Source: a virus. Taken from it: a stretch of DNA of 31,779 bases. The stretch covers positions 1-31,779 of the IMG/VR virus record IMGVR_UViG_3300050821_008324; one strand, 5' to 3'. The notes beneath the pieces are model-generated. The model made no database searches, was not told the DNA's origin, and saw nothing but the letters and a program-made list of their open reading frames with translations. Numbering within the stretch: the stretch's first letter is position 1; each line of letters starts with the position of its first letter. Positions 1 through 31,779 of the stretch are shown one piece after another. Made by a program: the position numbers and the translations under genes.

Positions 1-2
1 GC

Positions 3-194
3 AAGGACTGCAAATGGAGTAGTGATTTGGGAGGCACAGTGCGACATCCTGCTGCGAAGTGGGGTTGTAGCAATCCGAAGGTGGGTTCCTATATCGATGT
101 GGTGGACGGCGAGCGTGTGTATGTTGATTGTCATGAGGCGCGCGCATCTAAGCCCTGCTTTCACGATGGTCAGTTATGGGAGGCTAAAGCATGA
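3..194 (+). CDS. Cys-rich small phage protein, 5' truncated by window edge
   Basis: Reading frame 3 is open from the window edge to TGA 192-194 and gives 63 residues with no start in view, so the N-terminus is missing. Four cysteines (about positions 3, 22, 43 and 52 of the visible part) and short motifs such as CKWS, CHEAR and a closing LWEAKA resemble small Cys-rich phage proteins that probably bind zinc. The frame was chosen over the overlapping frame-1 reading (22-216) because its stop forms an ATGA overlap with the next gene, the usual junction in this window. Function unknown. Confidence 0.6.
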   Translation, partial: KDCKWSSDLGGTVRHPAAKWGCSNPKVGSYIDVVDGERVYVDCHEARASKPCFHDGQLWEAKA

Positions 195-367
195 CCAAGA
201 TTTGCACACGCTGTAAGAGGGAACGCCCCACGATGTTCTTTTGTCAGGACAGCAAAGGCAGGCTAGCGTCATGGTGTAAACGATGCACTGCTGTATCTGT
301 CCGACGTTCTAGGAGAAAGTATTACAGCAGTTCCCGTAATGCTCCAATCACCCTCGCAAAAATATAG
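191..367 (+). CDS. Small CxxC zinc-finger-like protein
   Basis: 58 residues. Cysteines lie at 5, 8, 18, 29 and 32, giving two CxxC knuckles (CTRC and CKRC) about 20 residues apart, the layout of a small zinc ribbon or treble-clef finger. A basic Ser/Arg-rich stretch follows (VRRSRRKYY, about 37-45), so nucleic-acid contact is plausible. The start ATG overlaps the previous stop by four bases, implying translational coupling. Similar mini-proteins sit near terminase genes in many phages, but I cannot assign a specific role. Confidence 0.6.
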   Translation: MTKICTRCKRERPTMFFCQDSKGRLASWCKRCTAVSVRRSRRKYYSSSRNAPITLAKI

Positions 368-373
368 CTGGTG

Positions 374-451
374 CTCTCGCTGGACCATGACAAAGGTGGA
401 CAAGTGCGAGAGAGTGGAGTTTGCCAGTGCCCTACATCCACCACACTGGCA
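374..451 (+). promoter_or_regulatory. Two tandem hairpins with complementary loops
   Basis: This gap (368-472) holds two perfect inverted repeats. CTCTCGC at 374-380 pairs with GCGAGAG at 406-412, and TGCCAGTG at 422-429 pairs with CACTGGCA at 444-451. GGTGGA at 395-400 in the first loop is complementary to TCCACC at 437-442 in the second, so a kissing-loop interaction is possible. No U-run follows, so a simple terminator is unlikely. An RNA regulatory or processing element ahead of the 473-712/terminase pair is an inference. Confidence 0.4.
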
Positions 452-472
452 TCGATAGCGGGGATGTGACCA

Positions 473-712
473 ATGGCCCAAAGAATGAATTATGGAAAAA
501 GATTTGGTCACACCATAAAGCACCATAGCCTTACGTTTAATCCAACGCGAGGCCTGCCAAAGATATGGCAATATGTCGAGCAGCCTGAGAAGGGATCTCT
601 TAAAGCTGTGATGCAGATTGCAAAGACTTTGTCAACTAGGTCCAACAAACGCGTGAAGAAGCTGCCAACGGCAGATGAGTTGTTGAATGCCAATAAAGCT
701 AAACTTCGATAA
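473..712 (+). CDS. Hypothetical basic protein upstream of terminase
   Basis: 79 residues, basic, ending in a Lys/Arg- and Asn-rich tail. The start ATG follows an in-frame TGA (467-469) by one codon, so no longer product is possible from this frame. The 3' end overlaps the terminase start by 26 bases. A gene here, directly before terL, is where a small terminase subunit is often found. However, the protein is shorter than typical TerS proteins and I see no convincing helix-turn-helix, so the position is only suggestive. Confidence 0.5.
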   Translation: MAQRMNYGKRFGHTIKHHSLTFNPTRGLPKIWQYVEQPEKGSLKAVMQIAKTLSTRSNKRVKKLPTADELLNANKAKLR

Positions 713-2180
713 AGACTGGTCGCGTGATGAGTTGGAGGTAGTCCTCGAGCACAACGCGGCATTGGCCCGTCAGAGGTACTGGGACTTTCGTCAGATCATG
801 CACCCTGATATGGTGCGCGGATGGTTCCAGCGTGAAGTAGCAAATGAGTTCCAACAATTCCACGCTGATCTTATTGCGGGCAAAAGGCCAAAGCTGGTCC
901 TGCAATCGCCACCACAGCATGGGAAGAGTTCACAGGTTACAGATTTCATTGCGTGGCTTGCAGGGAAGAACCCTCACCTTCGCACCATCTATGGATCGTT
1001 TTCAAATCGGTTGGGCATTCGCGCAAACCTGTGGCTGCAGCGAATGATAGATACGGATAAGTACAGGCGCATCTTTGGCACACGAATGGCCGACAATTCA
1101 TTCTCGATTAGTTCTCACATGCCATTGCGGACGCGTGAGATCATCGAGTGGGTGCACGAAGGCCAAGCCACCGAAGGCTACTTCCGCAATACCACGGTCA
1201 ATGGATCAGTGACGGGCGAAGGTTCGGACTTGGGAGTGATAGACGATCCGATCAAGGGCAGGGCTGAAGCGAACAGCATCGTCATTCGCGACAAGGTTTG
1301 GGACTGGTTAACAGACGACTTCATGTCGCGGTTCAGTGAAGGCGCAGGACTGTTGATGATCCTGACGCGATGGCACGTGGACGATCCAGCAGGGAGATTG
1401 CAAGAAGCATATCCTGATCTGAAGGTTCTCAGGTATCAGGCGATCGCGACGAAAGACGAAGATCATCGCAAGAAGGGCGAGGCTCTGTTTCCTGAATTGA
1501 AGAGCATCGAGTTTCTACGGAAACAACGCGAACCGATGACTCAGGCAGGGTGGGAGTCGGTTTACCAACAGAATCCCATTATTGTTGGCGGTGGCCTATT
1601 CCCAGTCGAGAAGTTCGGAGAGCCTCTGAAGGCCCGGCCCGATCGATCGCAAATAAAGAAGTCCATCCGTTATTGGGATAAGGCTGGTACGCAAGGTGAT
1701 GGTGCGTACACGGCAGGCGTTCGTTTAGACTGGTTGAAGGAGGGTGGCTTTGTCGTCAGCGATGTTGTCCGTGGACAATGGTCCTTCTATGAACGTGAGC
1801 AGCGAATTAAACAAACTGCTGCAATGGACAACGCTGAGGGTCAATCCTGCGATATATGGGTCGAGCAAGAGCCTGGTAGTGGAGGTAAGGAATCGGCCGA
1901 ACGAACCGTGCTCAACCTGGCTGGTTACAATGTTTTCAGGGATCGAGTGAAGGGTGACAAGGAACTAAGGGCAGAGCCGTATGCCGCACAAGTGCAGGCT
2001 GGGAATATTCGGCTCGTTGCGTCACAGCGATGGAATAGAGACTTTTTGGACGAACACGAAACGTTTCCGAACGGTAAGTATAAGGATCAGGTTGACGCAG
2101 CTGGTGGCGCCTTCGCAAAGCTTATGGCACGTCGGATTGAAATACCAACGTCAATTGCTTTACCAGTCTACGGGGATTGA
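687..2180 (+). CDS. terL: Terminase large subunit (ATPase/nuclease)
   Basis: 497 residues, normal length for TerL. It is the DNA-packaging motor that hydrolyses ATP at the portal vertex and cuts the concatemer. The ATPase half shows a Walker A-like SPPQHGKSS (about 74-82), Walker B LGVIDDPIK (about 182-190, acidic pair D186/D187) and a coupling motif TRWH (227-230). The RNase H-like nuclease half shows RYWDKAG (D331), WVEQEPGSGGK (about 391-401) and KDQVDA (about 466-471), which supply the acidic metal ligands. The start ATG at 687 lies inside the previous gene; the next in-frame ATGs (H39 region onward) would remove conserved N-terminal sequence. Portal follows after three small genes. Confidence 0.96.
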   Translation: MPIKLNFDKDWSRDELEVVLEHNAALARQRYWDFRQIMHPDMVRGWFQREVANEFQQFHADLIAGKRPKLVLQSPPQHGKSSQVTDFIAWLAGKNPHLRTIYGSFSNRLGIRANLWLQRMIDTDKYRRIFGTRMADNSFSISSHMPLRTREIIEWVHEGQATEGYFRNTTVNGSVTGEGSDLGVIDDPIKGRAEANSIVIRDKVWDWLTDDFMSRFSEGAGLLMILTRWHVDDPAGRLQEAYPDLKVLRYQAIATKDEDHRKKGEALFPELKSIEFLRKQREPMTQAGWESVYQQNPIIVGGGLFPVEKFGEPLKARPDRSQIKKSIRYWDKAGTQGDGAYTAGVRLDWLKEGGFVVSDVVRGQWSFYEREQRIKQTAAMDNAEGQSCDIWVEQEPGSGGKESAERTVLNLAGYNVFRDRVKGDKELRAEPYAAQVQAGNIRLVASQRWNRDFLDEHETFPNGKYKDQVDAAGGAFAKLMARRIEIPTSIALPVYGD

Positions 2181-2182
2181 TA

Positions 2183-2344
2183 ATGATCGAACTTTTATTG
2201 GTCGAAACGTACATACTGATTGGCGCGATACTGACCGCGCATTGCGTCTTTAAATTAGGAGCTCCGCGACATTGGTGGCAATTGCCCGCGTTGTTTCTGT
2301 TCTGGCCGATCGTCCTCGCGTATGTATATCTAACGGATATTTAA
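2183..2344 (+). CDS. Small two-segment membrane protein
   Basis: 53 residues with two hydrophobic stretches (about 3-23 and 34-50) separated by a short polar loop (KLGAPRHWW), so a hairpin membrane protein is predicted. The ATG lies two bases after the terminase stop (TGATAATG). Size and topology would fit a holin or accessory membrane protein, but there is no endolysin nearby to support that, so the function stays open. Confidence 0.55.
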   Translation: MIELLLVETYILIGAILTAHCVFKLGAPRHWWQLPALFLFWPIVLAYVYLTDI

Positions 2345-2355
2345 GGGGCACAATC

Positions 2356-2751
2356 ATGAAGACGACCATTCTAACATTGTTCGCGGCGCTACTTTTCGTC
2401 TCTCCCGCATTCGCTGCCAAGCCAAAGAAAGAGGCACAGGCCCAGCAGCCCGTGTGTCGCACAGTCGCTGACGCCAAGAAGGTTGTAAAGAATCAGCAGG
2501 ACGGCAGCGCCGTTGAGTATGAGCTGATCGGAGACGAGCTGAAGCAGTTCAATGATATGGTCAACAAGAAGACCGGAGCCACCGCACCTGATGGTATGGA
2601 TATGCTGCTCGTGTTTAGCAAGCCTGGCGAGACTCTGTGGGTTGGCATGATTTTCGTCAAGGGTTGTATTGATCAGATCATCCCGATCAAGCCTGATGTC
2701 TTCAAGAAGCTCCTGGAACTTTCGAAGGGCGGGGACGACGGATCAATATGA
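2356..2751 (+). CDS. Secreted/periplasmic hypothetical protein
   Basis: 131 residues from ATG 2356, which has an AAGGGG ribosome-binding site ten bases upstream; an upstream in-frame start near 2272 would bury the signal sequence. The N-terminus MKTTILTLFAALLF...AFA|AKPKK is a classical Sec signal peptide with AxA-type cleavage near residue 22. The mature part is soluble with two cysteines (PVCRT and KGCID) that could form a disulfide. I do not recognise the family. Export to the periplasm during late infection would fit lysis, envelope modification or exclusion of other phages; nothing in the sequence decides between these. Confidence 0.65.
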   Translation: MKTTILTLFAALLFVSPAFAAKPKKEAQAQQPVCRTVADAKKVVKNQQDGSAVEYELIGDELKQFNDMVNKKTGATAPDGMDMLLVFSKPGETLWVGMIFVKGCIDQIIPIKPDVFKKLLELSKGGDDGSI

Positions 2752-2867
2752 TGAACGATCAACAATTACGCACCATCGAACGTAACCTAAAGGCTTGCGT
2801 TTTGATGCTCAGCCTCACAGCTCTAGGTTTGTTCTGGTTGGTGCTGCGTCGCTACGGTGTAATTTAG
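2748..2867 (+). CDS. Tiny single-pass membrane protein
   Basis: 39 residues starting at ATGATG, overlapping the previous stop by four bases. A polar, basic N-terminal part (about 1-15) precedes one hydrophobic segment (about 16-34) and a short RRYGV tail. It resembles the small membrane peptides scattered through this operon. No function can be assigned. Confidence 0.45.
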   Translation: MMNDQQLRTIERNLKACVLMLSLTALGLFWLVLRRYGVI

Positions 2868-2874
2868 TTAGCCA

Positions 2875-2946
2875 GCCAGCCCTGAAGGTAGGCTGGCGGG
2901 GGCGCGCCCATCCTGTTGCACGCTTTGACGCTGGCAGGATGGGCGC
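2875..2946 (+). terminator. Tandem hairpins, likely terminator, before portal gene
   Basis: Hairpin 1 is GCCAGCC (2875-2881) with GGCTGGC (2891-2897) and a 9-base loop. Hairpin 2 is a perfect 12-bp GC-rich stem, GCGCCCATCCTG (2904-2915) with CAGGATGGGCGC (2935-2946), followed by ATTTATTT. Stem strength and the T-rich tail fit an intrinsic terminator closing the terminase transcript. The T tail is imperfect, so partial termination is also possible. Confidence 0.6.
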
Positions 2947-2953
2947 ATTTATT
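2925..2953 (+). promoter_or_regulatory. Candidate sigma70-like promoter for portal gene
   Basis: TTGACG (2925-2930, five of six to TTGACA), a 17-bp spacer, then TTTATT (2948-2953, four of six to TATAAT). It overlaps hairpin 2, so termination of upstream transcripts and a fresh start at about 2960 could be combined. The resulting leader to the portal ATG (2971) would be very short (about 11 bases), which lowers confidence. Confidence 0.35.
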
Positions 2954-2970
2954 TCACAGAAAGAGAACCA

Positions 2971-5145
2971 ATGGCCAAACGACCTGCTAAGGGCGGAGCT
3001 CCAATTGCGAAGGCGGGATTTCTGCCACGCCTGTTCACGCAACAGCTGCCCCGCGTCAAACCATTCAGTGAGATGGGCGTCGCGGGTGTTCCTGTCTATG
3101 CGGGGTATGTCCTCAGCCCAGAACGCAATCCACGATTGGTTGGTCAGGAACGTTATCGCACGTTCTCAGACATACTCGCCAATGTGTCGATTGTCGCGGC
3201 TGGTGTAAGATACTTCCTCAACATCGTTGCACGTCCATCCTGGTCCGTTGAGCCTGCGGATGAATCTGACGCTGCGAAAAAGTCTGCCGAATGGTTGGAG
3301 GATGTGCTTTATGAGAGTATGCATACACCATGGTCGCGGATCATTCGACGTTGCGGCATGTATCGATTCCACGGCTTCTCGATCTCCGAATGGACTGCAG
3401 AGCGACGCGATGACGGCACGGTTGGATTTAGTGACATTGAATCCAGACCTCAATGGACTATTTGGCGATGGGAAGTGGATGAGCGTGGAACTGTTATTGG
3501 TGCATGGCAGCGTGATCCACTGACAGGGCGTGAGCTGGGCTTGCCCCGCGGCAAGATCATGTACCTGGTTGACGACACGCTAACGGATAGTCCTGAAGGA
3601 ATGGGGCTGTTGCGTCATTTGGTCGAGCCTTCAGAACGATTGAAGGAATATCTTGATCAGGAATCAACCGGCTACATGCGCGACCTTCGTGGTATTCCGA
3701 TGGGCTGGGCACCCATGGACGAATTGAATGAAGCTGTTGCTAAAGGTCAAATGACCAAAGCTGAGATGAATGCAGCAATCGATAGCTTGCAGGAATTCGT
3801 CAACATCGCGAAGAAGGGCCGCAAGACCAGTCTCGTACTCAACAGCCAACCATATATCTCACGGACAGAGACGGGCGACGTTATTACCTCGCAAAAGAAG
3901 TGGGGTATGGACCTTGTGTCGGGCCAAGCACCGGGCTTGGCTGAAGTCAGCAAAGCAATCGATAGGTTGAACTATGACATGGCACGGATCATTGGCTGTG
4001 AACATCTTCTACTTGGGTCTTCGTCCGCTGGTTCGTTCGCCCTCGCAAAGGAAAAGGCTTCTGACCTCTACCTTTTGGCGAACTCTGTGCTACGCGACAT
4101 TCGTCTGCAAGCTCAGCATGACCTCGTCCAGCCGTTATGGTCATTGAACGGATTCCCTGATGAGCTGATGCCCAAGCTCAAATCGGAAGACGTGTCGCCC
4201 AAGGATGCGGAACAGATCGCGCGTGTGATGCGTGACATTGCGACGGCTGGTGCTCCAATGCCACCTGACGATGAAGCGATTAACTTCCTCCGCGATTTGT
4301 TGGGTGCTCCTCATTTGGACCTCAACAAGTACATGGACCAGATGATGCAACAGCAGCCAATCAATACGGTTGGTGGTGCAAAGGCAACAATGCAGGAAGA
4401 CAAATCAGACCAGATAGAACAGCAGCAGGAGAATGGTGGCGGTTCTGGTGGTGGTGTTCAGAAGCGGCGCAAAGACATTGATATGGAGAAGACCATTCGC
4501 GAACTGAAGAAGGTGATTGGTTCGACGGCCGGCGACTATATCGATGATTTTGTCCATTCGGGCAATAAGAAGTTCAAAGGCAAGTCAAAGCAAGAGCGCA
4601 TCAACATGGCTTTGGCTGCGTATTATGGTAAGGCTTATGACGATGAAGAAATAGAAAAGATTGGTTGGACAGACGAAGCTCGCGCGGCTGCAGCTGAGGC
4701 AAAAAAGAATAACCAAGTTAAGTATCATGGTCGAGAGGGAAGGCGCGTCAGCGGAAAGTATCAGATGGTGCATGTTGTAAGCGTTGGCCCAGAGAACAAT
4801 AGCAAGACTTACGAGGTTCAGGCCTCAACCAAGGAAAAGGCAATTGATCAGGCCTTGGAACGTCATTTCACCAAAGTCCAAAAGGTCGTGCCATACGCAG
4901 AAGCTGAACCTTATCGCGACGAAGACGATTCCATTACGCCAACTGCCGTAAACCATCCAAGTGCTCGTATGACTTCATATGAGGGTGCAGCAGCGAATGA
5001 TGCAAAGCCCTCGGGACCGAGTGCGCGTTCTGTTCATGAGGGTCGCGCGGAAGCGTCAGCGACGGGTGGTAAATCAGATCCAACGTCTGATGCTCTAGTT
5101 CCTGGAAGTGGTTTGAAAACAAGAGGGCGCAGGAGAGTAGTGTGA
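2971..5145 (+). CDS. Portal protein with long C-terminal extension
   Basis: 724 residues, well above the roughly 450-550 usual for portals. The first 460 or so residues read as a Mu gp29/DUF935-type or related portal: a YRTFSDIL region near 62, ARPSWSVEP near 87, a long-helix region with LGSSSAGSFALAKEKASD near 348-365, and a Gln/Met-rich end near 456-463. The portal forms the ring through which DNA enters and leaves the head. A Gly/Gln-rich linker (about 475-497) leads to an added part. That part holds a helical segment with FVHSGNKKFKGKSKQERINM (about 527-546), a WTDEARAAAAEAKK motif (566-579) also found in two small proteins at 23274 and 25286, a lysine-rich domain and a disordered Ser/Gly tail. 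Start chosen at ATG 2971 with AGAGAA upstream. Confidence 0.88.
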   Translation: MAKRPAKGGAPIAKAGFLPRLFTQQLPRVKPFSEMGVAGVPVYAGYVLSPERNPRLVGQERYRTFSDILANVSIVAAGVRYFLNIVARPSWSVEPADESDAAKKSAEWLEDVLYESMHTPWSRIIRRCGMYRFHGFSISEWTAERRDDGTVGFSDIESRPQWTIWRWEVDERGTVIGAWQRDPLTGRELGLPRGKIMYLVDDTLTDSPEGMGLLRHLVEPSERLKEYLDQESTGYMRDLRGIPMGWAPMDELNEAVAKGQMTKAEMNAAIDSLQEFVNIAKKGRKTSLVLNSQPYISRTETGDVITSQKKWGMDLVSGQAPGLAEVSKAIDRLNYDMARIIGCEHLLLGSSSAGSFALAKEKASDLYLLANSVLRDIRLQAQHDLVQPLWSLNGFPDELMPKLKSEDVSPKDAEQIARVMRDIATAGAPMPPDDEAINFLRDLLGAPHLDLNKYMDQMMQQQPINTVGGAKATMQEDKSDQIEQQQENGGGSGGGVQKRRKDIDMEKTIRELKKVIGSTAGDYIDDFVHSGNKKFKGKSKQERINMALAAYYGKAYDDEEIEKIGWTDEARAAAAEAKKNNQVKYHGREGRRVSGKYQMVHVVSVGPENNSKTYEVQASTKEKAIDQALERHFTKVQKVVPYAEAEPYRDEDDSITPTAVNHPSARMTSYEGAAANDAKPSGPSARSVHEGRAEASATGGKSDPTSDALVPGSGLKTRGRRRVV

Positions 5146-5381
5146 GCGATATTGAAGATGAGAAACCAAATGCGGCGTATATAGAGGCGATGATGCAGTT
5201 GGTGCGAGATAACGAAACTAAGGCTATGTTCAAGCGTGTACCAAGAGAGCCGACGAAAGAAATGCTGGATGCGGCTCTCAAATGGTCCGCGCGTAAGTAC
5301 GGCAGACCAATTGGTAACGACGACGCCACAGGTTGTTGGCAGGCGATGTTAGATGTTGCGACGATTGAGGAGTGGTTGTGA
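5142..5381 (+). CDS. Small phage protein with PREPTxEML motif
   Basis: 79 residues from GTG 5142, which overlaps the portal stop (GTGA). The central VPREPTKEMLDAA and the later CWQAMLDVA form a pair of short helical motifs that recur in many small phage and prophage proteins of unknown function. The N-terminal half is acidic and helical. Its direct coupling to the portal gene suggests co-translation, not a proven shared role. Confidence 0.65.
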   Translation: MSDIEDEKPNAAYIEAMMQLVRDNETKAMFKRVPREPTKEMLDAALKWSARKYGRPIGNDDATGCWQAMLDVATIEEWL

Positions 5382-5382
5382 C

Positions 5383-5451
5383 ATGGACTTCTTCTGGCTG
5401 CTCGTTGTCTTCGTGCTAGTCGTCACGTATTTTTATCCGGAGAAGAAATGA
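5383..5451 (+). CDS. Tiny membrane peptide (22 aa)
   Basis: 22 residues: MDFF, a continuous Leu/Val-rich hydrophobic run, then YPEKK. The ATG follows the previous stop by one base and its own stop makes an ATGA overlap with the next gene. Below normal annotation cut-offs, but the perfect coupling at both ends and the clear single membrane segment argue for expression. Function unknown. Confidence 0.4.
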   Translation: MDFFWLLVVFVLVVTYFYPEKK

Positions 5452-5702
5452 TGGTTGCAGTCGTTGACGGACCAAGGTTCATAAAAGGTAGACCAGTCTA
5501 TTATTGGTTTCAGCCACGACGTGGTGATCCCATTCCTGTGTTCCGTGGATCTCCGAAAGTAAGGCACAGCATGAGAGCTGGCAGCAAGACTTATCCCTAC
5601 AGCAGCAAGAGGCAGAAGGATCGTCAGAAGCGACAGCAGGCGATGATCGAACTGGCCCAATGGGATCGCGAACTCAGTGCCGGCGGATTTAGTGCGCCAT
5701 GA
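5448..5702 (+). CDS. Hypothetical basic protein
   Basis: 84 residues, strongly basic in the middle (SSKRQKDRQKRQQ, about 52-64) with an aromatic YYWFQPRR stretch near 18-25. No known domain recognised. ATGA overlaps join it to the genes on both sides. The basic helix could bind nucleic acid, which is inference only. Confidence 0.55.
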   Translation: MMVAVVDGPRFIKGRPVYYWFQPRRGDPIPVFRGSPKVRHSMRAGSKTYPYSSKRQKDRQKRQQAMIELAQWDRELSAGGFSAP

Positions 5703-5863
5703 CCGCGAAGAAATGCCCTTTGGACAAGAAGTATGGTGACATTGTTTGCAAGGATGGTCAACTTTGGGCGCTAACCTACAGTGAGATGGCTCCTCCAGAT
5801 TCGCGTCAGTATGACGGAGAATGCCCGCATTGTCGTCCAGCCAAAGATAGGCATCAGTCATGA
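5699..5863 (+). CDS. Small Cys-containing protein (zinc-ribbon-like)
   Basis: 54 residues with C6, C17 and a CPHC pair at 42-45, the spacing of a small zinc ribbon. It begins MTAKK, and the 14 bases around its start (CATGACCGCGAAGA) are repeated exactly at the start of the next gene. ATGA overlaps on both sides. Function unknown. Confidence 0.5.
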   Translation: MTAKKCPLDKKYGDIVCKDGQLWALTYSEMAPPDSRQYDGECPHCRPAKDRHQS

Positions 5864-6024
5864 CCGCGAAGATTATCCACATGGCGGATTATCGGGAACA
5901 ACGTCCATTGCCGAGATTTGTTGTAAAGAGTCCCAAATCATGCGACGACGTGCCTTTGGTAGGTCCTGTTATTCGCGATCTGATGGATCTCGATTTTATT
6001 GATTTCGACAAGGGGGAAAAATGA
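5860..6024 (+). CDS. Hypothetical acidic-tailed small protein
   Basis: 54 residues. It begins MTAKII, shares its start-region DNA with the gene at 5699 and its first residues with the gene at 6021 (MTAQII). The C-terminal half is acidic (LMDLDFIDFDKGEK). A GGGGGA ribosome-binding site for the next gene lies inside its 3' end. No domain recognised. Confidence 0.5.
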   Translation: MTAKIIHMADYREQRPLPRFVVKSPKSCDDVPLVGPVIRDLMDLDFIDFDKGEK

Positions 6025-6167
6025 CTGCGCAGATCATTCGCTTTCCTGCAGTACGGCGCTCTATCGCGGTATCCCGAGATCGGGGCTGGAACTACGTCCA
6101 CATAGCGGTCTGGCTGTTCTCACCATTCGTTTGGGCAGTGGGCATGATGTGGTGGTACCTGACGTGA
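6021..6167 (+). CDS. Small single-pass membrane protein
   Basis: 48 residues. A basic N-terminal part (FPAVRRSIAVSRDRG) precedes one hydrophobic, Trp-rich segment (about 25-47), so the N-terminus probably stays in the cytoplasm. Starts with ATGA overlap and a strong purine-rich site (AGGGGGAAAA) upstream; ends in a GTGA overlap. Function unknown. Confidence 0.5.
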   Translation: MTAQIIRFPAVRRSIAVSRDRGWNYVHIAVWLFSPFVWAVGMMWWYLT

Positions 6168-6259
6168 CGGACGTACTCGTCAACACGATGTTGCCGTTCT
6201 GCATTGGGTTGGGGCTGTCTTTCGCGTTTATGAATCTCATCCAATATTTTCGTTCCTGA
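6164..6259 (+). CDS. Tiny membrane peptide (31 aa)
   Basis: 31 residues from GTG 6164, coupled by GTGA to the gene before. One hydrophobic segment (about 9-27) with a short polar YFRS tail. Pairing with the preceding membrane protein raises the possibility of a two-component membrane pair such as holin/antiholin or spanins, but no sequence signature supports a specific call. Confidence 0.4.
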   Translation: MTDVLVNTMLPFCIGLGLSFAFMNLIQYFRS

Positions 6260-6305
6260 GCTTCCAGGGCTGCGCTTTACATGATCGCAGTCGTTTCAGC
6301 CGCCC

Positions 6306-6336
6306 GCCGGGAGCGGTGGAGATTCCCGGCATTTTC
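6306..6336 (+). terminator. GC-rich hairpin with short T-rich tail
   Basis: GCCGGGA (6306-6312) pairs perfectly with TCCCGGC (6324-6330) around an 11-base loop, followed by ATTTTC. It lies in the 90-base gap between 6259 and 6350 and could act as a weak intrinsic terminator or an mRNA processing or stability element. The next start ATG 6350 follows with GAGG as its binding site. Confidence 0.45.
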
Positions 6337-6349
6337 ATTGAGGTCAATA

Positions 6350-6574
6350 ATGCCAACCACACCTGAGCAAGAGATTGCGAAGCTGAAGGACATTCTCGGC
6401 AAGCTGAAACATCGTGCCACAGAGCAAGATGGCATGCTGTGGCGATTGCCGAACGTCAAACCACACCACATTACCAATGCGATCGGCACAATCGAAGCCC
6501 GCATTGCCCAACTCATCGAAGAGAACATGATCATAGACCATGTTCCAACACCACAGGTTGAGCCACCGAAATGA
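6350..6574 (+). CDS. Hypothetical helical protein
   Basis: 74 residues from ATG 6350, chosen over the in-frame upstream start at 6281 because GAGG sits eight bases before it and the upstream stretch is occupied by a hairpin. Mostly helical and charged (EQEIAKLKDILGKLK near 6-20; IGTIEARIAQLIEENM near 45-60), so a short coiled coil is likely. No known domain. Confidence 0.55.
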   Translation: MPTTPEQEIAKLKDILGKLKHRATEQDGMLWRLPNVKPHHITNAIGTIEARIAQLIEENMIIDHVPTPQVEPPK

Positions 6575-6675
6575 GCCTCGACCTTGAGCCTGAATTTTCG
6601 CGGTTCATGCCGATTGCTCTTAAGTGGGTAACGATCGGCGCTGTCCTTAGCATTCTTTTATTTACGATTGCATGA
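6571..6675 (+). CDS. Tiny membrane peptide (34 aa)
   Basis: 34 residues: an acidic start (MSLDLEPEFSRF) and one hydrophobic segment from about 13 to the end. ATGA overlaps tie it to both neighbours. It is the last small membrane ORF before the methyltransferase. Function unknown. Confidence 0.42.
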   Translation: MSLDLEPEFSRFMPIALKWVTIGAVLSILLFTIA

Positions 6676-7268
6676 TGCTTGACGATATCTACAACGATGA
6701 GTTCTTCGACATGCATGTGCCGTGGAAAAGCGACTACGCCTATTTCGCGGACCTGCTGAGGAAACAATTCAGGTTCAAGACCGTGTTGGACTTGGGCTGT
6801 GGCAATGGCTATCTCATCAGCTATTTGCAAGGCATGGGCAAAACAGTTACGGGCGTTGATGGTGCATCGCGTTCGAATTATTACAGCCACATTCCAATCC
6901 GCATCGCTGACCTGACGCAAGATATCTATTTTGGGGACTTCGATCTCGTGCTGTGTCTCGAGGTCGCAGAGCATATTGACGCGTTTAGTGCTGACCAATT
7001 GGTCGAGAACATCACGCGTTCGGCAAACAGTCTTATCGTTTTCTCTGCAGCAACTGCAGGCTATGGCGGTTTACACCATGTCAACGAACAACCAAAGAAA
7101 TATTGGTTGGAGAAATTTGGGCAGTATGATTTCACTGAAGATCGCAAGGCATCCTTCCAGTTGCGATGGAACTTGCGGCAGTGTGAGCATACGTGGTGGT
7201 TCTCAAAGAACGTGATGGTGTTGACCAATGCAGCTAACGAACATGCCAAAGGGCGACGTAGAATTTGA
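6672..7268 (+). CDS. Class I SAM-dependent methyltransferase
   Basis: 198 residues with a complete Rossmann-type methyltransferase core: SAM-binding VLDLGCGNGYL (about 38-48), an acidic strand-2 end GVDG (61-64), and FDLVLCLEVAEHI (about 90-102), the Methyltransf_11/23-type post-III motif. A later GLHHVNEQPKKYW motif (about 133-145) is also seen in small-molecule and sugar methyltransferases of similar size. No DNA-methylase target motif (NPPY/DPPY) is present, so DNA methylation is unlikely. Other sugar-active genes in the window suggest a glycan or small-molecule substrate, which is inference. Starts ATGATG with ATGA overlap. Confidence 0.85.
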   Translation: MMLDDIYNDEFFDMHVPWKSDYAYFADLLRKQFRFKTVLDLGCGNGYLISYLQGMGKTVTGVDGASRSNYYSHIPIRIADLTQDIYFGDFDLVLCLEVAEHIDAFSADQLVENITRSANSLIVFSAATAGYGGLHHVNEQPKKYWLEKFGQYDFTEDRKASFQLRWNLRQCEHTWWFSKNVMVLTNAANEHAKGRRRI

Positions 7269-7473
7269 GCTCGATATTGACACCATTATCCTGAAGGGTA
7301 ATGGATCGCGTATGGGCCAGCTCCTACTCCTTGACAAGCTTTTCAAAGATCCAGAAGCGCTTCGTAGAACGGTCGGCCGCGCGTTAGTAAGCGCTATCAT
7401 GCAGGCCAAGTCTGCAGGCTACAGACAGTGCCAGGAAGACATTCGCGCAGTGTTGGGGTGGAGAAATGTCTGA
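7228..7473 (+). CDS. Hypothetical small protein
   Basis: 81 residues from ATG 7228, overlapping the methyltransferase by 41 bases; the alternative ATG at 7243 (MPKGDVEFELD) gives 76 residues and a shorter overlap. Neither has a clear ribosome-binding site. The body is helical with a DPEALRRTVGRALVSAI stretch near 41-57. No domain recognised. Confidence 0.5.
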   Translation: MQLTNMPKGDVEFELDIDTIILKGNGSRMGQLLLLDKLFKDPEALRRTVGRALVSAIMQAKSAGYRQCQEDIRAVLGWRNV

Positions 7474-7693
7474 CTTCCTGCAGCGACGAAATAAGATAAT
7501 TCGCATGATCAGAGACATGGAAGATATGTTGAAGATCATCCACGAGTTGGCGTTATTCGAGAAGGACGTCTACATGGCTGGAGAGAAAGCTGGCCGCGCA
7601 ATGGAGGCGCTTGGTACACTCCACGATGATTATTCCAGCAAGCCCGAGCGCACGGTAGGCATGACCCTAACCGAAGATGGCGATCTGATATGA
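7466..7693 (+). CDS. Hypothetical helical protein
   Basis: 75 residues with a good GGTGGAG site before ATG 7466 and an 8-base overlap with the upstream gene. The first 50 residues are an amphipathic helical region (RRNKIIRMIRDMEDMLKII). It begins MSDF, the same four residues and same 12 bases that open the proteins at 23274 and 25286, though the rest is different. Function unknown. Confidence 0.5.
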   Translation: MSDFLQRRNKIIRMIRDMEDMLKIIHELALFEKDVYMAGEKAGRAMEALGTLHDDYSSKPERTVGMTLTEDGDLI

Positions 7694-7929
7694 CTGAGAT
7701 CGTGCTCGCAATTTGCTTTGCCATTTGGACGATCGCGTTCGGGCACATCATCAAGCGGATCGTGTTCTGTGGCTCGTACTACATCGAGTTCGACATGCGC
7801 CGCTACCATTTGTATCGCAGGGGATTTCTTCAGGACTATTGGTATTGTGCGGCGGACGATGAAATCACGGCACGAAGAATGGTGCCACAGGCGAGATCCA
7901 ATCCTCCTAGAAAGATTTGGTTCGTATGA
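7690..7929 (+). CDS. Small membrane-anchored protein
   Basis: 79 residues. One N-terminal hydrophobic segment (about 4-28, possibly two short ones) is followed by a soluble basic/aromatic domain rich in Tyr, Arg and Trp. ATGA overlaps on both sides. Topology suggests a membrane anchor with a cytoplasmic or periplasmic tail. No family recognised. Confidence 0.5.
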   Translation: MTEIVLAICFAIWTIAFGHIIKRIVFCGSYYIEFDMRRYHLYRRGFLQDYWYCAADDEITARRMVPQARSNPPRKIWFV

Positions 7930-8117
7930 CAATCAAAGATTCGCCTATGAGCGTTGGTGGTTTTACGAATGTCACGATCCAGCGACAAGGGACTGTCGTT
8001 AGCGTGCACCTAGATTGCGGAGATGACTATAAAGCAATTGTGCTTTATGAGGACATGGGGGATCGCGTGAAGAGGCAGCGGATCACCATTACCCTCGGTC
8101 CGGAGTGCAAAGTATGA
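7926..8117 (+). CDS. Hypothetical small beta-rich protein
   Basis: 63 residues. ATG 7926 gives the typical ATGA overlap; a TTG nine bases earlier is the only longer alternative. Alternating hydrophobic residues (TVVSVHLDC, KAIVLYE, RITITLG) predict a small beta sheet. No known domain. Confidence 0.5.
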   Translation: MTIKDSPMSVGGFTNVTIQRQGTVVSVHLDCGDDYKAIVLYEDMGDRVKRQRITITLGPECKV

Positions 8118-8419
8118 CCAGCTTCAGAATAGGCCAAAAGGTTGTTTGCATTTACGAAGGTCCTTGGTATTTCACAGTGACAGGCCAGTCCGGCTATGTT
8201 CATTACGACCGCCCCTGCCCAATCTTCAAGGCCATCTACACCATATCGGGATTTGACATCTACGATGGCATTCTCTTGCGAGAGATTGATCACGAGATGA
8301 CTTACGCTGATGGAAGTCCATGCGGCTGGCGATACGATTGCTTTAGACCTGTCAACGAGCGCAAGACCGATATTTCAATTTTCACAAAGATGCTGACGCC
8401 TAAGAAAGTGCGCGCATGA
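8114..8419 (+). CDS. Small phage protein with SH3-like fold candidate
   Basis: 101 residues from ATG 8114 (ATGA overlap; a GTG at 8105 would add three residues). The start FRIGQKVVCIYEG, a central FKAIYTISGF and the C-terminal CFRPVNERKTDISIF are recurrent in small phage and prophage proteins of Alphaproteobacteria. The pattern suggests a small barrel of the 'intracellular growth/translation-like' SH3 type, but the biological role is not known. Confidence 0.6.
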   Translation: MTSFRIGQKVVCIYEGPWYFTVTGQSGYVHYDRPCPIFKAIYTISGFDIYDGILLREIDHEMTYADGSPCGWRYDCFRPVNERKTDISIFTKMLTPKKVRA

Positions 8420-8583
8420 GTGATTGGGCAGTCTCAGAGCTAGACGAGCAGGTGCACGTTTGGCCATTGGACGATACGTGTTCGCACGATCTCAGCCCCA
8501 TGTGCTGGTGTGAGCCTCAAGAAGATGAGGGCGTGTGGGTGCATAATTCGATGGATGGTCGTGAGCGACCCAAACCATCATGA
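8416..8583 (+). CDS. Small phage protein with CWC and VHNSMDGRE motifs
   Basis: 55 residues. It has an HVWPLDD opening, SPMCWCEP near 27-34 and VHNSMDGRE near 42-50. This combination recurs in small hypothetical proteins of alphaproteobacterial phages. Cys22, Cys30, Cys32 and nearby His residues could bind a metal. ATGA overlap with the previous gene; two hairpins follow its stop. Confidence 0.6.
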   Translation: MSDWAVSELDEQVHVWPLDDTCSHDLSPMCWCEPQEDEGVWVHNSMDGRERPKPS

Positions 8584-8601
8584 GCTTGGTAGGTGCATCA
8601 C

Positions 8602-8652
8602 GACCACGCCGGACGCGTGGTCTCCCTCAGCGTAGTGGGTCTCCGTTGAGGG
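8602..8652 (+). promoter_or_regulatory. Two back-to-back hairpins in a 118-base gap
   Basis: GACCACGC (8602-8609) pairs with GCGTGGTC (8615-8622) around a 5-base loop. Immediately after, CCCTCAGCG (8624-8632) pairs with CGTTGAGGG (8644-8652) with one G-U pair and an 11-base loop. No T-run follows, so this is not an ordinary terminator. It may be a processing site, a stability element or part of a small structured RNA. Confidence 0.45.
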
Positions 8653-8701
8653 TAGAGGTGGAGTTTTGCATCTCGTAAGTCTTCCCGGGGAGCCAAGACC
8701 A

Positions 8702-8875
8702 ATGAAACACCATGTTGAGCGCACGTCACCGAAGGGCCAAGACTTCATTGGTACCTGTCGACTATGTGGCAAACCCAACTTGAAGGCGTCTGCCGCGTTG
8801 GAAGATTGTGAAAATTTTCGAGGGCTGTCTGCAGAAGAAGCTCTGATCGAAGCCATCACTGGAGAAACGAAATGA
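8702..8875 (+). CDS. Small zinc-ribbon-like phage protein
   Basis: 57 residues from ATG 8702, preceded by a GGGGAG site at about 8694-8688; an in-frame TTG at 8666 would begin right at the hairpin region and is less likely. It contains TSPKGQDFIGTCRLCGK with C19xxC22 and a third Cys at 36, then an acidic helix AEEALIEAI. This type of one-knuckle protein is common in phages of Alphaproteobacteria. Function unknown. Confidence 0.6.
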   Translation: MKHHVERTSPKGQDFIGTCRLCGKPNLKASAALEDCENFRGLSAEEALIEAITGETK

Positions 8876-9051
8876 TTACCGATGATTTCGAGGACATCGC
8901 CAAGCGGTTGGCAGAGCTGAAGAAGGAGCCGTTGAGATCTGATCAATCGGCTACGATTGAATTACAGCAAGCCGACTACTTTGCTCAGATATCCAACAAT
9001 GCTCTGGTCGAAGCTATTGAAGCCCTCATGGTCATGGGAGAAACGCAATGA
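8872..9051 (+). CDS. Hypothetical small helical protein
   Basis: 59 residues, predicted all-helical, charged N-terminal half (DIAKRLAELKKEP) and an Ala/Met-rich C-terminal half. It is flanked by near-identical junctions, GGAGAAACGAAATGA before and GGAGAAACGCAATGA after, so ribosome binding sites and stop/start overlaps match. No domain recognised. Confidence 0.5.
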   Translation: MITDDFEDIAKRLAELKKEPLRSDQSATIELQQADYFAQISNNALVEAIEALMVMGETQ

Positions 9052-9608
9052 GCTTTAGTTATCCTACTGTCAGTTTGGGCAGCATGGAATACAACGTTTA
9101 TTCGGACGTGTCAGATGCGGCAGCGTATCTCGACGCGACAATCACCGAAGCTGGAACTGGTTGGCGTGCGGCTGATACAGATACGCAAGCCCGTGCACTT
9201 GTGTCGTCCACGCGTTGGCTTGATGCCGCACAATGGCTTGGTGCACAAACAGATACAACCAACGCATTGCAGTGGCCGAGGACCGGAGTCACGGATGTTG
9301 ATCCCAACACCCTCCCCACGCCACTGTCCTTGGCGTGTATTGAGTTAGCCGCGATGCTGATCGTAGACCCAGACCTTCGCGCTAACCTGGCAAATCCGAT
9401 CACAAAGGAGCAGAAAGCGGGTTCGGTCCTGCAGACGGTCTTCAGGCCTCATGACGTGCAGGTCCTGACCTTCTTCCCCGCCAACGTCATGTCGCTGGTT
9501 AGTCAATGGTTGCAGGGACCTCCAGTTGTTGGCGCATTGCCAAATGATGTCCACGAACGTTCAGAAATCAATCGTCGTCGCGACAACGACTTCATCCACG
9601 GAATCTAA
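9048..9608 (+). CDS. Head-tail connector, DnaT-like family
   Basis: 186 residues. The pattern YSDVSDAAAYL, then a helix with RALVSSTRWLDA, then ALQWPRTGV (about 76-84) and LACIELAA matches the DnaT-like ssDNA-binding/HK97 gp6-like adaptor family found in siphophage neck modules. Despite the database name, these proteins act as head-tail adaptors below the portal. The gene lies about 18 kb before the capsid gene, which is unusual for this class. ATGA overlap with the previous gene. Confidence 0.75.
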   Translation: MSFSYPTVSLGSMEYNVYSDVSDAAAYLDATITEAGTGWRAADTDTQARALVSSTRWLDAAQWLGAQTDTTNALQWPRTGVTDVDPNTLPTPLSLACIELAAMLIVDPDLRANLANPITKEQKAGSVLQTVFRPHDVQVLTFFPANVMSLVSQWLQGPPVVGALPNDVHERSEINRRRDNDFIHGI

Positions 9609-9611
9609 ACA

Positions 9612-10070
9612 ATGGTCAGGTTCTTTGTTCTCGTTGTTCTCGCCGTCATCGTCCTCACTGGCTTTGGTCGTTGCATTAGCTACGGCCATGACGCAGACCA
9701 TCCTGAGTTAGACGCGTGGTATAAGAGCCTTGCGCAACCAGACAATCCTGGCACCTCCTGTTGCGGCAAAGCTGATGCGTACTGGTGCGATGATCCACAC
9801 ACTAAGAAAGATCATTTGGGCAAAGTCACGAATTGGTGTACGATAACGGACGATCGACCTGACGCGCCTCTCAATGGAAGAATGCATATCGATGTGGGAA
9901 CGGAGATCAGGATCCCTGATGAGAAGGTCAAGTGGGGTCCAAACGACACTCAGCCCAGAACAGATTGGATGACGGGCCAGCCCGTTTCGCTCAATCCAAC
10001 AGGGCATGGTATTGTTTTCCTCAGCCGTGGCTTCTATGTCTACTGCTACGTTATGGGAGAGCTGACATGA
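9612..10070 (+). CDS. Secreted Cys-rich protein, alphaproteobacterial type
   Basis: 152 residues. The N-terminal hydrophobic segment (about 3-20, FFVLVVLAVIVLTGFG) is a signal peptide or anchor. The mature part has HPELDAWYKSL, TSCCGKADAYW, ITDDRPDAPL and NPTGHGIVFL, a set of motifs recurrent in exported hypothetical proteins of Alphaproteobacteria and their prophages. At least six cysteines suggest disulfides in the periplasm. Role unknown; it may be a host-derived cargo gene. Starts three bases after the connector gene. Confidence 0.7.
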   Translation: MVRFFVLVVLAVIVLTGFGRCISYGHDADHPELDAWYKSLAQPDNPGTSCCGKADAYWCDDPHTKKDHLGKVTNWCTITDDRPDAPLNGRMHIDVGTEIRIPDEKVKWGPNDTQPRTDWMTGQPVSLNPTGHGIVFLSRGFYVYCYVMGELT

Positions 10071-10252
10071 TGAACGCACTCATTGCCCTTGGCGGCTTCG
10101 TATGGTTTGCGCTTGGTGCACAGGCGTGGAGAGATGTGATGCGTGACGTTCCTCCACACCAGCGAGATGGGTTCGATTATTTGATGCTGGGCATATGCAT
10201 GATGGGTGGTCCGATCATCTACGCTATGTCCAAGATAGATTCGGACGCATGA
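10067..10252 (+). CDS. Small two-segment membrane protein
   Basis: 61 residues from ATGATG 10067 (ATGA overlap). Two hydrophobic segments (about 4-20 and 39-55) flank a charged loop (WRDVMRDVPPHQRDGFD), giving a hairpin topology of holin-like size. No lysis enzyme is nearby, so the label stays at membrane protein. Confidence 0.5.
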   Translation: MMNALIALGGFVWFALGAQAWRDVMRDVPPHQRDGFDYLMLGICMMGGPIIYAMSKIDSDA

Positions 10253-10473
10253 TTGTGCAACAACAACCACCGAAACGTCCACAATGTCAATGTGTTGCGC
10301 GACGTGATGCCCTGCAACGTGCGAAGGAAGCCGATGAACGCGGCGACAAAGAAGCTGCAGACAAGGAACGCGCGTTCGTTAAGCAATCAATGATTGAGGA
10401 CGCGAAGGCGCATGCTGCGTGGTTGGCTGAAATGAGAGACCATTATATGAATAAATTTAGACGTGGTGCATAG
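10249..10473 (+). CDS. Hypothetical charged helical protein
   Basis: 74 residues from ATG 10249 (ATGA overlap). After a Gln/Pro start and CQC (about 13-15) it is a long, highly charged helix (READERGDKEAADKERAF-like composition, about 22-65), consistent with a short coiled coil. It directly precedes the first lectin-like gene. Function unknown. Confidence 0.5.
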   Translation: MIVQQQPPKRPQCQCVARRDALQRAKEADERGDKEAADKERAFVKQSMIEDAKAHAAWLAEMRDHYMNKFRRGA

Positions 10474-11590
10474 AGATGGGTTTCTTGACATTAGCAGGTG
10501 GCGGCCCTGACATAGCGATATCTGATCATACCAAGGCGGTCATTTCTTTTTGGTTTCGTGTTCCACAGGAATCACTTGATGCAGCACAAGCGCAGTTCAT
10601 TAGTGCGGTGGGAGGGGTGTGCGCTAGCCTTTCGGGAGATTACGACACGAATTTGCCTGGCGTTGTTCCTTTGGTCATGTTTGGCGAGAACACAACCGCT
10701 GTGTCTGGCTTTGATGGTTTTAGTGCGCAACAGAGTCCCAGCTTCATCGGCATCCAATGCGGGAACACTGACGCCCTTGCTTGGGATTGCGCGACCATAA
10801 CCCCTCCGGCTTTGGCTGCACGCTTGCAGTTAAGTGATTTTTATACAGACGGAGCTACTGGAGGTAGCAACGATAATTATAATAGAGCCGACTACTTCAA
10901 TTTTGGGCTTACCAGCAGTTGGGTTTGTCAAACACTGCCCACAGGTCCTGAAACTGGACAACAGAGCATCCCCGTAACAGCTGGGCATTGGCACCACGTC
11001 TTGGTATCATATGACATAAGCAATTCACAAAGCGCTGGCGGGGATCCGCTAACATTCACAGCTGCTAACAAATTCTATTGGGCTTTCGATGATGTGAACT
11101 ACAACGGAAGATATTTGTATCCATCGTTGATACGTGCTTATGACGGGTCTTGGGAAGAGAACGACGTTTTTTCCAATCAATGCCTTTGCTTTCCTGGTAC
11201 AAGCGGCGACATTATCTTCAATCCAGATGGCAACACAACAACGGGAAATCCTATCCAGTCAAGCTCTCACGATTTCGGCATACCAGGCAGAACTGCAGAA
11301 TCTAGTTTCATTTACAAGGTAGAGATGGCAGAGTTTCAAATGTGGACGGGACAGTCTCTTGATACGAGCGATCTTTCCATGAGACGGCTGTTCGTGGACC
11401 CTAATGGATTCCCCGTTGATATGTCCGTTGCAAAGGGTGCATTTGGTACACCAGACATTGCATTGAGTGGTCAATCGAATTGGCAAGCTGGTATAAGCAC
11501 AGGCTTGGCGGGAAACTTCACGCCAACAGGTACGATTAATCCATTCACACCCGGTCCGAGCATAGGCGCATAGAGATGGGTTTCTTGACA
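10468..11590 (+). repeat. 23-base direct repeat at the starts of two paralogues
   Basis: The 23 bases at 10468-10490 recur without change at 11568-11590, exactly 1100 bp later. They span the stop of one gene, the start of the next and the codons for MGFLT. The conserved DNA shows that the first two lectin-like genes arose by tandem duplication and offers a site for unequal recombination. Confidence 0.8.
10476..11573 (+). CDS. Lectin-like (ConA/LamG) virion protein, paralogue 1
   Basis: 365 residues, beta-rich. The features of a concanavalin A-like/LamG jelly roll are present: AVISFWFRVP near 22-31, GHWHHVLVSYDIS (about 170-182), a strand with KFYWAFDDVNYNGRY, and VEMAEFQMWTG (about 282-292). 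The C-terminal part repeats in the next protein (RRLF, GTPDI, GQSNWQ, PTGTINPFTPGP). Such folds bind glycans or trimerise in tail and decoration proteins. No signal peptide, so it is likely a virion component. It is followed after two bases by a close paralogue and then by a glycosyltransferase gene. Confidence 0.7.
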   Translation: MGFLTLAGGGPDIAISDHTKAVISFWFRVPQESLDAAQAQFISAVGGVCASLSGDYDTNLPGVVPLVMFGENTTAVSGFDGFSAQQSPSFIGIQCGNTDALAWDCATITPPALAARLQLSDFYTDGATGGSNDNYNRADYFNFGLTSSWVCQTLPTGPETGQQSIPVTAGHWHHVLVSYDISNSQSAGGDPLTFTAANKFYWAFDDVNYNGRYLYPSLIRAYDGSWEENDVFSNQCLCFPGTSGDIIFNPDGNTTTGNPIQSSSHDFGIPGRTAESSFIYKVEMAEFQMWTGQSLDTSDLSMRRLFVDPNGFPVDMSVAKGAFGTPDIALSGQSNWQAGISTGLAGNFTPTGTINPFTPGPSIGA

Positions 11591-12652
11591 CTTCTAGGCG
11601 GCGGTCCTCATATCAGCATCCCTGACTTTTCTCAGGCGATCATATCACTATGGTTTCGCATTCCATCATCCACGATCGCGGCAGCGCAGGCTGATTGGGA
11701 CAATGTATTCAACAATGGAGGTGGCGACATTTGGACCGCTCTTACTCCGTTGTTGACGTTCGGCCCTACTGATATTTCAACGCACTATTCCTATGATAGT
11801 AATGCGATGACTTACAGCCCGCTCATTGAGTTTACAAATGGGCCAAGTATTTTGGGAGTTACCACCGATTTGGGTACTGGTGTGAGTTTTCTCTCTATGT
11901 GGTTGCAATACACGACGGGAGGACCAACAGTTCCAGTTAGACCGCAAAACGATCCTCCCGGCTCCACACAGATTTCTGAAAGTGATTACTTTTTTGTAGG
12001 AGCCGGCTCGCTTCAGGCGATTTCTGGCCCCAACAGCCCCACTCCGATTGCAATAACAGCTGAGCATTGGCATCATGTTCTCGTGTCTTTTGATCTTTCG
12101 AATGGATGCTCTTGCGGCTTTGCCGATCCGATCACATTTGATCAGGTGTGCAAGTTTTGGTTGGCCTTAGACGACGTGAATAAGGATGGCTTATATCTTG
12201 GTCCACTCAATCCTGCTTGCTGGGGATCATCAGGAGGGCCCAACGACATTGTATCTGGCTGGAGCACGCAAGGCCTATCTGGTAATCCAAACACTCAATC
12301 TAATGTTCCTACAGGTTTTGCCGCCGGTCCAATGCCGACAAACGGTCATAACGTTGGCGTTCCGTCTGACAGTTCCAACTCTACGCATGTGCAAAAGGTC
12401 GAGTTGGCTGAGTTTCAAATGTGGACTGGACAGACGTTAGATACAAGTGTCACTGTCAATCGTCGGCTGTTTCTTAACGCGGATGGCTCCCCTGTTAATC
12501 CTTTGTCCGCTTCCACCGTATTAGGTACTCCCGATATTTTGTTGACAGGTCAAAGCAATTGGCAGGTTGGTAGGAACACAGGCACAGCTGGGAACTTGAA
12601 TCCAACTGGTACGATTAATCCGTTTACGCCTGGCCCGCAAGTTGGTGCATAG
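11576..12652 (+). CDS. Lectin-like (ConA/LamG) virion protein, paralogue 2
   Basis: 358 residues. Its N-terminus (MGFLTLLGGGP) and C-terminal 80 or so residues align closely with paralogue 1, including EHWHHVLVSFDLS, LALDDVNKDG, LAEFQMWTGQTLDTS and PTGTINPFTPGP, while the middle (about 40-150) has diverged. Conserved ends with a variable core suggest selection on the exposed or ligand-binding part. Ends TAGAGG, which forms the binding site for the third copy. Confidence 0.7.
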   Translation: MGFLTLLGGGPHISIPDFSQAIISLWFRIPSSTIAAAQADWDNVFNNGGGDIWTALTPLLTFGPTDISTHYSYDSNAMTYSPLIEFTNGPSILGVTTDLGTGVSFLSMWLQYTTGGPTVPVRPQNDPPGSTQISESDYFFVGAGSLQAISGPNSPTPIAITAEHWHHVLVSFDLSNGCSCGFADPITFDQVCKFWLALDDVNKDGLYLGPLNPACWGSSGGPNDIVSGWSTQGLSGNPNTQSNVPTGFAAGPMPTNGHNVGVPSDSSNSTHVQKVELAEFQMWTGQTLDTSVTVNRRLFLNADGSPVNPLSASTVLGTPDILLTGQSNWQVGRNTGTAGNLNPTGTINPFTPGPQVGA

Positions 12653-12655
12653 AGG

Positions 12656-13606
12656 ATGGCCGTACTATATCAATCAGCATCAAGTCTGGCAAATGTTTCC
12701 GCTTTCACCATATCGATGTGGTGCATGCCCGTTGCTGAAGATTTTTCATTTTTTTGGCAGGCGGGTAGCGATGATATCTTTGGCCCACCATATCCAACGT
12801 GTTACATAGTTCGTCAGGATGGCATCTTAAGTGTGAATTTTACATCCGCTCCAGACATGGATTTGATGCCAGATCTATCCTCGACGGATGAAGTTGACGA
12901 TACTTATTTTGACGCGGTTTCTAATTGGGTGACGAACACTGACACGGGTTGGGAGGTTAGCTTAAACGCCATCTATACAAGCAACCCAATTAGTCCTGGC
13001 CACTGGTTCCAACTTTTGCTCGCCGTTAACTCAGTTCCAGCAAGCATTGGTATTGGTAGCACCCTGAAAACCTTTGTGAACGGATCGCAATTGATACCAG
13101 ACAGTGGTCCTACAGTGATCAGTTCATCAGAAATCATGCAAAGTTTGCTAGGTTCTTCAGCCGATGGGTTTGCCAGTGATTCTCAAGTTAACTGGGTTAG
13201 TCTTGGACCTGGAAGCATCACTCACAACGTGGATATCACGACTACGTTGAATACTGTCCCCGCCGTGCAAATGGATTTTTCAGGTAAGCCTTTTTCCTTT
13301 CCCATTGATCTTGCTCGTGTTGCATCTGATTATGGTTCGGGGCTGTCAAACTCGATTAGTCCGATCCGTTACGCTGATATCTATGTCTATCCCGAATACA
13401 TTGATCCGGCAACACACTTCACGACCTTTGTAAATGTGGCCGGCGGCCATGGTACGCCCCAAGATCCGAATGCTGTTGTGGCAGCTCTTGGAGATCCGTT
13501 CGCTTTATTTACGGGTGGTAAGACGGTCTTTTCGATCAATCGTGGCACTGGTGGACTGTTCTCAGCCACAGGTACAATCAACGATGTTCCCGGACCCTCC
13601 TACTAA
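12656..13606 (+). CDS. Lectin-like protein, diverged paralogue 3
   Basis: 316 residues, shorter and more diverged. The jelly-roll pattern is kept (AFTISMWCMPV near 15-25, SPGHWFQLLLAVN near 115-127, KTFVNGSQLIP) and the end shows ATGTINDVPGP, matching the PTGTIN...PGP ends of the other two. It keeps the same order of elements, so it is probably an older duplicate. GAGG lies just before its ATG, and its stop overlaps the next start (TAATG). Confidence 0.62.
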   Translation: MAVLYQSASSLANVSAFTISMWCMPVAEDFSFFWQAGSDDIFGPPYPTCYIVRQDGILSVNFTSAPDMDLMPDLSSTDEVDDTYFDAVSNWVTNTDTGWEVSLNAIYTSNPISPGHWFQLLLAVNSVPASIGIGSTLKTFVNGSQLIPDSGPTVISSSEIMQSLLGSSADGFASDSQVNWVSLGPGSITHNVDITTTLNTVPAVQMDFSGKPFSFPIDLARVASDYGSGLSNSISPIRYADIYVYPEYIDPATHFTTFVNVAGGHGTPQDPNAVVAALGDPFALFTGGKTVFSINRGTGGLFSATGTINDVPGPSY

Positions 13607-15957
13607 TGTCACTCAAAACCATGGGGCCAATCGTTGACGTGGTCATTCCTAAGCCGGGAGAGAATCCTTATCTTAAGATTCGTGGGATGTATGGTATCGG
13701 CGATTGCATTTTTCAGCGAGCCGTTATTCGCGAGTTGATGAAAACGCGCACCGTCGTTCTCGAGACGTACTATTCGGATATGTACGATGATTTGGTTGCC
13801 AATGGGCTAAAGCTAAACATCGTCAAAGATCGTGGCCGAATTGCAGACTCTGCGAACCGATCCTTAAACCAAAAAGGCATGCCTCCGATCAGTGCGTACC
13901 GCGCAGATCAGTTGAAGGTCTCATACACTCCACAAGAAATATTGCGATGTGGCTCTATCCTTGCCGCAATGTACGATTCCGTCAAGCTACGCATGCCCGC
14001 ACAACCTGATTTTTCTATACCGATCAAACAAGAGTGGATAAACGCGTGGCAGTCATTTCTGAGAGAGCGAGGCATTGTTACTGATAAACCAATCGCTGTG
14101 TATCGCCCTATTTGTTTGAACACGGCGTGGACTGCTCCTGCACGCGCACCAGATCCGATCATCTATTCGACGCTGTTTCAAACAATCAAGAATAAATTTT
14201 TTTGGGTATCGATCGCAGATCTGAAAGACGAAAAGAGAACAAACAAAAAAGAGTGGATCGTTGGCAAGCACGAAAAGGTTGATCTTCATCTAGAGGGTGG
14301 AGAACTTGATTTCAAGACGCTGTGTGGACTATTCGCGTCGAGCAGTATGATTTATTCGAACCCGGGCTTCGTACCTGTACTCGCGCAAGCTTTGGGAACA
14401 CCCGTCATCGTGGTGTATGGGGCAAATGAATCTTTCAGGACGACCAACGCAGTTGGGAAGCATCTCGCAAAGACGCTGCCGATCGAATTGGACAAGCCGT
14501 GTGAGCATCATGCACAAACGTGCGCCTGCTTGAAAACGATAACAGTAGCACCAGCGAAAAAGAAGGTGCTCGAATTTACGGAGAGCGTGTTGACCAAATT
14601 TGAATCTAAGCCTCTAATCAAGCCCCGCGTCCTGATCTACGGGACGATGTATAACGATACGCCCGAGCGTTGGCAGTTGGTGCAATTGTGGGCACGGCAT
14701 CATGCGAAGGTAAACCCGGGCGTGCGGCTGCTTCTGATCGATAGCAAGTCTCCACTTTATTCCACAGATCCAATAGAAGCAGACGTATGGACCTTCCCTG
14801 ACAACATTGGTCATTTGTCGCGCAATGGACTAAAGGGCGCGAAGTCGTCGGGACGTGATGGTTGGGGACGCGCAATGTGCAAGGGCCTCGAGATGGCGAT
14901 TGAGGCTGACTATGATTACGCCGTCCATATCGAAAGCGACAGCCTCTTCAAACATCCTGTGATGCCGATCATTGAACGGATGAAGCGAGAAGAACTCGTG
15001 TTCCTGTCACCACCTGTGAAAGGCACGAAGTCTCTTGAGACGGGTTGGTTCGAGACTGGTTTGATGTTCTTCGACGTGAAGTGGGCTCGGGATTTCGGTT
15101 TCATCAAGAGGTACAATTGGCCAGGACGTCAGCCGTCACCTACACCTGAGCGTGTTATCTATAGCATCATTAATGATAATGTGGAAAAAAAGAAATGGGA
15201 ATTTGTCAATTGGGGAGCGTTGCGAGGCGACAAGCAGCAGATCAACGAGAGCAACATTGGTCAATTGGATTGGGTAACACACGTCCGCAATCCTGTGGGA
15301 ATGGACGATATTCCCTTGTATAAAAAGTTTTCAGAAGCTTCGACAGCCGGGACCTCGCCCGAAGTAACGGCTGGCACATCCGCGTCCGGGGGCAATGCGG
15401 GAAGAAATGCCCCCACTAACATCGTTAAGCTGAACCTTGGTTGTGGCACGAACAAGCTTGATGGCTGGGTCAATCATGATGCAGACGTGAACATCACGCG
15501 GCGATTACCATGGGCTGATCGTCACGCCGATTTCATTTTTGCGGAGCATGTTGTCGAGCACATCAATCTTCACCAGGCCTTGGCCTTTTTCAAGGAGTGT
15601 CTTCGTGTTCTTAAGCCGGGCGGTGTTCTCAGGATTACGGTACCATCTCTTGAGCTTATTTTTGAGAATGGGAATGATCCAGAATATCTTGAGTTCCTCC
15701 ACTCGCACAAGTGGGCGCCGACGAAAGACCTTCGTGGTGCAATGCATGCCATTCTATATTGCCACGGCCATCAGATGGCTTGGACTGGTGATCTGCTTCG
15801 CTACTGTTTGTACTATTGCGGTTATGGCGAGACCGTGGTTACCTCGCCCGGCAAATCGTCGCGCAAAGAATTGGTCGGCGTCGAGGGGCACGGTAAGGTG
15901 ATTGGCGAGAAGTTCAATCGCATTGAGAGCGTTTCAGTCGAGGCGTGGAAGCCGTGA
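13606..15957 (+). CDS. Three-domain glycosyltransferase-glycosyltransferase-methyltransferase
   Basis: 783 residues. Domain 1 (about 20-335) resembles heptosyltransferase/GT9 folds: GMYGIGDCIFQRAVI near 28-42 at the start, and a nucleotide-sugar-side motif NPGFVPVLAQALGTPVIVVYG near 250-270. Domain 2 (about 340-575) looks like a GT-A transferase with HIESDSLF (about 440-447), a DxD-like metal site. A Thr/Ser/Gly/Ala linker (about 577-606) leads to domain 3 (about 607-783), a class I SAM methyltransferase with LNLGCGTNKLDGW and EHVVEHI. One chain could therefore add two sugars and methylate the product. The acceptor is unknown; virion proteins or host surface glycan are candidates. It follows the lectin-like genes directly. 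Confidence 0.82.
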   Translation: MSLKTMGPIVDVVIPKPGENPYLKIRGMYGIGDCIFQRAVIRELMKTRTVVLETYYSDMYDDLVANGLKLNIVKDRGRIADSANRSLNQKGMPPISAYRADQLKVSYTPQEILRCGSILAAMYDSVKLRMPAQPDFSIPIKQEWINAWQSFLRERGIVTDKPIAVYRPICLNTAWTAPARAPDPIIYSTLFQTIKNKFFWVSIADLKDEKRTNKKEWIVGKHEKVDLHLEGGELDFKTLCGLFASSSMIYSNPGFVPVLAQALGTPVIVVYGANESFRTTNAVGKHLAKTLPIELDKPCEHHAQTCACLKTITVAPAKKKVLEFTESVLTKFESKPLIKPRVLIYGTMYNDTPERWQLVQLWARHHAKVNPGVRLLLIDSKSPLYSTDPIEADVWTFPDNIGHLSRNGLKGAKSSGRDGWGRAMCKGLEMAIEADYDYAVHIESDSLFKHPVMPIIERMKREELVFLSPPVKGTKSLETGWFETGLMFFDVKWARDFGFIKRYNWPGRQPSPTPERVIYSIINDNVEKKKWEFVNWGALRGDKQQINESNIGQLDWVTHVRNPVGMDDIPLYKKFSEASTAGTSPEVTAGTSASGGNAGRNAPTNIVKLNLGCGTNKLDGWVNHDADVNITRRLPWADRHADFIFAEHVVEHINLHQALAFFKECLRVLKPGGVLRITVPSLELIFENGNDPEYLEFLHSHKWAPTKDLRGAMHAILYCHGHQMAWTGDLLRYCLYYCGYGETVVTSPGKSSRKELVGVEGHGKVIGEKFNRIESVSVEAWKP

Positions 15958-16166
15958 TGTTTACTGTTGTCAAGAGAAACAAGCGGATGTGGATAGATCA
16001 GGATGGACAACCATCATACACACCGCCGAACTTCATTCGGTTGTCGTCCAGGTTTCCGTTGCAGTGTCTCGCGGCGGTCTTAAACGCCGTGGAGCATCGC
16101 GACATTAATCTCATTGTTGAATTCGAAGCGCTTTACAATTCCCGCAAGCCAAAGGCAGTCAAATGA
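15957..16166 (+). CDS. Hypothetical small protein
   Basis: 69 residues from ATG 15957, which shares one base with the upstream stop; GTG 15954 gives one more residue and a GTGA overlap. The N-terminal half is basic and beta-rich (VVKRNKRMWIDQDG), the rest helical. No domain recognised. ATGA overlap with the next gene. Confidence 0.5.
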   Translation: MFTVVKRNKRMWIDQDGQPSYTPPNFIRLSSRFPLQCLAAVLNAVEHRDINLIVEFEALYNSRKPKAVK

Positions 16167-16420
16167 CAATCGTAAAATTTAAAAAGGGTGACTCAACATT
16201 CATGAAGTGTGTTGGCTATGGCTATACCACATATGAAGAGTGTGAAGAGGTCGTTTCAGTTAGCAAGGGCCAGATCAAATTGGAAAACAGGGATTATCCA
16301 TTTGATGCGGCGACGGGCAAGCAGATTTGCGATCTTCCAGACCTTGGGCTGAAGGTCACCCTATGTGTCACCACAGAGGAAATAGCCCGCGCAAAAAAAT
16401 ATATTAAAGACAATGCATGA
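16163..16420 (+). CDS. Hypothetical small beta-rich protein
   Basis: 85 residues, beginning MTIVKFKKGDSTF, with four cysteines (about 16, 27, 56 and 68). A predicted small beta domain ends in a short helix (TEEIARAKKYIKDNA). Coupled by ATGA overlaps to both neighbours. No family recognised. Confidence 0.5.
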   Translation: MTIVKFKKGDSTFMKCVGYGYTTYEECEEVVSVSKGQIKLENRDYPFDAATGKQICDLPDLGLKVTLCVTTEEIARAKKYIKDNA

Positions 16421-17007
16421 AAGTAGCTCTTGTCATAGGCCGCGCTGCGGGAACGTGGGAAGAGGTTGCGGCCGCGACGAGATTGGTCGGGCAACATCAT
16501 GGTCCATTTGATGAAGTGGTGGCGGTAAATGACTCTGGTTTTATTTATCCACGCGTGGACCATTGGGTTTCGTTTCATGGGGACAAGTTCGAAGAGTGGA
16601 CACGCAAGCGCAGGGAGCGTGGATATGAGCCAGCGAAACTTTGGACTTCCACCTACGGACGAAAAGAATCCGCGTATGAAAAGAAGCTCGGTCGTTTCGG
16701 TGTTCAGCGAATACATTACACTGGTGGTGGCAGCAGTGGTTTGGTTGCTGTTTTGGTTGCTCTCGTCCATCTTCAGTGTTCTCATATTATCTGCTGCGGT
16801 GTGCCTTTGGATGCTGAACGCGGTCACTACAACGAAGAAGGACCGTGGAAGGAAGCGATAAAACATCGCGGGGCGTGGAGAGACCAAATGCATAATCTCT
16901 CTCCATACGTTCGCAGCATGTCGGGCTGGACAGCATATGTGCTTGGCATGCCCAACGAGGCGTGGTTGCGTGAGCAACACACAATGCGGACGATCGTACT
17001 AACATGA
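16417..17007 (+). CDS. MptE-like / Rossmann-type protein, possible glycan enzyme
   Basis: 196 residues. A Rossmann-like start (MKVALVIGRAAG) precedes WVSFHGDKFEEW (about 46-57), and a conserved YTGGGSSGLVAVLVAL stretch (about 100-115) is followed by IICCGVPLD (about 123-131). The GGSSG...A...CGVP arrangement is like MptE-like/DUF115 proteins often found in glycan-modification loci, where related proteins act in motility-associated glycosylation. Position between the three-domain transferase and the TylF-like methyltransferase supports a glycan role, but the reaction is not defined. Confidence 0.55.
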   Translation: MKVALVIGRAAGTWEEVAAATRLVGQHHGPFDEVVAVNDSGFIYPRVDHWVSFHGDKFEEWTRKRRERGYEPAKLWTSTYGRKESAYEKKLGRFGVQRIHYTGGGSSGLVAVLVALVHLQCSHIICCGVPLDAERGHYNEEGPWKEAIKHRGAWRDQMHNLSPYVRSMSGWTAYVLGMPNEAWLREQHTMRTIVLT

Positions 17008-17192
17008 TGGAGCGACAGTCGATGACACAGGAGCAGCAAATACGAAAGTTTCTGGCACATTGGACCAGCGAGCCTGTGACTATACGGCAGGGGAGGATGC
17101 CGGATCAATATGAAGTATCAATTGCTGGACGTCCGGGATTGGTGCGTGTATCGCCGGATGGCGATGTGCAATGGATTTACGGTGAGATGTGA
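17004..17192 (+). CDS. Hypothetical small protein
   Basis: 62 residues from ATGATG 17004 (ATGA overlap); a start at ATG 17022 (MTQEQQIRKFL) is also possible because ATGGAG provides a purine-rich site before it. The C-terminal half (YEVSIAGRPGLVRVSPDGDVQW) predicts a small beta hairpin. Its stop directly touches the next ATG. Function unknown. Confidence 0.5.
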   Translation: MMERQSMTQEQQIRKFLAHWTSEPVTIRQGRMPDQYEVSIAGRPGLVRVSPDGDVQWIYGEM

Positions 17193-17789
17193 ATGGCCAG
17201 CCTCTACGAAAAATATCAAGATTATACACTGTGCAATGAGCCGGTGTTCGAAGCCAATCTCACGCTTGCGGGTGAAGTCAGAGAGGTACCTGGCGATTTG
17301 GTTGAGTGTGGTGTTTGGAAAGGCGGAATGATCGCCGCAATATATGAGCGGCTCCGCCAACGTCGTCAGGTACATTTGTTCGATAGCTTTCAAGGATTGC
17401 CCAAGGCGGAGACGATCGATGGTCCCGCGGCAATGCGTTGGCAGCAAAGCAGCGCTGACAATTGCATGGTGAATTCAGGCTTTGCGATCTCTGCTATGGA
17501 GATGGCGCATTGCCGAACGTATGAGGTGCATGAAGGCTGGTTCCATGACACTCTGATCCACTACGAAGGATCGATTGCCCTGCTTCGATTGGATGCAGAT
17601 TGGTATGAGTCGACGTGGCAGTGTTTGGAACTTTTGTTCAACAGGGTTGTTAAGAATGGTATCATCATCATAGACGACTATTATGTGTGGGATGGATGTG
17701 CGCGGGCAGTTCATGAATTTCTGTCCAACAAGGATTTGACAGAGAGGATTGAGCAAGCGGGTAACGTGGCCTTTATGAGGAAGCTATGA
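17193..17789 (+). CDS. TylF/MycF-type O-methyltransferase
   Basis: 198 residues. It matches the macrocin O-methyltransferase family (TylF): DLVECGVWKGG (35-45, SAM-binding), LFDSFQGLP (62-70), LRLDADWYEST (131-141) and IIIIDDY (157-163), with Asp ligands for the Mg2+ this family needs. Known members methylate sugar hydroxyls, and related ones occur in glycan clusters. Here it probably methylates the sugar placed by a neighbouring transferase, which is inference. Slightly shorter than biosynthetic TylF (about 250 residues) but the core motifs are complete. Confidence 0.85.
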   Translation: MASLYEKYQDYTLCNEPVFEANLTLAGEVREVPGDLVECGVWKGGMIAAIYERLRQRRQVHLFDSFQGLPKAETIDGPAAMRWQQSSADNCMVNSGFAISAMEMAHCRTYEVHEGWFHDTLIHYEGSIALLRLDADWYESTWQCLELLFNRVVKNGIIIIDDYYVWDGCARAVHEFLSNKDLTERIEQAGNVAFMRKL

Positions 17790-18058
17790 CCGTTAAGCTC
17801 CATTATAAGAACTCGACACATTCCGCAACTTATAGCCTTGTCTGCAATCTATTGCGGGATTGCGCTAAAGCCGGGAACCTCAGCAAGATGGAAACGCTTG
17901 CCATCGCTGCAAATTTGGTAGGCAAGCTGATGGCGATGCAAGATTCCACGTATGATAAAGAGTTACTGCAAACACTCGTTGCTGAAAACATCGAACTTGG
18001 ATTCATGCAATGTCGAGAGCAATTGCTGACCACGGTCGAAGTTTCAGGAACAGCATAG
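17786..18058 (+). CDS. Hypothetical helical protein
   Basis: 90 residues, predicted helical through most of its length (NLLRDCAKAGNLSKMETLAIAANLVGKLMAM). Coupled to the methyltransferase by an ATGA overlap. No domain recognised. Confidence 0.55.
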   Translation: MTVKLHYKNSTHSATYSLVCNLLRDCAKAGNLSKMETLAIAANLVGKLMAMQDSTYDKELLQTLVAENIELGFMQCREQLLTTVEVSGTA

Positions 18059-18068
18059 GGGATTGAAA

Positions 18069-18167
18069 ATGGATATGGGGTTATGGGAGATCGTTGAGAT
18101 TTCGTTTTTGTGTGGGGCTGCGTCTCTGCTGATCATTGTGGCGTGTCTGATCATGATGAACGGTTGA
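18069..18167 (+). CDS. Tiny membrane peptide (32 aa)
   Basis: 32 residues with one long hydrophobic segment (about 10-30, FLCGAASLLIIVACLIMM). A clear AGGGGA site precedes the ATG at 18069. Its stop meets the next possible ATG in a TGATG junction. Function unknown. Confidence 0.45.
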   Translation: MDMGLWEIVEISFLCGAASLLIIVACLIMMNG

Positions 18168-18184
18168 TGGAGGACATTTATCCA

Positions 18185-18361
18185 ATGCCAAGATGCAGCT
18201 CATGCATCTATTGGAACCGCTCAGCTATCGTGCCAGATCCAAAAAATGGTAACGCTGGTCGAGCTCAATGTCTTAAAGATGGTGAGTGGCGACTTGGTAG
18301 TGAGAAGTGCTCAGAGTTCAAACGGGGCAAGTCGATCGACTGGGGAATGTATGGTGGCTGA
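18185..18361 (+). CDS. Small four-Cys zinc-binding candidate
   Basis: 58 residues from ATG 18185, preceded by a good GGAGG; ATG 18167 in the same frame (TGATG junction) would add six residues. Cysteines at 4, 7, 29 and 42 (CSSC, AQC and EKC) and a YW pair form a four-Cys pattern like small phage zinc proteins. The 3' end overlaps the start of the minor head gene. Function unknown. Confidence 0.55.
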   Translation: MPRCSSCIYWNRSAIVPDPKNGNAGRAQCLKDGEWRLGSEKCSEFKRGKSIDWGMYGG

Positions 18362-19367
18362 CGTATTAGTCAAAGCTGACGACAATGCGAAGGACGCACG
18401 CCAGAAGTGGTTCGATCTTCTTGCGGACGAGGGTTATACCGTTAAGCGCTCCTTCTTTCGTTTCGTCAACTCGATCCAATCGTCCATGTCTGACAATCAG
18501 ATCATGCGCTGGATCTATGAAAAGGACCTGAAGGGCTTCATCGAGCATATCCAGCATTTCCTTGGTGAGTTCGCTGACGAGCTCCCCGAGGTCTACGTTC
18601 GCGCGGCAACCAATGAAATCAAGCGACTGTCAGAACCAGGTAGGTTCGGGATCGGCAAGGATCGCGTCAATTTTGACAAGGGTAATCGACGCGCTGCACG
18701 CGCAATGGAACGTTCCCGATTACGATTGATCAGGGAAATCAATACCAGTCAACGGGAATCAATCAAGGAGGCAATCAGTGACTCCATTCGAAGAGGCGTG
18801 GGACCGCGTGCGGCAGCGAGACAATTTCGTGAGGCAATTGGTCTTACAAGAAATCAGGTTAGGGCCGTCAACAATTATCAGTCACTCCTGGAGAGAACGT
18901 CAGGCGAAGCTCTCAACAGAGCCCTCCGTGACGCTCGCTTTGATCGAACTGTTGAGCGTGCAATCGACAATGGGGACCTCCTGTCAGGAAAACAAATAGA
19001 AAAGATGGTGCAGCGATACGCATTGAACATGCGCAACCATCGTGCCGAAACGATCGCGCGCACCGAGACCATGCGAACGTTGAATGAAGGCAAGCAGGAA
19101 TCATGGAAGCAGATCGCCGAACAACTAGGCATGAACTATGATGACGTTGAGCGGACATGGGTTGCAACGTTGGACGATCGAACGCGCGACACGCATGCTG
19201 AAATGAACGGGCAGACCGTGACTGGAATGGAAACGCCATTTGAGTCACCATCAGGGGAAGAATTGCTATATCCAGGAGATCCGTTTGCTGACGGCGCAGA
19301 AACGATCAATTGCCGTTGCACGTTGGTCGTCAAATTCCCATCGAGTAAGATGCGGATGAATAAATGA
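18351..19367 (+). CDS. Minor head / head morphogenesis protein (Mu gpF, SPP1 gp7 type)
   Basis: 338 residues from ATG 18351, selected over far-upstream in-frame starts because GGGGA precedes it and because the upstream stretch overlaps another gene. The C-terminal domain has the PF04233 signature: TLDDRTRDTHAEMNGQ (about 278-293), PGDPF and NCRCTL near 313-327. The N-terminal part is helical and probably contacts the portal. These proteins help procapsid assembly and may be ejected with DNA. They normally sit next to the portal gene; here about 13 kb lies between them. Confidence 0.88.
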   Translation: MVADVLVKADDNAKDARQKWFDLLADEGYTVKRSFFRFVNSIQSSMSDNQIMRWIYEKDLKGFIEHIQHFLGEFADELPEVYVRAATNEIKRLSEPGRFGIGKDRVNFDKGNRRAARAMERSRLRLIREINTSQRESIKEAISDSIRRGVGPRAAARQFREAIGLTRNQVRAVNNYQSLLERTSGEALNRALRDARFDRTVERAIDNGDLLSGKQIEKMVQRYALNMRNHRAETIARTETMRTLNEGKQESWKQIAEQLGMNYDDVERTWVATLDDRTRDTHAEMNGQTVTGMETPFESPSGEELLYPGDPFADGAETINCRCTLVVKFPSSKMRMNK

Positions 19368-19696
19368 TCAAGATTAAAAAGAAGCCTGGCCGTCCGAAGA
19401 TCTACACGGATGACGTTAAGCTATTGCTTCCTGTTTGGCTTGATCAGGGCGAGGCGTTGGAATCAATTGCGAAGCGCATTGGCACAACTACGATCGCGCT
19501 ACAACGTTATTGCTGGTCCAATCAGATTTCTTTGAACAAGAAAAGAGATCGATGGATCGTGCGATTGCCTACAGACGTGGTCGACAAATTGAGGGAGCGC
19601 GCGGCTGAGCGTCGTGTCACGCCTACAGAGCTTGTGACGCAATTGGTGCAGATCATATTGGTTGATGATTTATTCGAAGCGCTGCTTGATGGTTAG
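19364..19696 (+). CDS. HTH plus ribbon-helix-helix DNA-binding protein
   Basis: 110 residues. A basic KKPGRPKIY start (about 6-14, AT-hook-like) is followed by a helix-turn-helix candidate, ESIAKRIGTTTIALQRYC (about 33-50). The second half, RWIVRLPTDVVDKLRERAAERRVTPTELVTQLV (about 63-95), has the beta-strand/helix/helix pattern of MetJ/Arc proteins. A two-part DNA-binding regulator is likely, possibly of late transcription. ATGA overlap with the minor head gene. Confidence 0.65.
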   Translation: MIKIKKKPGRPKIYTDDVKLLLPVWLDQGEALESIAKRIGTTTIALQRYCWSNQISLNKKRDRWIVRLPTDVVDKLRERAAERRVTPTELVTQLVQIILVDDLFEALLDG

Positions 19697-19865
19697 GTTT
19701 TGGACGCTAATCTGGTTTGGCTGTCTTGTCGTGCTGCTGCCCTTTGTGCTGCTCGTCAGGCTGTCGGTGTTTGTCAAATTAGATTGGATTGTCAGTTGGA
19801 TATTGTTTCCGCTTGCGCCGTTTGGATGGTTGGCCGGATATGCTTACAAGAGAATGCAGACATAA
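19689..19865 (+). CDS. Small two-segment membrane protein
   Basis: 58 residues from ATG 19689, overlapping the regulator by eight bases. Two hydrophobic segments (about 5-28 and 33-51) with a short polar tail (YKRMQT). Of all the tiny membrane proteins here its size and charge make a holin most thinkable, but there is no endolysin beside it. Confidence 0.5.
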   Translation: MVRFWTLIWFGCLVVLLPFVLLVRLSVFVKLDWIVSWILFPLAPFGWLAGYAYKRMQT

Positions 19866-19964
19866 CTTCAGGTCCTCGGAAAAGTGGGATTGGTATTGGC
19901 TGGCGAATAATTTAAAAAATTCGTTGCCCATGGAGGGCGGTTTATCTCGTCCGTTAGCTTAGCG

Positions 19965-20141
19965 ATGTTTTTCATGTTGACCAATCGCGAACACCTGATG
20001 ATCGCGGACCTCATGGAAGAGATGAGAGCCACCCGCAAAGACATCAAAGAATTCAAAGCGGCGCTCATTCTTGAATTGAACGATTTCAAGAATGCGTTGG
20101 TCAGGGCGACAATCGTAAACCCTCCGCAGCCAACGAAGTAG
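19965..20141 (+). CDS. Hypothetical helical protein
   Basis: 58 residues. ATG 19965 is the first start after the in-frame stop at 19908-19910. The sequence is helical (LMIADLMEEMRATRKDIKEF) with heptad-like spacing and ends in PPQPTK. The 99 bases before it (19866-19964) hold no gene; they are AT-rich near 19905-19920 but contain no convincing promoter. GTG of the next gene follows after five bases. Confidence 0.45.
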   Translation: MFFMLTNREHLMIADLMEEMRATRKDIKEFKAALILELNDFKNALVRATIVNPPQPTK

Positions 20142-20146
20142 CACGA

Positions 20147-20461
20147 GTGTCTGTTGAAGCGGGCAAACGATTAGAAGAATTTCTCAGAGAAGCCGTAGAC
20201 AAATTTGGAGTGATCCCGATGGTTGACACGGGCGCAAAGCAAGGCATTCAAAGCCTTAACGACGTGATGGCTGAGATCAAGGACATGCTCAGCAATTCGA
20301 TGAATGGTGTCAAGGCGCAGATGCTAGAGCAGGGCAAGCGCATGGCGTCGGAGTATCAAGAGAACGGCCAACTCGTCGTCAAGAAGATGCAAGAGCAGCA
20401 TGACGACGCCATGCACCAGTTCAATGATCTCCTCGGCAACGAGCGCGCGGGCGACCATTGA
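20147..20461 (+). CDS. Hypothetical coiled-coil protein
   Basis: 104 residues from GTG 20147, the only start in range. Long amphipathic helices run from about 5-20 and 40-95 (QEQHDDAMHQFNDLL near the end), so a coiled-coil or scaffold-like assembly role is plausible. Its stop overlaps the TTG of the next gene (TTGA), implying coupled synthesis with the 2H/XkdF protein. Confidence 0.5.
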   Translation: MSVEAGKRLEEFLREAVDKFGVIPMVDTGAKQGIQSLNDVMAEIKDMLSNSMNGVKAQMLEQGKRMASEYQENGQLVVKKMQEQHDDAMHQFNDLLGNERAGDH

Positions 20462-21849
20462 AAAAGGACGGACCAGCCAGCGGCCCCGTTGCTGCGAACG
20501 TCCAAGGGGCGATACATGTTCCCACCCCACTGGGTTCTCGCAAAAAGAAAAAGATAAAGAAGGCTGACGATCTTTATTTTGTCCAGCCAGATGGCACTTG
20601 GAAAAAGGGCGGTGACGGTCGCAGTAAGGGCCGTCGAAAAGATGAACTACCCAAAGATGCAGTGATACGCAAGGTCGCAAAGACGCTCTACGTCAATCGA
20701 CCTGTCCTGAATGCAGATGAGATCATCGCATGGGCAAAAGAGAACGGCATTGAAAAGTGCGTTCAACCAGACGACATGCATGTCACTCTGGCCTTTTCGC
20801 GCAATCCAGTTGATTGGCCTAAGCCTGACAAAAGTCCCATCCATATATTTCCTAAAGATACCACGCTAACGCTTTTCGGTCCCGATAAAGATTGCCTCGT
20901 CCTCACATTCGATAGCGCGCTCCTGGAGGAGCGTTGGCAGGAGTTATGTGACGCGGGATGTTCATGGGACTGGAAAGGCTTTCATCCACACATCACGCTT
21001 TCGTACTCGTTCGATCTTCGCACGCAGCAATATATGCCGACATACAAGGGGCCGATCGTTCTTGGTCCTGAGGAGTTTGCAGAAGTCAACGAAGATTGGA
21101 AATCTGGCGTCGTCGAAAAAGAGGCATTAGACATGGCTGAAGTCAAGAAGATCGGCGCGCGTAACAATCGATCTGATCTCGCGCGGATCCAGCAGATGCA
21201 TGATCACGCGTGCGCACTTGGTGCAAATTGCAAGCTTGATGGTGATAAGCCTGATCCCGTTATTGTCGAGCATTACAATCAAGGCTTGACGGCGCATGAA
21301 GACGACGTGGACAAGGTTGCGCGCATCTGCAAGGTCGATGAAAGCCTAGGTCTCGTATTTGGTTATGCAATCGTCTGCACGAAAGACGGCAAGGACTACT
21401 ACGACCTCAACATAGACAAGGCTGCGGATGGCACCGTGACGCGTGTGCCCGAGCATATTCCTGAAGCATCGATGTTGAAGGCTGCAGTTGATTTCATGCA
21501 GACCGCTCGGCCTGGTAATGAGATGCATGATGGTCCTGACGTTGGAACGTTTGTATTTGCGTTCCCCATGACCAAAGAGATCGCAAAATCATTTGGTATT
21601 CAAACGAGCATGACAGGATTGATGGTCGCATATAAGCCGACTCCTGAAGTGTTCGCAAAATTCAAAGATGGAACATACAAAGGTTTTAGCATCGAGGGTC
21701 GTCGCATCACGGCAAAGATGCTCCAAGAAGAAGACGATGATATGGAGAAACGGACGCACAAGGCATCGGCCGGCAGCACAGGTGAATCCTATGGAGGAGG
21801 CGGTGGTGGCGGGGATGATGGTGGCGACGACGAAGGCGACGACGAATAA
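20458..21849 (+). CDS. 2H phosphodiesterase (Acb1-like) fused to XkdF-like protease domain
   Basis: 463 residues from TTG 20458, the first possible start in frame. Residues 60-215 look like a 2H phosphodiesterase of the Acb1 type: KTLYVNRPVL near 74, H108-V-T110 and H178-I-T180 (the two HxT motifs), with strand and aromatic patterns as in the family. Acb1 proteins cleave cyclic oligonucleotides made by bacterial CBASS defence. A linker with MHDHACALGANC follows. Residues 292-415 match XkdF-like putative serine proteases: GLVFGYAIV, H357 in NEMHDG, and GFSIEG with S411. The tail is Gly/Asp-rich (about 434-463). So one polypeptide joins an anti-defence-type enzyme to a capsid-protease-type domain. 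Assignment of each domain is from motifs only. Confidence 0.72.
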   Translation: MKKDGPASGPVAANVQGAIHVPTPLGSRKKKKIKKADDLYFVQPDGTWKKGGDGRSKGRRKDELPKDAVIRKVAKTLYVNRPVLNADEIIAWAKENGIEKCVQPDDMHVTLAFSRNPVDWPKPDKSPIHIFPKDTTLTLFGPDKDCLVLTFDSALLEERWQELCDAGCSWDWKGFHPHITLSYSFDLRTQQYMPTYKGPIVLGPEEFAEVNEDWKSGVVEKEALDMAEVKKIGARNNRSDLARIQQMHDHACALGANCKLDGDKPDPVIVEHYNQGLTAHEDDVDKVARICKVDESLGLVFGYAIVCTKDGKDYYDLNIDKAADGTVTRVPEHIPEASMLKAAVDFMQTARPGNEMHDGPDVGTFVFAFPMTKEIAKSFGIQTSMTGLMVAYKPTPEVFAKFKDGTYKGFSIEGRRITAKMLQEEDDDMEKRTHKASAGSTGESYGGGGGGGDDGGDDEGDDE

Positions 21850-21888
21850 AAAACTATAGGCGTGGCAATCCTGAAATGAGACCTCCCA

Positions 21889-22992
21889 ATGTACCGACAT
21901 CTTGGAGCAGCTAGACATGTAATTAAGCGACTGGCATCCCCACTCCACGTTATTGCAGTCGTCTTCAATCCACTTCGTTTCGTTTCGCGTTACAACCTTT
22001 TCAGGGAATTTGAGGCGCACGCCGAGAGTAATCCTGAGATCGAGTTATACATTGTTGAGCTCGCCTTAGGGGATCGCCCGTTCGAAGTTACCAAGGCAGA
22101 CAATCCAAAGCATTTTCAACTTCGCACCTATGATGAGCTCTGGCACAAGGAGCGAATGATCAACTACGCTGTTTCGCAATTGCCACCCGAGTGGGAATAT
22201 TGCGCGTGGGTCGATGCGGATGTCACGTTTTTAAATCCCGACTGGGGTCATGAGACGTTACAACAGCTCCAGCACTACCAGATCGTGCAGATGTTCACGC
22301 ACGCAATCGACCTAGGGCCGAATGGTGAACCGACGGAACAGTTCGAGGGTTTTGCGTATTCATACATTAACGGTCGTCGGGAGTTCCCTGCACTAGCTGG
22401 AGTGGAGAGGAAAAAACTCAAGGACCCGCACCATCATCCCAAGCCTCATGATGGCGAGCTCGAACATTTTGAGCCCGTGGACATTGATGGCTACTTCTAC
22501 ATGCCAAAATGGGCGCATGAAGTACCTAAGCACGTCGCGGACTATTATTCATCGCGCTATTGGCATCCTGGTTATGGCTGGGCATATCGCCGAGAAGCGT
22601 GGGATATGTTGGGCGGTCTGTTAGACATCAATATCGTTGGTGGTGGCGATCACCAAATGGCCTACGGTTTGATTGGCCGCATTGAGGAAACGATTCCAGC
22701 TGGAAGCACCGACGCATATGCGAAGGTCATCCGCAATTGGGGTGTTCAGGCGGAATTGGTCAAACGCGATATTGGAGCAGTCCCCGGAACGTTGACGCAC
22801 CATTACCATGGTAAGAAATCCAATCGTGGCTACTACAATCGATGGAAAATCTTGACTGGAAATGAGTTCGATCCGATCTTGGATATCAAACGCGATTGGC
22901 AGATGATGTGGACGCTGACCGGGAACAAGATAGAATTGCGTGATCAGCTCCGAGCCTACTTCAGGCAGAGGAACGAGGATTCAACAGAATGA
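21889..22992 (+). CDS. GT-A type glycosyltransferase
   Basis: 367 residues. WVDADVTF (about 107-114) is a DxD metal/nucleotide-sugar site after the YDELWHKERMINYAV helix. Later come YFYMPKWAHE, a WHPGYGWAYRREAWDMLGG stretch and GGGDHQMAYG (about 252-261), and a C-terminal HHYHGKKSNRGY, features of phage-encoded GT-A enzymes. The N-terminus (VIAVVFNPLRFVSRY) fits nucleotide binding. ATG 21889 has no strong ribosome-binding site, so an internal start cannot be excluded. A separate transferase, not a copy of the 13606 gene, and the acceptor is not known. Confidence 0.8.
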   Translation: MYRHLGAARHVIKRLASPLHVIAVVFNPLRFVSRYNLFREFEAHAESNPEIELYIVELALGDRPFEVTKADNPKHFQLRTYDELWHKERMINYAVSQLPPEWEYCAWVDADVTFLNPDWGHETLQQLQHYQIVQMFTHAIDLGPNGEPTEQFEGFAYSYINGRREFPALAGVERKKLKDPHHHPKPHDGELEHFEPVDIDGYFYMPKWAHEVPKHVADYYSSRYWHPGYGWAYRREAWDMLGGLLDINIVGGGDHQMAYGLIGRIEETIPAGSTDAYAKVIRNWGVQAELVKRDIGAVPGTLTHHYHGKKSNRGYYNRWKILTGNEFDPILDIKRDWQMMWTLTGNKIELRDQLRAYFRQRNEDSTE

Positions 22993-23009
22993 GCACGGAC
23001 ACGATATGA
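22989..23009 (+). other. Six-codon mini-ORF linking two genes
   Basis: ATG 22989 overlaps the glycosyltransferase stop (ATGA), encodes MSTDTI and stops at TGA 23007-23009, which itself overlaps the next ATG (23006). This creates a two-step stop/start relay that could pass ribosomes on to the 23006 gene. Chance is possible because the sequence is short. Confidence 0.3.
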
Positions 23010-23173
23010 GCAATGTCAAAGTGTTCAAGAAAGAGATCGAAGAGCAAAAGGAGTGGACGATCCAAGCGATGCGATCGTTGCTCTTCAGCCTTGATCAAAA
23101 CGGCCACCTATTTGTTAGACGGGACGAAAAGAATGTGCTCGTCTCGGCTATAGAATTGCTGGGGATGAAATGA
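23006..23173 (+). CDS. Hypothetical small helical protein
   Basis: 55 residues from ATG 23006, chosen over an in-frame start at 22940 that would overlap the transferase by more than 50 bases. Charged helix KKEIEEQKEWTIQAMRSLLF, then GHLFVRRDEKNVLVSAIELLG. ATGA overlap with the next gene. No domain recognised. Confidence 0.5.
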   Translation: MSNVKVFKKEIEEQKEWTIQAMRSLLFSLDQNGHLFVRRDEKNVLVSAIELLGMK

Positions 23174-23271
23174 GCATTATTTGGATGGTGGGTGATTGGC
23201 CCAAGGTCGCGGTGTATTGCACGGTGATTGTGTGCGCGATGATCACCTACATTGGAACGCGGAAGGGCTAA
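23170..23271 (+). CDS. Tiny membrane peptide (33 aa)
   Basis: 33 residues with one hydrophobic segment (about 11-29) and a positive TRKG end, indicating an N-out, C-in single pass. ATGA overlap with the previous gene. The next gene starts two bases after its stop. Function unknown. Confidence 0.42.
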   Translation: MSIIWMVGDWPKVAVYCTVIVCAMITYIGTRKG

Positions 23272-23273
23272 AA

Positions 23274-23579
23274 ATGTCTGACTTCGATCTGCATTGCATC
23301 AAGCGCCGTCTCGACGCTCTTTCTGAGCAAGTCAGTAAAGCGTGGAGTGATGCAGCGCGCGAGGCAGCAGCTGCAGCAAAGAAAGCTGGAAAGGCTCATG
23401 GTAGCGAGGGCAGCACTCCCGATCCAAAGCAGATGGGCAACAAGAACTACAGTAGCGCCTATCACCACGCGCTAGGCCAGCACGACAAAATGGCCGGGTA
23501 TAGTCCTCATGATGTGTATGGCTCCCACCCTGATTATAAGCGGGGATTTGCCAGCGCTAAATTCAAAGGCTCAAAATGA
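23274..23579 (+). CDS. Ala/Lys-rich head-cluster protein with shared N-terminal module
   Basis: 101 residues from ATG 23274, starting MSDFDLHCIKRRLDAL. The first 41 bases differ at one position from those of the gene at 25286, so this N-terminal module has been duplicated or exchanged. A WSDAAREAAAAAKKAGK stretch (about 25-41) is shared in pattern with 25286 and the portal tail. The rest is low-complexity and basic, with H- and K-rich segments. It may be a small internal or head-associated protein. Role unproven. Confidence 0.6.
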   Translation: MSDFDLHCIKRRLDALSEQVSKAWSDAAREAAAAAKKAGKAHGSEGSTPDPKQMGNKNYSSAYHHALGQHDKMAGYSPHDVYGSHPDYKRGFASAKFKGSK

Positions 23580-24340
23580 AATTTAAGTTAGGCAAAAAGC
23601 CCGCACGCCCAGGTGCAATGAAGCTGAAGTTCGCGGACGTTTTTGACGCGACACATCTTCCAGTTCCTCCACATTCGTTTGGTCATCAATCATTGATGGC
23701 AAATCATCAATGGGGTATGCTCGCGAATGACCAGGTTGGCGATTGCGTTCTCGCAGGTGGCGGCCATGAGAGCATGTTGTTTGCGCTCGAGGGTGGTCGT
23801 CCGTTCATATCATTTAGCGATAAAAGTACGCTTTCAGACTATACGGCAATTACTGGCTACAACCCGAATGATCCGAACTCTGATCAAGGCACGGACATGG
23901 TTGAAGCGGCGAAGTATCGTCGTATATGTGGGCTTCTCGACGCTAATGGTGTTCGGCATAAGATTGACGCATATGCCGAGATTACGCGTGGAGATCTTAC
24001 GCAGGTCACGCTAGCGACTTGGTTGTTTGGCGCGTGTGGCTGCGGCTTTGCAGTGCCTGATTCCGTTCAAGATCAATTTGACGCAGGTCAGCCTTTCGAC
24101 GTTGTGCCTGGTGCGCAGATCGAGGGTGGCCATTACATGCCCTGCATTGGTAGAAATTCGAATGGTTATTATGTCCTTGTGACCTGGGGCAAGACCGTGA
24201 CGGCTTCACCCCGCTTCATGAAGAAATATATGGACGAGGCTGTCGCTTACATCTCTCGAGATGTGATCGTTGCCAAAACGCAGAAAACGCAAGAAGGCTT
24301 CGATTTGGCTGCGCTCGATAATTTTTTGGCGCATCTGTAA
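23576..24340 (+). CDS. Papain-like cysteine peptidase candidate
   Basis: 254 residues. N51-D-Q-V-G-D-C57 followed by an Ala/Gly-rich helix start, GGHYMPCIGRN with H186, and YYVLVTWGK near 199-206 give the Cys-His-(Asn/Trp) order of papain-fold/C39-like enzymes. The ANDQVGDC motif is typical of a small family of phage and bacterial hypothetical proteins with this arrangement. No signal peptide, so it acts in the cytoplasm or in the virion. Its place among head genes allows a role in head maturation. ATGA overlap with the previous gene. Confidence 0.55.
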   Translation: MKFKLGKKPARPGAMKLKFADVFDATHLPVPPHSFGHQSLMANHQWGMLANDQVGDCVLAGGGHESMLFALEGGRPFISFSDKSTLSDYTAITGYNPNDPNSDQGTDMVEAAKYRRICGLLDANGVRHKIDAYAEITRGDLTQVTLATWLFGACGCGFAVPDSVQDQFDAGQPFDVVPGAQIEGGHYMPCIGRNSNGYYVLVTWGKTVTASPRFMKKYMDEAVAYISRDVIVAKTQKTQEGFDLAALDNFLAHL

Positions 24341-24368
24341 AAGAACGGACCTCATAAGGACAAAACGC

Positions 24369-24728
24369 ATGAGCAATGATGCTTACTACGCTGACGAATT
24401 GATCAAGAGTATCCGCGAGGGTATTGAGATTGCGAAAAATGCAGGTGATGCAGCGCGTGAAGCAATGACCGCTTCGCGCCAACATGCGGGCATTGCCTCC
24501 GACCATTTCATGGCGGCAAAGGACGCGAATAGGGCTGGTGACAGCACGAAAGCGAACTCGCATGTTAAGGCGGCATTCGCACACGACCTTGCCAGCAAGA
24601 AATACGACGACGCTGCGTCTAGTTTTTATTCCAACAAAGAGGAAGACGGCAACAAAGCAATGGGTGCCGCTGGTAAACAAGCTGAAAAGGCGCACGCCGC
24701 CACGATGAATCTTCGCGGCGCTTGTTAA
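24369..24728 (+). CDS. Ala-rich helical protein
   Basis: 119 residues from ATG 24369 with AAGGA upstream. It is Ala/Lys/His-rich and almost fully helical (IREGIEIAKNAGDAAREAM; KANSHVKAAFAHDLASKKYDDA), similar in composition to the 23274 and 25286 proteins but with a different N-terminus. Likely another small head-associated or internal protein. No domain recognised. Confidence 0.55.
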   Translation: MSNDAYYADELIKSIREGIEIAKNAGDAAREAMTASRQHAGIASDHFMAAKDANRAGDSTKANSHVKAAFAHDLASKKYDDAASSFYSNKEEDGNKAMGAAGKQAEKAHAATMNLRGAC

Positions 24729-24739
24729 GGGAGAAAAAT

Positions 24740-25273
24740 ATGGCACGGCGCATCCTTACTGAGTTCGTTATGGACAAGATTGCCGCAGTTGATCGGCCTT
24801 GCCAGGAACACGCAACTGTCACCATCATGAAGCGTGACTTCTCCGACAAGCAGCGGAAGAAGGATGCGAAGTCGGGTGCGGCTATGCCAGGCGGTGGATT
24901 CCCGATCGAGAACACGCGTGATTTGCATAACGCAGTTCGCGCGATCGGTCGTGCGAAGAATCCCGCGGCAGCGAAAGCACACATCAGGCAACGCGCAAAG
25001 GCGCTTGGTGTGGGTGATCCATTCGCGAAAGAGTTCGAGAGCGATCTTGATGCCATGGAGGTATTCAAGCAGATCACGATGCTTCGCGCCGACGTGCTGA
25101 AGGTAAAGACCAACGAGATGTTGGAAATGCAAGAGGACGACAAGGGCGGTGGTGGCAAAATGCCACGCCGCGGTCCTGTCAAGCGCAACAGTCAGCCAAT
25201 GGTCAAGGCCGTAGACCTAGAGGGCTTTTCTGGCAAGAAGAAAAAGCTCAAGGGCGGCGGACCCAAGTTTTAA
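24740..25273 (+). CDS. Phage protein with VDRP and DUF6582-like regions
   Basis: 177 residues from ATG 24740, with AAGGGAGA upstream. It opens MARRILTEFVMDKIAAVDRP, an N-terminal pattern (xISxVDRPAxxxAxxxxMKR) common at the N-terminus of phage prohead proteases and neighbouring head proteins. Then SGAAMPGGGFPIENTRDLHN (about 52-71) with AKNPAAAKAHIRQRAKALG matches DUF6582-like sequence in phage head clusters. The C-terminus is Gly/Lys-rich. It probably helps head assembly, but exact function is unknown. Confidence 0.65.
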   Translation: MARRILTEFVMDKIAAVDRPCQEHATVTIMKRDFSDKQRKKDAKSGAAMPGGGFPIENTRDLHNAVRAIGRAKNPAAAKAHIRQRAKALGVGDPFAKEFESDLDAMEVFKQITMLRADVLKVKTNEMLEMQEDDKGGGGKMPRRGPVKRNSQPMVKAVDLEGFSGKKKKLKGGGPKF

Positions 25274-25285
25274 GGGAGACCATTG

Positions 25286-25618
25286 ATGTCTGACTTCTAT
25301 CTGCATTGCATCAAGCGCCGTCTCGATGAACTACGCGTTCAAATTGAGAAGGCGTGGACGGATGAGGCTCGCAAGGCATCGGCTGAAGCCAGGAAGCATT
25401 ACGCAGAATCTGAGAAGCACGCGAAGATGGCTGGCAATCATAACAAGATGGGCAACAAGCGTCTTGCAAACGAGCACGCTGGGCTTGCCAATGACCATGA
25501 GCGTATAGGTCAGCATTTTCAAGGAGCCTCAAAACATTATGAGGCGGGGCGCAAGGCAGCGGGTGATCGTAAAGTAGCGATGGCCGCAAAGGCTGCTAAT
25601 AAAATTCAAGGTTTCTAA
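25286..25618 (+). CDS. Ala/Lys-rich protein sharing the MSDF-LHCIKRRLD module
   Basis: 110 residues from ATG 25286 with AAGGGAGA upstream. It starts MSDFYLHCIKRRLDEL, near-identical in DNA to 23274, followed by KAWTDEARKASAEARKHYAE (about 23-42) and repeated HAKMAGNHNKM/HAGLANDHERI-type heptads. Fully helical, basic and His-rich. The duplication within 2 kb, just before the scaffold gene, suggests a family of small proteins delivered to or working in the prohead. Unproven. Confidence 0.6.
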   Translation: MSDFYLHCIKRRLDELRVQIEKAWTDEARKASAEARKHYAESEKHAKMAGNHNKMGNKRLANEHAGLANDHERIGQHFQGASKHYEAGRKAAGDRKVAMAAKAANKIQGF

Positions 25619-25620
25619 TA

Positions 25621-25681
25621 CTCCACACCGAGTGGGGCTGGTAGGCTCCCCGGCGTGATGGAGACATTTTAACCGCCTACC
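25621..25681 (+). promoter_or_regulatory. Two hairpins upstream of scaffold gene
   Basis: CTCCAC (25621-25626) pairs with GTGGGG (25632-25637, one G-U) around a 5-base loop, and GGTAGGC (25640-25646) pairs perfectly with GCCTACC (25675-25681) around a long loop. The second stem ends just before the AAGGAG binding site of the 25700 gene, so it could influence its translation. No T-run follows the first hairpin. Confidence 0.4.
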
Positions 25682-25699
25682 AATTCAAGGAGTTTCAAC

Positions 25700-26455
25700 A
25701 TGGCAGATGTTGACATCGCTGAGCTCGAGAAGCAGTACGCAGAGCTTGGTGAAATGATCGAAAAACTGGGCGGGTCCTGCAAAGGTCCTGAGTCTCAGGA
25801 TGCCGAGATGAAGGCAAAGGTCAAGAAAGAGCGCGTTCCTCTGAAGAAGAAGGACGTCGAGAAAGCCAAGGCGAAAGCCAAGGAAGACGACGAAGAGGAC
25901 GACGATTCCGAAGAAGACGATGACGACTACGAGGATGATGTGGCACCCGCAAAAACCAAGAAGGCTGCTCCTGCAAAGGACGAAGAGATCGTCTTCAAGG
26001 GCCAGACCATCAAGAAGTCCGCCGTCGGTGAAATCCAGTTCGGTATCGCCAAGGCAATGAGCGAAGAGCTCACCAAGAACTCTGAAGCCATCGCGAAGGC
26101 TCAGGACGAGGCCATTTTGGCCAAGCTTGCAAAGCGCGCTGACGATGAGTTCTCGCATGTTCCGGGCACCACTGCCCAACGTGCGGAGATGCTGAAGGCC
26201 ATCTCCAAGATGGACGAAGATCTCGCGAAGTCGTTCGAAGCCGTTTTCGCCCAGTCTGAAAAGCTGGCGAAGGGCGCATTCGGCAAGATTGGTGTTGCAG
26301 GTGGTGACTCCGATAACATCAAGAAGTCTGCGGAAGACTTCCTGACCAAGGTCGGCGAAATTCAGAAGCGCGATAGTTCCAAGCGCACTGAAGCGATGGC
26401 CAAGGCGCGTTCGGAGCATCCGGACCTCTTCAAAGCCTATCAGTCTCAGAACTAA
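25700..26455 (+). CDS. Scaffold/assembly protein candidate (acidic)
   Basis: 251 residues with a strongly acidic middle (KAKEDDEEDDDSEEDDDD, about 56-73) between helical parts, as in many scaffolding proteins. The N-terminal part (ELEKQYAELGEMIEKLGG) and the C-terminal part (EAVFAQSEKLAKGAFG; EIQKRDSSKRTEAMAKA) are helical. It sits directly before the cement and capsid genes with an AAGGAG site, the classic place of a scaffold. It could also carry the scaffold function together with the XkdF-like protease region of 20458. Medium certainty. Confidence 0.7.
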   Translation: MADVDIAELEKQYAELGEMIEKLGGSCKGPESQDAEMKAKVKKERVPLKKKDVEKAKAKAKEDDEEDDDSEEDDDDYEDDVAPAKTKKAAPAKDEEIVFKGQTIKKSAVGEIQFGIAKAMSEELTKNSEAIAKAQDEAILAKLAKRADDEFSHVPGTTAQRAEMLKAISKMDEDLAKSFEAVFAQSEKLAKGAFGKIGVAGGDSDNIKKSAEDFLTKVGEIQKRDSSKRTEAMAKARSEHPDLFKAYQSQN

Positions 26456-26479
26456 GGAGCGGCAACGCTCCTTCCCCTT
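26456..26479 (+). terminator. Hairpin with GCAA tetraloop after scaffold gene
   Basis: GGAGCG (26456-26461) pairs with CGCTCC (26466-26471) around a GCAA (GNRA) tetraloop, starting at the base after the scaffold stop, followed by TTCCCCTTT. It can be a weak terminator or an mRNA-stabilising 3' end that sets the ratio of scaffold to capsid. Confidence 0.55.
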
Positions 26480-26509
26480 TAACCCCAGTTCCTCTTAGGA
26501 GAAAATTCA

Positions 26510-26857
26510 ATGGCAACTGGTATGCTTGGCCAAACGATTTGGGCCGCGAATGCTAACAGCACCAATGTTGGTCTGTTCCTGTTCGCCAAAATGGTTGCTG
26601 GTAACCTGTTCGATCGAGCAGGTGCTGGCGATGTAACTGTCGGAGTTTTTGTCGAGGTCAACGGCACCTCTGGTCCAGCTTCGGCTGTGCTTGATGGTGT
26701 TTGCAAGATCACTCTTGCTTCCACGCTCAGCGCTGGTGCAAAGGTCGAGTCTGACGCAAACGGCAAGGCTGTTGCGAATAGCTCGGGCTTCCTCGCAGGC
26801 ATTCTGCTCGCGGGCGGCGTCTCTGGTGACATTGTGCCGATGAAGATCGCTAGCTAA
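26510..26857 (+). CDS. Capsid cement/decoration protein (DUF2190-like)
   Basis: 115 residues, Gly/Ala/Val-rich, beta-rich. A TVGVFVEVNGTSGPASAVLDGVCKITLA-type strand pattern, then GAKVESDANGKAV and LAGILLAGGVSGDIVPM, is typical of DUF2190-like capsid cement proteins that coat the head. AGGAGA precedes the ATG. It lies between scaffold and major capsid, as in many siphophages. Confidence 0.75.
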   Translation: MATGMLGQTIWAANANSTNVGLFLFAKMVAGNLFDRAGAGDVTVGVFVEVNGTSGPASAVLDGVCKITLASTLSAGAKVESDANGKAVANSSGFLAGILLAGGVSGDIVPMKIAS

Positions 26858-26902
26858 TAGCGCGTCTTCCCCATCAACCTTCTCTGGTAAGGAAAAAAGA
26901 GA

Positions 26903-27895
26903 ATGCCTGATACCTCACAGAACGTACAAGGTACGTTACACGTTGACCGGTATTTGACGAATTACTCGGTCAACTACGTGCAGGATCGCCGGGTGTTTAT
27001 CGCCCAGCGTGCTGCATCCGTCATCCCTGTTCTGAAGCAGACTGACGAATACGTGATCTACGATCGCGGTTATTTCTGGCGTGACGAAGCCGCTCCTCGC
27101 GGCCTCGGTGGTCGGCCCCAACAGGTCGGCTATGCGATCACCAACGGCAACTACAGCGCAATCGAATATGCGCTGGAGCACATCGTTGATGACCGTCAGC
27201 GCGCGAATGCCGACGATCCGATCCGGCTGGACGAAAACGCGACTACCCTGCTCACGCAGAAGCACATGATCAAGCAGGATCGTGTGTGGGCCTCCAACTT
27301 CTTCACGACCGGCAAGTGGTCCACGGAGTTGACTGGTGTTGCGTCCTCTCCGTCCACGAACCAGTTCTTGCAGTTCAACGATGCCCACTCGGATCCGATT
27401 GGTGTCGTCGATGCTGCCAAGGACGCGATGCAACAGAAGACCGGCTTCATGCCGAACATTCTGGTGCTCGGCACCGCGGTCAAGCGCACCCTGCGCTCGC
27501 ACCCGGATATCGCAGACCGCATCAAGTACACCCAGACCGGCATTGCCGACGAGGATGTGCTTGGCAAGCTGTTCGAAATCCCGACTGTCCTCACTGCTCG
27601 CGCTGTTTACAACGCGGCAGCGGAAGGTCAGACCAATGATTTCGAATACATCTCCGACGCCAAGGCAATGTGGCTCGGCTACATCGAACCGAATCCCGGT
27701 CTCGATAGCCCGACCGCGATTGCGAACTTCGCGTGGACCGGCCTTATTCCGGGCGTCACCAACACCATCGGTGGCGTGATCGAGCGTGGTCGCGACGATC
27801 GGGCGCACAGCGATTACTTCCAGGGCCGTATGGCTTGGGATCTTCGCATCGTTGCATCCGACCTCGGCGTGTTCTTCGGTCAGACTGTCGCGTAA
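26903..27895 (+). CDS. Major capsid protein
   Basis: 330 residues with AAGGA before ATG 26903. The order scaffold-cement-capsid, the size, the high C/G third-position use and the run of folded motifs (RVFIAQRAASVIPVLKQTDEY near 29-49; YALEHIVDDRQRAN; GIADEDVLGKLFEIPTVLTARAVYNAA near 213-239; a DRAHSDYF and LRIVASDLGVFFGQTVA end) mark an HK97-fold capsid protein of the phage coat family. It forms the icosahedral shell. A strong terminator follows directly. Confidence 0.88.
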   Translation: MPDTSQNVQGTLHVDRYLTNYSVNYVQDRRVFIAQRAASVIPVLKQTDEYVIYDRGYFWRDEAAPRGLGGRPQQVGYAITNGNYSAIEYALEHIVDDRQRANADDPIRLDENATTLLTQKHMIKQDRVWASNFFTTGKWSTELTGVASSPSTNQFLQFNDAHSDPIGVVDAAKDAMQQKTGFMPNILVLGTAVKRTLRSHPDIADRIKYTQTGIADEDVLGKLFEIPTVLTARAVYNAAAEGQTNDFEYISDAKAMWLGYIEPNPGLDSPTAIANFAWTGLIPGVTNTIGGVIERGRDDRAHSDYFQGRMAWDLRIVASDLGVFFGQTVA

Positions 27896-27903
27896 TATTA
27901 GCC

Positions 27904-27948
27904 GCCCGTCGGACTTGGCCAGAGATGGTCCCCGACGGGCTATTTTAT
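27904..27948 (+). terminator. Strong intrinsic terminator after major capsid gene
   Basis: GCCCGTCGG (27904-27912) pairs perfectly with CCGACGGGC (27932-27940); inside, GGCC and GGTC add a further short stem; TATTTTATT follows. GC-rich stem and T-rich tail directly after the capsid stop make a textbook Rho-independent terminator. Confidence 0.85.
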
Positions 27949-27962
27949 TGAAAGGAAAACCC

Positions 27963-28268
27963 ATGGCAAGAATTGGGAACCTGAGAGAGGCGTTCGATGC
28001 TGACTGTGATTTTACGGTCGTCAAACCATTGACATATGGTGGCACTGTATTCGGCCCGGGTCAGCCATTCGACAAGAGCTTGGTCAATTTGCGTCGGTTG
28101 CGTCAGCTTTATGAGGGACGCTACCTGGCGCAGGTTGAAGGATCAGCTTCATTTGCGGAGCCGAAACTAAAACACATTATTGAGATCGGCAACATGGTCG
28201 AGCCTCCCAAGGCTGCCGCCAAGCCGAAGATTGAACGCGTTCGCCCGAAGAAGAAAAAGGCTGCTTGA
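27963..28268 (+). CDS. Hypothetical neck/head protein
   Basis: 101 residues from ATG 27963 with GAAAGGAAAA upstream; the longer in-frame ATG at 27786 lies inside the capsid gene and is rejected. Soluble N-terminal part with LTYGGTVFGPGQPFDK, then a Lys/Pro/Ala-rich C-terminus (PPKAAAKPKIERVRPKKKKA). First gene after the capsid terminator. No family recognised. Confidence 0.6.
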   Translation: MARIGNLREAFDADCDFTVVKPLTYGGTVFGPGQPFDKSLVNLRRLRQLYEGRYLAQVEGSASFAEPKLKHIIEIGNMVEPPKAAAKPKIERVRPKKKKAA

Positions 28269-28657
28269 TGGTCTCGTTTCTCGAGGGCCCTCTCGCTAAG
28301 ACAATTGCGAGAGGTTTCAAAGGCAAGCTGAAGGTTGGCACCATTCGTGAGAACCAACCTTCAGGTCTTGACGACTTTGGCGATGAGGTTCCGCCTGACA
28401 CGATCGTAGAGCATACGTTCACAGGCATTCGCGAGAACTTCGATGCATCCTGGATGGCGCGTGCACTTATTCCTGAAACTGATGTGAGCATTTTGATTTT
28501 GCTCCAATCAGTCAATCCTCTGTACCAGCCGAAGCAGGATGATTTGGTTTTCATTGAAAAAATGTGGCACAAGATTAGACGCATTTTGAAGATTGACCCA
28601 GCTGGCGCGTCAATCCAATTGCAGTGCTACGTCGTACAAACACCGGATACACCATGA
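28268..28657 (+). CDS. Head closure/connector candidate
   Basis: 129 residues from ATG 28268 (TTG 28265 adds one residue). Beta-rich: GTIRENQPSGLDDFGDEVPP near 25-45, HTFTGIRENFDASW, IPETDVSILILL near 70-82, and WHKIRRILKIDPAGASIQLQC. This set recurs in small phage proteins located after the capsid gene in alphaproteobacterial phages, a position of head closure or tail completion proteins. Function by position only. Confidence 0.55.
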   Translation: MVSFLEGPLAKTIARGFKGKLKVGTIRENQPSGLDDFGDEVPPDTIVEHTFTGIRENFDASWMARALIPETDVSILILLQSVNPLYQPKQDDLVFIEKMWHKIRRILKIDPAGASIQLQCYVVQTPDTP

Positions 28658-28998
28658 CAGAACCAGTAGCACAGAATTTCGTAATTGGACTGAAGCGATC
28701 ATCGCTTGAAGGGCGTTTGATTTTCGCCTGCCCTCATTGTCAGGCCCCGGGCGTATTTCACAAATCACAGCACATTCGCGAGGGCTGGCCTGGATGTTTC
28801 GATCCAACTCGTGATCAGCAACCAGTTGGTAGGATTTGCCCAAATTGCAAAAAGCCCAGGTCAAAAGATCAGGACCTCGGGGAGTTGAAAGCCTCTCTCC
28901 CTTTATGGGTGTGGAAGACAGTACTCGGCATCAAGTGGCTGATTGTCGGGGCACGGAACATTCAAGGCCACTTTCGGAGACATAAACCATGCAGTTGA
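28654..28998 (+). CDS. Small zinc-ribbon protein
   Basis: 114 residues from ATG 28654 (ATGA overlap). CPHC (26-29) and CPNC (62-65) form a classical zinc ribbon pair; a Trp-rich, weakly hydrophobic segment follows (LPLWVWKTVLGIKWLIVGA, about 82-100) and the tail is basic. Probably binds zinc and perhaps a membrane or nucleic acid. The last bases overlap the next gene. Confidence 0.6.
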   Translation: MTEPVAQNFVIGLKRSSLEGRLIFACPHCQAPGVFHKSQHIREGWPGCFDPTRDQQPVGRICPNCKKPRSKDQDLGELKASLPLWVWKTVLGIKWLIVGARNIQGHFRRHKPCS

Positions 28999-29228
28999 AA
29001 TTTACGGTGCACAATCCCCACGACACTCCGATCTCTAAAATGGCGGAAATCGGCGGGGAGCTTACTTCCGTGTCCATCAATGGATTCGAAGTTGAGTTGA
29101 AGTCCGACGACCTTAGCCATGGTGGTATGAAGCTTCGCTTCTTTGGTTCTGCTGCAACGGAAGCCCGCGCATTGTTCGTTAATGACGCACCGATCGTTGT
29201 TAGCTTGAGCTCCCCTGCTGCCGAATAA
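28989..29228 (+). CDS. Hypothetical small beta-rich protein
   Basis: 79 residues, beginning MQLKFTVHNPHDTP, predicted beta-rich with SVSINGFEVELKSDDLSHGG in the middle. Ten-base overlap with the zinc-ribbon gene. The gap after it (29229-29256) is a 10-base A run and a short leader for the next gene. No domain recognised; a small tail or neck protein is possible. Confidence 0.5.
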   Translation: MQLKFTVHNPHDTPISKMAEIGGELTSVSINGFEVELKSDDLSHGGMKLRFFGSAATEARALFVNDAPIVVSLSSPAAE

Positions 29229-29256
29229 AATAAAAAAAAAAGAGCGTAGAAACGAA

Positions 29257-30591
29257 ATGGCAAAGCCACTCCAATCTCTCAAGATGCCGCCGAAGGTGAG
29301 GACTTCTCACCCGGCGGTGAAAGAAATCAACGACTACGCAGCAGCTAGTCTTGCCGCGCAGCGTCATTACAAAGCCGCCATGATCGCGGGTAAGCGTGCC
29401 ATACGTGTTGATCCCTATTCGAAAGAAATATGGTCGAATATCGGCACATACTATTTCAATCTTCGCGAGTATGAAGAAGCCGAGGCGTGTCTGCTGCGAT
29501 CCCTGTCTATCGATCCCGATTATGCGACTGCGCTTTGCAACCTTGCTTTGGTGTATGGAGCGACACGTCAGTGGGACAAGGCCGATGACCATTTCGCAAA
29601 GGCTCAGTCTAGCGATCCCGAATATCTTGCGACCACATGGGATTGGTCATTGTCGAAACTTAGACGCGGTGACTACGCGAATGGTTTCAAGGATTACGAA
29701 GTCAGGCTCAAGTTCAGACCACAGGCGTATCCCAAGTGGCCCGCACCATATTATAACGGAGAGCCTTTAAACGGCAAATCCGTGTTCCTGATCGGTGAGC
29801 AGGGGATCGGTGACACGATCATGTTCTCCCGCTTCTTACCATGGTTACACGCGCAGGGAGTCAGGATATACCTATGCGTGTCGCAACAGGTGACCTCCCT
29901 GCTTTGGGAGTATAATGACCTGGTCCAATTCATTCCTGAAGGCATTCCCGTTCCAAAGACCGACTATTCGATGGCGATGGGCTCGTTGCCGTATTGGTAT
30001 GGGATGCTTACTCCCGATGACTTACCGCGTGATCCAGGATTTATTCGTCGCCGTGTTGTTGACTTCATGGCAAAGGAAAGCGCGGACCTACCCGTACCCC
30101 TTGCGCCAGATCCATTCAAGATTGGTATCGTGTGGACGGGTAATCCAGCAATGGATCGCAACGAAGAGCGTTCCATCCCTCTTACGCAATTAGCGCGACT
30201 TGCGGAAGATCCTCGAGCATGGCTGTATTCGTTTCAATGCGGTCCTGGTCAGCCGGATATTGAAAAATTCGGACTGAACCAGTTGGTCTGCGATTTATCT
30301 CCCGCGCTTATGTCTCGAGGACTGGTTGGCACTGCGGCGGCTCTTATGCAGATGGATTTAGTCGTAACCTGCTGCACGATGACGGCGCATCTCGCAGGTG
30401 CGCTCGGCATTCCCTGCTGGTTGCTTCTATGCTATGACTCATATTGGCCGTGGTTGCTGGATCGTGAGGACAGCCCGTGGTATCCTTCGCTTCGCCTATT
30501 TCGTCAGACGCTGCCCGACAATTGGACTTGGGTGCTCAACAACGTGGTGAAGGAACTTGACATTCATATCTCACAAAAAAGAGGAAAATAG
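29257..30591 (+). CDS. TPR-domain glycosyltransferase (GT9-like)
   Basis: 444 residues. Residues 34-150 contain about three TPR repeats (AMIAGKRAIRVDPYSKEIW; EAEACLLRSLSIDPDYATAL; DKADDHFAKAQSSDPEYLA). Residues 165-444 are a heptosyltransferase-like domain with LIGEQGIGDTIMFSRFLP (about 177-194), IGIVWTGNP (about 288-296) and AHLAGALGIPCWLL (about 381-394). TPR-transferases of this type modify proteins or glycans; TPRs can bind the acceptor. It is the second GT9-like region in the window and the only one downstream of the capsid genes. Acceptor unknown, but a tail or capsid protein is plausible. Confidence 0.85.
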   Translation: MAKPLQSLKMPPKVRTSHPAVKEINDYAAASLAAQRHYKAAMIAGKRAIRVDPYSKEIWSNIGTYYFNLREYEEAEACLLRSLSIDPDYATALCNLALVYGATRQWDKADDHFAKAQSSDPEYLATTWDWSLSKLRRGDYANGFKDYEVRLKFRPQAYPKWPAPYYNGEPLNGKSVFLIGEQGIGDTIMFSRFLPWLHAQGVRIYLCVSQQVTSLLWEYNDLVQFIPEGIPVPKTDYSMAMGSLPYWYGMLTPDDLPRDPGFIRRRVVDFMAKESADLPVPLAPDPFKIGIVWTGNPAMDRNEERSIPLTQLARLAEDPRAWLYSFQCGPGQPDIEKFGLNQLVCDLSPALMSRGLVGTAAALMQMDLVVTCCTMTAHLAGALGIPCWLLLCYDSYWPWLLDREDSPWYPSLRLFRQTLPDNWTWVLNNVVKELDIHISQKRGK

Positions 30592-30594
30592 ATC

Positions 30595-31257
30595 ATGGTC
30601 AGTCATCATGATCAGTATCAGGCGTTGTTGATTTTGGGATCAAGCCGCAAGCCAGCAAAACGTTATCATAGGCATCGAATAATACCGGGATATGCGGGTG
30701 GGAAGTACACACAAAACAACATTGCCTACTTGACACGTCTAGAGCATATCAAGGTTCATCGTCTCAGGTATAAGCTTTATTTAGATCGCAGGGATCTATT
30801 GGCGTGTAAGCTTCTTGGAGACGCATTATCAGAAGTCGAATGGTTAGCGTGCGCCCGTGAGGGTGGCAGAGTTACTGGCGCGATGTTTAAAAGAGAAAAG
30901 CGCGGCGTTTGTGGTCGTACAAAAAAGCAGATGTCAATCGATGGTAGAAATGCTGCCGCTTTTACTCCCTTAGAAGCTCGTAGACGTGGCGGAAAAGTCA
31001 CGGGCAGTTTGATGCGCAGGACTAAGAAGGGCATTTTTGGCATTCCCCCTAAGCAAGATAAAATAAATCGTGCTAAAGGCGGAAGGGTTGCGGGTACGTT
31101 GATTTCATATCACGACCGCACCAAAGGCGTCATCGGCACTGTATGGGCGACTGATGGTAAATCTAATCTTCGCCTAAAGCCAGCAGATAAAATTCCAAAA
31201 GGATTTTATTTTGGTAGGTCGACGATCAAATCTAAACCTCTAGATAGAAGGAATTAA
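30595..31257 (+). CDS. HNH homing-endonuclease-like protein with GG-repeat motifs
   Basis: 220 residues. An HNH-type block (YHRHRIIPGYAGG..NN...LT..EH...H, about 24-55, with H25/H27, N42, H51, H55) precedes a basic part with three repeats built on GGRVTG/GGKVTG/GGRVAG (starting near 90, 132 and 162), similar to NUMOD-like DNA-contact motifs of free-standing homing nucleases. It follows the transferase by three bases and ends four bases before the next gene. Its A/T-richer codons differ from the capsid genes, as expected of a mobile nuclease gene. Confidence 0.72.
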   Translation: MVSHHDQYQALLILGSSRKPAKRYHRHRIIPGYAGGKYTQNNIAYLTRLEHIKVHRLRYKLYLDRRDLLACKLLGDALSEVEWLACAREGGRVTGAMFKREKRGVCGRTKKQMSIDGRNAAAFTPLEARRRGGKVTGSLMRRTKKGIFGIPPKQDKINRAKGGRVAGTLISYHDRTKGVIGTVWATDGKSNLRLKPADKIPKGFYFGRSTIKSKPLDRRN

Positions 31258-31261
31258 TCAA

Positions 31262-31779
31262 ATGGCAAATGCCGCTACGGCGACTTATGCCGGCCGCTCG
31301 CTGATTTGGGCGTTCGTCAAAGCTGTTGGCTCTCCCACCGAGCCCAAGAATATTGGTTGGGGTGATAGTGCAGTCACGGGTTCCGCGAACTCGGACGTGG
31401 CTCTGTTCAAGCCACAGACTGAAGCACGCGTGGCAGGCACGTCGTCGCTCATCAGTACAACGCAGTTGGCTGATACCTATCAGGTGACGGGAACGATTAC
31501 GTGTTTGGTCGGTGGTAAGACCATCACGGAAGCAGGTCTGTTCGATACGACAACGGCAGCTTCGACAACGACGATCTCGACCACGTCGCAGACGAGCGGT
31601 GCGACGACGCTAACGCTTACGGCAACGGTTGGTCCAGCTTCTGGCAACTTCTACATCCAGGTGGAAAACGAAGTCCAGTTGGTTACGGGCGGTCAAGGCA
31701 CGACCCTTGCTACCGTGACGCGTGGTGCTCTCGGCTCATCTGCCGTTGCTCACGCGATTGGTGCAGTTGTCACGTCCGG
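31262..31779 (+). CDS. Tail/virion structural protein, 3' truncated by window edge
   Basis: 172 complete codons from ATG 31262 to the window edge, no stop in view. AAGGAATTAATCAA precedes the start. The protein is Thr/Ala/Gly/Ser-rich and beta-rich, with RSLIWAFVKAVG, a TYQVTGTITCLVGGKTITEAG segment (about 78-98) and Thr/Ser-rich repeats, like phage tail or fibre proteins. It begins MANAATATYAGRS, and the part after residue 20 is of a repetitive, low-charge composition. Assigned as structural by context and composition. Confidence 0.6.
   Translation, partial: MANAATATYAGRSLIWAFVKAVGSPTEPKNIGWGDSAVTGSANSDVALFKPQTEARVAGTSSLISTTQLADTYQVTGTITCLVGGKTITEAGLFDTTTAASTTTISTTSQTSGATTLTLTATVGPASGNFYIQVENEVQLVTGGQGTTLATVTRGALGSSAVAHAIGAVVTS

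Follow-up and report, generated by a model that had tools for sequence, protein, structure and literature searches.

The window analysed here (31,779 nucleotides; positions 1 to 31,779 of IMG/VR virus record IMGVR_UViG_3300050821_008324, from an uncultured phage) encodes a single polypeptide in which an Acb1-family 2H phosphodiesterase domain, predicted to be catalytically intact, is joined to an XkdF-type head maturation protease, an arrangement confirmed by sequence comparison and structure models. The placement of Acb1 on a maturation protease appears to be new, as no report of it was found; 2H domains on portal and MuF proteins have already been published.

Architecture of the Acb1-XkdF protein

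The fusion is encoded by an open reading frame of 463 codons at 20458-21849 (+ strand), identified from the ORF list and its translation. Its TTG start codon shares the sequence TTGA with the stop codon of an upstream frame (20147-20461). A preliminary description of this DNA had placed the gene at exactly these coordinates, and the two HxT motifs, the histidine and the serine that it singled out are all found at the residues it gave. Residues 1-74 (20458-20679) form an N-terminal tail that is of low confidence or disordered as judged from the AlphaFold2 model and alignment, and that begins with a KDGP..G..HV..PLG-like sequence common to three other fusions (L028, L073 and L172). The tail is followed by the Acb1-type domain (residues 75-216; 20680-21105), a linker motif (residues 230-258, KKIGARNNRSDLARIQQMHDHACALGANC; 21145-21231) with a helix predicted at residues 238-253, the XkdF-type domain (about residues 288-417; 21319-21708), and an acidic, Gly/Asp-rich C-terminal tail of low pLDDT (residues 418-463; 21709-21846). 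The linker pattern, GARHxxxDxxxIQxxHDxAxxLGAxC, is also present at varying positions in head proteins of five other loci (L063, L068, L085, L149 and L151). Both active sites are invariant in an alignment of 13 fusions whose identity to the window protein is about 37-45%, and the full-length AlphaFold2 model made from these 13 aligned sequences is confident mainly across the Acb1 region.

The assignment of the N-terminal half to the Acb1 family is, at the sequence level, far beyond chance. Residues 75-216 match PF23474 with E=1.6e-36 (125.6 bits, with a cut-off of 27), and PHROG_755 is matched with E=1.2e-23. The closest relatives of solved structure by sequence are the C-terminal region of the portal of cyanophage Pam3 (8hds, E=2.6e-22) and Acb1 of Erwinia phage FBB1 (7t26, 1.6e-8). 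The modelled domain has pLDDT values mostly between 76 and 96, and a Foldseek search of the PDB places Acb1 at the top (7t26 with a target TM of 0.85 and E=2.5e-8, 7t27 with 0.79), ahead of the BCSR5 phosphodiesterase and LigT; the Acb1-like 2H fold proposed in the preliminary description is thus borne out. The only HxT motifs in the protein are H108-V-T110 (20779-20787) and H178-I-T180 (20989-20997), and alignment with Acb1 of phage T4 (57B) pairs them with H44, T46, H113 and T115, so that the whole tetrad is kept. Three of the four T4 stacking aromatics are also retained (Y12, F107 and W147 correspond to Y78, W172 and W214). Unlike in known Acb1, neither W74 nor E141 is clearly retained: W74 has no clear counterpart, with F140 nearby, and E141 aligns with A208, next to E209. 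The catalytic, nucleotide-stacking (Y12, W74, F107, W147) and adenine-contacting (E141) roles of these residues are taken from PMC9117128. With all four catalytic residues and three stacking aromatics in place, the 2H domain should therefore be active. By analogy with known Acb1 we infer that it would use HxT acid-base chemistry to cleave cyclic di- or trinucleotides of the CBASS type; the sequence does not reveal exactly which nucleotides it prefers.

The C-terminal half matches PHROG_1530 with E=5.7e-29. Its score against PF14550 (XkdF / Peptidase_S78_2) is 19.9 bits (E=7.6e-4), under the cut-off of 24 that two sister fusions clear (L020 with 36.1 bits and L068 with 39.3 bits). A model of the XkdF domain built from 71 relatives has a pLDDT of 84 and matches predicted XkdF/PBSX proteins in BFVD with a query TM of about 0.7 and a probability of 1.0. 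A search of the PDB with the same fold gave zero matches, and the protease fold accordingly rests on BFVD and sequence. H357 (21526-21528) and S411 (21688-21690, within GFSI) are invariant in the 13 fusions and the 71 XkdF domains and are the candidate catalytic histidine and serine. AlphaFold2 modelling and comparison with Acb1 structures, the check that the preliminary description had put forward, recovered both the 2H fold and the XkdF/PBSX-like domain, in agreement with its reading of this half as XkdF-like. Profile comparison with hhalign gives a probability of 22% between XkdF and S78, making a distant kinship possible, and shows no similarity between XkdF and DUF2213. A conserved cleavage site between the Acb1 and XkdF domains was searched for and not found; a conserved EK that follows the Acb1 domain was a candidate but was dropped, similar residues being present at the end of some portal-borne Acb1 domains. 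As regards annotation, the labels 'DNA methyltransferase' (PHROG_1530) and 'RNA ligase' (PHROG_755) sit on the XkdF protease and Acb1 families, respectively, and have spread to phage records.

Gene neighbourhood and known relatives

Both domains are on one protein, as the preliminary description proposed, and its gene lies within a head-assembly cluster. By Pfam and PHROG the order of the cluster is terminase, Mu-type portal, MuF-like protein, fusion, scaffold-like protein, decoration protein and capsid-E major capsid protein. The portal (2971-5145; PF06074 E=6.9e-19, phrog_113 E=9e-49) is of the Mu type and has no Acb1 domain. The MuF-like head morphogenesis protein that precedes the protease (18246-19367; PF04233 E=9.3e-17, phrog_3517 E=3.3e-80), the scaffold-like protein (25700-26455; phrog_19463 E=3e-8), whose homologues adjoin fusions in other loci, the capsid decoration or cement-like protein (26510-26857; phrog_673 E=1.4e-6 and a weak match to PF09956) and the capsid-E type major capsid protein (26903-27895; phrog_1005 E=4.3e-80, PF03864) are all encoded on the + strand, as is the portal. 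The fusion thus occupies the slot expected of the protease, with the MuF-like gene before it and those for the scaffold, decoration and major capsid proteins after it, and other fusion loci usually have MuF upstream and scaffold and capsid genes downstream. In relatives, the scaffold gene directly follows XkdF; in the window, about 2.9 kb (21850-24721), holding a glycosyltransferase-like gene and small genes, part the XkdF gene from this usual neighbour. The frame at 24722-25273 (+) encodes a protein similar to head maturation proteases in their C-terminal part (phrog_80 E=7.6e-4); in the relatives RDJL6, ZS04 and TM3 its counterpart forms the N-terminus encoded by the scaffold gene adjoining XkdF.

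Methyltransferase, TylF-like, glycosyltransferase-like and TPR genes are found among the structural genes (6672-7268, 13606-15957, 17193-17789, 21889-22992 and 29257-30591). Two adjacent frames (10476-11573 and 11576-12652) encode similar proteins that share sequences at both termini and look like the outcome of a tandem duplication; the product of the first has no Pfam match. Across the window no RNA families or tRNAs were found, and a PADLOC search for defence systems returned nothing.

Cultured phages provide counterparts for each half of the protein. The XkdF proteases of RDJL6, ZS04, RHph_TM3_3_9, RSP and 13VV501A are 40-53% identical to the protease domain, have the same histidine and serine, and are encoded at the corresponding position, close to MuF and scaffold/capsid genes. 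Unlike the window protein they are short and lack Acb1, and several carry a different extension at the N-terminus (a ParB-like one in RHph_TM3_3_9, as judged by eye). The Acb1 half shares with Acb1 of T4 and FBB1 (57B, 7t26/7t27; PF23474) the 2H fold, the HxT/HxT tetrad and the positions of the three aromatics, but Acb1 as known so far is small and stands alone, whereas in the window it makes up the N-terminal half of a head protease. Portals with a C-terminal Acb1 domain (Pam3 8hds, psageB2, phiPSA1, and Rhizobium and Synechococcus phages) likewise place Acb1 on a head-interior protein, in their case at the other end of a different carrier. The window protein also combines domains of disparate activity with a virion head component on one polypeptide (Pfam, PHROG), as polyvalent proteins do, and resembles the polyvalent proteins of Iyer et al. 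2017 (PMC5512222) that join 2H domains to virion head domains. Those proteins are MuF and portal fusions; XkdF has no occurrence in the main text of that paper, and Acb1 was uncharacterised at the time. A literature search largely outside the subscription journals found no published fusion of Acb1 or 2H domains to maturation proteases.

Recurrence and evolution of Acb1 carriers

Profile scans of IMG/VR together with phage records gave a census of 216 distinct Acb1 domains, whose shares are not population frequencies because the sample is biased towards sequences resembling the query and towards portal-type sequences. In this similarity-biased census, about 87% of the domains are carried by portal, protease or MuF proteins. 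Portals of three families account for 157, XkdF proteases for 19 (the window protein and 18 other distinct IMG/VR fusions; nine of the 19 have an N-terminal ChaB domain), DUF2213 proteases for seven, Peptidase_S78 proteases for three and MuF alone for two, while 12 domains are stand-alone small ORFs and 16 have carriers that the profiles used did not identify. Carrier types were confirmed by Pfam for example loci, and RefSeq phages annotate relatives of the DUF2213 carriers as head maturation protease. HxT or HxS is retained in 215 of the 216 domains. Every census locus has at most one Acb1 gene, and in loci with a head cluster of the window's kind (L015 and L129/L317) Acb1 is on the Mu-type portal and XkdF is unfused.

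Among 50,697 cultured-phage records, no Acb1-protease fusion was seen. Of the cultured phage matches listed, none aligns at any one place with over roughly one third of the window protein, and none reaches 80% coverage of a fusion to S78 or DUF2213. A single-sequence scan for close relatives found one locus in viral contigs and none in genomes, and a scan of genome contigs with the fusion profile gave nine XkdF-only matches, one match to the linker motif only and no full fusion. Identical fusion sequences are present in separate assemblies (the L149 type in three contigs, and also L063 and L071), which argues against assembly errors.

The N-terminus of XkdF looks like a variable cargo slot, since an N-terminal extension of at least 85 aa is present on about 30 of the 84 XkdF domains that are unfused, and ParB-like N-terminal domains are found on XkdF proteases of L094, L095, L102 and the cultured phage RHph_TM3_3_9 (L005). 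Other combinations were also observed: a 1037-aa ORF (L085:4413-7523) has NUDIX, Acb1, XkdF-like and scaffold-like regions, one ORF (L098:4617-6608) has a pyridine nucleotide-disulphide oxidoreductase domain after XkdF, and a similar oxidoreductase is found together with Acb1 in L014.

With regard to the history of the fusions, the hypothesis that all protease-fused Acb1 domains go back to one origin is rejected at a borderline level (p-AU 0.047). For the XkdF fusions taken by themselves, one origin is not rejected (p=0.29), and for this reason the seven changes on the best tree are not claimed to be independent. In close pairs, dN/dS of the Acb1 part is about 0.10-0.23, and by this sequence measure the Acb1 part is under purifying selection. 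In one pair (L199 and L208) the XkdF domains are 99% identical with a dS of 0.18, whereas the Acb1 domains are 88% identical with a dS of 0.76, a contrast that suggests that the Acb1 domain was swapped by recombination.

Possible roles of the fusion

The reading favoured here, at about even chances, is that of a bifunctional protein whose Acb1 half acts late, within the phage-producing cell, while tethered to the assembling prohead. There it would destroy CBASS-type cyclic di- or trinucleotides during head assembly, and the fusion would guarantee that the protease and the signal-destroying enzyme are made together. The prohead protease of phage Bas13 is reported to interact with a CBASS sensor and to induce growth arrest (Richmond-Buccola 2024, as described in PMC12409349), and the title of a 2026 preprint (Hobbs and Kranzusch, cited in PMC13424991) states that phage protease enzymes activate CBASS. 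Since a prohead protease is reported to be a CBASS activator, joining Acb1 to the protease would put the antidote on the trigger, which suggests, by analogy, a late in-cell role for the fusion that the preliminary description did not contain. The combination of both domains with apparently intact active sites, the head-cluster synteny, the purifying selection, the limit of one Acb1 gene per locus and the recurrence of Acb1 on three kinds of protease, with one origin for all of them borderline rejected, are in line with such a role. The link from the Bas13 protease to XkdF is by analogy, however; most Acb1 domains of the census are on portals, the XkdF slot also holds domains unrelated to CBASS (ParB-like, NUDIX), and the XkdF fusions may have had one origin. 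To our knowledge there is no report of portals triggering CBASS. The broader proposition, that CBASS senses head assembly and notably the maturation protease, and that several phage lineages have built the antidote into the sensed protein so that the product is destroyed on the spot, is tentative and seems rather unlikely as it stands.

The preliminary description, which as a whole is partly supported, had instead proposed delivery: the protease half would be the ticket into the prohead, and Acb1 would be cut free during maturation, packaged, and brought into the next host with the DNA to clear CBASS signals from the start. The idea is not new, as injection of 2H-portal and 2H-MuF fusions to counter nucleotide-based defences was proposed in 2017 (PMC5512222). 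Packaging is consistent with almost all identified carriers being head-interior proteins (portal, protease, MuF), with the Pam3 portal, whose PDB sequence ends with the Acb1 domain, and with the other enzymatic domains (ParB-like, NUDIX) in the N-terminal slot of XkdF. The late antidote is nonetheless favoured over delivery because, as a matter of general knowledge, maturation proteases usually degrade themselves and exit the prohead; portals, for their part, stay in the capsid and are not injected. No conserved site was found at which Acb1 could be cut from XkdF, and delivery is on balance judged unlikely, if not strongly so.

It is improbable that the 2H domain is active on another substrate, whether RNA ends with a 2′,3′-cyclic phosphate or some other signalling nucleotide. 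2H enzymes vary widely in substrate, the positions of E141 and W74 differ as described above, and Iyer et al. 2017 (PMC5512222) also weighed an RNase role for 2H domains, but the LigT-type models fare poorly against this protein: TIGR02258 scores 21.8 bits, below its cut-off of 65.7, and PF02834 scores 25.9 bits, just over its cut-off of 23.3 and far under the score of the Acb1 model, and the top structural match is Acb1. Still less probable is a role of the fusion in expression only, whereby Acb1 would ride on an essential and abundant late protein so as to be always made and not losable, with tethering and packaging irrelevant; the identified carriers are several kinds of essential late head protein, as this would require, but they include no fusion to a major capsid, tail or terminase protein (16 carriers being without identification). 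An inactive 2H domain, kept as a structural leftover or a binding module on what is, after all, a structural protein, is hardly credible given the near-universal HxT/HxS motifs and the purifying selection.

How CBASS senses phage is still under study, and the recent naming of a prohead protease as an activator raises the interest of the fusion. Natural fusions of Acb1 to three prohead-protease families yield a direct prediction as to where and when CBASS acts. Acb1 proteins have been described as relatively rare among phage proteins (PMC11722364); the carriers found here suggest that the family is often a domain of head-assembly proteins and not a free protein, which has consequences for the cataloguing of anti-defence genes.
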